Origin: an uncultured Acholeplasmataceae bacterium
Lineage (GTDB): Bacteria; Bacillota_I; Bacilli_A; Acholeplasmatales; Acholeplasmataceae
Length of the DNA: 45,463 nt
Reading direction: 5' to 3'
Assembly (NCBI GenBank): GCA_927441705.1
Contig: CAKMKH010000005.1
Location: 1-45,463 of the forward strand
A program made the position numbers and the translations under genes. Shown in pieces: positions 1-45,463 of the stretch; the first letter of the stretch is position 1, and every line of letters begins with the position of its first letter. The notes beneath the pieces are model-generated. The model had not been told where the DNA came from and did not search any database. It saw only the letters and a program-made list of their open reading frames with translations.

Positions 1-120
1 AAATCATGTGATGTTGTAATAGAACACTCATTTTATACGCAAGCAAAGCGCATGCGATGATGGAACCTCATACTGCAAATGCAAGAATGGATTATCAAAA
101 TAGACTTGTTATTTTTTCAG
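1..120 (+). pseudogene. Molybdenum hydroxylase fragment, frameshifted
   Basis: Bases 1-51 read in frame 1 as a piece of a xanthine dehydrogenase-family catalytic subunit (CDVVIEHSFYTQAKR). From base 54 the family sequence continues in another frame (AMMEPHTANARMDYQNR, then LVIFSA). The simplest explanation is one missing base near 49-53, where a His codon is expected between R and A. The HAMMEPH-type motif is characteristic of the Moco-binding domain. The family sequence stops at about 120, where the strand of the homology flips. The rest of the same gene is at 303-1712. The window starts inside the gene, so its true 5' end is not visible. This is either a real broken gene or a poor contig end. 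Confidence 0.75.
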
Positions 121-216
121 CAACACTTCTTTTCTTGTATAAACGATTTTTGAAGGTTTTCCTGTTCTAAGTGTCACTAAAGCCACAAACATTTCTCCAT
201 GAAGCGCTTGTTTGTC
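121..216 (-). other. Inverted internal piece of the same hydroxylase gene
   Basis: Read on the minus strand from about 216 to 124, this stretch encodes DKQALHGEMFVAL followed by VTLRTGKPSKIVYTRKEV. That is the segment that normally follows the GGFGGKQ motif in xanthine dehydrogenase/aldehyde oxidase catalytic subunits. It is missing from the plus strand between the flanking fragments (1-120 and 303-1712), so it looks like an inverted piece of one gene. From 217 to 302 the minus strand shows only weak, gapped resemblance and no open frame, and I see no other feature there. A rearrangement artefact at a contig end is as likely as a biological inversion. Confidence 0.6.
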
Positions 217-302
217 CAATTTCCATTTGATAGCTTGCGGCAATATTTCTTTTAGGAAGAAAACCAATTGGAAACATTTCTTTAATGTCTTCTTCTAGAT
301 GA

Positions 303-1712
303 ATGATAGATGGGACTTTAAAAGCAATTGATTGTTTTGTATTATCTGATACAGGTGCTTATGGAGAACATGCACTAACTGTTTTCATGGTTACTGGTGC
401 TAAAGTATTACCACTTTATAACAAAGTAGACGCTGTTAGATTTGCAGGTCAGGTTGTTTATACAAATCATGTATCTGCAGGTGCATTTAGAGGATATGGC
501 GCAATTCAAGGTAATTTTGCATTAGAGTCAGCGATTGATATGTTATGTGAAAAACTAAATATAGATCCAATTTTATTTAGACAAAAAAATATGATGCTTG
601 AAGGTGAAACTTCACCAATCTTTGAAATCATGGGTGAGGGCACTGAAGGTACAGCAATGAACATGGAGACATGTAAATTAGATTATTGTGTTAAAAGAGG
701 ATTGGAATTAATTGATTGGCATAAAAAATATCCTTATGTTGAAGTAAGTGATACAAAGATTAGATCAGTTGGCATGGCTCTAGCCATGCAAGGTAGTGGT
801 ATTCCATATATCGATATGGGAGCAGCAACGATTAAGTTTAATGATGATGGTTTTTATAATTTAATGGTTGGAGCAACCGATATAGGTCAAGGTAGTGATA
901 CGATACTTGCTCAAATTGCAGCTGAAGAGTTAATGACAACTGTTGATAAAGTCATTGTGTATTCTTCTGATTCTGATTTAACACCATTCGATACGGGAGC
1001 TTATGCATCAAGTACAACTTATGTTTCTGGTAATGCAGTATTAAATGCTGCGAAGATTATGAAAGACATGCTTTTAAAAGAAGCAGCTCATGTCCTTAGT
1101 GTAGAGATGAAAGGTGTTGAATTTGATGGAACTACTTTTAAATCAAAAGAAAATTTCATTACCTTATCAGAATTAGGAAATAGATTAACTTATAATGAAG
1201 ATCAAAAACAATTAACTGCTACAGGCAGTTATGTAGGCACTAAATCACCACCACCATTTATGGCAGGTTTTATTGAAATTGAAATAGATAAAGAAACATT
1301 TGAATATGAAGTTCTAGATTATGTAAGTGTTGTTGATTGTGGAACAACTATTAACCCTAAACTTGCCCAGGGGCAAGTCGAAGGTGGTATTGTTCAAGGC
1401 CTAGGTATGGCAGGTTATGAAGATGTTAAATATAGTAGTAAGGGTAGTCTCATATCAAATGGATTTTTAAGTTATTCAATACCAACGACAAAAACTATTC
1501 ATAAACTAACAACAGAGTTTGCTGATAGTTATGAAGAGTCTGGTCCGTTTGGAGCAAAATCAGTTGGTGAAATTGGTATTGATACACCACCTGCAGCATT
1601 AGCTAATGCAGTTTATAATGCAACAGGTGTTAGAATTACAAGTCTACCTATAACGGCTGAAAAGATATATCAAGGCATGTTAGAAAAAAATCTTAAGGAG
1701 AATAAAAAATGA
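303..1712 (+). CDS. Molybdenum hydroxylase (Se-dependent xanthine dehydrogenase type), C-terminal part
   Basis: This is the C-terminal part of a xanthine dehydrogenase-family molybdopterin-binding subunit. The 469 residues include SDTGAYGEHA near the start, the AFRGYGAIQGNFALESA motif, the TDIGQGSDT motif and GAKSVGEIG close to the C-terminus. The Glu of that last motif, about residue 423, is the family's catalytic base. The ATG at 303 is not a real start, because the family needs hundreds more upstream residues; those are at 1-216 in scrambled form. Sequence style and operon setting resemble the roughly 850-residue selenium-dependent xanthine dehydrogenases that carry a fused 2Fe-2S domain, but that domain would lie outside the window. 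It overlaps the next gene by ATGA. A second, complete hydroxylase lies downstream at 7375-10767. The substrate is probably a purine (inference). Confidence 0.85.
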   Translation: MIDGTLKAIDCFVLSDTGAYGEHALTVFMVTGAKVLPLYNKVDAVRFAGQVVYTNHVSAGAFRGYGAIQGNFALESAIDMLCEKLNIDPILFRQKNMMLEGETSPIFEIMGEGTEGTAMNMETCKLDYCVKRGLELIDWHKKYPYVEVSDTKIRSVGMALAMQGSGIPYIDMGAATIKFNDDGFYNLMVGATDIGQGSDTILAQIAAEELMTTVDKVIVYSSDSDLTPFDTGAYASSTTYVSGNAVLNAAKIMKDMLLKEAAHVLSVEMKGVEFDGTTFKSKENFITLSELGNRLTYNEDQKQLTATGSYVGTKSPPPFMAGFIEIEIDKETFEYEVLDYVSVVDCGTTINPKLAQGQVEGGIVQGLGMAGYEDVKYSSKGSLISNGFLSYSIPTTKTIHKLTTEFADSYEESGPFGAKSVGEIGIDTPPAALANAVYNATGVRITSLPITAEKIYQGMLEKNLKENKK

Positions 1713-2338
1713 AAAAAACTAAAAGTATTTGGATTTACATCTTATTCTTTGGAGCTATTTGGGGCATTATAGAAGCTACATTAGGTTATGCATTACAGTT
1801 TTTACCACCATTAGTATCTGGTAGTGTGATGTTTCCGATTGCAGCAACTTTAATGCTAATTACTTATCAAAATACAAAATCAAGATCAGCAATGATTTAT
1901 GTTGCTGCTGTTGCAGCAACCATTAAGTCGATTAATTTCTTTATGCCAGGTCTGCCTGCAATTAAGACTTATAATCCAATGATTGCGATGATGCTACAAT
2001 CTTTTGTTATCGTTATTTTTATACCGTTATTTAAAAAGGGTAGTCTGCCTGCAATAGCTGCTGGTATTGCTGTAGTCGGTTTATCATGGAGAATGTTATT
2101 CTTAGGAAATATAGCGATTAATCATGCATTAACAGATTTTAATTTTACACAACTAGCTAGTATATCTTCAATGGTAGAGTTTGTTATCATTCTTGGATTG
2201 ATGGAAGCTTTGATTTTAGGTGTGATTTATTTAGTAAGACTTGCGATTAAACAAAAAGTGTCCTTTAGTTTTAAACCAAACATTGTAGTATCACTTGCAA
2301 CTCTTATATTTGCAGTTATATTAACCATATTCTTATAA
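1709..2338 (+). CDS. Uncharacterised multi-pass membrane protein in the purine operon
   Basis: A 209-residue, very hydrophobic protein with about six or seven predicted membrane segments (roughly residues 8-28, 36-54, 58-77, 85-107, 112-131, 150-176 and 190-209). The first helix carries the pattern FGAIWGIIEATLGYAL. I do not recognise a named family. It starts inside the stop of the hydroxylase gene (ATGA overlap) with AAGGAG just upstream, so it is surely co-translated with it. Its size and topology would suit a substrate-binding S component of an ECF-type importer or another small permease, and it is the only membrane protein in the operon within this window. A role in purine or molybdate uptake is inference from position only. 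Confidence 0.8.
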   Translation: MKKTKSIWIYILFFGAIWGIIEATLGYALQFLPPLVSGSVMFPIAATLMLITYQNTKSRSAMIYVAAVAATIKSINFFMPGLPAIKTYNPMIAMMLQSFVIVIFIPLFKKGSLPAIAAGIAVVGLSWRMLFLGNIAINHALTDFNFTQLASISSMVEFVIILGLMEALILGVIYLVRLAIKQKVSFSFKPNIVVSLATLIFAVILTIFL

Positions 2339-2372
2339 ACATAAATTTGGCTTACAGAAAAGAGATGATGAG

Positions 2373-3218
2373 ATGATTGACATATATTCAAAAATTGTAG
2401 ATTATCAAAAAAAAGGCATTGATATGGTATTGATCACTGCAACTGAAAAAGAAGGTCAAGGACCTGTTGAAGTAGGCAAAAAATTGCTTGTGATTGAAAC
2501 AGGTGAGTTTTTTGGTACTGTTGGTGGTGGAGCATTAGAACATTATGCCATTGAAAAAGCGAAGAAGCTTCTTAAAACTAGATCACATTTAACAGAAAGA
2601 TATCTACTTGATCAAGGTAAAGTCATACCTGAGACTAAAACATTACCTATGGTTTGTGGTGGCGTTGTGACTTTATTTTATGAATTTTTAGGCGTTAAGA
2701 ATTTTGTTTATATCTTTGGCGGAGGTCATGTAGGTCAATCACTTGTACCAGTTTTAAAAACACTAAACTTTCATATTACTGTGATTGATGAAAGAAAAGA
2801 GATTATTGATGGATTTATAGGTGGAGATGTTGTTGTTCATCAACACTTTGCTGATTATATTATTGAAAAAGGCATTAAAGATAATAGTTTTGTAGTCGTT
2901 TGTACGCCTTCACATACATACGACTATCATGTGATTAATAAGATATTAGAATTAAAACTAAATCCTAAATATATAGGCATGCTTTGCTCTATTGATAAGC
3001 TGAATATCTATTTAGAAGAAACTTATAAGAAGTTTGGTAAAGATGTTAATTTAAATAATTTTTATTCACCTATTGGATTAGATTTAGGTGGTGGAACACC
3101 AGAAGATATCGCAATTTCGATTGCAGCTGAAATATTATCCATACATTTTGGTAAAAAAGGTCAAAAACATATGAGGGAGGCTATCGATGATCACAATCGT
3201 TACTGGAAAAATAAATGA
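2373..3218 (+). CDS. xdhC: XdhC/CoxI-family molybdenum cofactor insertion protein
   Basis: A 281-residue protein of the XdhC/CoxI family, which binds Moco, promotes its sulfuration and delivers it to molybdenum hydroxylases. The N-terminal CoxI-type domain shows the GTVGGGALE motif (about residue 48) and MVCGGVV (about residue 91). The C-terminal Rossmann domain begins with YIFGGGHVGQSL (about residue 111) and ends near DLGGGTPEDIAISIAAEIL. The length is normal for XdhC and much shorter than the two-domain YqeB proteins of some selenium-dependent hydroxylase clusters. Its place between two hydroxylase genes fits a maturation role for one or both. No Moco biosynthesis genes are in the window. 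Confidence 0.88.
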   Translation: MIDIYSKIVDYQKKGIDMVLITATEKEGQGPVEVGKKLLVIETGEFFGTVGGGALEHYAIEKAKKLLKTRSHLTERYLLDQGKVIPETKTLPMVCGGVVTLFYEFLGVKNFVYIFGGGHVGQSLVPVLKTLNFHITVIDERKEIIDGFIGGDVVVHQHFADYIIEKGIKDNSFVVVCTPSHTYDYHVINKILELKLNPKYIGMLCSIDKLNIYLEETYKKFGKDVNLNNFYSPIGLDLGGGTPEDIAISIAAEILSIHFGKKGQKHMREAIDDHNRYWKNK

Positions 3219-3666
3219 AGGTAAAACGACTGAATTAAAACTGCTTTATCATAAAGATAAAAAAGGGGATGGATTTATATCTGTTAAAAAGATGGATGGA
3301 CAAAATGTCCATAGCTTTTTAGCAACTAAACTATCAACAAGAGAACAACAACTTTTGATGCTTCATAAAAACTATTATTCTGAAAGTTTTATTAGTGCAG
3401 GTAAAACAGGACCTTATTTAGTCAATCTATTTACATTAAGTTGGGTAGAAAAATCTATTGAAAAGATGATTAAAAAAAGAGTTGAACCTATTTATTTAGA
3501 TGAAATCGGGATGTTTGAATATGAAGGTTATGGATTTGATTCTATTTTTAGAAAAATGATTGAATCTAATCTAGATTTAATCATAACTGTTAGAAAAGAG
3601 TTTTTAGATATTATCATCAAGCATTATGATCTAAAGGATGTAAAGATTGTCGAAGTATCTAGATAG
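3187..3666 (+). CDS. THEP1-like small P-loop NTPase
   Basis: A 159-residue P-loop protein. The N-terminus has a Walker A motif TGKINEGKTT (residues 6-15), and a Walker B-like YLDEIGMFE lies near residue 103. The DEIG-x-x-E pattern is the signature of the THEP1/nucleoside-triphosphatase family. The start at 3187 lies inside the end of xdhC (32-base overlap) and has GGGAGG at 3175-3180 to support it. This family is not a usual named member of xdh clusters. YqeC, an NTP-binding accessory protein of selenium-dependent hydroxylases, occupies a comparable place in other genomes. A role in hydroxylase maturation or in nucleotide hydrolysis feeding the pathway are both possible; neither is shown. Confidence 0.75.
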   Translation: MITIVTGKINEGKTTELKLLYHKDKKGDGFISVKKMDGQNVHSFLATKLSTREQQLLMLHKNYYSESFISAGKTGPYLVNLFTLSWVEKSIEKMIKKRVEPIYLDEIGMFEYEGYGFDSIFRKMIESNLDLIITVRKEFLDIIIKHYDLKDVKIVEVSR

Positions 3667-3677
3667 GAGTGTTTCTT

Positions 3678-4985
3678 ATGTATGATAAAGCAATCATTAA
3701 TGGAAAAGTATATGTGAATCAAATTTGGGAAGAGACAAATGTATATATCAAGGGTGAAAAAATCGCTTTAATTAGCAATGATTTTTTGCCTGCATCTGAA
3801 ATCATAGACGCAAAAGGATTAGAAGTGCTTCCTGGGATGATTGATCCTCATGTTCATTTTGAATTAGATCTAGGATTTATTAAATCTGTAGATGATTTTT
3901 ATAGTGGCAGCGTTGCTGCACTATATGGTGGATATACAGCTTATGTTGATTTTTTAGAACCAACCGATTCAGTTGAAGCTTTGGAGAATTCTTATTATGA
4001 TCGATTAGCATTAGCTAAAAAAAGTGTCATTGATTATCATTTTCATGCATGCATCAAAAATCCTAAAGGTGATTTAGAAGCCTATGTGAAAAAGATGAAA
4101 TCATTAGGGATGAATACACTTAAATTATTTACAACCTATTCTGATTCTGATAGGAGAACCTATGATCAAGAGATTATAGAGCTTCTTAAGTTATCAAAAA
4201 AATATCATTTTTTGATTATGGCACATATAGAAAATGATGATTTAATTGATTTAAATCCTAATTTCACTTATAAAGATTTACCAATGAGTAGACCATCCAT
4301 AAGTGAATTAACAGAAGCACTTAAATTAGCCGAATATACAAGACAAACCAAAGGTTATATGTATATGGTTCATTTAACTAGTGGGAAAACATTAGAAGCA
4401 CTCATTCAAAATTATTCTGATATTTTGAATAAGCATTTCTTTGTTGAAAGCTGTCCTCAATATTTTACTTTCACTAATGAAAAACTAAATGAAGAAGAGG
4501 GCTATTTATATACTTTTGCACCACCACTAAGAAGTCATGAAGAAAAAGAGTTGTTATTTAAGTATCATGAATCTGTTTTTACAATTGGTACTGATCATTG
4601 TGCATTTATGAAAAAAGATAAAATTAAACCTAAATTAAGTCAGATACCTTTAGGCATTGGTGGCATTGAACATGCTTTAGGTATCATGAGACATCATTTA
4701 GGTGATCAAGTGATTGAGAAAATGACTTCAAGAGTCGCATTTACTCAAGGACTAAGTAATAAGGGTCAAATTAAAGAAGGATTTGATGCTGATATTACAC
4801 TCTTTAAGGCCGATGCAGGAATGAGAGTCAGTGGAAATCATGGAACTTGTGATTATTCAGTTTATGAAGATTTAGCTACTTCAGGTAAAGTCATTTCAAC
4901 TTTAGTAAGAGGTCAATTTGTTTTAAAAGATCAAATACTCATCAAACACGAAGGTAAGCTCATCAAAGGATGTGATTTTCTATGA
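3678..4985 (+). CDS. hydA: Dihydropyrimidinase/D-hydantoinase family amidohydrolase
   Basis: A cyclic-amide hydrolase of 435 residues. From the ATG at 3678 the binuclear metal ligands are visible: DPHVH (His58, His60), the carboxylated lysine in TLKLF (Lys149), MAHIEND (His183), VHLTSG (His232) and GTDH (Asp306). These match D-hydantoinases and dihydropyrimidinases, which open hydantoin or dihydropyrimidine rings. I prefer ATG 3678 over the upstream GTG at 3669 because AGGAG (3665-3669) is correctly spaced for it. In this operon type (hyuA of E. coli), the enzyme is thought to open a ring formed after purine hydroxylation and reduction. The last base of its stop codon region overlaps the ssnA start. 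Confidence 0.9.
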   Translation: MYDKAIINGKVYVNQIWEETNVYIKGEKIALISNDFLPASEIIDAKGLEVLPGMIDPHVHFELDLGFIKSVDDFYSGSVAALYGGYTAYVDFLEPTDSVEALENSYYDRLALAKKSVIDYHFHACIKNPKGDLEAYVKKMKSLGMNTLKLFTTYSDSDRRTYDQEIIELLKLSKKYHFLIMAHIENDDLIDLNPNFTYKDLPMSRPSISELTEALKLAEYTRQTKGYMYMVHLTSGKTLEALIQNYSDILNKHFFVESCPQYFTFTNEKLNEEEGYLYTFAPPLRSHEEKELLFKYHESVFTIGTDHCAFMKKDKIKPKLSQIPLGIGGIEHALGIMRHHLGDQVIEKMTSRVAFTQGLSNKGQIKEGFDADITLFKADAGMRVSGNHGTCDYSVYEDLATSGKVISTLVRGQFVLKDQILIKHEGKLIKGCDFL

Positions 4986-6289
4986 TAAAAGCAATCATAA
5001 ACACAAAGATTTATGATTTTAATACATATATAGAAGATGGATTTGTCATCTTTGATGAAAAAATCATTAATGTTGGATTGATGAAAGACTTCATCAATCA
5101 AGATTATGAAATCATTGATGGTAATGATCATTTAGTTATGCCTGGACTTATTACAGCGCATACGCATATCTATTCAACTTTTGCACGTGGCATGAGCGTA
5201 CCTTTTCATCCAAAAGACTTTCAAGATATACTTGATCAATTGTGGTGGAAATTAGATTCTCATATAGATAATGATATAACATATTATAGTGGTATCGTTA
5301 GCGCAGTCGATCATATGAAAAATGGAGTGACTACGATTATTGATCATCACGCAAGTGGCATTGATATTCTTGGATCTTTAGATGCTTTAAAAAAAGCAGT
5401 ATGTGAAGATGCACATTTAAGAGGTGTATTTGCTTTTGAGACTAGTGATCGTTTTTTGGTTGAAGAAGCAATTAAAGAAAATATTGATTTTGGGAAAGCA
5501 AATCATTCATCATTTACGAAAGGTTTATTTGGACTTCATGCTTCGATGAGTCTTTCAGAAGAGACATTAAAGAAGGTAAAAGAAGTGATTGGCGATATGC
5601 CTATTCATATTCATGTTGCAGAAAGTGTTCTTGATGAAAAAGATTGTAAATCAAAATATAGAGAAAGTATCCTCAAAAGATTAGAAAGACATGGTCTTTT
5701 AAATCCTAAGAGTATTATTGCACACGGCATTTATGTCGATGATGAAGAATTAGAGATTATTAAAAAACATGATTGTGTGATTGCAGTAAATTTTTCTTCT
5801 AATATGAATAACAGTGTAGGTGTTCCTCCACTTAAAAAGTTTAGAGACCATGGAATTCCCGTTATTATTGGTAATGATGGCATATCATCTGCCATTACTA
5901 CAGAATATTTAACTTTATATTATGCAACTCATTTATTAGATCAAACGCCTAATTTATTTGGATTAAATGAACTTAAAACAATGATTTCTGATACCTATGA
6001 TTATGTGAATCATCTTTTAGATATTAAATTAGGAAAAATAGAAAAAGGATATGAATCCGATTTATTGATGGTGCCTTATGTTGCACCTACACCAATATCT
6101 AAAGATAATGCTTTTGGACATTTATTTTTTGGATTATTTCATAGTTTTAAACCAAAGCATGTTTATGTAGCAGGTAGGCAAGTTGTAAAAAATTATGATG
6201 TAGATCTGAGTTTGAAAAAACAATACGAAGAAGCCACAAAGTATGCATCTATACTTTGGGAACGTATCAATGAAGAGGTGGAAAAATGA
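4982..6289 (+). CDS. ssnA: SsnA-type amidohydrolase
   Basis: A 435-residue metal-dependent amidohydrolase of the SsnA/chlorohydrolase group. The metal-binding pattern is complete: AHTH (His60, His62), GLHASMSLS (about 184-192), HIHVAE (His209, His211), AHGIY (His248) and GNDG (Asp299). Enzymes of this fold hydrolyse C-N bonds of heterocycles, often deaminating purine-like rings. ssnA is a constant partner of hyuA, ygeY, ygeW and xdhD in anaerobic urate/purine degradation clusters, where its exact reaction is not settled. The start overlaps the end of hydA (ATGA-type), and its own stop overlaps the start of the next gene, so all three are translationally coupled. Confidence 0.9.
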   Translation: MIKAIINTKIYDFNTYIEDGFVIFDEKIINVGLMKDFINQDYEIIDGNDHLVMPGLITAHTHIYSTFARGMSVPFHPKDFQDILDQLWWKLDSHIDNDITYYSGIVSAVDHMKNGVTTIIDHHASGIDILGSLDALKKAVCEDAHLRGVFAFETSDRFLVEEAIKENIDFGKANHSSFTKGLFGLHASMSLSEETLKKVKEVIGDMPIHIHVAESVLDEKDCKSKYRESILKRLERHGLLNPKSIIAHGIYVDDEELEIIKKHDCVIAVNFSSNMNNSVGVPPLKKFRDHGIPVIIGNDGISSAITTEYLTLYYATHLLDQTPNLFGLNELKTMISDTYDYVNHLLDIKLGKIEKGYESDLLMVPYVAPTPISKDNAFGHLFFGLFHSFKPKHVYVAGRQVVKNYDVDLSLKKQYEEATKYASILWERINEEVEK

Positions 6290-7362
6290 ACTTAAAAACA
6301 ACGTTTGATGGATTAGTTTTAGAAAATCCTTTGATGCCTGCATCAGGACCATTAGTTGGAGACACTGAAAAATTATTATTTATGCAAGATGCAGGATGTG
6401 GAGCTGTTGTAACAAAAACTATATCGACTAAACTTCCTCATATTCCAAAGCCATGCATTTATGGCGATAAGCAATATGTCATGAATAGTGAGCTTTGGAG
6501 TGAATACTCTAAAGAAAAATGGGTTGAAGAATTTCTTCCAAATTATGCACTTACAAAAGATAGACCTTTAATTATAAGTGTTGGTTATAGTAAAGAAGAT
6601 ATGGAAGTGTTAATTCCTTTATTGGATAAGTTTGCTGATGCATTTGAAGTTTCTACGCATTATGTAGGCACTGATCTTTCAGTTATAGCCGAAACTGTCA
6701 AAATGATTAGAAAGCATACTAAAAAACCTTTTTATATGAAGATTAGTCCACATATTCCTGATCCTGCTGCATTTGCAAAAGTGATTAAAGAAAATGGAGC
6801 AAATGGTATTGTTGCGATTAATTCTTTAGGGCCAACGATGAAAATTGATATTGAATCAAGATCAATTTTATATGGTAATGAACAAGGATTTGTTTGGACA
6901 AGTGGGCCAGTCATTAAAAATTTAGCTTTAGCTACAGTTTATTCAATTAAAAAAGCTGAACCGAGTTTAACAGTTATCGGTGTCGGTGGGATTTCATCTG
7001 CAGATGATGTCATTGAATTTTTACTTGCTGGTGCATCAGCTGTTCAAATGCTTTCTGCAGCTTTATTAAAAGGAAAACAACTTTATGCAAAGATTATTAA
7101 AGATTTGCCAAGTCGTTTACTTGCTTATGGGTTTAAAAGCATTGAAGAAGTTATAGAGACAACTTTAAAAAATAATGTTAAATATGAAGCAAGTGTACCT
7201 TCACTAATCGAAGAAGAGTGTATTAAATGTAATTTATGTGTTAATGTTTGTCCATATTTTGCAATTACTATGGAAGATAAAATAACAATTGATTCTAATA
7301 AGTGCTTTGAATGTGGATTATGTGTTGTTAAATGTCCAACACATGCACTTATTATGGAATAA
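6286..7362 (+). CDS. PreA/dihydroorotate dehydrogenase-like FMN protein with two 4Fe-4S clusters
   Basis: A 358-residue protein with a TIM-barrel of the dihydroorotate dehydrogenase/PreA type, followed by a ferredoxin tail. Visible barrel motifs are NPLMPASGP near residue 14, YMKISPH near 148 and the phosphate-binding GVGGISSADDVIEFLLAGA near 233-251. The tail has two classical 4Fe-4S motifs: cysteines 312, 315, 318, 322 and 340, 343, 346, 350. PreA reduces uracil or thymine using electrons from PreT. Here the strand that usually carries the catalytic loop Cys (N-S-C-P) reads EVSTHYVG, with no Cys, so a standard dihydropyrimidine dehydrogenase reaction is doubtful. It may do the job of YgfK, the large Fe-S oxidoreductase absent from this operon (inference). 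Confidence 0.85.
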   Translation: MNLKTTFDGLVLENPLMPASGPLVGDTEKLLFMQDAGCGAVVTKTISTKLPHIPKPCIYGDKQYVMNSELWSEYSKEKWVEEFLPNYALTKDRPLIISVGYSKEDMEVLIPLLDKFADAFEVSTHYVGTDLSVIAETVKMIRKHTKKPFYMKISPHIPDPAAFAKVIKENGANGIVAINSLGPTMKIDIESRSILYGNEQGFVWTSGPVIKNLALATVYSIKKAEPSLTVIGVGGISSADDVIEFLLAGASAVQMLSAALLKGKQLYAKIIKDLPSRLLAYGFKSIEEVIETTLKNNVKYEASVPSLIEEECIKCNLCVNVCPYFAITMEDKITIDSNKCFECGLCVVKCPTHALIME

Positions 7363-7374
7363 AGGAGGAAAGAG

Positions 7375-9468
7375 ATGAAAGATATCAGCAAATCTATTCA
7401 AAAAGAAGATCATGTTGATAAAGTTTCTGGCAAAGCAATATACGTCAGTGATATAAAAATGGATGGAATGTTGTTTGCTAAAACTGTGAGATCTATTCAT
7501 CCAAAAGCTGAAATAAAGAGTATTGAAATCCCTGATTTACCAAAGGATTATTTTGTTGTTGATGAAAAGGATATTCCTGGAAAAAATTATGTCAAAATGA
7601 TATTTGAAGATTGGCCAATATTTGCTAAAGATCAAGTTAATTATATTGGAGAACCCATCATGCTTGTGATTGGAAAAGACAAGCAAGTCATCAATCAAAT
7701 CATTGATGACATAAAAATTGAATATAAAATATTAGAGCCTATGTTTGATTATCAAAAAAGTGTCATTCATAAGGATTTTAAAAAAGGAAACATCGATCAA
7801 GCTTTTGCTAAGCCATATAAGATCTTGTCACATACATATGAAACAGGGTATCAAGAACAAGCATATATTGAACCACAAGGGTTTATTGCCTATCCAGAAA
7901 ATCATAACAAAATTACATTAATCGGATCAATTCAATGTCCATATTATGTCAAAAATGCTGTTGTTTCAGCACTTGATTGTAATGATGACCAAGTACGCGT
8001 GATACAACCTACAGTTGGTGGTGCATTTGGTGGGAAAGAAGAATTTCCATCAGTCATGGCATGTCAACTTGCAGTTGCAGTTAAAAAAATAGGGAAGCCT
8101 ATAAAAATGATTTATGAGCGTGAAGAAGATATGGCAGTAACTACTAAACGTCATCCTTCAAAAATTAAACTAACTGCAGCTATTGATGAAAACAATCATA
8201 TCAAAGGAATTAAAGCGCATGTATCTTTAGATAGTGGCGCTTATATAGGGTTAAGTGGTGTTGTTTTATATAGAGCAATGATTGCATCAACAGATGCTTA
8301 TACCATTGATCACTTGGATGTATCTGGTGATGTCTATGAAACTAATACTGTTCCAAATGGAGCTTTTAGGGGATTTGGTGCACCACAAATGATTTTTGCT
8401 TTTGAAATGTTTATGAATCACATCGCAAAAGAACTTAATATTGACGTCTTACCTTTTAGATTAAATCATTTAGCTAAGCAAAATGATTTAACCTCTACAA
8501 GTGGTATATTTAGAGATCCAATCATTATGAAAAAAATGATTGATAAAGCGATGAAAATATCTGATTACAAACGTAAATATAAGAATTATCAAGACCCATT
8601 ATCTTTTAAAGGTATTGGGATGAGTTGGTTTTTGCATGGATGTGGGTTTACGGGTAGTGGTGAGAGTACACATATTAACGCAAAAGTTAAGTTAAAAAAA
8701 GATAAGGATGATCAAGTCTATATTTTAGTAGCTGCAGTTGAAATGGGACAAGGTGCTAAAACAGCACTAAAAAAGATAGTTGTTCAAACACTAGATATTC
8801 CATCTAAAAAGGTGACTTTTAATAATCCAGATACTGATTTTGTTCCTGATTCAGGACCAACGGTAGCATCTAGAACGATTATGATCGTTGGTGGTCTGCT
8901 TGCTAGAGCAGCATTGAAACTTAAAGAGTCTTGGAAAGATCATGAAGAAATGGAAGTTGTACAAGCTTATGAACAACCCGAATATATTAAATGGGATGAA
9001 GATACGATGCAAGGTGATGCATATCCTGCATATTCTTGGGGAGTTAATATTGTTGAAGTTGAAGTATCACCAGTAACTTTTCAAATTAAACTTAAAGGTA
9101 TTTGGAGTGTCTATGATGTAGGTAGGGCAATTGATAAACGAATGGTTTTAGGTCAAGCTGATGGTGGTATTGCACAAGGTGTTTCTTATGGATATTTAGA
9201 AGTTATGAAACATGAACAAGGGCGTATTAGACAAAAAACAATGACAGACTATATCATTCCAACTTCAATGGATATGCCTAAAACTACAACTGTTATTATG
9301 GAAAATCCTTATATATTAGGGCCTTATGGAGCAAAAGGCGTTGGAGAATTGACTTTAGTTGGTGGAGCACCTGCTGTTGCTCTAGCAATTGAACAAGCGA
9401 TTAAAAAGAAAGTAAAGAAAATTCCAGCAACACCAGAATATTTGATGGAGTTGATTGATCATGAGTAA
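7375..9468 (+). CDS. xdhA: Xanthine dehydrogenase family, molybdopterin-binding catalytic subunit
   Basis: A complete 697-residue catalytic subunit. It contains an N-terminal KVSGKAIYVSDI segment, the VGGAFGGKE cofactor loop (about residue 215), GAFRGFGAPQ (about 322), AVEMGQGAKT (about 456) and GAKGVGELTLVGG, in which Glu at about residue 658 is the family's catalytic base. It hydroxylates a heterocycle at the Mo centre using water and passes electrons to the 2Fe-2S and FAD subunits encoded immediately downstream. The preceding AAAGGAGG is a strong ribosome binding site. The substrate cannot be read from sequence; hypoxanthine/xanthine or a related oxopurine is the natural guess from the neighbours. 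The order catalytic, Fe-S, FAD is complete. Confidence 0.92.
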   Translation: MKDISKSIQKEDHVDKVSGKAIYVSDIKMDGMLFAKTVRSIHPKAEIKSIEIPDLPKDYFVVDEKDIPGKNYVKMIFEDWPIFAKDQVNYIGEPIMLVIGKDKQVINQIIDDIKIEYKILEPMFDYQKSVIHKDFKKGNIDQAFAKPYKILSHTYETGYQEQAYIEPQGFIAYPENHNKITLIGSIQCPYYVKNAVVSALDCNDDQVRVIQPTVGGAFGGKEEFPSVMACQLAVAVKKIGKPIKMIYEREEDMAVTTKRHPSKIKLTAAIDENNHIKGIKAHVSLDSGAYIGLSGVVLYRAMIASTDAYTIDHLDVSGDVYETNTVPNGAFRGFGAPQMIFAFEMFMNHIAKELNIDVLPFRLNHLAKQNDLTSTSGIFRDPIIMKKMIDKAMKISDYKRKYKNYQDPLSFKGIGMSWFLHGCGFTGSGESTHINAKVKLKKDKDDQVYILVAAVEMGQGAKTALKKIVVQTLDIPSKKVTFNNPDTDFVPDSGPTVASRTIMIVGGLLARAALKLKESWKDHEEMEVVQAYEQPEYIKWDEDTMQGDAYPAYSWGVNIVEVEVSPVTFQIKLKGIWSVYDVGRAIDKRMVLGQADGGIAQGVSYGYLEVMKHEQGRIRQKTMTDYIIPTSMDMPKTTTVIMENPYILGPYGAKGVGELTLVGGAPAVALAIEQAIKKKVKKIPATPEYLMELIDHE

Positions 9469-9934
9469 TATAAAATTTAAATTAAATCATAAGGATGTAG
9501 AACTAGATATAGATCCAAGTATGAGATTATTAGATGTTTTAAGAACTCATTTTGGTTTAACTGGTCCTAAAGAAGGTTGTGGAGAAGGAGAATGTGGTGC
9601 GTGTGCTGTTTTATTAGATGGGCACATCGTTCATAGTTGTTGTCTACCTTTAGCTAACGTTTCTAATAAAGAAATAGTGACTATAGAAGGTTTTGCGCAA
9701 ACGAAAAGATATCAAGTATTAGCTGATGCAATGCGTAAAGAAGGTGGGTCTCAGTGTGGTATATGTACTCCAGGGATGATGATTGCTGCTGAGAGTTTAT
9801 TAAATCAAAATCCAAAACCTACAGAAGAAGAAATTCGTATAGGTCTTACAGGAAATTTATGTCGTTGTACAGGATATAACATGATTATAAAAGCGATACA
9901 AAGCGCTTCTAAAAAAGGTGATGGCTTATGGTAA
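9461..9934 (+). CDS. xdhC2: Xanthine dehydrogenase family, 2Fe-2S subunit
   Basis: A 157-residue small subunit with both 2Fe-2S clusters. The plant ferredoxin-like site is CGEGECGACAV with a later Cys (cysteines 40, 45, 48 and 60). The helical-domain site is QCGICTPGM and GNLCRCTGYN (cysteines 99, 102, 134 and 136). It transfers electrons between the Mo centre and FAD. I chose the ATG at 9461 over an in-frame TTG at 9455; it overlaps the stop of the catalytic subunit gene (9466-9468) and sits about 10 bases after GGAG. The gene in turn overlaps the FAD subunit gene by 7 bases. The symbol is a label for the subunit only. Confidence 0.92.
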   Translation: MSNIKFKLNHKDVELDIDPSMRLLDVLRTHFGLTGPKEGCGEGECGACAVLLDGHIVHSCCLPLANVSNKEIVTIEGFAQTKRYQVLADAMRKEGGSQCGICTPGMMIAAESLLNQNPKPTEEEIRIGLTGNLCRCTGYNMIIKAIQSASKKGDGLW

Positions 9935-10767
9935 AACATATGATTCCTAAAAATTTAGAAGAAGCGATTCTATCTTTAAATCAAGATGATTACCAAGTGA
10001 TTGCTGGGGGCACTGATTTAATGATTCAAAAAAGAAATGATGCAGATCTAGCGCCACTATTTAAAACAAATATGATTTATGCATTTAATTTAGATGAATT
10101 AAAATACGTCATAAAAGAAAAAGATAGAATAAGAATTGGATCTATGACATCTTTAGAAACACTGCTGTATCATCCTGATGTGCCGCAATTACTAAAAGAT
10201 GTCATCATAGAAGTAGCTTCGCCAGGGATTAGAAATGTTGCTACACTTGCAGGTAATATAGCTAATGCATCACCTGCTGGTGATACATTAGTTGTGCTAT
10301 ATTTAATGGATGCTATGGTTGTTTTATCAAGTTTAGGTAAAGAAAGACATCTACCTATTGAAAAAGTCATTTTAGGGCCTAGAAAAACATCAATTAATAA
10401 AAATGAATTGATTACTGAAATTATTATACCTAATAACAATTTTACTAAAGCATCTTGGGTTAAAGTTGGAGGAAGAAGAGCTGATGCAATTTCTAAAGTC
10501 TCTTTTGTTGGAGCGATTACTATCGATCAAGATATGGTTGTTGATTTTAGAATAGCTTTAGGCGCTGTTTTTGCAACTGTTGTAAGAAACAAAGAGCTAG
10601 AAAATCTTTATAAAAATATAAGTGTTGAGATATTAAAAAATAATATCATTCATATTTTGAATCAGTATCAAGATTTAATTAAACCGATTGACGATCAAAG
10701 ATCTAATAAAACATATCGGAATCGAGTTGCACTTAATTTGATTGAAGATTTTATAAGAAAAATATAA
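9928..10767 (+). CDS. xdhB: Xanthine dehydrogenase family, FAD-binding subunit
   Basis: A 279-residue FAD subunit of the CO dehydrogenase/xanthine dehydrogenase flavoprotein family. The FAD-binding motif VIAGGTDLMIQKR lies near residues 24-36. The second conserved region GIRNVATLAGNIANASPAGDT (around residues 96-116, split here for length: GIRNVATLAGN then IANASPAGD) contacts the isoalloxazine. The C-terminal CO_deh_flav_C-like part follows from about residue 170. It accepts electrons from the 2Fe-2S subunit and passes them to NAD or another carrier. The start at 9928 lies inside the preceding gene; an alternative in-frame ATG is at 9940. Confidence 0.9.
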   Translation: MVKHMIPKNLEEAILSLNQDDYQVIAGGTDLMIQKRNDADLAPLFKTNMIYAFNLDELKYVIKEKDRIRIGSMTSLETLLYHPDVPQLLKDVIIEVASPGIRNVATLAGNIANASPAGDTLVVLYLMDAMVVLSSLGKERHLPIEKVILGPRKTSINKNELITEIIIPNNNFTKASWVKVGGRRADAISKVSFVGAITIDQDMVVDFRIALGAVFATVVRNKELENLYKNISVEILKNNIIHILNQYQDLIKPIDDQRSNKTYRNRVALNLIEDFIRKI

Positions 10768-10782
10768 GCTAGGTGGTGCTAT

Positions 10783-12507
10783 ATGGATTATCAAAAAATC
10801 ATGAAAATAGCAAGAGGAGAAATTAAAGCTGAACTTGTTTTGAAAAATGCAAACATTATAAATGTATATAGTGGTGACATAGAAACAGGTGATATTGCTA
10901 TTGAAAATGGAACAATCGTTGGGATTGGTTCTTATCATGGGAAAATAGAGCATGATATCAATCATAAATATGTTGCACCTGGTTTTATTGATGGACATGT
11001 ACATATTGAATCTTCAATGCTCACCCCTCCAGGATTTTCAAAGATTGTTGTCCCTAAAGGCACAACAACTGTTATTGCTGATCCACATGAAATCGCAAAT
11101 GTTTGTGGATCAAAAGGCATAGAGTTTATGCTTAGTAGTAGTGATAACATACCACTTAATGTTTATATGATGATACCATCTTGTGTGCCTGCAACAAAAG
11201 ATGAAAATAATGGATTAACTATTACTGTTAATGATATTCAATCATTTATGAATCATCCAAGAGTTATCGGCTTAGGTGAAGTGATGGACTATCCTTCTGT
11301 TATATATGGTGAGGAAGATATTCATAAAAAAATTGAATTAATGAAAGAAAGAAAAATTGATGGACACGCACCAGATATTATGGGTAACGATTTAAATGCT
11401 TATATTGCTGCTGGGGTACAAACAGATCATGAGTGTTCAATGGTTGAATCTATGATTGCTAGAATTAAAAGAGGTATGTATGTTCATTTAAGAGAAGGTT
11501 CACAAACAAGAAATACAAATGCACTTTTAAAAGGATTGAATAAAGATAATATCAATCGTGTGCTTTTTTGCACCGATGATAAACATCCGTTTGATATTAA
11601 AGAAGAAGGACATATAAACTTTAATGTCAATCTTGCGATAAAGTCAGGAATATCAGCAATAGATGCCATTAAAATGGCAACATTAAACGCTGCTAACTGT
11701 TATGGTTTGTCCCATTTAGGTGGTATTGCACCTAACAAACAAGCTGACTTAATCGTCTTTAGTGACTTAAGTCAGATCGAACCAGAAACAGTATACTATA
11801 AAGGAAATATTGTAGCAGAAAACGGTAAACCTTTGTTTGAAGCATCAGCAAATATACCTAAATCAGTTACGAATACGGTTCATTTAGAGGATGATTTATC
11901 TTTTGATTTATATTTAAATAGTCCAAAGGTTCGTGTCATCGGATTAATTCACAACAATATAACAACCCATGAATTGATTAGAGAAGTTAAGGTGGAAAAC
12001 AAAAAGTTTGTTTATGACAAAGATAAAGATATATTAAAACTTGCAGTTATTGAAAGACATCATCATACTAAAAATATAGGTATCGGTCTTGTCGAAGGCT
12101 TTGGTTTAAAAAATGGGGCATTAGCAATGACAATTGCTCATGATTCTCATAATTTAATTATTGTAGGTTCATCTGATTATGATATGAAAATAGCAGCTAA
12201 GAAGATTCAAGAGATTCAAGGAGGCATCGTTTTAGTTCAAAATGGTGTTGTAAGTGAATATTTGGAATTAGAAGTCGGTGGCATCATGACAACTCATTCT
12301 GAGCTTATTGTTGAAGAAACATTACTGAAAATGAAAACAAAAATTCAAAGGATGGGACTTAATCCTGATGTAGATGATCCTTTCATATCATTAGCATTTC
12401 TTGCTCTACCTGTTATTCCTAAATTAAAATTAACTGATAGAGGCTTATTTGATGTTGATTTATTTAAGATTGTTCCAATTGAAGTTAATAAGAAGGTGAA
12501 AAATTGA
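10783..12507 (+). CDS. ade: Adenine deaminase
   Basis: A 574-residue adenine deaminase of the bacterial AdeC/Ade amidohydrolase type, converting adenine to hypoxanthine plus ammonia. Characteristic motifs are PGFIDGHVHIESSMLTP (about residues 66-82), GLGEVMDYP, DGHAPDI, DHECSM and CTDDKHP, the last from the metal site. The C-terminal domain (after about residue 390) with GLVEGFGLKNGALAMTIAHD is typical of this family. The length matches the family. AGGTGG lies a few bases before the ATG. In this operon it feeds adenine-derived hypoxanthine to the hydroxylase genes just upstream. It ends on TGA, which overlaps the TTG start of the next gene; this also shows that TGA is a stop here. Confidence 0.94.
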   Translation: MDYQKIMKIARGEIKAELVLKNANIINVYSGDIETGDIAIENGTIVGIGSYHGKIEHDINHKYVAPGFIDGHVHIESSMLTPPGFSKIVVPKGTTTVIADPHEIANVCGSKGIEFMLSSSDNIPLNVYMMIPSCVPATKDENNGLTITVNDIQSFMNHPRVIGLGEVMDYPSVIYGEEDIHKKIELMKERKIDGHAPDIMGNDLNAYIAAGVQTDHECSMVESMIARIKRGMYVHLREGSQTRNTNALLKGLNKDNINRVLFCTDDKHPFDIKEEGHINFNVNLAIKSGISAIDAIKMATLNAANCYGLSHLGGIAPNKQADLIVFSDLSQIEPETVYYKGNIVAENGKPLFEASANIPKSVTNTVHLEDDLSFDLYLNSPKVRVIGLIHNNITTHELIREVKVENKKFVYDKDKDILKLAVIERHHHTKNIGIGLVEGFGLKNGALAMTIAHDSHNLIIVGSSDYDMKIAAKKIQEIQGGIVLVQNGVVSEYLELEVGGIMTTHSELIVEETLLKMKTKIQRMGLNPDVDDPFISLAFLALPVIPKLKLTDRGLFDVDLFKIVPIEVNKKVKN

Positions 12508-13757
12508 GTTTTATAAAACAGTATAGATGTACATTATGTGACCAAACATTTGCATATAATAAACATATAATGACATGCCCTTCTTGTTGTGAAAAAGGGA
12601 TTCTAGATATCGAATATGATTATGAGTCGATGCGAAAATTTGTTGATTTAAACTATTTTAAAAATCAAAAAGATTTCTCGATGTGGCGATATATTCATTT
12701 GATTCCAGTGGAAAATAAACATATTGATCAAATGCTTCATATAGGATGGACGCCTTTATATCGCGTGAATGCTTTGGAAAAACAATTAAAAGTAAAACAG
12801 CTATATATCAAAGATGAAGGGGTAAATCCAAGTGCTTCACTTAAAGACCGTGCAAGCGCAGTTGCAGTCTTAAAAGCAATTGAGTGTGGATATGATAGTG
12901 TTTCTTGTAGTTCAACAGGAAATGCAGCATCTAGCTTAGCATGTCATGCTTCTCGCATGGGATTAAAAAGTTTTATTTTTGTACCTAAAAGAGCACCTGT
13001 TGGTAAATTAAATCAACTTTTAATTTATGGCGCTAAAGTCTTTTATGTTGATGGTGATTATAAAGATGCGTTTAACTTATCAAAAGATGCTATTGATGCA
13101 TATGGATGGTATAACAGGAATGCAGCAATCAATCCGCATTTAGTTGAAGGAAAGAAAACAGTAGCATTAGAAATTGCTGAACAACTCAATTTCTCATTAA
13201 CAAATTGGGTTGCAGTTTCAGTGGGTGATGGATGTACGATTGCAGGTGTCTATAAAGGATTTTATGATTTATTTCAATTAGGTTTAATCAAAAAGATTCC
13301 TAAACTATTAGGTGTACAAAGCACAGGATGTTCACCTTTTGTTGATGCATATTTGAATGGAGAACCCATAAAAGAAGTAGAAGAAAATACAATCGCAGAT
13401 AGTATTTCAGTAGGCATTCCAAGAAATCCAGTTAAAGCAATAAACGCAGTTAAAAAAACATTAGGTGCTTGGATTGCAGTAACTGATGAACAAATATTAG
13501 AAAGTATGAAAATCTTAGGAAGTAGTGAAGGCATTTTTGGTGAACCAGCTGGAGTGGCAGCTCTAGCGGGAGTGAAAGAAGCAATTAAAAATAAAATTAT
13601 CAAAGAAAATGAAACAGTAACAATCATCATGACTGGTAATGGTCTAAAAGATCCTTTAAATGCACAAAAAGCAGTAAAGGCACCAGCCTTAGTTAAACCT
13701 AGACTAGAAGACTTAAAACAAATACTAGAAATAAAAGGAGAAAAAAGACATGCCTAA
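12504..13757 (+). CDS. Threonine synthase-like PLP enzyme with N-terminal zinc ribbon
   Basis: A 417-residue fold-type II PLP enzyme. The N-terminus has a zinc ribbon (cysteines 9, 12, 25 and 28), as in many threonine synthases. The PLP lysine is in SASLKDRAS (Lys114). CSSTGNAASSLACHASRMGL and the glycine-rich segment SVGDGCTIAG are also family features. The start is TTG (12504), with AGAAGGTG upstream, and overlaps the ade stop. No threonine or homoserine genes are nearby, so a biosynthetic role is unlikely. In E. coli the comparable place holds YgeX, 2,3-diaminopropionate ammonia-lyase, also fold-type II. A beta/gamma-elimination or replacement on an amino-acid-like purine breakdown product is a reasonable inference. 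Confidence 0.8.
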   Translation: MSFIKQYRCTLCDQTFAYNKHIMTCPSCCEKGILDIEYDYESMRKFVDLNYFKNQKDFSMWRYIHLIPVENKHIDQMLHIGWTPLYRVNALEKQLKVKQLYIKDEGVNPSASLKDRASAVAVLKAIECGYDSVSCSSTGNAASSLACHASRMGLKSFIFVPKRAPVGKLNQLLIYGAKVFYVDGDYKDAFNLSKDAIDAYGWYNRNAAINPHLVEGKKTVALEIAEQLNFSLTNWVAVSVGDGCTIAGVYKGFYDLFQLGLIKKIPKLLGVQSTGCSPFVDAYLNGEPIKEVEENTIADSISVGIPRNPVKAINAVKKTLGAWIAVTDEQILESMKILGSSEGIFGEPAGVAALAGVKEAIKNKIIKENETVTIIMTGNGLKDPLNAQKAVKAPALVKPRLEDLKQILEIKGEKRHA

Positions 13758-15114
13758 AGTACCATTTGGACCAACATATGATGAAATGCTTAATCCAAAT
13801 CATATAGATCCTGAAATTAGAAAAAAAGCATTACATTCAAAAGAGGATGAACTCAATCCTATTAATTTATTTAATATTACTTGGAAAAATGAAAACAATG
13901 AAGTAAATAAAATAGTACTCCCTAAAGCATTAACAGGTATAGATGCGAATATTGTTGTTTTACTAGGGACATATTTTCCTTCCGGATCCCACAAGGTGGG
14001 ACCTGCATATTCAACACTTATTGAAGGTTGTGTAGATAAAGAAATTATTCCAGAAAAACATACTATACTTGGACCATCAACAGGTAACTTTGGGATTGGT
14101 GTAGCTTATATCTGTAATTTAATGAAATATGATTCTATCGTAATTATGCCAGATAATATGAGTAAAGAAAGATATGATAGAATTAAAAGATATGGGGCAA
14201 AACTAGATTTAACACCAGGTACTGAATCTGATGTAATCTTAACCTTACAGCGCACTTATGAATTAAAGAAGAATCCTGAATATAGATCTCTAGCTCAATT
14301 TGAATTACTACCTAATTATCGCTTTCATAGACATGTTACTGGTAACAGCGCGATTGAGGCTGTAAAGGGGATTGGTAATGGAAGAATTGCATGTTTTGCA
14401 TCTGCTCCAGGTAGTGCAGGCACACTTGCTGCAGGTGATCAGATTAAAACTGCATTTCCAGAAGCAAGAGTCGTTGCTTTAGAACCTTATGAATGTTCAA
14501 CACTGATGAATGGTGGTGTTGGTCAACATCGTATTGAAGGTATCGGAGATAAGATGTGTACGCTCATTCATAATGTTTTAACAACAGATTTTGTAGCTTT
14601 AATTAGTGATGAAGATTCTGTTAGAGGATTAAAAATCATCCATGATGCACCTCATATTTTAGTTGAACATGGTGTAGATCCAAAAGTTGCGAAACATCTT
14701 ACTGATTTATTTGGAGTATCTACAATATGTAATATCTTGGGTGCTATTAAGATGGCTAAGTATTTAAAGTTAGGTGTTAATGATAATATCGTTACGGTTG
14801 CAACCGATGGTTACGATCGTTATGAAAGTGTAATTGATAATTTAAATCACCGCGTTTTAGAAACTGAAGACTTTGTATTAAGAAGATGGTTTAAAGATAT
14901 CTTCTTAAATGTAAATACTGATCATGTAGATGATTTAAGATCGATGGAGAAAAAAGAAAGATTGTTTAAACAAAAAGAACACGATTGGTTAAGATTTGAT
15001 TATTCTATTGAATATTTAAATCAAATGAGAGATATGAAGTTTTGGAATGACGAATACGAATTGATTAAAACATTTGATCAAAAGATTTTGGAAAAAAGAG
15101 GGAAAGAATTATGA
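13750..15114 (+). CDS. Fold-type II PLP-dependent enzyme (cysteine synthase/ammonia-lyase like)
   Basis: A 454-residue PLP enzyme of the tryptophan synthase beta-like superfamily. The probable PLP lysine is Lys82 in [10 protein letters not shown]. The phosphate/cofactor-binding [13 protein letters not shown] (about residues 109-121) and [16 protein letters not shown] (about 215-230) motifs support the fold. The C-terminal 80 residues are a charged helical extension ([17 protein letters not shown]) not seen in plain cysteine synthases. It overlaps the end of the preceding PLP gene by 8 bases, so two fold-type II enzymes are made together. Proteins of this type sit next to ygeY and ygeW in purine clusters. 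An ammonia-lyase role comparable to YgeX is plausible; the exact substrate is unknown. Confidence 0.8.
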
Positions 15115-16331
15115 TAAAAATCCCATTTGAAGATATATTAAAAAAAGCACATGCTTATGAAAAGGATATGACCAAGTTCTTAAGAGATATGGTTAGGATT
15201 CCTAGTGAATCATCTGATGAAAAAAAGGTGATCAAGCGCATTGAAGAAGAAATGATTAAAGTTGGATTTGACTCTGTAACTATTGATCTAATGGGCAATC
15301 TTATTGGACAAATCGGACATGGTAAACATATCATTGCTATGGATGGTCATGTGGATACCGTTGGTATTGGTGAAATTAAAAACTGGACATTTGATCCTTA
15401 TGAAGGATATGAAGATGAAGAAACGATTGGTGGCAGAGGAACTTCTGATCAAGAAGGTGGTATGGCATCAATGGTTTATGCAGGTAAAATCATTAAAGAT
15501 TTAAAACTTGAAGATGACTATACACTTTTAATTACCGCTTCTGTTCAAGAAGAAGATTGCGATGGATTATGTTGGCAATATATCATCGAAGAAGATAAAG
15601 TGATTCCTGAATTTGTTGTGATTACTGAACCAACATCGTGCAGGATATATCGTGGTCATCGTGGACGTATGGAAATAAAGGTAAGCACCCATGGGGTGAG
15701 TTGCCATGGCAGTGCCCCTGAAAGAGGAGATAATGCAATTTTTAAGATGGCACCAATTTTATTAGAAATCAAAGAGTTAAACAATAGATTAAAAGATGAT
15801 CCTTTCTTAGGTAAGGGAACGATGACAGTTAGTCAGATATATTTTAGTTCACCTTCGAGATGTGCGGTTGCTGATGGATGTTCTATTTCAATTGATAGAA
15901 GATTAACGCATGGCGAAACCTATTTATCTGCATTAGAAGAAATTAGAGCATTGCCTTCTGTAAAGAATAGTAAAGCTGTTGTAGAAATGTATACCTATGA
16001 AAGACCTGCTTATACTGGTTTGGTTTATCCAACGCAATCATATTTTCCTACTTGGGTCTTAGAAGAAGATCACGTTGTCTGTGAATCAACAGTAGATGCT
16101 TATAAAAACATATTTAAAAAAGATCCAATTGTAGACAAATGGACTTTTTCAACTAATGGAGTTTCTATTATGGGAAGACATAATATCCCTTGTATTGGAT
16201 TTGGTCCAGGACATGAAGAAGAAGCTCATGCGCCAAATGAAAAGACTTGGAAAAAGGATTTAATTGAAGCTTGTGCAATGTATGCAGCGATTCCACTTAT
16301 GTATTTAAAGCATATCAAAAAGGAGAAATAA
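15111..16331 (+). CDS. ygeY: YgeY-type M20 family hydrolase
   Basis: A 406-residue M20/DapE-ArgE-like metallohydrolase of the YgeY ('selenium metabolism hydrolase') group. Metal-site residues are visible: MDGHVD (His80, Asp82), [11 protein letters not shown] (Asp113), VQEEDCDG (Glu147/148), TEPTS (Glu173) and [13 protein letters not shown] near the C-terminus for the last His. The dimerisation domain lies around residues 185-295. Such enzymes hydrolyse amide or carbamoyl bonds of small amino-acid derivatives. In purine-degradation clusters, ygeY is always next to ygeW and a PLP lyase, consistent with deacylating or decarbamoylating a ureido acid before ammonia elimination (inference). It overlaps the preceding gene by 4 bases. 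Confidence 0.88.
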
Positions 16332-16333
16332 AA

Positions 16334-17317
16334 ATGATACCACTATTTAAAGGAAAACACTTTATTACTTTAGAAGAATGGAATAAAGAAGAGATTGATA
16401 AACTTCTTGAAGTATCAAAAGAACTTAAAAGAAAATTTTTAAATAATGAACCTACAGATTACTTAAAAAATAAGACAGCTTTTTTAATGTTTTTTGAAGC
16501 ATCGACTAGAACAAGAAATTCTATGGAAGCTGGCATTGCTCATCTTGGTGGGCATGGCACATTCTTAGATGTTTCTACCATGCAAATTTCGCATGGTGAA
16601 ACTGCAAAAGATACGGCAACTATTTTATCATCTTATGGCCATGGGATTGCGTGTAGATATTGTAATTGGGGTATAGGAAATAAATATTTAAGAGAGATGG
16701 CAACACATTCAACTGTACCGATTATGAATCTTCAATGTGATATTTATCATCCAATGCAGGGCCTAGCAGATTTAATGACGATTCAAGAAGTCACTCAAAC
16801 TACGAAAAATTTAAAGGTTTCCATTATTTGGGCTTATGCAAAAAGTCATAAAAAACCAATTAGTGTACCTTTAACACAAATCTTGTTGTTTCCTCGATAT
16901 GGTATGGATGTGACACTAGCTTATCCTAAGGGCTATGACCTACCAAAGTGGGCTATAGAAAAAGCAAGACAAAATGCGATAGAAAATGGTGGATCATTTA
17001 AAATTACACATGATATAAATGAAGCATTTACAAATGCTGATATAGTGATTCCTAAAAACTGGGGAAGCTGGGTTAATAATCAATCAACAGAAGTCATTGA
17101 TGATCTTTTAGAATCTTATAAGGGTTGGAAATGTACAGAAGATATGATTGCTTTAGCTAGTCCAAATGTCTATTATATGCATGCTCTACCTGCTGATAGA
17201 GGTAATGAAGTAGAAGATTCAGTCATTGATGGTAAGCATTCAATTGTCTATCAAGAAGCTGAAAATCGTTTGCATACTGCTAAAGCAGTGATGGCAATGA
17301 CAATGGGAGACAAATAA
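16334..17317 (+). CDS. ygeW: YgeW-type carbamoyltransferase
   Basis: A 327-residue member of the aspartate/ornithine carbamoyltransferase family. The carbamoyl-phosphate site FEASTRTRNSME (about residues 54-65) and HPMQGLAD (139-146) are clear. The C-terminal MHALPADRGNEVEDSV block corresponds to the amino-acid-side loop of OTCases. The ATG at 16334 is chosen over an upstream in-frame ATG at 16271 because AAAGGAG directly precedes it and the family N-terminus fits. YgeW of E. coli is longer (near 396 residues), so this is a compact form. In the purine operon it probably runs in the phosphorolytic direction, moving a carbamoyl group from a ureido acid to phosphate. A carbamate kinase to make ATP is not in the window. 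Confidence 0.85.
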   Translation: MIPLFKGKHFITLEEWNKEEIDKLLEVSKELKRKFLNNEPTDYLKNKTAFLMFFEASTRTRNSMEAGIAHLGGHGTFLDVSTMQISHGETAKDTATILSSYGHGIACRYCNWGIGNKYLREMATHSTVPIMNLQCDIYHPMQGLADLMTIQEVTQTTKNLKVSIIWAYAKSHKKPISVPLTQILLFPRYGMDVTLAYPKGYDLPKWAIEKARQNAIENGGSFKITHDINEAFTNADIVIPKNWGSWVNNQSTEVIDDLLESYKGWKCTEDMIALASPNVYYMHALPADRGNEVEDSVIDGKHSIVYQEAENRLHTAKAVMAMTMGDK

Positions 17318-17325
17318 ATATAATA

Positions 17326-17352
17326 AAAGCCAATTCATGCGAATTGGCTTTG
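17326..17352. terminator. Bidirectional terminator between ygeW and guaD
   Basis: A perfect 11-bp stem (17326-17336 with 17341-17351) with loop ATGC, placed between the convergent ends of ygeW and guaD. The tails are only partly T-rich on both strands. It ends the long purine operon. Confidence 0.8.
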
Positions 17353-17355
17353 TTA

Positions 17356-17841
17356 TTAATATATTTCTTTTTCTTTTTCGTTGTATTCTTTAAACAGGAG
17401 TAAACATTCATCACGGTATTTCTCATCTAAGATTAAAAGTTTTTTATCCGGATGTTCATCTCTCATGAAACGATAAATAAATGCATCTCTAAAGCCAATA
17501 CTATCTGCATCATTTGGACGACAGCCGTAAATGACATGTTTGATATTAGCCCAGATGATTGCTGATAAACACATCGGGCAAGGATAGGCTGTAGTAATTA
17601 AGGTGCATCCAGTAAGATCGTGTGTACCTAATAATTCTCCTGCCTGTCTGATAGCATTCATTTCTGCATGAGCTGTTGGATCGTGATCTTTTAAAACAGA
17701 GTTGGAAGAAACTGAAATGATTTTTCCATTTTGATCGATGATTGCTGCACCAAAGGGTCCACCAATATCATCATTCATCGTTGTCTTTGCTTTTGCGATT
17801 GCTTTATCCATAACATCCTTGATACTTGTGTCTTTGTCCAT
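17356..17841 (-). CDS. guaD: Guanine deaminase (CDA superfamily)
   Basis: A 161-residue zinc deaminase of the cytidine/deoxycytidylate deaminase fold, close in length to Bacillus GuaD (156). Zinc ligands and the catalytic Glu are in HAEMNAIRQA, and the other two ligands are in PCPMC. The GCRPNDADSIGFRD segment resembles GuaD more than TadA or cytosine deaminases. It would convert guanine to xanthine plus ammonia, complementing adenine deaminase in the facing operon. It is transcribed alone from a good promoter at 17890-17918 and converges on ygeW with a shared terminator. Related deaminases of other specificity cannot be fully excluded. Confidence 0.85.
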   Translation of the reverse strand: MDKDTSIKDVMDKAIAKAKTTMNDDIGGPFGAAIIDQNGKIISVSSNSVLKDHDPTAHAEMNAIRQAGELLGTHDLTGCTLITTAYPCPMCLSAIIWANIKHVIYGCRPNDADSIGFRDAFIYRFMRDEHPDKKLLILDEKYRDECLLLFKEYNEKEKEIY

Positions 17842-17889
17842 TTATAAACCTCTCTTTAATTGTAGAATTTAGAAATGAGTCTTTATATT

Positions 17890-17918
17890 ATTATATATGT
17901 TTTATTTATAATATACAA
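17890..17918 (-). promoter_or_regulatory. guaD promoter
   Basis: On the minus strand, TTGTAT (17918-17913) is followed after 17 bases by TATAAT (17895-17890), which gives a 5' leader of about 40 bases before the guaD start at 17841. An AGAGAGG ribosome binding site follows. Confidence 0.7.
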
Positions 17919-17990
17919 ATCTTATTTATATTATCTTTATAATCTAGTTAATATTAAGAGAGCGCAAAATCCTTACTATTTATGAGTTAA

Positions 17991-17999
17991 TGATATAAT
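17991..17999 (+). promoter_or_regulatory. Heliorhodopsin promoter (extended -10)
   Basis: TGATATAAT is an extended -10 element located 25 bases before the start codon. The -35 region (around 17971-17976) is poor. AGGAGG at 18014-18019 is a strong ribosome binding site. The heliorhodopsin gene thus has its own transcription start, divergent from guaD. Confidence 0.65.
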
Positions 18000-18024
18000 A
18001 TGCGTATAAATAAAGGAGGACTTT

Positions 18025-18789
18025 ATGAAAAATAGTTTAATTACATTTAATAAAAAAATGGGAATAATGCATCTCATTCAAGGATCGATAATTCTGATAC
18101 TTGCATTAACTGTTGATGTCTTTAAAGACTTTAAACCGACCATATATGCAAGATTTTTTGAAGTTGATGGAGCTGGTGGCTATGGTCCAGTAACACAAGA
18201 AGTGTTTAACTTACCATTTGGAATCATGGTTGCTCTATTCCTCTTATTAAGTGCGATATTTCACTTTTTAATTTCAGGTCCTTTTAAGACTCAATATCTT
18301 GCATCTATTGATAAAGGAATCAACTCATTACGTTGGTATGAATATGCCTTGTCATCATCTATTATGATTGTTTTACTTGCATCTATGTTTGGATTATTGA
18401 CATTAGAAGCGATTTTGTTAATTTTTGTGATTAATGCACTTATGAATTTGTTTGGTTTATTAATGGAAAAAATGAATCTAATTGATCGAACACATACAGA
18501 TTGGACAGCACATTGGTTTGGTTGGATTGCTGGAGTAACTCCATGGGTCCTGATTGTGATCTATATGTTAAACAATGGTGATTTATCACAACTCCCTTGG
18601 TTTGTAATACCTGGGCTTATATTTTACTTTTTAATATTTAATCTATTTGCATTAAACCAATACTTACAATATAAAAAAGTTGGATTATGGAAAGACTACA
18701 TATATGGTGAACGCATGTATGTTTGGCTGAGTTTATTTGGAAAATCTATTCTAGCGTGGTTTATTTTCTTAGGTATATTACTTACATAA
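18025..18789 (+). CDS. Heliorhodopsin
   Basis: A 254-residue seven-helix retinal protein of the heliorhodopsin family. The diagnostic helix 3 motif RWYEYALSSS gives Glu106 as the Schiff-base counterion, and helix 7 has SLFGKSILAW with Lys240 as the retinal lysine. These positions match Glu107 and Lys241 of the reference heliorhodopsin 48C12. Other family features are MHLIQG in helix 1 (His16), IFHF (His80), INALMNLFG in helix 4 and GERMYVWLSL before the retinal lysine. Heliorhodopsins have an inverted topology (N-terminus in the cytoplasm) and a slow photocycle; ion transport is generally not seen and the physiological role is open. The gene is alone between a promoter and a strong terminator, and no retinal biosynthesis gene is in the window, so retinal may be scavenged. 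Confidence 0.95.
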   Translation: MKNSLITFNKKMGIMHLIQGSIILILALTVDVFKDFKPTIYARFFEVDGAGGYGPVTQEVFNLPFGIMVALFLLLSAIFHFLISGPFKTQYLASIDKGINSLRWYEYALSSSIMIVLLASMFGLLTLEAILLIFVINALMNLFGLLMEKMNLIDRTHTDWTAHWFGWIAGVTPWVLIVIYMLNNGDLSQLPWFVIPGLIFYFLIFNLFALNQYLQYKKVGLWKDYIYGERMYVWLSLFGKSILAWFIFLGILLT

Positions 18790-18846
18790 TTAATTTATAA
18801 ATAGTTAAATGATTGAATCTAGCCATTTAGATGGAAAATTTCTTTT

Positions 18847-18887
18847 AAAAAGGTGCACTCGAGTTGAACATTCGAGTGCACCTTTTT
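18847..18887. terminator. Strong bidirectional terminator after heliorhodopsin
   Basis: A 16-bp stem including A/T tails: AAAAAGGTGCACTCGA pairs with TCGAGTGCACCTTTTT around a 9-base loop. It serves heliorhodopsin on the plus strand and the DUF2892 gene on the minus strand. A similar hairpin ends the window at 45393-45428. Confidence 0.92.
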
Positions 18888-18908
18888 ATATAGGGATAGA
18901 TTTAAGAA

Positions 18909-19109
18909 TTATTCCTTAGACTCAATATTTACTTTACAAGTATTAATCCCAATTAATTTGTATAGTCCACATCTGCCTAGTGCAGCTGTTACAATACTAA
19001 TTGCTGCAGGTATCAACATCCACCAAGTCCATACAAAAGCTAATACAATGAAAATAACTCCTAAAGCATAACGAACATATTGATCAGTTTTTCCAACATT
19101 TTTTTTCAT
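18909..19109 (-). CDS. DUF2892 small membrane protein
   Basis: A 66-residue protein matching the DUF2892 (YgaP C-terminal-like) family. It has a short basic N-terminus MKKNVGKTDQYVRYALGV, then two membrane helices (about residues 14-31 and 33-46), and GRCGLYKLIGINTCK at the C-terminus, with two cysteines that are conserved in this family. The function is unknown; some relatives are fused to rhodanese domains. It is monocistronic, convergent with heliorhodopsin and shares its terminator. GGAAG precedes the start on the minus strand. Confidence 0.88.
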   Translation of the reverse strand: MKKNVGKTDQYVRYALGVIFIVLAFVWTWWMLIPAAISIVTAALGRCGLYKLIGINTCKVNIESKE

Positions 19110-19321
19110 AATACACTTCCTTTGATTAAATATTTTGGCTATTTAATAATCTATAACCATAACTTAATTATACTATAAATAAACTTTTAATATAGCAATG
19201 TGCACGTTTGATGATGGTTTGCCTTCTAAAATGGAAAGATACACTTCTATTCTTATTAAGGAAAAACTAAATTGAAATTAACATATGGTAAAATAAACTT
19301 ATAAAGAAAAGAGGTGATCAT

Positions 19322-20065
19322 ATGCATATTCTTATAACAGGTGGGACAAGAGGCATAGGTCTAGGCATCGTCACTGAATTACTAAAAAAAGGACATCAGG
19401 TAACTTATACTGGAACAAGCGAAAAAAGCATTCAAGAAAATATAGGGAAACTTCAAGGTGATTATCATCCGGTTATTTGTGATGTAAGAAGCATGGATGA
19501 TCTCTTAAAAGCAAAAGATGAAGCTCATAAAGCATTTGGTCTTATTGACATATGGATTAATAATGCTGGTGTTGGACAAGAACAAAAGACAATCGATCAA
19601 TTATCGGATACTGAAATCCAAAAAGTGATTGATATCAATATATTAGGGACGATGATTGGGACAAAGATTGCACTAGAACAATTTAAAAAACAAGGCTATG
19701 GATATGTCTATAATTTTGAAGGATTAGGCTCTAACAATATGAAAATTCCTAAAACAATTGTTTATGGAACTACCAAAAGAGCCATTACTTACTTTTCTAA
19801 AGCAGCTAATAAAGAACTTACTAATTATCCTAATATTTTTGTTGGGACTATTCAACCTGGTATGGTATACACGGACCTACTGTTATCAAACATGAGTGAA
19901 GATGGGATGAAAATAGCGCGCATATTAGGAGAAGATGTTGAACATGTTGCGCCTTTTATTGTAAAGAAAGTCTTAAAGAAGAAACAAAGTATCAAATATC
20001 TAACATTTACCAAAGTATTGTTTAAGTTTCTTTTTAGTCCATTTAAAAAACACAAAGAGATTTAA
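19322..20065 (+). CDS. Short-chain dehydrogenase/reductase (SDR)
   Basis: A 247-residue classical SDR oxidoreductase. The N-terminal cofactor motif TGGTRGIGLG (about residues 6-15) and INNAGVG (about 78-84) are standard. The catalytic Tyr-x-x-x-Lys is VYGTTKRA (about 148-155). The usual upstream catalytic Ser falls in FEGLGSNNM. The C-terminal 30 residues are rich in Lys and Phe and may touch the membrane. An AGAGGTGAT ribosome binding site lies just before the ATG. The substrate is unknown, and nothing in the neighbours hints at one. It appears to be transcribed alone. Confidence 0.85.
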   Translation: MHILITGGTRGIGLGIVTELLKKGHQVTYTGTSEKSIQENIGKLQGDYHPVICDVRSMDDLLKAKDEAHKAFGLIDIWINNAGVGQEQKTIDQLSDTEIQKVIDINILGTMIGTKIALEQFKKQGYGYVYNFEGLGSNNMKIPKTIVYGTTKRAITYFSKAANKELTNYPNIFVGTIQPGMVYTDLLLSNMSEDGMKIARILGEDVEHVAPFIVKKVLKKKQSIKYLTFTKVLFKFLFSPFKKHKEI

Positions 20066-20112
20066 CGTTTATGATCGAGTTTCGTCTATTAAGTTATATG
20101 ACAAAATTAGTG

Positions 20113-20118
20113 TATAAT
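20113..20118 (+). promoter_or_regulatory. -10 element of the 20152 gene
   Basis: TATAAT lies 34 bases before the start codon at 20152. The -35 region around 20090-20095 is a poor match to TTGACA. Confidence 0.5.
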
Positions 20119-20151
20119 ATAAGTAAGAAGGAAAAGAGGTTTTGATATCAA

Positions 20152-20532
20152 ATGAAAAATCAAAGTAAAAAGTTTTTTAGAGACGTAAAAAAACAAGCCG
20201 ATAAGACAATTGACGATGTTAAGCAATACACAAATGACACTAAAGAAATGATTGAAGTTTATCAAGCGTTTAAAAAAGAGGCAATTAAGATTAAAAAAAT
20301 AACAAGTGATTATATTAATCTTGAATTACCTTTTTATGGAATGTTAGACACTCAGTTTAAGAAATTAACTTTTAGAGCAAAAGATCTTTTAGATGAAGGT
20401 CAATTATTAAAAACTGGTAAGCATATCTTAAAAGTTGAATCTATTGGAGATGACATTGTTTTAATACCTATTAAGGTAAAAGATAAAGAGCATCAGGTAG
20501 AATGTAAGATTGCAATTGTAAAAGAGGTTTAA
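20152..20532 (+). CDS. Uncharacterised 126-residue protein
   Basis: I do not recognise a family. The first 55 residues are highly charged and helical (MKNQSKKFFRDVKKQADK, then many Lys/Asp/Thr) and could form a coiled coil. The C-terminal 60 residues look like a small beta-rich domain (LKVESIGDDIVLIPIKV and VECKIAIVKEV). There is no signal peptide or membrane segment. It has its own -10 element and a terminator at 20604-20630, so it is a single-gene unit. Codon use is like its neighbours. Confidence 0.7.
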   Translation: MKNQSKKFFRDVKKQADKTIDDVKQYTNDTKEMIEVYQAFKKEAIKIKKITSDYINLELPFYGMLDTQFKKLTFRAKDLLDEGQLLKTGKHILKVESIGDDIVLIPIKVKDKEHQVECKIAIVKEV

Positions 20533-20603
20533 AATTACTTATAGTTTTCATAAAATATTAGAGCAATCAAATATATGCTTTCTTAAAAATACATACGATA
20601 AAT

Positions 20604-20630
20604 GTGGCATTCATGTAAATGCCACTTTTT
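20604..20630 (+). terminator. Intrinsic terminator of the 20152 gene
   Basis: Stem GTGGCATT (20604-20611) with AATGCCAC (20618-20625), a 6-base loop and TTTTT immediately after. It lies just upstream of the DUF134 promoter. Confidence 0.88.
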
Positions 20631-20632
20631 AT

Positions 20633-20661
20633 TTGACTATTTAGAGTTTTAGGCATACAAT
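20633..20661 (+). promoter_or_regulatory. Promoter of the DUF134-NifX operon
   Basis: TTGACT (20633-20638), a 17-base spacer and TACAAT (20656-20661). Transcription would begin near 20668, immediately before the palindrome at 20672-20685. Confidence 0.8.
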
Positions 20662-20671
20662 AGAATCATAA

Positions 20672-20685
20672 TGGGCATATGCCCA
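20672..20685. promoter_or_regulatory. 14-bp perfect palindrome, probable DUF134 operator
   Basis: TGGGCATATGCCCA is a perfect inverted repeat located at about +5 to +18 of the predicted transcript and 15 bases before the DUF134 start codon. It is G+C-richer than its surroundings. Its place and symmetry fit autorepression by the helix-turn-helix protein encoded directly downstream. Confidence 0.7.
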
Positions 20686-20700
20686 AAAAAAGAGGTAATC

Positions 20701-21057
20701 ATGCCAAGACCACAAATAAAACGAAAAGTTTATTTATTGCCTGAAATTGATCTATTTGGACCTTTAGTATCTAATCCTAAGAATAGAGAAATGATTTATA
20801 TGACAGTAGAAGAATATGAGACTATTAGAATTATGGATTTGGAGGGCAAGAATCAAGAAATATGCGCAAATGAAATGGGTGTATCTCGATCTACACTTCA
20901 AAGAATATATTATAGTGCTAAGGAAAAAATCGCGGATGCACTTGTTAATGGAAAAATATTGAAGATTCAAGGTGGAAATTATATATTATGTAACAAAAAG
21001 ATTGATTGTTTGACCAATAAACATTGTCCATATTCAAATCAAAGGAGAAATATATGA
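20701..21057 (+). CDS. DUF134 helix-turn-helix regulator
   Basis: A 118-residue DUF134-family DNA-binding protein. The typical start [21 protein letters not shown] is preceded by AGAGGTAATC, so I take the ATG at 20701 and not the in-frame ATG at 20671, which overlaps the palindrome. A helix-turn-helix similar to sigma-70 region 4 lies at about residues 38-75 ([20 protein letters not shown] then [19 protein letters not shown]). The C-terminal [15 protein letters not shown] carries cysteines that could bind metal. Regulators of this family are usually paired with NifX/NifB-like iron-molybdenum cofactor domain proteins, as here. It probably represses its own operon through the palindrome. Confidence 0.88.
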
Positions 21058-21422
21058 AAGTAGCAGTTGTAGTTAAAAATAATAGGGTTTCAGAACACTT
21101 AGGGCTGGCAAATCAAATAGATTTATATGATATTAATAATCAAGACATTAAGTTAATACAAAGAATTACGACACAAGGACATCAACATGGTGGTGTCCCA
21201 GTAATCATATCAGGTCTAGATGTTAATCTAGTAATCTGTGGTCATATTGGTGAAAAAGCAAAACAAATATTTGAAGAAAAAGCGATTAAAATCATTACAG
21301 GCGCATCTGGAAAAGTAGAAGACGTATTAACAGCATTTATAAATAATACTTTAATTTCTAATGATGATGTTTGCAAAGGACATGACCATCATCATGAGCA
21401 TCATGATGCTATAAAGCGATAA
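21054..21422 (+). CDS. NifX/NifB-type dinitrogenase iron-molybdenum cofactor domain protein
   Basis: A 122-residue protein starting at ATG 21054, which overlaps the DUF134 stop by ATGA. The NifX-like fold is seen in [40 protein letters not shown] and the [13 protein letters not shown] segment. The C-terminus has a His-rich tail ([11 protein letters not shown]) that suggests metal binding. No nitrogenase genes are present. Stand-alone proteins of this family occur widely in anaerobes and are thought to handle iron-sulfur or Fe-Mo type clusters. Translation is coupled to the DUF134 gene. Confidence 0.88.
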
Positions 21423-21433
21423 ATATATTAAAA

Positions 21434-21488
21434 GGAACTATAAACAAATGAAGATTTCATAATCTTCATGGACGTCGTAGTCCCTTTT
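21434..21488 (+). terminator. Composite terminator after the NifX-like gene
   Basis: An outer pairing of AAAAGGAACTA with TAGTCCCTTTTTT encloses an inner perfect 8-bp hairpin (ATGAAGAT with ATCTTCAT). The run of T at the end makes it a plausible intrinsic terminator with an unusual branched shape. Confidence 0.65.
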
Positions 21489-21527
21489 TTATTTATACAT
21501 CTATTTATAATCTCTTATAACATCGCT

Positions 21528-21555
21528 TTGAATCCTATTCTTTTTCATATATAAT
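21528..21555 (+). promoter_or_regulatory. Promoter of the DUF1858-DUF438-DUF454 operon
   Basis: TTGAAT (21528-21533), 16-base spacer, TATAAT (21550-21555), then GGGAGG before the start at 21577. Confidence 0.75.
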
Positions 21556-21576
21556 CAACATGTTGGGAGGCATAAA

Positions 21577-21804
21577 ATGAAAATAATAGATTTAAATCAA
21601 TCCATTCATACATTAGTTACTTCTTATCCAGAAGTTAAAGATATATTATTTAATCTAGGCTTTACAGAAATAACAAAGCCTGGCATGTTACAAACCGTGG
21701 GTCGTATCATGACACCAATAAAAGGATCACAAGCAAAAGGGATTTCATTAGAAATCATAAAAGAAGCATTTATCAAACAAGGATTTAACATAAAGGAGTC
21801 TTAA
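21577..21804 (+). CDS. DUF1858 domain protein
   Basis: A 75-residue protein composed of a single DUF1858 domain: an N-terminal DLNQSIHTLVTSYPEVKDIL block, the LGFTEITKPGMLQTVGRIMT core, and a helix EIIKEAFIKQGF. Small DUF1858 proteins are commonly next to or fused with DUF438 proteins, as here, with two bases between the genes. The function is not known; a redox or O2/NO-related role is guessed from the partner. Confidence 0.88.
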   Translation: MKIIDLNQSIHTLVTSYPEVKDILFNLGFTEITKPGMLQTVGRIMTPIKGSQAKGISLEIIKEAFIKQGFNIKES

Positions 21805-21806
21805 AC

Positions 21807-23021
21807 ATGAGTGAATTTATCAATAACATAGAGCATCGTCAAGAACTGCTCAAAAAGATTATCAAAGGTCTTCATAAAGGTGAAGACATTGAAGCTGCTA
21901 AAAAGGCTTTTAAGGAACATTTTAATGAGATTTCTACCCAAGAGATCTCCATGATGGAACAAGCACTTATTAAAGAAGGCATGGCTATTGAAGAAGTTCA
22001 AAGCTTATGTAACGTTCATGCTGCTTTATTTGAAGGATCAATATCTGATATTCATCAAAAAAATGATCAAACACAAATCAAAGGACATCCTGTTCAAGTC
22101 TTCTTAGAAGAAAATGAGAATATAGAAAAACTGATTAAAGAAGAAATAGAACCTTATTTAGACCAAACAGGAAAAACAGCTGAGTTAATGTTGCGTGTTG
22201 CATTTGATCGTTTAATAGAAATTCATAAACACTACGCAAGAAAAGAATATCTATTTTTTCCTCATTTAGAGAAAAAAGGTATTGATGCACCGCCTAAAGT
22301 GATGTGGGCTAAAGATGATGAAGCTAGAAAAATGATTAAAGATGTTATTTCTAATTTATCCGATATAGATCATGATATGGATCAAATAAAAGTAGATATA
22401 CAAAAAACAATCACAGAAGTCCGTGAAATGATATTTAAAGAAAATAATATACTAATACCTTTATTAATAGAAACACTAACTTTCTTCGATTGGATCACAG
22501 TTGATCAAGCTACAGAAGAGGTTGGATATTTCTTAAATCCACCTAAATATAAGTGGACTGATAAGAGTCATCTTGAAGAAGATAGTAAACCTGAGGAACA
22601 AAACAAAATCATAGAAGGTGAAGTAGCTTTTGATGCAGGTTCTCTTAATCCTGAAGTATTAAATATATTATTAAATACTTTGCCATTTGATATGACATTT
22701 GTTGATGATCAAGGATATGTTAAATACTTTACTCAAGGAAAAGAACGAATATTTGATCGGCCATTAACAATTGTTGGAAGACACGTATCAATGTGCCATC
22801 CCCCGGCAAGTGTTCATATAGTTGAAGATATCATAGATAGCTTTAAAACTGGCAGAAAAGATCATGAAGATTTTTGGATTCGTATGAAAGATATGTTTGT
22901 ACATATACGTTATTTTGCGGTTAGGGATAAAAAGGGTAAATATTTAGGAACTCTTGAAGTCACACAAGATATTAAACCAATTGTTGAACTTGAAGGAGAA
23001 AAAAGGTTGGTAGAAAAATAA
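21807..23021 (+). CDS. DUF438 protein with hemerythrin and PAS domains
   Basis: A 404-residue cytosolic protein in three parts. Residues about 1-75 form the DUF438 domain. Residues about 90-235 form a hemerythrin-like four-helix bundle, with IHKHYARKEYLFFPHLEKKG supplying candidate iron ligands. Residues about 285-395 are a PAS domain (LPFDMTFVDDQGYVKYFTQG) with a conserved CHPPASVH segment. Hemerythrin and PAS together suggest sensing or storage of O2, NO or redox state. There is no output domain such as a kinase, so the signal receiver is unknown. The gene is in an operon with DUF1858 upstream and DUF454 one base downstream. Confidence 0.9.
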   Translation: MSEFINNIEHRQELLKKIIKGLHKGEDIEAAKKAFKEHFNEISTQEISMMEQALIKEGMAIEEVQSLCNVHAALFEGSISDIHQKNDQTQIKGHPVQVFLEENENIEKLIKEEIEPYLDQTGKTAELMLRVAFDRLIEIHKHYARKEYLFFPHLEKKGIDAPPKVMWAKDDEARKMIKDVISNLSDIDHDMDQIKVDIQKTITEVREMIFKENNILIPLLIETLTFFDWITVDQATEEVGYFLNPPKYKWTDKSHLEEDSKPEEQNKIIEGEVAFDAGSLNPEVLNILLNTLPFDMTFVDDQGYVKYFTQGKERIFDRPLTIVGRHVSMCHPPASVHIVEDIIDSFKTGRKDHEDFWIRMKDMFVHIRYFAVRDKKGKYLGTLEVTQDIKPIVELEGEKRLVEK

Positions 23022-23022
23022 T

Positions 23023-23421
23023 ATGAAATGGCTATATATTATACTAGGACATTTCTTTTTAGTTCTAGGTGTCATAGGTATCTTCATACCTATATTACCT
23101 ACAACTCCATTTTTATTACTTACGTTATACTTTTATACTAGAGGATCTATTAGATTTAAAAATTGGTTTGAACAAACAAAAATTTACAATAAGCATCTTA
23201 GAACCTTTGTAGAAACAAGATCTATGACAAGAAGACAAAAGTGGAGCTTAATGATTTTTGTAGATATCATTATCATCATATCTTGTTTTATTGTAGATTC
23301 GTGGATATTAAGAGGCATGCTAATATTGGTTTTACTGCTTAAACATCTTTATTTTCATACACAAGTTAAAATGATAAAGTCAAAGAAAACACTTATCAGA
23401 GTTAATACACCACCATCATAA
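23023..23421 (+). CDS. DUF454 (YbaN-like) membrane protein
   Basis: A 132-residue inner-membrane protein of the DUF454/YbaN family. The N-terminal helix with LGVIGIFIPILPTTPFLLL is the family hallmark (about residues 16-34). TRGSIRFKNWF and a second hydrophobic hairpin (about 76-106) follow. The function is unknown. It starts one base after the DUF438 stop and ends at a shared terminator (23432-23459). Confidence 0.9.
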   Translation: MKWLYIILGHFFLVLGVIGIFIPILPTTPFLLLTLYFYTRGSIRFKNWFEQTKIYNKHLRTFVETRSMTRRQKWSLMIFVDIIIIISCFIVDSWILRGMLILVLLLKHLYFHTQVKMIKSKKTLIRVNTPPS

Positions 23422-23431
23422 CTTAAATATA

Positions 23432-23459
23432 TAAGTCTACCATTGAAATGGTAGACTTA
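23432..23459. terminator. Bidirectional terminator
   Basis: A perfect 12-bp stem TAAGTCTACCAT with ATGGTAGACTTA around a TGAA tetraloop, between the convergent DUF454 and YdeI-like genes. Confidence 0.85.
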
Positions 23460-23462
23460 TTA

Positions 23463-24020
23463 TTATTCCATAGGTTTTAAGTTTTGTTCTAGACGATCAA
23501 TAATAACCTTTAATCTTCTTTCACGTGATTCTATCCGTTTTAGTACATAATAACTCATCGCATAGATTTTTTGAATAGAAGGAGAAAAAGATATAAAATT
23601 TTTGTGCGCTAATTGCGATTTTTCTAAAAGCTCAGTAAAATCTTTAAGATTGTAATCATTAGGTGGAAGGTCGGCTTTGTCCCATCTGCCATTTTTTTTT
23701 GCAAGTTCTATAGCTTTTAATCCCGGCTCCATCATAAGCTTCTCATCGATCAATTTTTGAACTGTTTTTTTGTTTTTAGTTGACCATATTGATTTAAACG
23801 TTCTTTTTGCAAAATATTTGATGTAAAACTGGTCATCAATTTTCTTTATGATACTATCAATCCAACCAAAACACAAAGCACAATCTAGAGCTTCATCAGC
23901 TGTGAGTGTTGAGGTTTTCTTTGATTTATCAAATATGAGATATCTACCTTGACTTATGTCATGATTCTTAATCAGCCAATTCCAAAATTCAGCTTTGTTT
24001 TTAAAAGTCAAATATTCCAT
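23463..24020 (-). CDS. YdeI/OmpD-associated family protein
   Basis: A 185-residue protein of the YdeI/OmpD-associated (bacteriocin-protection-like) family. FKNKAEFWNWLIKNH at the N-terminus, LDCALCFGWIDSIIKKID (about residues 46-63) and YFAKRTFKSIWSTKN (about 69-83) are typical. The C-terminus is helical (SIQKIYAMSYYVLKRIESRE). The function is not established. It is monocistronic on the minus strand, with GGAGATGAT before the start at 24020. Confidence 0.88.
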   Translation of the reverse strand: MEYLTFKNKAEFWNWLIKNHDISQGRYLIFDKSKKTSTLTADEALDCALCFGWIDSIIKKIDDQFYIKYFAKRTFKSIWSTKNKKTVQKLIDEKLMMEPGLKAIELAKKNGRWDKADLPPNDYNLKDFTELLEKSQLAHKNFISFSPSIQKIYAMSYYVLKRIESRERRLKVIIDRLEQNLKPME

Positions 24021-24105
24021 AATATCATCTCCATTATTAGTATATCACTAATTGTAAAAACTATAAATATATGCTATATTAAAGAAAAACATTTGGAGCG
24101 TTTAT

Positions 24106-24615
24106 ATGAGGACTAAACATGTCATAGTAGAAGATTACAATCCTAACTGGTTGACGGAGTTTAATAAGATTAAGTCTGAACTGCAAACTGCGTTAAAAGA
24201 AAAAGTAATATCAATTGAACATATAGGATCTACATCTGTTTTTAACCTATCTGCTAAACCAATTATAGATATAGATATCGTTATAGACAACAATTTTTTA
24301 GAAGTTAAATCGATATTAGAAAATCTTGACTACACTCATGAGGGTCATTTAGGTATTATAGGTAGAGAAGCTTTTAAGTACTCACATAAACCACATCTTA
24401 TGAAACATCATCTTTATGTATGTCATAAAGATAGTATAGAGTTAAAAAAACATATTACATTTAGGAATTATTTAAGAACACACCCAGATGATGTTAAAGC
24501 ATATAGTGATTTAAAAAAAGCTTTAGCTTCTAAGTTTCCGCATGATATAGATGCTTATATGCTTGGTAAAACATCGCTTATAGAAGACTTATATAAAAAA
24601 GCAGGTTTATCCTAA
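24106..24615 (+). CDS. GrpB family nucleotidyltransferase-like protein
   Basis: A 169-residue GrpB/UPF0157 protein. VEDYNPNWLTEFNKI (residues 9-23), SIEHIGSTSVFNLSAKPIID (about 36-55) and the IDIVID strand show the nucleotidyltransferase fold with GS and D-x-D type residues. LMKHHLYVCHKDS and HITFRNYLRTHPDDVKAYSD are further family blocks. The biochemical role is unproven. It leads a small run of genes (24106-26530) with short gaps. Confidence 0.9.
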   Translation: MRTKHVIVEDYNPNWLTEFNKIKSELQTALKEKVISIEHIGSTSVFNLSAKPIIDIDIVIDNNFLEVKSILENLDYTHEGHLGIIGREAFKYSHKPHLMKHHLYVCHKDSIELKKHITFRNYLRTHPDDVKAYSDLKKALASKFPHDIDAYMLGKTSLIEDLYKKAGLS

Positions 24616-24631
24616 AAAAGGAGATGATGTC

Positions 24632-25165
24632 ATGATTATCTTAATTGCAGGTGCTACACATACTGGTAAAACAATATTAGCTCAAAAATTGCTTGAGAAA
24701 TATAGATATCCATACCTTTCCATAGATCACTTAAAAATGGGTTTAATTAGAAGTAAGCAAACAACATTAAAACCTACTAGTAAGCATCAAGACCTAACAA
24801 ATTATTTATGGCCAATCATCCTTGAGATTATCAAAACAAATATTGAAAATAACCAACACATCATTATCGAAGGATCATACATTCCATTTGATTATAAATC
24901 AGCATTTAATAAAGATGAATTATCTCATATAAAGATTCTATATTTGGTTTTTAGTAAATCATATATTGATAATAATTTTAATCAAATCATAGATCATGCA
25001 AATGTAATTGAATCTAGATTAGATGATGATATCAATTGTGATCATCTCATAGCTGTTAGCGCTCATCACAAATTGATGTGTGAAAAACACAAAATCGATT
25101 ATATCTATATAGATAACACTTATGACATATCTAGTGCTATAAAAAAATTGGAGGATTTATTGTGA
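24632..25165 (+). CDS. P-loop kinase-like protein
   Basis: A 177-residue P-loop NTPase with Walker A GATHTGKT (residues 7-14) and the adenylate/2-phosphoglycerate kinase-like layout YPYLSIDHLKMGLIR (about 27-41) and HIIIEGSYIP (about 77-86). The phosphoryl acceptor is unknown. It has a strong AAAGGAGATGATG site, and its stop overlaps the GTG start of the DUF2804 gene. Confidence 0.75.
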   Translation: MIILIAGATHTGKTILAQKLLEKYRYPYLSIDHLKMGLIRSKQTTLKPTSKHQDLTNYLWPIILEIIKTNIENNQHIIIEGSYIPFDYKSAFNKDELSHIKILYLVFSKSYIDNNFNQIIDHANVIESRLDDDINCDHLIAVSAHHKLMCEKHKIDYIYIDNTYDISSAIKKLEDLL

Positions 25166-26181
25166 AACAAAACTTATTAAAAAAAGGACCACTTTTAAAT
25201 AAGAAGGGTGAACTCATAGAATCAGGTTATCACACATCTTTAATTAAGACCTATGATAAAAGTCTTGTCAAAAATAGTCGCATGCGACTAAAAGAATGGG
25301 ATTATTACTACATAGGTAATAAAGATTACGGACTATCAATAACAGTTGCAGATAATGGATATATGTGGTTATTAAGTGCAACCCTTCTAGATTTCAACTT
25401 AAAATCAGAAATTTCTAAAACTAAAATGGGCTTTATGCCTTTTAAACGCTTTAATCTCCCTGAGACAAGCAAAAAAGGCGATATAAGCGTTCATAAAGGT
25501 GGATGGGATATCTTAATCAAACACGAGACTAATACCCGTCACATTGAAGCATTCATCCCTAACTTTAAAAAAGGATTACCTTTGCAAGTAGATATCTATT
25601 TAAATGAAATGATTGATGATTCAATGGTAATCGCGACCCCTTTTGAAAAGAAGACAAGATTTTATTATAATCAAAAGATTAATTTATTAAAATCAAATGG
25701 TTTTGTTCAATTAGGAGAAGAAATCTTTGACTTTAAAGATTGTTACGGTGTACTTGATTGGGGAAGAGGAGCATGGACATATCATAACATCTGGTATTGG
25801 TCTAGTTTAAGTGGTATATATGAAACACATAAGATTGGATTTAATCTAGGTTATGGATTTGGAGATACTTCTAATGCTAGTGAAAATATGTTGTTTTATG
25901 ATGATCAAACATATAAACTAGATGATGTGGAATTCATCATTCCAACAAATGATAAAGATTTCGATTATTTGAAACCTTGGGAAATAAAATCAAAAGATCA
26001 ATCAATCAACTTAACATTTAAACCGATTTATGATAGAAATTCCAAATCATATGCAATTTTCATTAAATCGATTCAGCATCAAGTGTTTGGAATGTTTTCT
26101 GGAACTTTTAAAGTGGATGGAAAAGAAATTAAAATTAAAGATATGATTGGTTTTGCAGAACGTGTAGAAAACAAGTGGTAA
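25162..26181 (+). CDS. DUF2804 family protein
   Basis: A 339-residue protein matching DUF2804 over its whole length: KKGPLLNKKGELIESGYHTS near the start, RMRLKEWDYYYIGNKDYGL (about 41-59), a DWGRGAWTYHNIWYWSS block (about 199-215) and NLGYGFGDTSNASENM. The family is predicted to have a lipocalin-like beta structure and has no proven activity. The start is GTG (25162) with GGAGG upstream, overlapping the kinase gene's stop. Confidence 0.9.
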   Translation: MKQNLLKKGPLLNKKGELIESGYHTSLIKTYDKSLVKNSRMRLKEWDYYYIGNKDYGLSITVADNGYMWLLSATLLDFNLKSEISKTKMGFMPFKRFNLPETSKKGDISVHKGGWDILIKHETNTRHIEAFIPNFKKGLPLQVDIYLNEMIDDSMVIATPFEKKTRFYYNQKINLLKSNGFVQLGEEIFDFKDCYGVLDWGRGAWTYHNIWYWSSLSGIYETHKIGFNLGYGFGDTSNASENMLFYDDQTYKLDDVEFIIPTNDKDFDYLKPWEIKSKDQSINLTFKPIYDRNSKSYAIFIKSIQHQVFGMFSGTFKVDGKEIKIKDMIGFAERVENKW

Positions 26182-26197
26182 AAAAGGCGGAGATTAA

Positions 26198-26530
26198 ATG
26201 AAAACTTATAATCAGTTTCATGGACAAACACCAATTTCAGAAATAGGTAAAGAATTAAGAAAAATATTAATCAATGAGAAGAAAGCTTTTAAAATATTAA
26301 CAGGGTATGGGTCATCAACTGGAACATCACAATCTAAGGGAGCTGCACTTAAATCTCTTAAAAATATGAGAAAAGCAGGACTGATATCAGGATATTTGCC
26401 AGGAGAAGTCAAAAATCAGCTTTTATTAGAGACTTCACCTTTTTACGAAACCAAATTGAAATATGAACAAGTATTAAAATCAGATGCTGATTTTGGCAAT
26501 GATGGTATTATATTTGTATTTGTCAAATGA
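26198..26530 (+). CDS. Small Smr-like domain protein
   Basis: A 110-residue protein whose first 70 residues resemble the Smr (MutS2 C-terminal) nuclease/RNA-binding fold: FHGQTPISEIGKELRKIL, then KILTGYGSSTGTSQSKGAAL with the glycine-rich TGYGS loop, then a helix. The second half is unassigned. The match is by pattern only. It is the last gene of the 24106-26530 run. Confidence 0.55.
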   Translation: MKTYNQFHGQTPISEIGKELRKILINEKKAFKILTGYGSSTGTSQSKGAALKSLKNMRKAGLISGYLPGEVKNQLLLETSPFYETKLKYEQVLKSDADFGNDGIIFVFVK

Positions 26531-26653
26531 TTACTATAAATTGATAAACATAGAAATTTTGAATATTTATATATACAAAATAAATAGGGATATTTCAGTA
26601 AAAAAACTTAATTTACATTAATATATCATTAATATGACTTTTATGAATAAAAA

Positions 26654-26662
26654 TGGTATACT
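26654..26662 (+). promoter_or_regulatory. Extended -10 promoter element
   Basis: TGGTATACT fits an extended -10. A transcript would begin near 26669, which excludes the upstream in-frame ATG at 26653 and supports a start at 26701 for the next gene. Confidence 0.5.
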
Positions 26663-26700
26663 GTCTAAGTAGTAATAAATGGTATCATATGAGGATGCTT

Positions 26701-27018
26701 ATGGATCAAGAGCAAAAGTATAGAAAATGGCTTATCAATTGGCAGCCTAAACACGCAAATGTAAACTTTAAGAAGAATGCATGGCAAGAAGTAACACTTA
26801 ATGCATACATGGATGTTTTAAAACATATCGTAGAAGATTTAAAGATTGATGATGAAAAGATAAAAAAGAATTTGTTCGATTATCATCATGCAAAAGAATA
26901 TACGAATGTTTATAAAATAATTATGAATCATCAAAGTTTAGCAAGCTTAAAATATTATCCCATTGCAAAAAAATCATTAAAAAGATATCAAGATTTTCTT
27001 TTTGATCAAAAGATTTAA
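26701..27018 (+). CDS. Uncharacterised 105-residue helical protein
   Basis: A family is not recognised. The protein is basic and helical (YRKWLINWQPKHANVNFKKN, KHIVEDLKIDDEKIKKNLF and IAKKSLKRYQDFLFDQKI) with no signal peptide. Three in-frame ATGs are possible (26689, 26695, 26701). I chose 26701 because GAGG at 26691-26694 is correctly spaced for it. It stands alone before the cold-shock gene. Confidence 0.6.
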   Translation: MDQEQKYRKWLINWQPKHANVNFKKNAWQEVTLNAYMDVLKHIVEDLKIDDEKIKKNLFDYHHAKEYTNVYKIIMNHQSLASLKYYPIAKKSLKRYQDFLFDQKI

Positions 27019-27210
27019 AACTACGGTAGTACATTAAGTAAGTAATTTATGAGTTTATCATGAGTAGGTATCGATCAACACAAAACTAATATAGTGAATG
27101 ATTTCTTCGTTATAGTAACAATAGTTGGCATGATCTGAATATGATATATCTAAATATATAAAAAGCTAGAAATGGCAAGAAATCAATAAAAAGGAAAAGG
27201 AGTAATTAAC

Positions 27211-27408
27211 ATGACAGGAACAGTAAAATGGTTTAATTCTGACAAGGGATATGGATTTGTCTCTACAGAAGAAGGAAAAGATGTATTTGTACACTTTAGC
27301 GCAATTCAAAGTGAAGGATACAAATCACTTGAAGAAGGCGAAAAAGTAGAATTTGACGTTGTAAACAGCGATCGCGGCGAAACAGCAGCAAACGTTGTTA
27401 AACTATAA
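27211..27408 (+). CDS. csp: Cold-shock protein, CspA family
   Basis: A 65-residue single cold-shock domain. RNP1 is KGYGFVST (about residues 12-19) and RNP2 is VFVHF (about 26-30). It binds single-stranded RNA and DNA and acts as an RNA chaperone. AAAAGGAGT precedes the ATG, and a clear terminator follows at 27432-27460. The 192-base gap upstream holds no other gene and may contain a long structured 5' leader, which is common for csp genes; I could not place its promoter with confidence. Confidence 0.97.
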
Positions 27409-27431
27409 TTTTCAATAAGTCTAAAAAAATG

Positions 27432-27460
27432 GATTCTCTAGAAATAGAGAATCTTTTTTT
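27432..27460 (+). terminator. csp terminator
   Basis: Stem GATTCTCTA (27432-27440) with TAGAGAATC (27445-27453), GAAA tetraloop and seven T. Confidence 0.93.
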
Positions 27461-27537
27461 GTTTTCAGCAATAAGTGTTGCAGTATTTACGTATTAGAAG
27501 TATAATTTTTATAAATAAGAGACGAATGGAGGAAACA

Positions 27538-27939
27538 ATGAAATTTTATATTAAGCAAAAAGTATTTACATTAAAAGATAAATTCAAAATAACTGATGAG
27601 TTTCAAAATGCTATTTATGAAGTTAAAGGTAGATTTATGAGTTTATCAAATAAACTTGAGTTACAAGATTTAAATCAAAATGTTTTATTGCGTTCAAATC
27701 GTAAGGTTCTTGCTTTATTGGCTAAGTATTTTGTTTATAATCAAAGTGGTGAACAAATCGCTATCATTAAAAGAAAATTTAGTTTTAGACCGAGATTTGA
27801 TCTAACGATTTTAGGAAAAGAAATGACATTAGAAGGAACCCTTTTTGCACATTCGTTTAACATAATTTATAATGGTATTAGTATTGCTTCTATTCAAAAA
27901 GAATTATCTCTTGGGGAGATGCTTACGAGATTGAGATAA
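27538..27939 (+). CDS. LURP-one-related/YxjI-like protein
   Basis: A 133-residue protein of the LURP-one-related (Tubby-like C-terminal) fold: MKFYIKQKVFTLKDKFKITDE at the start, AIYEVKGRFMSLSNKLELQD, then IAIIKRKFSFRPRFDL. The family is described as a beta-barrel with possible lipid binding. Start 27538 has TGGAGGAA just upstream; an in-frame ATG at 27475 is too far from any ribosome site. It appears monocistronic. Confidence 0.82.
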   Translation: MKFYIKQKVFTLKDKFKITDEFQNAIYEVKGRFMSLSNKLELQDLNQNVLLRSNRKVLALLAKYFVYNQSGEQIAIIKRKFSFRPRFDLTILGKEMTLEGTLFAHSFNIIYNGISIASIQKELSLGEMLTRLR

Positions 27940-28055
27940 ATGATCATGAAAATGTTGAACTCTATTTATTTGTCATTATTATTCTAGATCAGGTTATTCA
28001 TGAGAAAAAGCATTAGTTTTTTTAGGTGAATAGAAGTTAAAAATAGGAGGAAATG

Positions 28056-28481
28056 ATGAAAACTAAAGAAACAAAAATAAAATCGATTGTGAGTCTTATT
28101 ATTACAGGCGTAATCCTTATTTTTGTTGCAGTTATTCTTATTAATTCAAGTAAAGAAGCAACATTTGTCATTAATGAAGAATTAAGCCAATTAGAGATTA
28201 GTGGGGGATTATACGGCAAAACCATTGAGATAGATGATGAAGTTGTCATCTCGATGGTAGAGCCTATAGAAATTGTAAGAAGAACCAATGGCTCAGCTAT
28301 TGGAAATGTTAAGTCTGGATATTTTACATTGGCAGGAGATCTTGCAGTTTATTTAAAACTAGGAGATAGTACTCATGACTGGATTGCTTTAATTGATGGA
28401 GAAAATAGATACTATATAAACTTAAAAGATGAACAAGAAACGATTGACCTATATAACGACTTATTAGACTTACAAAGCTAG
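28056..28481 (+). CDS. Membrane-anchored protein with PH-like domain
   Basis: A 141-residue protein with an N-terminal membrane helix (about residues 10-30, SIVSLIITGVILIFVAVILI), followed by an extracytoplasmic beta-rich domain. Strands such as LSQLEISGGLYGKTIEID, VKSGYFTLAGDLAVYLK and WIALIDGENRYYINLKD, ending in a helix (EQETIDLYNDLL), resemble a bacterial PH-type domain. The function is unknown. ATG 28056 is preferred over 28053 because of the spacing to AGGAGG (28045-28050). It lies 16 bases before a lipoprotein gene, likely the same operon. Confidence 0.65.
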   Translation: MKTKETKIKSIVSLIITGVILIFVAVILINSSKEATFVINEELSQLEISGGLYGKTIEIDDEVVISMVEPIEIVRRTNGSAIGNVKSGYFTLAGDLAVYLKLGDSTHDWIALIDGENRYYINLKDEQETIDLYNDLLDLQS

Positions 28482-28497
28482 AAAAAAGGAGTTATTT

Positions 28498-29055
28498 ATG
28501 AAAAAAACGCTATTTTTGTTGTTAATGATTATATGTGTTTTTACTTTATCTAATTGTAAAAGAGTATATCGTGTTTATAATGATGAAGATCTTACAATTA
28601 TGGCTAAATCAGATTTTGGGTTTACCTCAGTATTATTTTTTAAAATTGTAGACCCTGATACAGCGTTTGAACTAACTGGTGATAGTTATAATAATAGTGG
28701 AGTTCTATATGGGATTAAAGATGATGAGTATGCTATGTTGTTTATTCCTAGATTGCTTTCAAAAGAAGCATTTATGATAGAATATGATATTATTTATGAT
28801 GTTATTGAAATCTATGAATTATTGAAATCTTTAGAAGATGGATCTGGAAATTTGATTTTCAACGATCCGTCAAATGACTATGGGGGCTTAAGTATAAGTG
28901 TATCTTCATATACATCTATATCAAATAAATATCCTAATCTAGTTTTTGATAGCCCTATATTTTTTATTATAACTACTGATGATATGATTTTTAATGTAGG
29001 TAGAGTTAATGAAAGATATGTTGTTTTTGATCAAGATTTTAATCAAATCTTCTAA
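28498..29055 (+). CDS. Predicted lipoprotein
   Basis: A 185-residue exported protein. The N-terminus KKTLFLLLMIICVFTLSNC is a signal peptide with lipobox LSNC (Cys20), so it should be lipid-anchored on the outer face of the membrane. The mature part is unassigned, rich in Asp, Ser and Tyr. It follows the PH-like membrane protein at 16 bases, with an AAAAGGAG site. The function is unknown. Confidence 0.8.
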   Translation: MKKTLFLLLMIICVFTLSNCKRVYRVYNDEDLTIMAKSDFGFTSVLFFKIVDPDTAFELTGDSYNNSGVLYGIKDDEYAMLFIPRLLSKEAFMIEYDIIYDVIEIYELLKSLEDGSGNLIFNDPSNDYGGLSISVSSYTSISNKYPNLVFDSPIFFIITTDDMIFNVGRVNERYVVFDQDFNQIF

Positions 29056-29203
29056 AGACATAAATAGATTAAGCTTTCATTAATTTTTAATTGTAGCTTT
29101 ACTCATTTAAGGATACAAAAGATATTTTCGAGTAAAAAAAATAGTCTTAAAATAAACCATCTTTTATGTTGCAGTCATTTTAAATAGATATTTATAAAAA
29201 AAA

Positions 29204-29212
29204 TGATATAAT
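29204..29212 (+). promoter_or_regulatory. Extended -10 promoter of the DUF402 gene
   Basis: TGATATAAT lies 25 bases before the start at 29237. The -35 region is weak. The 29056-29236 gap is otherwise AT-rich and without a gene. Confidence 0.6.
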
Positions 29213-29236
29213 AATAACAACATTTGAGGTGGTTTT

Positions 29237-29767
29237 ATGAAATTATCAACCGGTATGCATGTACCAATCCACAGTTATAAACATAACAAACGCCTTCATA
29301 GGATATGGAAAAAGACCATGATTCTATCAGAAGATCAACATTGTTTAGTAACTGGTCATCATCGCACAAGAGTCATTGAGCATGATGGTAGAAGTTGGCA
29401 TACAAAAGAACCTGCGATCTGTTATTTCTATAACGATCTATGGTTTAACATTATAGGTATGCTTAAAAAAGATGGGGTATATTTTTATTGCAATTTGTCT
29501 AGCCCATATTTATATGACGGTGAAGCCGTCAAATATATTGATTATGATTTGGATGTTAAGGTTTTTCCTGATGGATCTTATATCGTTTTAGATGAAAAAG
29601 AGTATAATGTTCATTCTGATAAGATGTGTTATTCAGATGAAATCCATCAAATTATTCAAAAACAATTAGAGATTTTAATAGAGAAGATTAAAGCGAAAGA
29701 AAAACCTTTTGATTTATCTGATATTCATCTATTCTACGATCAATATAAACGTATACACAAGCGGTAG
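29237..29767 (+). CDS. DUF402/Ntdp nucleoside tri- and diphosphatase
   Basis: A 176-residue DUF402 protein of the Ntdp (YgaC) type found in Firmicutes, where a member is reported as a nucleoside tri/diphosphatase. Visible blocks are MHVPIHSYKHNKRLHRIWKK, VIEHDGRSWHTKEPAICYFY, then YFYCNLSSPYLYDGEAVKYI and YIDYDLDVKVFPDG with the acidic metal-binding residues. LDEKEYNVHSDKM and a C-terminal helix follow. The next gene starts 4 bases after its stop. Confidence 0.88.
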   Translation: MKLSTGMHVPIHSYKHNKRLHRIWKKTMILSEDQHCLVTGHHRTRVIEHDGRSWHTKEPAICYFYNDLWFNIIGMLKKDGVYFYCNLSSPYLYDGEAVKYIDYDLDVKVFPDGSYIVLDEKEYNVHSDKMCYSDEIHQIIQKQLEILIEKIKAKEKPFDLSDIHLFYDQYKRIHKR

Positions 29768-29771
29768 TGAT

Positions 29772-30746
29772 ATGAGAATATTACATACCGCAATTAAAAT
29801 GACTTTGGTTACAGTAATGGCAGGACTTATCAGTAAATGGATTGGTCTAGATTACTGGCTAACAGGCGGAGTTTTAGCATTACTTTCAATACAATTAACT
29901 AAAAAAGATTCGATAACAATTGCACTTAAACGCATCATTGATGTGTTTTTTGCGATGATATTATCGACGCTTTTATTTGTTTTGTTAGGATATGAATTTT
30001 GGGTGTTTGCTGTCATTACATTTATTTTAACCCTATTTTCTTGGAGATTAAAAATAGCTGAAGGTATTGTTCCTGCGCTAGTGATAGTGACACATTTATT
30101 ATTATTTGGTGAGTTTTCTTTTGCATTTTTTATTGATGAATCTATATTAGTTATTGTCTCAATAGGCATTGCGACAATATTTAATACTTTTTATCCATCA
30201 TTTGGAGAAAAGACTTTAATTAAGTATGTGGAAATCATTGATTCATATATTAAAGATCATTTATTGATGTTATCATTTTTAATTAAAGATCCAGAATATC
30301 ATGAAACTTATTATAAGCATTACGACCTTTTGGAGCACAAATTAACTAAATTAATTCATCAAGTTGAACTAACTGATAAAGATATTTTGTTTCAAAATGA
30401 TCAAAGCTATTTGGCATATGTTTATATGAGAAGAACTCAAGCGACGTACATGAAACATATGTATGCCCAAGGTGTTAAAGTAAAATGTAATCATCGATAT
30501 GCTAAAGAGATTTCAGATTACATTAGAGATTTAAGTTTTGCTATTGGTCTTCCTGAAGAAGGGGAAAAGCATTTAAATCAAATTCATCAAATGTTAGATA
30601 AATATAGATTATCTGAATTACCTAGAACAAGAGAAGAATTTGAAACAAGAGCAATACTTTATCAGATTATGCTTGAATTAGAAACGTTTGTAAAAATTAA
30701 ATTAGAGTTCTATGAAACATATCCAAATTTTAAGTCAAGCAAATAA
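29772..30746 (+). CDS. Aromatic acid exporter family (DUF939/ArAE_1) membrane protein
   Basis: A 324-residue membrane protein. The first 150 residues contain about five helices (TAIKMTLVTVMAGLISKWIG, YWLTGGVLALLSIQ, VFFAMILSTLLFVLLGY and others), and the second half is a cytosolic helical domain, as in the ArAE_1/DUF939 family of Firmicutes. Start ATG 29772 is used; an earlier in-frame ATG at 29709 lies inside the DUF402 gene. The transported compound, if any, is unknown. Confidence 0.82.
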   Translation: MRILHTAIKMTLVTVMAGLISKWIGLDYWLTGGVLALLSIQLTKKDSITIALKRIIDVFFAMILSTLLFVLLGYEFWVFAVITFILTLFSWRLKIAEGIVPALVIVTHLLLFGEFSFAFFIDESILVIVSIGIATIFNTFYPSFGEKTLIKYVEIIDSYIKDHLLMLSFLIKDPEYHETYYKHYDLLEHKLTKLIHQVELTDKDILFQNDQSYLAYVYMRRTQATYMKHMYAQGVKVKCNHRYAKEISDYIRDLSFAIGLPEEGEKHLNQIHQMLDKYRLSELPRTREEFETRAILYQIMLELETFVKIKLEFYETYPNFKSSK

Positions 30747-30768
30747 CTAGTTTTTGGCTTTAAGTCTT

Positions 30769-30777
30769 TGTTATAAT
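30769..30777 (+). promoter_or_regulatory. Extended -10 promoter of the first membrane paralog
   Basis: TGTTATAAT lies 29 bases before the start at 30807, with AAAGGAG between. Confidence 0.55.
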
Positions 30778-30806
30778 GAAGTAAAAGATTTAAAGGAGAA
30801 AAGCAT

Positions 30807-31502
30807 ATGAGTTCGCTTAAAAATTTATCAAATGTAATTAGTAAGTCTATAAAACTGTTAATCCTAGTTTTACTAATTGCGTATATCATTGTTGATAGTA
30901 TTAAGGATTATGGAGGGATTTTACAAACTTTTGAAGCTTTAGCGCCAATAGGCTTGATACTTGCTGGTATATTGTTTCTTGAGTTTAGAGGAAAAGAACT
31001 AGCTGCACATGCAGCGTTGCTTGTTGGTTTTTTCTTATCAGCAGGTACTAGTTTTATAAACAGTATTTTATCATTGAGATTTGAACCTTTTGGATTAACA
31101 ATACCATTAAATGTTGAATCATTTATTGAGTTATTCGCATTTATTTATTTGGTTTTAATGGTTTTCTCTTTATTTACAAATAAAGAAACTAAACAAACTG
31201 ATAGACCAAAAGATTTAGTTATTACTTTTATTATTGTGGGGATATTCTTTTATTTAAGAGGTGGACTATTCTTATCCATTTCTAAATTGTTATTACCACT
31301 CATTTCATTAGTATTTGGATTTCCACTAGCAACTATTTTATTTTTACTTGCTGGAGTCATCGATGTACCTTTTGACTTTATCTTTACAGTCTTAAATACG
31401 AATTTATTAAGTATTCCAATTAGTTATTATTTATTTTCTTTCTTTGCATTTTATTTAATTTTTGGTGCTGTTAAAGGAATTTTGGGAGAATTAAAGAAAT
31501 AA
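30807..31502 (+). CDS. Membrane protein paralog A
   Basis: A 231-residue membrane protein with about seven helices (near residues 13-30, 42-58, 62-85, 103-122, 132-152, 155-180 and 200-222). No family is recognised. It has the same length as the protein at 31773-32468 and shares a layout and patterns with it: an early Asp in helix 1 (IVDSI against ILDQI), a LxAH motif (LAAHAALL against LGAHILIL), NSILSL/TSLLSL and an internal VFS motif. The two look like an old tandem duplication. It ends at its own terminator. Confidence 0.75.
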   Translation: MSSLKNLSNVISKSIKLLILVLLIAYIIVDSIKDYGGILQTFEALAPIGLILAGILFLEFRGKELAAHAALLVGFFLSAGTSFINSILSLRFEPFGLTIPLNVESFIELFAFIYLVLMVFSLFTNKETKQTDRPKDLVITFIIVGIFFYLRGGLFLSISKLLLPLISLVFGFPLATILFLLAGVIDVPFDFIFTVLNTNLLSIPISYYLFSFFAFYLIFGAVKGILGELKK

Positions 31503-31510
31503 AATCATAA

Positions 31511-31545
31511 AAAAACACTCTAAAATCAAATTTTTGAGTGTTTTT
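31511..31545 (+). terminator. Terminator of membrane paralog A
   Basis: AAAAACACTC (31511-31520) pairs with GAGTGTTTTT (31536-31545), with further A/T pairing inside the loop. Confidence 0.85.
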
Positions 31546-31576
31546 ATTATGAAATGAAATATTTCATTTTTACTTC

Positions 31577-31604
31577 TTGATTATATGCTTAAAAATGATA
31601 AAAT
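31577..31604 (+). promoter_or_regulatory. Promoter of candidate small RNA
   Basis: TTGATT (31577-31582), 16-base spacer, TGA-TAAAAT as an extended -10 (31596-31604). No open reading frame begins in the 90 bases between here and the next terminator. Confidence 0.6.
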
Positions 31605-31610
31605 ATTAAT

Positions 31611-31704
31611 GTGACCTTATTCATTTTTACTTTTATTAAAAATTGTTGTTTGGTTCACAGTATGAAGACAAAGCCTTTTACCCCCCCAAGGCTTTGTTTT
31701 TTTT
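31611..31704 (+). ncRNA. Candidate small RNA with C-rich terminator loop
   Basis: An independent transcript of about 90 bases is suggested by the promoter at 31577-31604 and the terminator at 31669-31704. The 5' end GTGACC (31611-31616) can pair with GGTTCAC (31652-31658), closing a stem with an A/U-rich loop. The 3' hairpin is CAAAGCCTT with AAGGCTTTG around the loop TTACCCCCCC, then eight T. The exposed run of seven C is striking in this AT-rich genome. C-rich loops in Firmicutes small RNAs are known to pair with Shine-Dalgarno sequences. It is not a recognised tRNA, SRP RNA, 6S RNA or riboswitch. Confidence 0.5.
31669..31704 (+). terminator. Intrinsic terminator with seven-C loop
   Basis: A 9-bp stem (31669-31677 with 31688-31696), loop of 10 bases ending in seven C, and a tail of eight T. 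Confidence 0.92.
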
Positions 31705-31772
31705 ATTGAGAATTAGTTTTTTTATTTTCTTTAACGTGATAAAATACAATTAAGTTAAGATGAGGTGGTTAT

Positions 31773-32468
31773 ATGTTATATTTAAAAGCTTTAATGCATA
31801 AAATTTCTTATAATAAACAAATCATATTTTTAATGGTTTTTATAGGATATGTCATTTTAGATCAAATATTTACAAATGTTGGATTCTTTGATATCGTCCA
31901 AGCAGTATTACCAGTCTTATGTATTGGACTTGCGGTTATGTTTTTACAAATCAATCAAAAAATATTAGGTGCACATATATTAATACTATTTACTCTGTTT
32001 AGTGGATATCTATATAATATAGTGACTTCACTTTTATCTCTACAATTTGCAACACTCACCTTTATAAAAGCAATTGATGGATTTGATGCTATAGGTGCTG
32101 TTGTTAGTGTTTATTTAATCTTATTTGTTTTCTCATGTATCATGAATGAGAAAAAACTTAATCTAGATATTGTATTTTATCCAGCAATCTTATTTTTAGG
32201 TGTTTATCTATATTTTAGATATGGCTTTTATTATGGAGTAGTAGCAACTATACTGATGATGTTTGTTTCATTATTTAACTTAAAGACAGCTTTATATCTA
32301 TTGATGTTAAGTTTTGTGATTAACGCACCATTTTACTTTATGGATTTGATTATAGATCGAGTTGGATTTGGTATTTTATCTTATTGGATTTATCAGGTTT
32401 TCGGTTTGGGATTACTTATTTGGATTGTGATTAAGCTTATTGGATCATTAGATCAAGAAAAAGCATAA
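31773..32468 (+). CDS. Membrane protein paralog B
   Basis: A 231-residue membrane protein, paralogous to 30807-31502, with the same number of residues and about seven helices. The N-terminus is IIFLMVFIGYVILDQIFTNV, followed by LPVLCIGLAVMFLQ and LGAHILILFTLFSG. The sequence has diverged strongly. A GAGGTGG site precedes the start. The candidate small RNA lies between the two paralogs. The function is unknown. Confidence 0.75.
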   Translation: MLYLKALMHKISYNKQIIFLMVFIGYVILDQIFTNVGFFDIVQAVLPVLCIGLAVMFLQINQKILGAHILILFTLFSGYLYNIVTSLLSLQFATLTFIKAIDGFDAIGAVVSVYLILFVFSCIMNEKKLNLDIVFYPAILFLGVYLYFRYGFYYGVVATILMMFVSLFNLKTALYLLMLSFVINAPFYFMDLIIDRVGFGILSYWIYQVFGLGLLIWIVIKLIGSLDQEKA

Positions 32469-32493
32469 AAAAAACTATGCAATATTGCATAGT
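32467..32493 (-). terminator. tRNA-Gly terminator
   Basis: A 20-bp perfect palindrome centred on AATATT (32474-32493), followed on the minus strand by a T run (32473-32467). It also overlaps the stop of membrane paralog B. Confidence 0.85.
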
Positions 32494-32507
32494 CTTATAA
32501 GCTCTAA

Positions 32508-32582
32508 TGGAGCGGGCGAGGGGAATCGGACCCCCATTTCATGCTTGGCAAGCACGTGTAATAACCATTATACGACGCCCAC
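32508..32582 (-). tRNA. trnG: tRNA-Gly (GCC)
   Basis: A cloverleaf on the minus strand: 5' acceptor GTGGGCG pairs with CGCCCGC (one T-G wobble). The anticodon arm CGTGC, loop TTGCCAA, GCATG has anticodon GCC, and the T-arm GGGGG/CCCCC holds TCCGATT. The CCA is encoded (TCCA end). It has its own promoter at 32599-32627 and terminator at 32467-32493. The 4-base variable loop is usual for tRNA-Gly. Confidence 0.95.
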
Positions 32583-32598
32583 GTCTTCGTGCTCTATT

Positions 32599-32627
32599 AT
32601 GATAGCAAATATTTCATTTACTGTCAA
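32599..32627 (-). promoter_or_regulatory. tRNA-Gly promoter
   Basis: Minus strand: perfect TTGACA (32627-32622), 17-base spacer, TGC then TATCAT (32604-32599). It lies about 17 bases upstream of the mature tRNA 5' end. Confidence 0.85.
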
Positions 32628-32667
32628 GCGTTTTTAACATAATTTTTTATGGAAAAGAGGTTTTTTG

Positions 32668-33873
32668 ATGAAGAAGTATCGTTGGTTATATTTTTTAATC
32701 TTTCCCTTTTTTATAGGAGTTTTTTTTACGTTCCTCGTTTATTTTGGGATATGGGATAAATATAGAGCAGGTCTTGACACTATTGAATGGTGGAAGTGGT
32801 TTATCTATGGCCTCATTGTTTTTTATGTGACTTTAACACTTCACGAGCTTGGTCATTTTATTGCATTTAAAGTTCAAGGGATTAAACTGAGAGCAATCTA
32901 TTTAACAGTTTTTGTATTTTATAAAAAGATTCAAGGTTGGAGATTTGCAATTAAGCCTAAATTATGGATTTTATTTGGAGGATTAGTTGTCCCAGATTTA
33001 GAATTAATCGAAGATGATAAAACATATTATGAAGTATCGAAAAAGTTTGCGATATCCTTAATTGCTGCACCGATTGTGACAATAAGTTTTTTAGGGATAT
33101 CAATTATTACATTCATTTCAAGTTTAATCCTATCAAATAACATGAATTGGATAGGCATGATTTCTGTATTTAATATATTTGTTGTTTTATTAAGCATGCT
33201 ATACATTTATACATTTAAATTGTCTAATCAAAACTTCTATGGAGATTTTGCGGCTTATAAAAAAATTAAAGAAGATGAAGTCTTTAGATTTACCCAAATC
33301 AATCAATATATGTCATTTAGAGTAGATCAAGATCATTTGTTTTCTAGATACATGTGGGAGAAATCTAAAGCATTATTAAAAACACATAAAATGAAACATA
33401 ATATGATTTACACTATGCTTATGACTGCATATGTAGAAGGTATTTTATATCAAAATCAAGGGATGGATGAAGAAGTTGATAAGATGATTACTAAAATGCC
33501 AATTACGCTTTATTTAAAGTCTGAACATGGTTTAATGATGGCATATGATTTATGTTTATATCATTATAAGACAGGTAGAGTTGAAAGAGCTTATAGATTG
33601 TTAGAGATTATTGAGAAGAAACAATCTAAGAAAATAGATGAAAAAACAAGAATCTATTTAAACAAAAAAGCTAAACATGTAATGCATGTTTCATATGATC
33701 AAAAATTCTTAAATGATAAAAAAAATTATCCTTATGGTCAGTCGTGGATTTTTGAGCCAATTGTTGATATTTATAAAGATATTGAGATATTGCATGAACC
33801 TCTACCATTTATAGTTTATGAAAATATTGTTGATTTAAAAGCACTTGAAGAGGAAAATAAAAAAAGCGATTAA
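32668..33873 (+). CDS. M50-family (site-2-protease-like) membrane metalloprotease
   Basis: A 401-residue membrane protein. The catalytic zinc motif HELGH is at residues 59-63, inside a membrane helix (VFYVTLTLHELGHFIAF), as in intramembrane or membrane M50 proteases. Further hydrophobic segments are at about 7-27, 128-148 and 158-178. The last 200 residues are a soluble, helical, lysine-rich region resembling tetratricopeptide-type repeats. I use ATG 32668 (AGAGG spaced 7 bases) in place of an in-frame TTG at 32665. The substrate is unknown. Its stop overlaps the hairpin that terminates the minus-strand tRNA. Confidence 0.82.
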   Translation: MKKYRWLYFLIFPFFIGVFFTFLVYFGIWDKYRAGLDTIEWWKWFIYGLIVFYVTLTLHELGHFIAFKVQGIKLRAIYLTVFVFYKKIQGWRFAIKPKLWILFGGLVVPDLELIEDDKTYYEVSKKFAISLIAAPIVTISFLGISIITFISSLILSNNMNWIGMISVFNIFVVLLSMLYIYTFKLSNQNFYGDFAAYKKIKEDEVFRFTQINQYMSFRVDQDHLFSRYMWEKSKALLKTHKMKHNMIYTMLMTAYVEGILYQNQGMDEEVDKMITKMPITLYLKSEHGLMMAYDLCLYHYKTGRVERAYRLLEIIEKKQSKKIDEKTRIYLNKKAKHVMHVSYDQKFLNDKKNYPYGQSWIFEPIVDIYKDIEILHEPLPFIVYENIVDLKALEEENKKSD

Positions 33874-33880
33874 TCGCTTT
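33859..33880 (-). terminator. tRNA-Thr terminator
   Basis: AAAGCGAT (33863-33870) pairs with ATCGCTTT (33873-33880). On the minus strand a T run follows (complement of 33858-33862). Confidence 0.75.
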
Positions 33881-33893
33881 GATTGATTTAAGA

Positions 33894-33967
33894 TGGTGCC
33901 CCCAACGAGAATCGAACTTGTATTTCAGCATTACCATTGCTGCGTTTTACCACTAAACTATGGGGGC
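33894..33967 (-). tRNA. trnT: tRNA-Thr (GGU), unusual body
   Basis: A minus-strand cloverleaf: perfect acceptor GCCCCCA/TGGGGGC, discriminator A, encoded CCA. D-arm GTTT/AAAC is closed by a 7-base loop; anticodon stem CAGCA/TGCTG with loop ATGGTAA gives anticodon GGT, which reads Thr. Oddities: the D-arm sequence GTTTAGTGGTAAAAC and the 4-base variable loop resemble a tRNA-Gly body, and the T-stem ACAAG/CTCGT has one A-C mismatch. G1-C72 and C2-G71 fit Thr identity. It has a consensus promoter, which argues that it is expressed. Confidence 0.82.
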
Positions 33968-33985
33968 TTTTAAACTTCATGTAAA

Positions 33986-34014
33986 ATTATAAATGAATGC
34001 GTATCAATTGTCAA
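33986..34014 (-). promoter_or_regulatory. tRNA-Thr promoter, perfect consensus
   Basis: Minus strand: TTGACA (34014-34009), exactly 17 bases, TATAAT (33991-33986). It lies about 18 bases upstream of the mature tRNA. Confidence 0.92.
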
Positions 34015-34044
34015 TGCTATGACATAATACAGAAAGAATATTCA

Positions 34045-34053
34045 TGGTATAAT
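34045..34053 (+). promoter_or_regulatory. Extended -10 promoter of the nuclease operon
   Basis: TGGTATAAT lies about 30 bases before the start at 34084 and diverges from the tRNA-Thr promoter. AAGGAG precedes the ATG. Confidence 0.6.
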
Positions 34054-34083
34054 TAACTATAAATTATAACAAGGAGCACTAAT

Positions 34084-35055
34084 ATGGCAAGAAGAAGATC
34101 GAGATCAAATAAAACAAATAAATCTAATTTTATTAAATTAATTTTGGCAGCAATCATTTTTGCTGTCTCATACTATTTTTATCAAGATACAAAAGTTGAA
34201 CCAGAAATGACATATGGTTCAAATCAAAGTGAACTAGGATTTTACTACTATACATATGTAGGTGATAATGATTATTATTCAGGTATAAATGATTTGGTAG
34301 GGCAAGAGCTAAAGGACGAACTTAGTCTTATTATCAATGAAGGCATTGAAAGAACAAGTTATGCTGAAGCTAAAGAATATTTAGCTGATAGTGATGTCTC
34401 TTTAGATGATGATACTAAAGTTTACAATATATATGATGGTGTATTAGCACCAAGAGTATGGGATTCAACATCTTGGCATCGTGAACACGTATGGCCAAAT
34501 TCCAGATTAGGGTTAGATCGAGTAGACGAAAGCAATAGAACGATAGCATCAGATCTTCATAACTTAAGAGCAGTCACACCTAGAGTCAATAGTAGTCGAT
34601 CTGATAGAGTATTTTCTGATGGATCAGGTGATTATACAATTACAGATGATGGTGGATTTTATCCTGGAGATGATCATAAAGGTGATGTCGCAAGAATCAT
34701 TTTCTATATGGCAGTAATGTATGATGAACTGATGTTAATTGATGATATGGACTTACTTTTAAATGAAGAAGATCATTACACTCCTGCAGGTGCAAGAATG
34801 GGTCAATTGTCGTTATTGTTAAGATGGCATAGAGAAGATCCAGTAGATGAATTTGAGATTAGTCGCAATCAATCGATTTATGAAGCACAAAATAATCGTA
34901 ATCCATTTATTGATAAACCAGAATTAGTGCATTTAATTTGGGAAGATATGACGATTAATGAACTATTAGAACCAGAAGATGAAACCGTCGGTTTTTCAAA
35001 TCAAATATTTTTATATATGGTAAAGGAGACTTATCATGGAGCATTTATTAAATAA
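34084..35055 (+). CDS. Endonuclease I family nuclease, membrane-anchored or secreted
   Basis: A 323-residue nuclease. The N-terminus is very basic (MARRRSRSNKTNKSNF), followed by one hydrophobic helix (about residues 18-35), giving a type II anchor or uncleaved signal. The Endonuclease I (EndA/BsnA/YurI) catalytic domain follows, with the motif SWHREHVWPNSRLG (about residues 134-147), the HNLRAVTPRVNSSRSD block, KGDVARIIFYMAVMY and LLLRWHREDPVDEFE. Family members degrade DNA or RNA outside the cell. This would supply nucleotides, and so purine bases, to the operon at 1-17317. The gene overlaps the next by 20 bases. Confidence 0.9.
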   Translation: MARRRSRSNKTNKSNFIKLILAAIIFAVSYYFYQDTKVEPEMTYGSNQSELGFYYYTYVGDNDYYSGINDLVGQELKDELSLIINEGIERTSYAEAKEYLADSDVSLDDDTKVYNIYDGVLAPRVWDSTSWHREHVWPNSRLGLDRVDESNRTIASDLHNLRAVTPRVNSSRSDRVFSDGSGDYTITDDGGFYPGDDHKGDVARIIFYMAVMYDELMLIDDMDLLLNEEDHYTPAGARMGQLSLLLRWHREDPVDEFEISRNQSIYEAQNNRNPFIDKPELVHLIWEDMTINELLEPEDETVGFSNQIFLYMVKETYHGAFIK

Positions 35056-35419
35056 AGGTACCTATTATGTTGGCGATCCTGCATACTTAATAAAAAAGAA
35101 TAAAGAAGGCGATGCCTTTATTACTAAACTATGGGATTTGTTTTATAGAGATATGAATAAATTTCATGAACTTGTAATTGATGATATTCATTTTTATGTA
35201 TTTCGAACAGAAGGTGGAGATGGCATCTTTGATGGTATCGGCACAGATACTGGTGTCATTATGATTATTGAAATGAGTCAATTTAAAGATCACACTGGAT
35301 TTAAACAAGATATTTTAGAACATGGATGCAAAGTTATTACTTTAAATGAAGATGTAAAGGCTGAAGTTGATGATTTTAATTTAGAAATTAAAGGGTATCT
35401 AAAAGTCGAAACACACTAA
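35036..35419 (+). CDS. Uncharacterised 127-residue protein downstream of the nuclease
   Basis: I do not recognise a family name. It begins MEHLLNKGTYYVGDPAYLIK, with a small beta-rich fold; GDGIFDGIGTDTGVIMIIEM is a striking glycine/aspartate-rich block, and the C-terminal half is acidic. There is no signal peptide. It overlaps the nuclease gene by 20 bases, with AAGGAGA upstream, so it is co-translated with it. Whether it relates to the nuclease, for example as a cytosolic partner or inhibitor, is unknown. Confidence 0.75.
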   Translation: MEHLLNKGTYYVGDPAYLIKKNKEGDAFITKLWDLFYRDMNKFHELVIDDIHFYVFRTEGGDGIFDGIGTDTGVIMIIEMSQFKDHTGFKQDILEHGCKVITLNEDVKAEVDDFNLEIKGYLKVETH

Positions 35420-35431
35420 CTGTGTGTTTTT
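35411..35431 (+). terminator. Terminator of the nuclease operon
   Basis: ACACAC (35411-35416) pairs with GTGTGT (35422-35427) across loop TAACT, which contains the stop codon, then T-rich sequence. Confidence 0.8.
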
Positions 35432-35494
35432 CTTTTTTTGATTTTTCTTTTTACAAAAATCATGTTATTCTATAATGATGAAAGGACATAAATC

Positions 35495-37231
35495 ATGAAA
35501 ATCATATTAAACTTACTTAAACCATTTAAATCTAAACTCATTATTAGTTTAACAATGAAATCTATTGCAGCTATAGCTGATCTTTTTTTGCCTTGGATTA
35601 TTGCGTATATGATTGATGTGACTATTCCTATGCTAAGAGCTGAAACAAATCCTTCGCTAATGCCTTTATATACAGCAGGTATTATTATGGTAGTCATTTC
35701 ATTTTTAGGATTATATTTTAATATTTCAGCCAATAGAAGAGCAGAAGAAATTGCAGCATTAGCTGTTAAAAATCTAAGACATGATTTATTCCAAAAGATA
35801 GAAAACTTATCAGCAAATCAGGTAGATATGCTGACAAGACCATCTTTAATATCTAGAATGACAACCGATACTTATAATGTATATCGTGCAACGGCAGTTA
35901 TGCAAAGATTAGGAGTAAGAGCGCCAGTGTTACTTATTGGCGGAATTTTTATGTCACTTTTATTAGACCCAATCTTAACGCTTGTTATGGTGTCCATGCT
36001 TCCTTTAATCTTAATCATAGTCTATTTCACATCTAAAAAAGGGATTCCTTTATACCGTCAAACACAAAAAAAAGTTGATGTTTTAATTAGAACATTAAGA
36101 GAATATATCACGGGTTCTAGAGTTGTTAGAGCACTTTCTATGAATGAACATGAAATGAATCGTTTTGATAAATCGAATCAAGATACAGTAGATTCAGAAC
36201 TCACAGCAACCATTACCATGTCAAGAATTAATCCAATGATGCGTGCTGTCATGAATCTTGGATTAGTGATTGTATTAGTTTTTGGTGCATTTAGAGTCAA
36301 TATAGGTATGACTGAAAAAGGACAAATCATGGCATTTGTTACTTATTTTACGATTATTTTAACCGCAATGATGAGTATTACAAGAGTATTTGTCTTATCG
36401 TCTAGAGCAAGTGCTTCAGGAGAACGTATCTATGAAGTTATTGACTTACCTGAAGATTTGAAGGATGGATATGAAGATATTTTAGAAGATACATATTTAC
36501 CACATATAGAGTTTGAAGATGTTAGTTTTTCATATAACCAAAAAGAAAGTAATCTATCGGATGTTTCATTTAAACTTAAAAAAGGTCAAACCTTAGGCAT
36601 TATTGGTGCGACTGGATCTGGTAAAACAACGATTATAAATCTTTTAATGAGATTTTATGATGTTGATAAAGGCTCAGTTAAAATTTATGGTAAAGATGTC
36701 AGAGACTTAAAACAAAATGATTTAAGAAAACGTATTAGTGTCGTTTTCCAAAATGATTTAATATTTGCTGATAGCATCTATGGTAATATTCAGTTTAATC
36801 GTCAAAAAATTGATAACGACGATATTGAAAAAGCGACACGTATCGCTCAAGCTGATTTTATCTATCAAAAAGAAAACCAATATGAAACACAAATGGCACA
36901 AAAAGGAATGAACTTATCTGGTGGACAAAAACAAAGAGTTTTAATTGCTAGAGCTGTTGCTGGTAAGCCGGATATTATGATTTTAGATGATGCATCATCT
37001 GCACTTGATTATCAAACTGACTTAAATATGAGAAATTCCTTAAAAGAAGAATTAGAAGACACAACAATGATTATTATCGCTCAAAGAATTAGTAGTTTAA
37101 GAGATTCTGATTTGATTTTATTAATTGATGAAGGCAAAGTGATTGCTAAGGGGACCCATGAAGAACTCATGAAAAATTCTAAGCTATATCAAGAAATTGC
37201 ACACTATCAGTTAGGTGGTGATCAATTATGA
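35495..37231 (+). CDS. ABC exporter half-transporter A (degenerate Walker B)
   Basis: A 578-residue ABC exporter: six membrane helices in residues about 15-310, then an ATPase domain with Walker A GATGSGKTT (about 371-379), signature LSGGQKQR and Walker B MILDDASSALD. The residue after the Walker B Asp is Asp in place of the catalytic Glu, as in the first subunit of heterodimeric exporters (BmrC/LmrC/TM287 type). It pairs with the next gene, whose start overlaps its stop. The substrate is unknown; multidrug or lipid export is usual for this class. Confidence 0.93.
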   Translation: MKIILNLLKPFKSKLIISLTMKSIAAIADLFLPWIIAYMIDVTIPMLRAETNPSLMPLYTAGIIMVVISFLGLYFNISANRRAEEIAALAVKNLRHDLFQKIENLSANQVDMLTRPSLISRMTTDTYNVYRATAVMQRLGVRAPVLLIGGIFMSLLLDPILTLVMVSMLPLILIIVYFTSKKGIPLYRQTQKKVDVLIRTLREYITGSRVVRALSMNEHEMNRFDKSNQDTVDSELTATITMSRINPMMRAVMNLGLVIVLVFGAFRVNIGMTEKGQIMAFVTYFTIILTAMMSITRVFVLSSRASASGERIYEVIDLPEDLKDGYEDILEDTYLPHIEFEDVSFSYNQKESNLSDVSFKLKKGQTLGIIGATGSGKTTIINLLMRFYDVDKGSVKIYGKDVRDLKQNDLRKRISVVFQNDLIFADSIYGNIQFNRQKIDNDDIEKATRIAQADFIYQKENQYETQMAQKGMNLSGGQKQRVLIARAVAGKPDIMILDDASSALDYQTDLNMRNSLKEELEDTTMIIIAQRISSLRDSDLILLIDEGKVIAKGTHEELMKNSKLYQEIAHYQLGGDQL

Positions 37232-39009
37232 TGTATGCTGGTAAACAACCTAAAGTCAAAAGTGACCAATCTGATAAAGTGAATAATAAAAAGTATGTGT
37301 TAAAAAGATTATGGGATTACCTTTATTTTTATAAAACAAAATTCTTTTTAGCAATCTTTTTAACAGTTGTTGCAAACGTCTTATCCCTTGTGGGACCATT
37401 TTTAACAGGGCAAACGATTAATGCGATGACAGATGGTGTTGATTTTGATAAAGTCTATTTATTTGCAGGATTAATGATTTTATTTTATGGTATTTCAGCG
37501 TTACTTAATTATTTGCTTGCAGTTGCAATGGTAAAAATCTCACAATCTGTAGTCTATAAGATGAGAAAAGATTTATTCGCGAAATTGAATCGTGTCAAAA
37601 TCTCTTATTTTGATCAGAACCAAACAGGAGATATTATCTCTAAGATGAGCTATGATATTGATACAATCAACACTTCGCTTGCTACTGATGTTGTTAATAT
37701 TTTTACAAGTTCTGTAACAGTAGTCATCTCTTTTGCGATGATGATTATTATGTCACCAATCTTAGTCTTAGTATTTGTCATTACTCTTCCAATTTCAATT
37801 GTTATTACAAAAGTGTTATCAAAATTGGTTAAAAAACAATTTAGAATAAGAAATAGAAAATTAGGAGAATTAAATGGATTTGCTGAAGAGATGATTACAG
37901 GGCAACGAACAATACAATCTTATGTTCAAGAAACATCAATTTTAGAAAAGTTCGATAAAATTAACGAAGAAACAACAGATGCTTCATATAAAGCAGGATA
38001 TCTTGCTTCAACTGTAGGTCCATCTATTAATTTTGTTTCTAATCTATCAGTTGCTTTAGTTGGTGTATTTGGGGGTATTTTATATTTCATGGGTAATCTA
38101 TCTTTAGGGAATTTAACAAGTTTCACACTATATTCTAGACGTTTTTCAGGTCCAATTAATCAAATGAGTAATATCATTGCAGATATTCAATCTGCGCTTG
38201 CTGCTGCAGAGAGAGTCTTTAGAGTCATCGATGAAGATGAAGAACAAGCAGATGATATAAATGCTCTTAATTATCAAGATGTTAAAGGTCATATTTCACT
38301 TAAAGATGTATCATTTGGATATTTAGAAAATCAACTTGTCTTAAAAAATGTATCTCTAGAAGCTAGTCAAGGACAAGTTATAGCCATTGTTGGGCCGACA
38401 GGCGCAGGAAAGACAACTCTTGTAAATCTTTTAATGCGTTTTTATGAACTTGATCAAGGTGAAATCTTATTAGATGGTAAACCTATTACATCATTAACTA
38501 GAACTTCCCTTAGAAGATCTTATTCTATGGTATTGCAAGATACGTGGATCTTTCATGGCACTGTGTTTGAAAACATTTCTTATGGCAATGGAAATGTCTC
38601 AAGACTAGAAGTGGAAGAAGCTGCGAAAAAAGCTCGCATCCATTCTTTCATAAAACATCTACCTGATGGATATGATACGCTATTAACCGACGAAGGATTA
38701 AATATTTCAAAAGGCCAAAAACAACTCTTAGTCATTGCTAGAGCAATGTTATCAAAAACTAAGATGTTAATATTAGATGAAGCAACTTCAAATGTGGACA
38801 CACATACAGAAGTGCAGATTCAACAAGCAATGCTAAATTTAATGAAAAATAAAACAACATTTGTTATCGCTCATAGACTTTCAACAATTCAAAATGCAGA
38901 TCTTATTTTAGTTGTAAATGATGGTAACATTGTAGAACAAGGAAATCATAAACAACTCTTAAGTCAAAAAGGTTTTTATTATAATTTATATCAATCTCAG
39001 TTCGCTTAA
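37228..39009 (+). CDS. ABC exporter half-transporter B (catalytic Glu, degenerate signature)
   Basis: A 593-residue ABC exporter partner. Six helices occupy about residues 38-330; the ATPase domain has Walker A GPTGAGKTT, Walker B MLILDEATSNVD with the catalytic Glu, and the H-loop IAHRLS. The signature is ISKGQKQL in place of LSGGQ. With half A (canonical LSGGQ, no catalytic Glu) this gives one consensus and one degenerate ATP site, a signature of asymmetric heterodimeric exporters. The genes overlap (ATGA). Confidence 0.94.
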   Translation: MMYAGKQPKVKSDQSDKVNNKKYVLKRLWDYLYFYKTKFFLAIFLTVVANVLSLVGPFLTGQTINAMTDGVDFDKVYLFAGLMILFYGISALLNYLLAVAMVKISQSVVYKMRKDLFAKLNRVKISYFDQNQTGDIISKMSYDIDTINTSLATDVVNIFTSSVTVVISFAMMIIMSPILVLVFVITLPISIVITKVLSKLVKKQFRIRNRKLGELNGFAEEMITGQRTIQSYVQETSILEKFDKINEETTDASYKAGYLASTVGPSINFVSNLSVALVGVFGGILYFMGNLSLGNLTSFTLYSRRFSGPINQMSNIIADIQSALAAAERVFRVIDEDEEQADDINALNYQDVKGHISLKDVSFGYLENQLVLKNVSLEASQGQVIAIVGPTGAGKTTLVNLLMRFYELDQGEILLDGKPITSLTRTSLRRSYSMVLQDTWIFHGTVFENISYGNGNVSRLEVEEAAKKARIHSFIKHLPDGYDTLLTDEGLNISKGQKQLLVIARAMLSKTKMLILDEATSNVDTHTEVQIQQAMLNLMKNKTTFVIAHRLSTIQNADLILVVNDGNIVEQGNHKQLLSQKGFYYNLYQSQFA

Positions 39010-39041
39010 TAAGGAAAACATGCATTATTATCTGTTTTTTG

Positions 39042-39070
39042 TTGTCTAATTAAATATTTTAATGTATAAT
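39042..39070 (+). promoter_or_regulatory. efp promoter and leader hairpin
   Basis: TTGTCT (39042-39047), 17 bases, TATAAT (39065-39070). A small hairpin AAACGG/CCGTTT (39074-39093) forms at the 5' end of the transcript, just before AAAGGAGC. Confidence 0.78.
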
Positions 39071-39107
39071 ATAAACGGCAAAAAAACCGTTTAAAGGAGC
39101 AATACCA

Positions 39108-39671
39108 ATGATTAGTACAAATGATTTCAAAACAGGACAAACAATATTACACGACGGCAACATATTTCAAGTCATCGAATTTATGCATGTAAAACCAGGT
39201 AAAGGTAGTGCATTTGTGAGAACAAAATTAAGAAACTTAAGATCTGGAGCAGTCATCGATTATACATTTAATGCAGGCACGAAAATTGAACGTGCACAAA
39301 TCGACAGATTCCAAATGCAGTACTTATATGCAAATGGTGATATGCATGTTTTTATGAATACAGATACATACGAACAATTAGAAATTCCAGCATCACAAAT
39401 CGAATATGAACTAAAATTTATATTTGAAGGTATGAATGTGGATGTTAACTTTTATAATGGTATCGAAATCTTAGGTGTAACATTACCAGATAAAATTGTT
39501 TTACAAGTTGTAGAAACAGTACCTGGCGTAAAAGGTGATACAAAAACAAATGCTTCAAAAGATGCAATTATGCAAACTGGCTTATTAGTTAAAGTTCCAA
39601 TGTTTATTGAAGAAGGCGAAAAAATCATCGTAAGTACACAAGATGGTTCATACGTTTCAAGAGATAAATAA
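39108..39671 (+). CDS. efp: Elongation factor P
   Basis: A full-length (187 residues) EF-P with the three-domain organisation. The modifiable loop is KPGKGSAF, with Lys32 at its tip. EF-P relieves ribosome stalling at proline runs. The C-terminus [16 protein letters not shown] is canonical. It is monocistronic, with its own promoter and terminator. The modification enzyme is not in this window. Confidence 0.98.
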
Positions 39672-39690
39672 AAGGGGAAACCCTTTTTTT
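39669..39690 (+). terminator. efp terminator
   Basis: AAAAGGG pairs with CCCTTTT around a GAAA tetraloop, with a T run after. It overlaps the stop codon. Confidence 0.85.
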
Positions 39691-39738
39691 TATTTTCTAA
39701 AAAATATTAAGTTTCGTTTTATAAATTATGGTAAAGTA

Positions 39739-39747
39739 TGCTATAAT
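39739..39747 (+). promoter_or_regulatory. Extended -10 promoter of rluB
   Basis: TGCTATAAT lies 17 bases upstream of the TTG start at 39765; the -35 region is weak. The leader is very short, with AGGTGAT as ribosome site. Confidence 0.6.
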
Positions 39748-39764
39748 TAAACAGGTGATAAATA

Positions 39765-40499
39765 TTGGAAAGATTACAAAAAGTTCTTGCTCAAGCTAAC
39801 ATAGCTTCAAGAAGAAAATCAGAAGAGCTAATCGTAGCTGGCAAAGTCAAAGTCAATGGTCAAGTGATCACTGAACTTGGATTCAAAGTAAATAAAAACG
39901 ACAACATTGAAGTAGATGGCAAACCAATTAAATTGGCTGAACATCTTTATTTTTTGTTAAATAAACCAACAGGATACCTTTCAACTGCTTCAGATGACAA
40001 GGGTAGAAGAACTGTTATGGATCTTTTAACCGAAGAACACAAAGAATATAGATTGTATCCAGTAGGTCGTCTAGATTATGATACTGCAGGACTACTATTG
40101 ATGACAAATGATGGCGAGTTTACTCAACATCTTACGCATCCTTCTTTTCATATAGAAAAAGAATACTTAGTACGCGTTAAAGGTATTATCGTTAGAAAGA
40201 AAATTGTTGAGTTAAGAAATGGTGTAACCATAGACAATAATTATCATGCAAAACCAAAAGCAGTTAGATTAATTGAGCTTGATAAAAAGAACCAATCAAC
40301 TCTATTATCGATCACGCTTATTGAAGGAAAAAATAAGCAAGTTAGAAAGATGATTGAGGCTCTAGGCTTTAAAGTTAAAAACTTAACGAGAATCAGATAT
40401 GACTTTCTTAACCTTGAAGGTGTAGAAAGAGGAAGGTATCGTCCGCTAAAGATTCATGAAGTTAAGCAATTGCATGCACATAGCATCTCAAAAATATAG
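39765..40499 (+). CDS. rluB: 23S rRNA pseudouridine synthase, RluB/RsuA family
   Basis: A 244-residue enzyme with an N-terminal S4 RNA-binding domain (MERLQKVLAQANIASRRKSE and VAGKVKVNGQVITELG) and a catalytic domain with GRLDYDTAGLLLMTNDGE, in which the first Asp is the nucleophile. The start is TTG at 39765 with AGGTGAT upstream. The exact target (RluB, RsuA or RluE/F type) is best guessed as 23S rRNA. In Firmicutes it is usually near cmk and der, as here. Confidence 0.93.
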   Translation: MERLQKVLAQANIASRRKSEELIVAGKVKVNGQVITELGFKVNKNDNIEVDGKPIKLAEHLYFLLNKPTGYLSTASDDKGRRTVMDLLTEEHKEYRLYPVGRLDYDTAGLLLMTNDGEFTQHLTHPSFHIEKEYLVRVKGIIVRKKIVELRNGVTIDNNYHAKPKAVRLIELDKKNQSTLLSITLIEGKNKQVRKMIEALGFKVKNLTRIRYDFLNLEGVERGRYRPLKIHEVKQLHAHSISKI

Positions 40500-40528
40500 G
40501 TTTAAGGCTATTAAATAAGCTAAAAATA

Positions 40529-40537
40529 TGATATAAT
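40529..40537 (+). promoter_or_regulatory. Extended -10 promoter of the cmk operon
   Basis: TGATATAAT lies 22 bases before the cmk ATG, followed by GGAGG. The -35 region is weak. Confidence 0.65.
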
Positions 40538-40559
40538 AAAGATTGTATGGAGGAACTTT

Positions 40560-41228
40560 ATGTCTGGATTTAATTTGGCAATCGATGGACCGGCAGGATC
40601 AGGCAAAAGCACAATAAGTGCACGCATCGCAAAAAAACTTAATTGGACACACATTGACACAGGTGCTATGTATAGAGCTGTGACCTTAAAAGCGATTGAA
40701 TTAGGTGTTAATTTAGAAGATGAATCTTCATATCGTTTTTTAGAATCTGTAGTTGTTCATTATGATTTTGATAAAATATTTGTTGATGATCGTGACGTTA
40801 CAGAAGCAATTAGATCAGAAGATGTTACGAATAATGTCTCACTAGTATCTAGCTTCCCATATGTAAGAAAAAAATTAGTAGAATTACAAAAAAATGCTGC
40901 ACTTCATGGAAATATTGTTATGGATGGTAGAGATATCGGAACAGTGGTATTACCAAATGCGGATTTAAAAGTCTTCTTAACAGCAAATGTTGAAGAACGT
41001 GCAAAAAGAAGATATAAAGAAAACATAAAAAAAGGTAAAGATCAACACATATCAAAAGTGATTGAAGATATTGTGGTTAGAGATCAAAAAGATTCAACTA
41101 GAAAAGAATCACCTTTAAGAATTGCTGATGACGCGATCATCATTGACACTACGTATTTAACCATTGATGAAGTGGTTGATAAAATTATAGAATTAACCGA
41201 CAAAAAGGAGAATAAACATGGAGTTTAA
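40560..41228 (+). CDS. cmk: Cytidylate kinase
   Basis: A 222-residue CMP/dCMP kinase. P-loop IDGPAGSGKST (residues 7-17), then DTGAMYRAVT (about 33-42), the CMP-binding domain, and MDGRDIGTVVLPNADLK (about 121-137). It phosphorylates CMP to CDP. Its last bases overlap the rpsA start by 11 bases. First gene of the cmk-rpsA-der-gpsA unit. Confidence 0.98.
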   Translation: MSGFNLAIDGPAGSGKSTISARIAKKLNWTHIDTGAMYRAVTLKAIELGVNLEDESSYRFLESVVVHYDFDKIFVDDRDVTEAIRSEDVTNNVSLVSSFPYVRKKLVELQKNAALHGNIVMDGRDIGTVVLPNADLKVFLTANVEERAKRRYKENIKKGKDQHISKVIEDIVVRDQKDSTRKESPLRIADDAIIIDTTYLTIDEVVDKIIELTDKKENKHGV

Positions 41229-42618
41229 GATGTTAAAGGTAGGCCAAATTGTAGAAGGCACAGTAATCAAGATCGAACAAAACACGATCTATTTAGATGT
41301 ACAATATACCACAGAAGGTAAAATACATTTAGATAATTTTGATAAACCTGCACCAGATACTTTTATTGGTTTAGTAAAAGAAGGACAAAAAATTAAAGCG
41401 AAAGTACAAAAAATTACAGACGACCCTGCGCAAATTCTCTTATCTCGACTACCTCTTCTCATTGAAGAAAAATTTGATGAAATCATTACTTTAGCTGAAA
41501 CAGGTGAAACTGTTAAAGCAAAAGTTAAAAAAATATTAGATAAAGGATTAATTTTGAATTACGAAACTAACGAAGTATTCTTACCTTATAGTTTATTAGA
41601 TTATGATCTATTAAAAGATAAAGATGCTTTAAAAGGTAAAACATTAGAAATCCAAATCATTGAGGCAACTAGAAAAGGAAGATCTAGACGTATCGTTGGA
41701 TCTAGAAAAGTTGTATTTGAGAGAGAAAGACAAGAAGCTTATGAATCACGCTTAAAAGATCGCCAAGAAGAACTTGAAACGATTAATACGGGTGATGTTG
41801 TTAAAGGTACAGTCGACAAAATTGAAAAACATGCAGCAACTGTTCGTTTTGATCATGTTGTTGGTTTATTGCGTATTTCACAAGTAAGTCACCACAGAAT
41901 CGATAAAATTGAAGATGTTTTATCATTAGGTGAAGAAATTGAAGTTAAGATTATCAAAAAAGAAGGCAATCGCTTAGATTTATCTATGAAAGCATTAGAA
42001 GATACACCTTATGAAAAATTCTACAAAGATCACAAAGTTGGTGACGAAGTTACAGGTACTGTATTCCAAAAATTACCATTTGGCATTATTGTAGAAGTTG
42101 AAAAAGATGTTAGAGGATTATTACATAAGAATGAATTTTCTTGGAATCCAAATGACAATTTCGAATCATTTGTAAAAATTGGTGATGAAGTTACATTAAG
42201 CATTATCCAAATGGATCCTAAAAAAGAAAGAATTGCTTTATCTAAAAAAACATTAGAAGATAATCCATGGAAAAACTTTACTGCTAAACGTGGTGATGTT
42301 GTTAAAGCTAAAGTCATTAGTGTTACTAAAGACGGTATTGAAGTTGAAGTTCAAGGCGCAACTGGATTTATCCATGTCTCTGAATTATCAAACGAACGTA
42401 TTGGCAAACCAGAAGATTATTTCGCGATTGGTGATGAAGTCACTGCAGTTATTACAGATGCAAACAGAGACCAATGGCAATTAAAATTATCAATTAGACA
42501 AGTTCTTGAAAGACAAGAACGTGCATCATATGAACAATATTTAGAAGATGATCAAGAAGCAGAAACTACCACTATTGGTGATTTATTTGCTGATGATTTG
42601 AAGAAAATGAAAAAGTAG
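41218..42618 (+). CDS. rpsA: Ribosomal protein S1 homologue
   Basis: A 466-residue protein of about five S1/OB-fold repeats (starting near residues 6, 93, 195, 278 and 365). The last two show GIIVEVEKDVRGLLHKNEF and GIEVEVQGATGFIHVSEL. The length is intermediate between the Firmicutes four-repeat form and the six-repeat form of E. coli. It promotes mRNA binding by the 30S subunit. The acidic tail ends in LFADDLKKMKK. Position after cmk is classical. Confidence 0.95.
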   Translation: MEFKMLKVGQIVEGTVIKIEQNTIYLDVQYTTEGKIHLDNFDKPAPDTFIGLVKEGQKIKAKVQKITDDPAQILLSRLPLLIEEKFDEIITLAETGETVKAKVKKILDKGLILNYETNEVFLPYSLLDYDLLKDKDALKGKTLEIQIIEATRKGRSRRIVGSRKVVFERERQEAYESRLKDRQEELETINTGDVVKGTVDKIEKHAATVRFDHVVGLLRISQVSHHRIDKIEDVLSLGEEIEVKIIKKEGNRLDLSMKALEDTPYEKFYKDHKVGDEVTGTVFQKLPFGIIVEVEKDVRGLLHKNEFSWNPNDNFESFVKIGDEVTLSIIQMDPKKERIALSKKTLEDNPWKNFTAKRGDVVKAKVISVTKDGIEVEVQGATGFIHVSELSNERIGKPEDYFAIGDEVTAVITDANRDQWQLKLSIRQVLERQERASYEQYLEDDQEAETTTIGDLFADDLKKMKK

Positions 42619-42627
42619 GTTTTAAAT

Positions 42628-43932
42628 ATGCCTTTTAAAGTAGCAATTGTAGGGCGCCCTAATGTAGGAAAGTCAAGCCTATTCAATCGTATTGTTGGCG
42701 AAAGACTTTCAATTACAGATGATGTGGCTGGTGTCACACGGGACCGCTTATACGCTAGCGCACAATGGTTAACCAAAAACTTTAGAGTCATTGACACAGG
42801 CGGCATCGACATTGGCGATGCTCCTTTTTTAAATCAAATAAAAGCACAAGCCCAAATCGCAATGGATGAAGCGGATGTAATTATTTTTGTTGTTGATGGT
42901 AAAGTTGGACTCACAGATAGTGATTATTACATTGCAAAATTGCTATTTAAAGCAGAAAAACCTGTTATATTAGCAGTTAATAAAATAGATGATATCAATC
43001 AAGCAACGAATGTATATGAATTTTATGCACTCGGTTTATCAGATCCAATCGCAGTTTCAGCAATACATGGTATTGGTGTTGGTGATTTACTTGATAAGGC
43101 ATTATCTTATATGACTGATGATGAAATCGTTTATGATGATGATGTCATTCGTTTTTGTATTGTTGGTAGACCAAACGTTGGTAAATCATCTTTAACAAAT
43201 ACGATTTTAGGTGAAGAAAGAGTCATTGTATCAGAAATTTCTGGAACAACAAGAGATGCCATAGATACACAATTTAAAAAAGATCGAAAAGAATACGTTG
43301 TTATTGATACTGCGGGGATTAAAAAGCGTGGTAAAATCTATGAAAACACTGATAAATATAGTGTTTTAAGAGCTTTATCAGCATTAGACCGTAGTGATAT
43401 AGCACTTTTAGTGCTTGACGGCGAAGAAGGCATTATCGAGCAAGATAAACACGTTGCTGGATATATTGCCGAATATTATAAAGCTGTTGTCATTGTAGTT
43501 AATAAATGGGATGCAGTTTTAAAAGATGATAAGACCATGAAAAAAATGGAAAAGCTTGTTAAAGAAGAATTTAAGTTTCTTGATTATGCAGAAGTGGTTT
43601 TCGTTTCTGCTAGAGATAATCAAAGAATACAAACTATATTTCCAGCATTAAATAGAGCATATGATAATTACCAAAAACAAGTACAAACATCAATTATTAA
43701 TGATTTAATGCATGATGCGGTAGCAATGAATCCAACACCTATCTTTAATCACGGAAAGGCGCAGTTTAATTATGCAACACAAGTTGCGATTAAACCTCCG
43801 ACTTTTATCATGTTTGTTAATAATCCAGATTTTGTCCATTTCTCATATGAAAGGTATTTATTAAATCAATTACGTGAATCTATTGATTTTACTGGATCAC
43901 CTATTAAACTAATATTAAGAAAGAAGGCTTAA
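42628..43932 (+). CDS. der: Ribosome-associated GTPase Der (EngA)
   Basis: A 434-residue double-GTPase required for 50S assembly. First G domain: GRPNVGKSSLFN, DTGGI, NKID. Second G domain: GRPNVGKSSLTN, DTAGIKKRG, NKWD. A KH-like C-terminal domain follows, ending SPIKLILRKKA. Ordinary full length. The next gene starts one base after the stop. Confidence 0.98.
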   Translation: MPFKVAIVGRPNVGKSSLFNRIVGERLSITDDVAGVTRDRLYASAQWLTKNFRVIDTGGIDIGDAPFLNQIKAQAQIAMDEADVIIFVVDGKVGLTDSDYYIAKLLFKAEKPVILAVNKIDDINQATNVYEFYALGLSDPIAVSAIHGIGVGDLLDKALSYMTDDEIVYDDDVIRFCIVGRPNVGKSSLTNTILGEERVIVSEISGTTRDAIDTQFKKDRKEYVVIDTAGIKKRGKIYENTDKYSVLRALSALDRSDIALLVLDGEEGIIEQDKHVAGYIAEYYKAVVIVVNKWDAVLKDDKTMKKMEKLVKEEFKFLDYAEVVFVSARDNQRIQTIFPALNRAYDNYQKQVQTSIINDLMHDAVAMNPTPIFNHGKAQFNYATQVAIKPPTFIMFVNNPDFVHFSYERYLLNQLRESIDFTGSPIKLILRKKA

Positions 43933-43933
43933 T

Positions 43934-44929
43934 ATGCGTATTTCTATCATCGGTGGTGGCGCTTGGGGAACAACACTTGGTCAAGTCTTGATTGATAATA
44001 ATCATCAAGTTAAAATATATGATGTAAATATAGACAATGTTGACAAAATTAATCAAAAAAGACATCCCTTTTTTGATACTATTTTGCCGGATGAAATCTA
44101 TGCAACATCAGACTTAAAAGAGATTATCGAATTTTCGAGTACTTATTTACTTTCAGTTCCAACTAAAGTGATTAGAGATGTTTTAAAAACTCTAAACATA
44201 CATATTCATGAACCCTCTGTTTTTATTAATGTTTCTAAAGGGATTGAACCAGAAACTTTAAAAAGAGTGAGTGAAATAGTTTTAGAAGAAATAGATGCTG
44301 ATAAATATGAAGGGTTTGTAGCACTTACTGGTCCATCTCATGCCGAAGAAGTTATTTTAAGACATTTAACTTTATTAGTAGCTGCAAGCACAAACGAACA
44401 ATTAGCCATTAAAATTCAACATACATTTTCAAATGAAGCATACTTAAGAGTCTATACGTCTAATGATTTGATAGGATGTGAAGTAGGTGGTGCTGTTAAA
44501 AATGCAATCGCGGTTATTTCTGGTGCATGTACAGGTCTAGGACTTGGTGAAAATGCACGAGCTGCAGTAATCACAAGAGGTATTATTGAAATTGTAAGAG
44601 TTGTAGAACTTATGGGTGGAAAAAAAGAAACAGCTTTCGGGCTTACAGGGATTGGTGACTTAATCGTTACTGCATCATCTGAACACTCAAGAAACTTTAC
44701 AGCAGGTAAAAAAATAGGATTAGGTGAGTCATTAGAACATATCTATAAAGAACAAAAACAGACCATCGAAGGTATAAGAACGATTGAAGCAATGCATGGC
44801 TTATCAAAGAAATATAACGTTGATTTGCCAATGATAAATACAGCATATGAGATCATTTTTAATGGTTTATCAGTCGAAAAAGGATTACAGAAATTACTCT
44901 CAAGAGACCTAAAATCTGAAGATTTTTAG
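43934..44929 (+). CDS. gpsA: Glycerol-3-phosphate dehydrogenase [NAD(P)+]
   Basis: A 331-residue enzyme making sn-glycerol 3-phosphate from dihydroxyacetone phosphate for phospholipid synthesis. The cofactor motif GGGAWGTTLG (residues 7-16), TGPSHAEE (about 137-144) and GGAVKNAIAVISGACTG (catalytic Lys, about residue 189) are intact. Standard place downstream of der. The stop is followed by the hup promoter. Confidence 0.97.
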   Translation: MRISIIGGGAWGTTLGQVLIDNNHQVKIYDVNIDNVDKINQKRHPFFDTILPDEIYATSDLKEIIEFSSTYLLSVPTKVIRDVLKTLNIHIHEPSVFINVSKGIEPETLKRVSEIVLEEIDADKYEGFVALTGPSHAEEVILRHLTLLVAASTNEQLAIKIQHTFSNEAYLRVYTSNDLIGCEVGGAVKNAIAVISGACTGLGLGENARAAVITRGIIEIVRVVELMGGKKETAFGLTGIGDLIVTASSEHSRNFTAGKKIGLGESLEHIYKEQKQTIEGIRTIEAMHGLSKKYNVDLPMINTAYEIIFNGLSVEKGLQKLLSRDLKSEDF

Positions 44930-44978
44930 TTAAAATGCTTCATAAAGCCGATAATTGAAGATAAAAAGCATCAAATAT

Positions 44979-45007
44979 TTGCAATATTGCGAAAAGTTTG
45001 ATAAAAT
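44979..45007 (+). promoter_or_regulatory. hup promoter
   Basis: TTGCAA (44979-44984), 17 bases, TAAAAT (45002-45007), followed by TAGGAGG before the start. Confidence 0.78.
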
Positions 45008-45033
45008 AAAGACAATTTATAGGAGGTAATTGA

Positions 45034-45309
45034 ATGAATAAGACTGAATTGATTTCTGTTATTGCTAACAGAGCAGAAGTAACTCAAAAAGTTGCTGAAG
45101 AAGTGTTGAGAGCTTTTACTGATACAGTTTCTGAAACTCTTGGTAGAAGAGGCGAAAAAGTTGTTGTTACAGGTTTTGGTACGTTTGAAGTTAGAGATCG
45201 TGCTCAAAGAACTGGTAAGAATCCTCGTACAGGTGAATTAATTACTGTTCCTGCACAAAAATCACCAGCTTTCAGAGCAGGTAAACTATTAAAAGAAGCA
45301 GTTAAATAA
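45034..45309 (+). CDS. hup: DNA-binding protein HU
   Basis: A 91-residue HU/IHF protein. MNKTELISVIANRAEVTQK at the N-terminus, VVVTGFGTFEVRDRAQR and the DNA-binding arm TGKNPRTGELITVPA are canonical. It bends and compacts DNA. It has its own promoter and a strong AGGAGG site. Confidence 0.98.
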   Translation: MNKTELISVIANRAEVTQKVAEEVLRAFTDTVSETLGRRGEKVVVTGFGTFEVRDRAQRTGKNPRTGELITVPAQKSPAFRAGKLLKEAVK

Positions 45310-45325
45310 TTAATAAAAAAAAGGG

Positions 45326-45379
45326 TCCTTTAAAATAGGTTGTGGTTTGTGAAAACTGACCTTTAAAAAGGATTGTGGT
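45326..45379 (+). repeat. Two imperfect direct repeats downstream of hup
   Basis: The unit TCCTTTAAAATAGGTTGTGGT (45326-45346, quoted over 21 bases as two halves TCCTTTAAAATAGG and TTGTGGT) recurs as ACCTTTAAAAAGG plus ATTGTGGT (45359-45379) with a 33-base period. Each copy has the inner pairing CCTTT with AAAGG. They lie between the hup stop and its terminator. Confidence 0.55.
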
Positions 45380-45392
45380 CAAAAATAGAATA

Positions 45393-45428
45393 GGTGCATA
45401 TGAGTTTAAACTCAAATGCACCTTTTTT
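45393..45428 (+). terminator. hup terminator
   Basis: GGTGCAT-A-TGAGTTT pairs with AAACTCA-A-ATGCACC, then six T. The end and 5' bases are similar to the terminator behind heliorhodopsin. Confidence 0.9.
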
Positions 45429-45463
45429 CTACCCTGAAAATGTATTATTTTTTGTATTTTATT

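Follow-up and report, generated by a model that had tools for sequence, protein, structure and literature searches.

A second, divergent heliorhodopsin in an uncultured Acholeplasmataceae bacterium

Introduction

The described heliorhodopsins with which the gene reported here can most closely be compared are 48C12 (structures 6su3, 6uh3 and 9ljj), TaHeR from the Thermoplasmatales (6is6 and 7u55) and TfHeR from Trichococcus flocculiformis. The last of these binds a class II CPD photolyase and in doing so raises its repair activity about threefold (PMC9769723). The host of TaHeR has been reported to lack retinal synthesis, and uptake of external retinal through a fenestration has been proposed (PMC9385722); heliorhodopsins have also been reported in strictly anaerobic Firmicutes (PMC8612252). 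Ten groups of neighbouring genes have been published for the family, one of which is the short-chain dehydrogenases/reductases (SDRs), and tocopherol-cyclase-like genes are not among the ten (PMC11109279).

The colour of heliorhodopsins is naturally tuned at two positions that have been defined by mutagenesis, one near the β-ionone ring of retinal and the other directly before the retinal lysine (PMC7807009). At the first of these, the substitution M205Q in the Thermococcus protein shifted absorption by +9 nm and Q224M in the Ornithinimicrobium protein by −5 nm; at the second, exchange of Ala for Ser gave a blue shift and exchange for Thr a red shift. Proteins of the Gln/Ala type absorb at 550–556 nm and those of the Met type at 530–539 nm, with the Halolactibacillus protein at 545 nm (PMC7807009). 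The H. alkaliphilus homologue in the present set (L121) is of the Met type.

Identity and fold of the window protein

The window, meaning the whole stretch of 45,463 nucleotides that was analysed, corresponds to contig 5 of an assembly of 1.76 Mb that is 97% complete. The heliorhodopsin gene that it contains is listed in Table 1 together with its transcription signals, functional residues and neighbours. The window protein matches the Pfam family Heliorhodopsin (PF18761) with 273.7 bits (cut-off 26.7) and the NCBIfam equivalog NF038020 'heliorhodopsin HeR' with 265.8 bits (cut-off 100), and a search of the PDB matched solved heliorhodopsins at E about 1e-50; the identity given in the initial annotation is thus no product of chance. 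An AF2 model built from a 30-sequence alignment (mean pLDDT 90.3) has seven helices and a two-stranded extracellular loop 1 (strands 39–47 and 53–62). A long two-stranded extracellular loop is typical of heliorhodopsins. When the model was compared using Foldseek, TaHeR was matched with a TM of 0.89–0.90 (36–37% identity) and 48C12 with a TM of 0.85–0.87 (41–43% identity in structural alignment), and other rhodopsins were far behind at 9–16% identity, the best type 1 match having an E of 3e-3. A type 1 microbial rhodopsin (pump, channel or sensory) was rejected because both sequence and fold are nearer to the heliorhodopsins. Lysine and arginine residues number 11 on the predicted cytoplasmic segments and 3 outside, which fits a cytoplasmic N-terminus, and the taxonomy of the Acholeplasmataceae points to a monoderm host, as is expected for heliorhodopsins. 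Judged by its sequence and its predicted fold, the window gene is a genuine, full-length heliorhodopsin.

Table 1. Coordinates of the heliorhodopsin gene, its signals, key residues and neighbours in the window
Feature	Position	Strand	Basis
Nucleoside/nucleobase-type deaminase, divergent neighbour	17356..17841	-	Profile match; not a recurrent partner
Extended -10 promoter element TGATATAAT	17991..17999	+	Sequence
Ribosome binding site AAAGGAGG	18012..18019	+	Sequence
Heliorhodopsin gene of clade B	18025..18789	+	254 aa; Pfam, NCBIfam, PDB and Foldseek matches
His16 (His23 of 48C12)	18070..18072	+	Codon check; invariant in 123/123 aligned sequences
His80 (His80 of 48C12)	18262..18264	+	Codon check and alignment
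Glu106, Schiff-base counterion (Glu107 of 48C12)	18340..18342	+	Codon check and alignment
Gln212 (Gln213 of 48C12), colour site near β-ionone ring	18658..18660	+	Alignment; site role PMC7807009
Ser236, SxxxK motif	18730..18732	+	Codon check
Gly239 (Ala240 of 48C12), colour site next to retinal Lys	18739..18741	+	Alignment; site role PMC7807009
Lys240, retinal Schiff-base lysine of SxxxK motif (Lys241 of 48C12)	18742..18744	+	Codon check and alignment
Hairpin terminator between convergent genes	18846..18888	.	-28.1 kcal/mol, runs into T's
YgaP-like transmembrane protein, 66 aa (PF11127), convergent neighbour only	18909..19109	-	Profile match
Short-chain dehydrogenase/reductase past terminator, neighbour only	19322..20065	+	Profile match

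Retinal-site and colour-tuning residues

Residue equivalences were established by pairwise alignment of the window protein to 48C12 (6su3/9ljj). Every residue that had been named in the initial annotation was found by codon check at the position given for it, and the alignment upheld the pairing of its two histidines, glutamate and lysine with those of 48C12. The stretch Arg103-Trp104-Tyr105-Glu106 was likewise confirmed by codons. The protein therefore carries the features that mark members of the family, namely a Glu counterion in helix 3, two conserved His residues and an SxxxK motif with its Lys in helix 7. Indeed Lys240, Glu106 and the other retinal-site residues are invariant across the aligned heliorhodopsins, and all 20 members of the group to which the window protein belongs, here termed clade B, retain the key residues.

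The Lys, Glu, His and Ser residues of the retinal site are held in common with 48C12, as is Gln213, whereas the residue before the retinal Lys is Ala in 48C12 and Gly in the window protein; TaHeR differs at both colour sites, with Met at the Gln213 position and Ala before the Lys. At position 212, 20/20 clade B sequences have Gln and 103/103 others Met; at position 239, the counts are 20/20 for Gly in clade B and 101/103 for Ala in the others. Measured against the red-shifted group of heliorhodopsins (absorption maximum above 550 nm; PMC7807009), the window protein has the Gln but carries Gly239 in place of the Ala, and hence only a predicted shift is claimed here and not membership of the measured group. 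The window copy is predicted to absorb roughly 5–10 nm redder than the other, canonical heliorhodopsin of its genome, at roughly 545–560 nm as against 535–548 nm. A peak at 540–560 nm had been anticipated from the outset, which was reasonable, and the pocket residues predict the upper part of that range. Gly239 could nevertheless cancel the effect of Gln212, since Ser and Thr at this site act in opposite directions and no value for Gly was found in PMC7807009. The predicted shifts are small and may be without biological use.

The canonical copy and clade B

The window gene had been taken to be the heliorhodopsin of its genome, and it proved to be a second copy. The canonical copy lies on another contig (G000:C98:6394-7155), scores higher against the family (321.8 bits) and is 48% identical to the window protein. 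It belongs to the same family and has all functional residues, but where the window copy has Gln and Gly at the colour sites it carries Met and Ala. The two also differ in their surroundings: the canonical copy shares an operon with a tocopherol-cyclase-like gene (PF14249, 76 bits), which follows after 49 bp, and is divergent from a class II-like photolyase gene 170 bp away, for which the best model by far is class II phr2 (451 bits, short of the cut-off of 550), whereas the window copy stands alone. The canonical copy thus resembles TfHeR in being linked to a class II-type photolyase; unlike TfHeR, the window copy has no adjoining photolyase.

In a quick tree of 111 heliorhodopsins the window protein grouped with 17 others (18 rows, support 99). 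In a careful tree of 38 rows, 11 of 11 clade B rows fell on one branch (support 100/99), with 48C12 and TaHeR, both of them long branches, lying outside. The placement in a heliorhodopsin tree that had been proposed as a check on the window protein is therefore to be found within the family, in clade B. Members of the clade share 59–83% identity with the window protein; their sources are Acholeplasmataceae, Izimaplasma, further Mollicutes and Bacillota bins that have not been placed, and the clade alignment contains 22 fixed or nearly fixed positions that are specific to them. A clade B copy and a canonical heliorhodopsin were found together in 17 of 18 distinct genomes, with G089 alone showing one copy; most of these genomes are draft metagenome bins, and in single cases the co-residence could reflect binning. 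The 18 are the window's own genome, G029, G034, G038, G044 and G082, and 13 that were reached via clade B loci (12 of the 13 with a canonical copy), G100 being the same as G082. Each of the other four species of the genus has a single heliorhodopsin, which in no case belongs to clade B. The window gene is thus the second and more divergent of the two heliorhodopsins of its genome, and lies in a separate clade.

Further heliorhodopsin arrangements were observed in the genomes compared. Broken remnants with in-frame stops or frameshifts are found at G003:C8:90316-90517, G006:C36:9729-10227 and G042:C14:6947-7709, which indicates that some species have lost the gene. A third, long-branched group occurs in the small-genome genus g14 (L039, L040 and L041, in G085, G081 and G083), and in G083 and G085 it is accompanied by another heliorhodopsin. 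On G096:C2, two non-clade-B heliorhodopsins are 3 kb apart (L166:3220-4038 and 7026-7853), and a clade B copy lies about 34 kb from this pair, making three heliorhodopsins in one genome.

Transcription and gene neighbourhood

Of the promoter attributed to the window gene, an extended −10 element is present, and TTAATGATATAAT recurs 5′ of the relatives L036 and L067, the rest of whose upstream DNA differs; a consensus scan found no −35 of consensus quality before the window gene. The terminator was confirmed as a strong candidate hairpin, flanked by A and T runs and so probably bidirectional, which the consensus terminator scan missed, probably owing to its loop-length limit. With an extended −10 element and a hairpin terminator of its own, the gene is very probably transcribed singly, as a monocistronic unit.

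The genes that flank the heliorhodopsin in the window were not found again next to its clade B relatives. The earlier view that the gene has no obvious partner consequently stands for the window locus, but not for the genome's heliorhodopsins as a whole, given the genes linked to the canonical copy. The downstream SDR gene was rejected as a partner, as the terminator and about 530 bp lie between and it is absent beside clade B relatives. A purine-degradation operon occupies positions 303-17317 (+) of the window and encodes xanthine-dehydrogenase-like, SsnA-like, hydantoinase-like, adenine deaminase and YgeY proteins, of which YgeY and adenine deaminase pass curated cut-offs, most other assignments falling below theirs. 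In the sister species G022 the operon proteins are 80–95% identical and the divergent deaminase 83%, and no heliorhodopsin is found beside them. Both the deaminase and the operon were for this reason rejected as partners; the operon is a coincidental neighbour, and the purine-degrading context, to which the initial annotation drew attention, is uninformative as to function.

Gene contexts vary between clade B lineages. A DJ-1/PfpI gene lies 27–36 bp 3′ of the clade B heliorhodopsin in three genomes (L034, L035 and L036), followed in L035 and L036 by DUF1475-like and DUF3159 genes. The same pair is also present near non-clade-B heliorhodopsins of Syntrophomonadaceae (L107 and L110) and of two other Bacillota bins (L112 and L131). 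Three bins have another arrangement in common.

The tocopherol-cyclase-like gene, by contrast with the neighbours of the window copy, is a recurrent companion of canonical heliorhodopsins. Among 88 family genomes, 30 hold both genes, 5 heliorhodopsin alone and 3 the cyclase-like gene alone (Fisher 2e-8, calculated without the reduced-genome genus g11 and with phylogeny ignored). The two are adjacent in 24 of the 30 genomes holding both, usually 37–71 bp apart and with the heliorhodopsin first, the order being reversed in G005. The pair is located at L032:5382-7191 (G000:C98) in the window's own genome, where the cyclase-like gene occupies L032:5382-6335, and at about 23 further family loci, it recurs in two genomes beyond the family search (L150 and L151), and the link persists where phytoene synthase is absent. 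A literature search did not find heliorhodopsin together with tocopherol, and the pair is apparently unreported before. The family profile of the cyclase-like protein found no convincing relative in the PDB, and a single-sequence AF2 model of L117 (pLDDT 36) was discarded. At nine loci (L013, L015, L018, L029, L030, L031, L038, L044 and L049) a phytoene-desaturase-like gene was observed divergently upstream of or near the canonical heliorhodopsin, and several of these genomes have phytoene synthase nearby as well.

Retinal supply

Statements at the level of the genome rest on family searches. Phytoene synthase was found in none of five species of the genus (one a single-contig genome), with seven control genomes positive, and an RPE65-type oxygenase in none of 24 genomes, with two controls positive. 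The search for carotenoid cleavage (blh/brp) genes that had been recommended gave no Blh/BCD match above cut-off in the window's genome, in any of the 88 family genomes or in 24 further ones; no positive control was matched here, and this absence is accordingly weaker than the others. In G030, a weak match to BCD/Blh (21.8 bits) was dismissed as chance, being below cut-off, containing two stops and overlapping other reading frames. The observation that no retinal synthesis genes lie nearby is therefore true and, as far as tested, holds genome-wide. As no genes for carotenoid or retinal synthesis could be recognised in the genome, retinal is probably scavenged, that is, made by other organisms and taken up by the window protein. 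The question of where retinal comes from is a real one, but it is not particular to this bacterium, having precedents in TaHeR and in the anaerobic Firmicutes (PMC9385722; PMC8612252).

Function of the window copy

On balance, the evidence favours a functional, singly transcribed heliorhodopsin that would give a cell already possessing a canonical copy a second receptor for light. Retinal from other organisms would be loaded into the window protein, light would set off a slow photocycle such as that of other heliorhodopsins, and the ensuing conformational change may be relayed by the cytoplasmic face, which is positively charged, to a protein, either soluble or in the membrane, whose gene lies elsewhere. 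The two copies would cover colours shifted from one another or act on different partners. By analogy, the canonical copy most likely serves the photolyase and photoprotection, and for the window copy the best guess at a target is defence against light and redox stress; its partner and its signalling we infer from described systems. The stand-alone light sensor with a partner elsewhere that was envisaged in the initial annotation agrees with this as regards monocistronic transcription, an intact Lys and Glu and the want of a conserved local partner, but the sister copy had been missed.

The two copies might simply be redundant, and in its fullest form this reading would make the window copy a spare, either redundant or acquired recently, that gene flow among sediment bacteria maintains and that has no separate role. 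Such a gene would be expected to come and go, as this one does: none of the four other species of the genus has it, and it is missing at the equivalent site in G022; the lack of conserved neighbours and the smallness of the predicted spectral shift (PMC7807009) point the same way. A spare copy nonetheless appears unlikely, as clade B is coherent in the careful tree, two of its fixed or nearly fixed positions are at known colour sites and no member has lost a key residue, and as the remnants in G003, G006 and G042 suggest that unused copies decay, which the window copy has not. It is decidedly improbable that the two copies act jointly, as a heterodimer or a single receptor complex, rather than as separate sensors. 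Solved heliorhodopsins are dimers formed via helices 4 and 5 and the extracellular loops (PMC6951262), a clade B gene is almost always accompanied by a canonical copy, and the clade-specific residues R43, Y53, E128, P152, R155 and W167 (clade consensus) map to extracellular loop 1 and helices 4 and 5 or to their vicinity; the genes are, however, unlinked, on different contigs and in separate transcription units, and G089 shows a clade B gene with no second copy. Were the protein free of retinal in nature for want of supply, with a role independent of light, the absence of recognised retinal and carotenoid synthesis from genome and genus would be accounted for. The invariance of the retinal-site residues would then be unexpected, and the fenestration uptake proposed for TaHeR, whose host likewise lacks synthesis (PMC9385722), offers a route to retinal, which makes a retinal-free protein very improbable indeed.

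A second light receptor could also form part of a wider two-colour system in Acholeplasmataceae and related wall-less bacteria, although this is quite unlikely to be correct in full. A green canonical copy would be tied to the photolyase and the tocopherol-cyclase-like protein, and the clade B copy, shifted to the red, would have a target of its own, both using scavenged retinal that the cyclase-like protein, possibly a handler of retinoids or carotenoids, would help to bind or process.

As read from sequence, the kind of protein is a known one, and what appears new is clade B, the second copy and its predicted red shift. The tocopherol-cyclase-like gene beside the canonical copy provides a concrete new partner candidate. 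Retinal scavenging is directly testable in this genus, in which no sampled species was found to have phytoene synthase or Blh and all have heliorhodopsin. A lineage with two copies whose residues at both colour sites are fixed and different constitutes a natural paired experiment on what heliorhodopsins sense.
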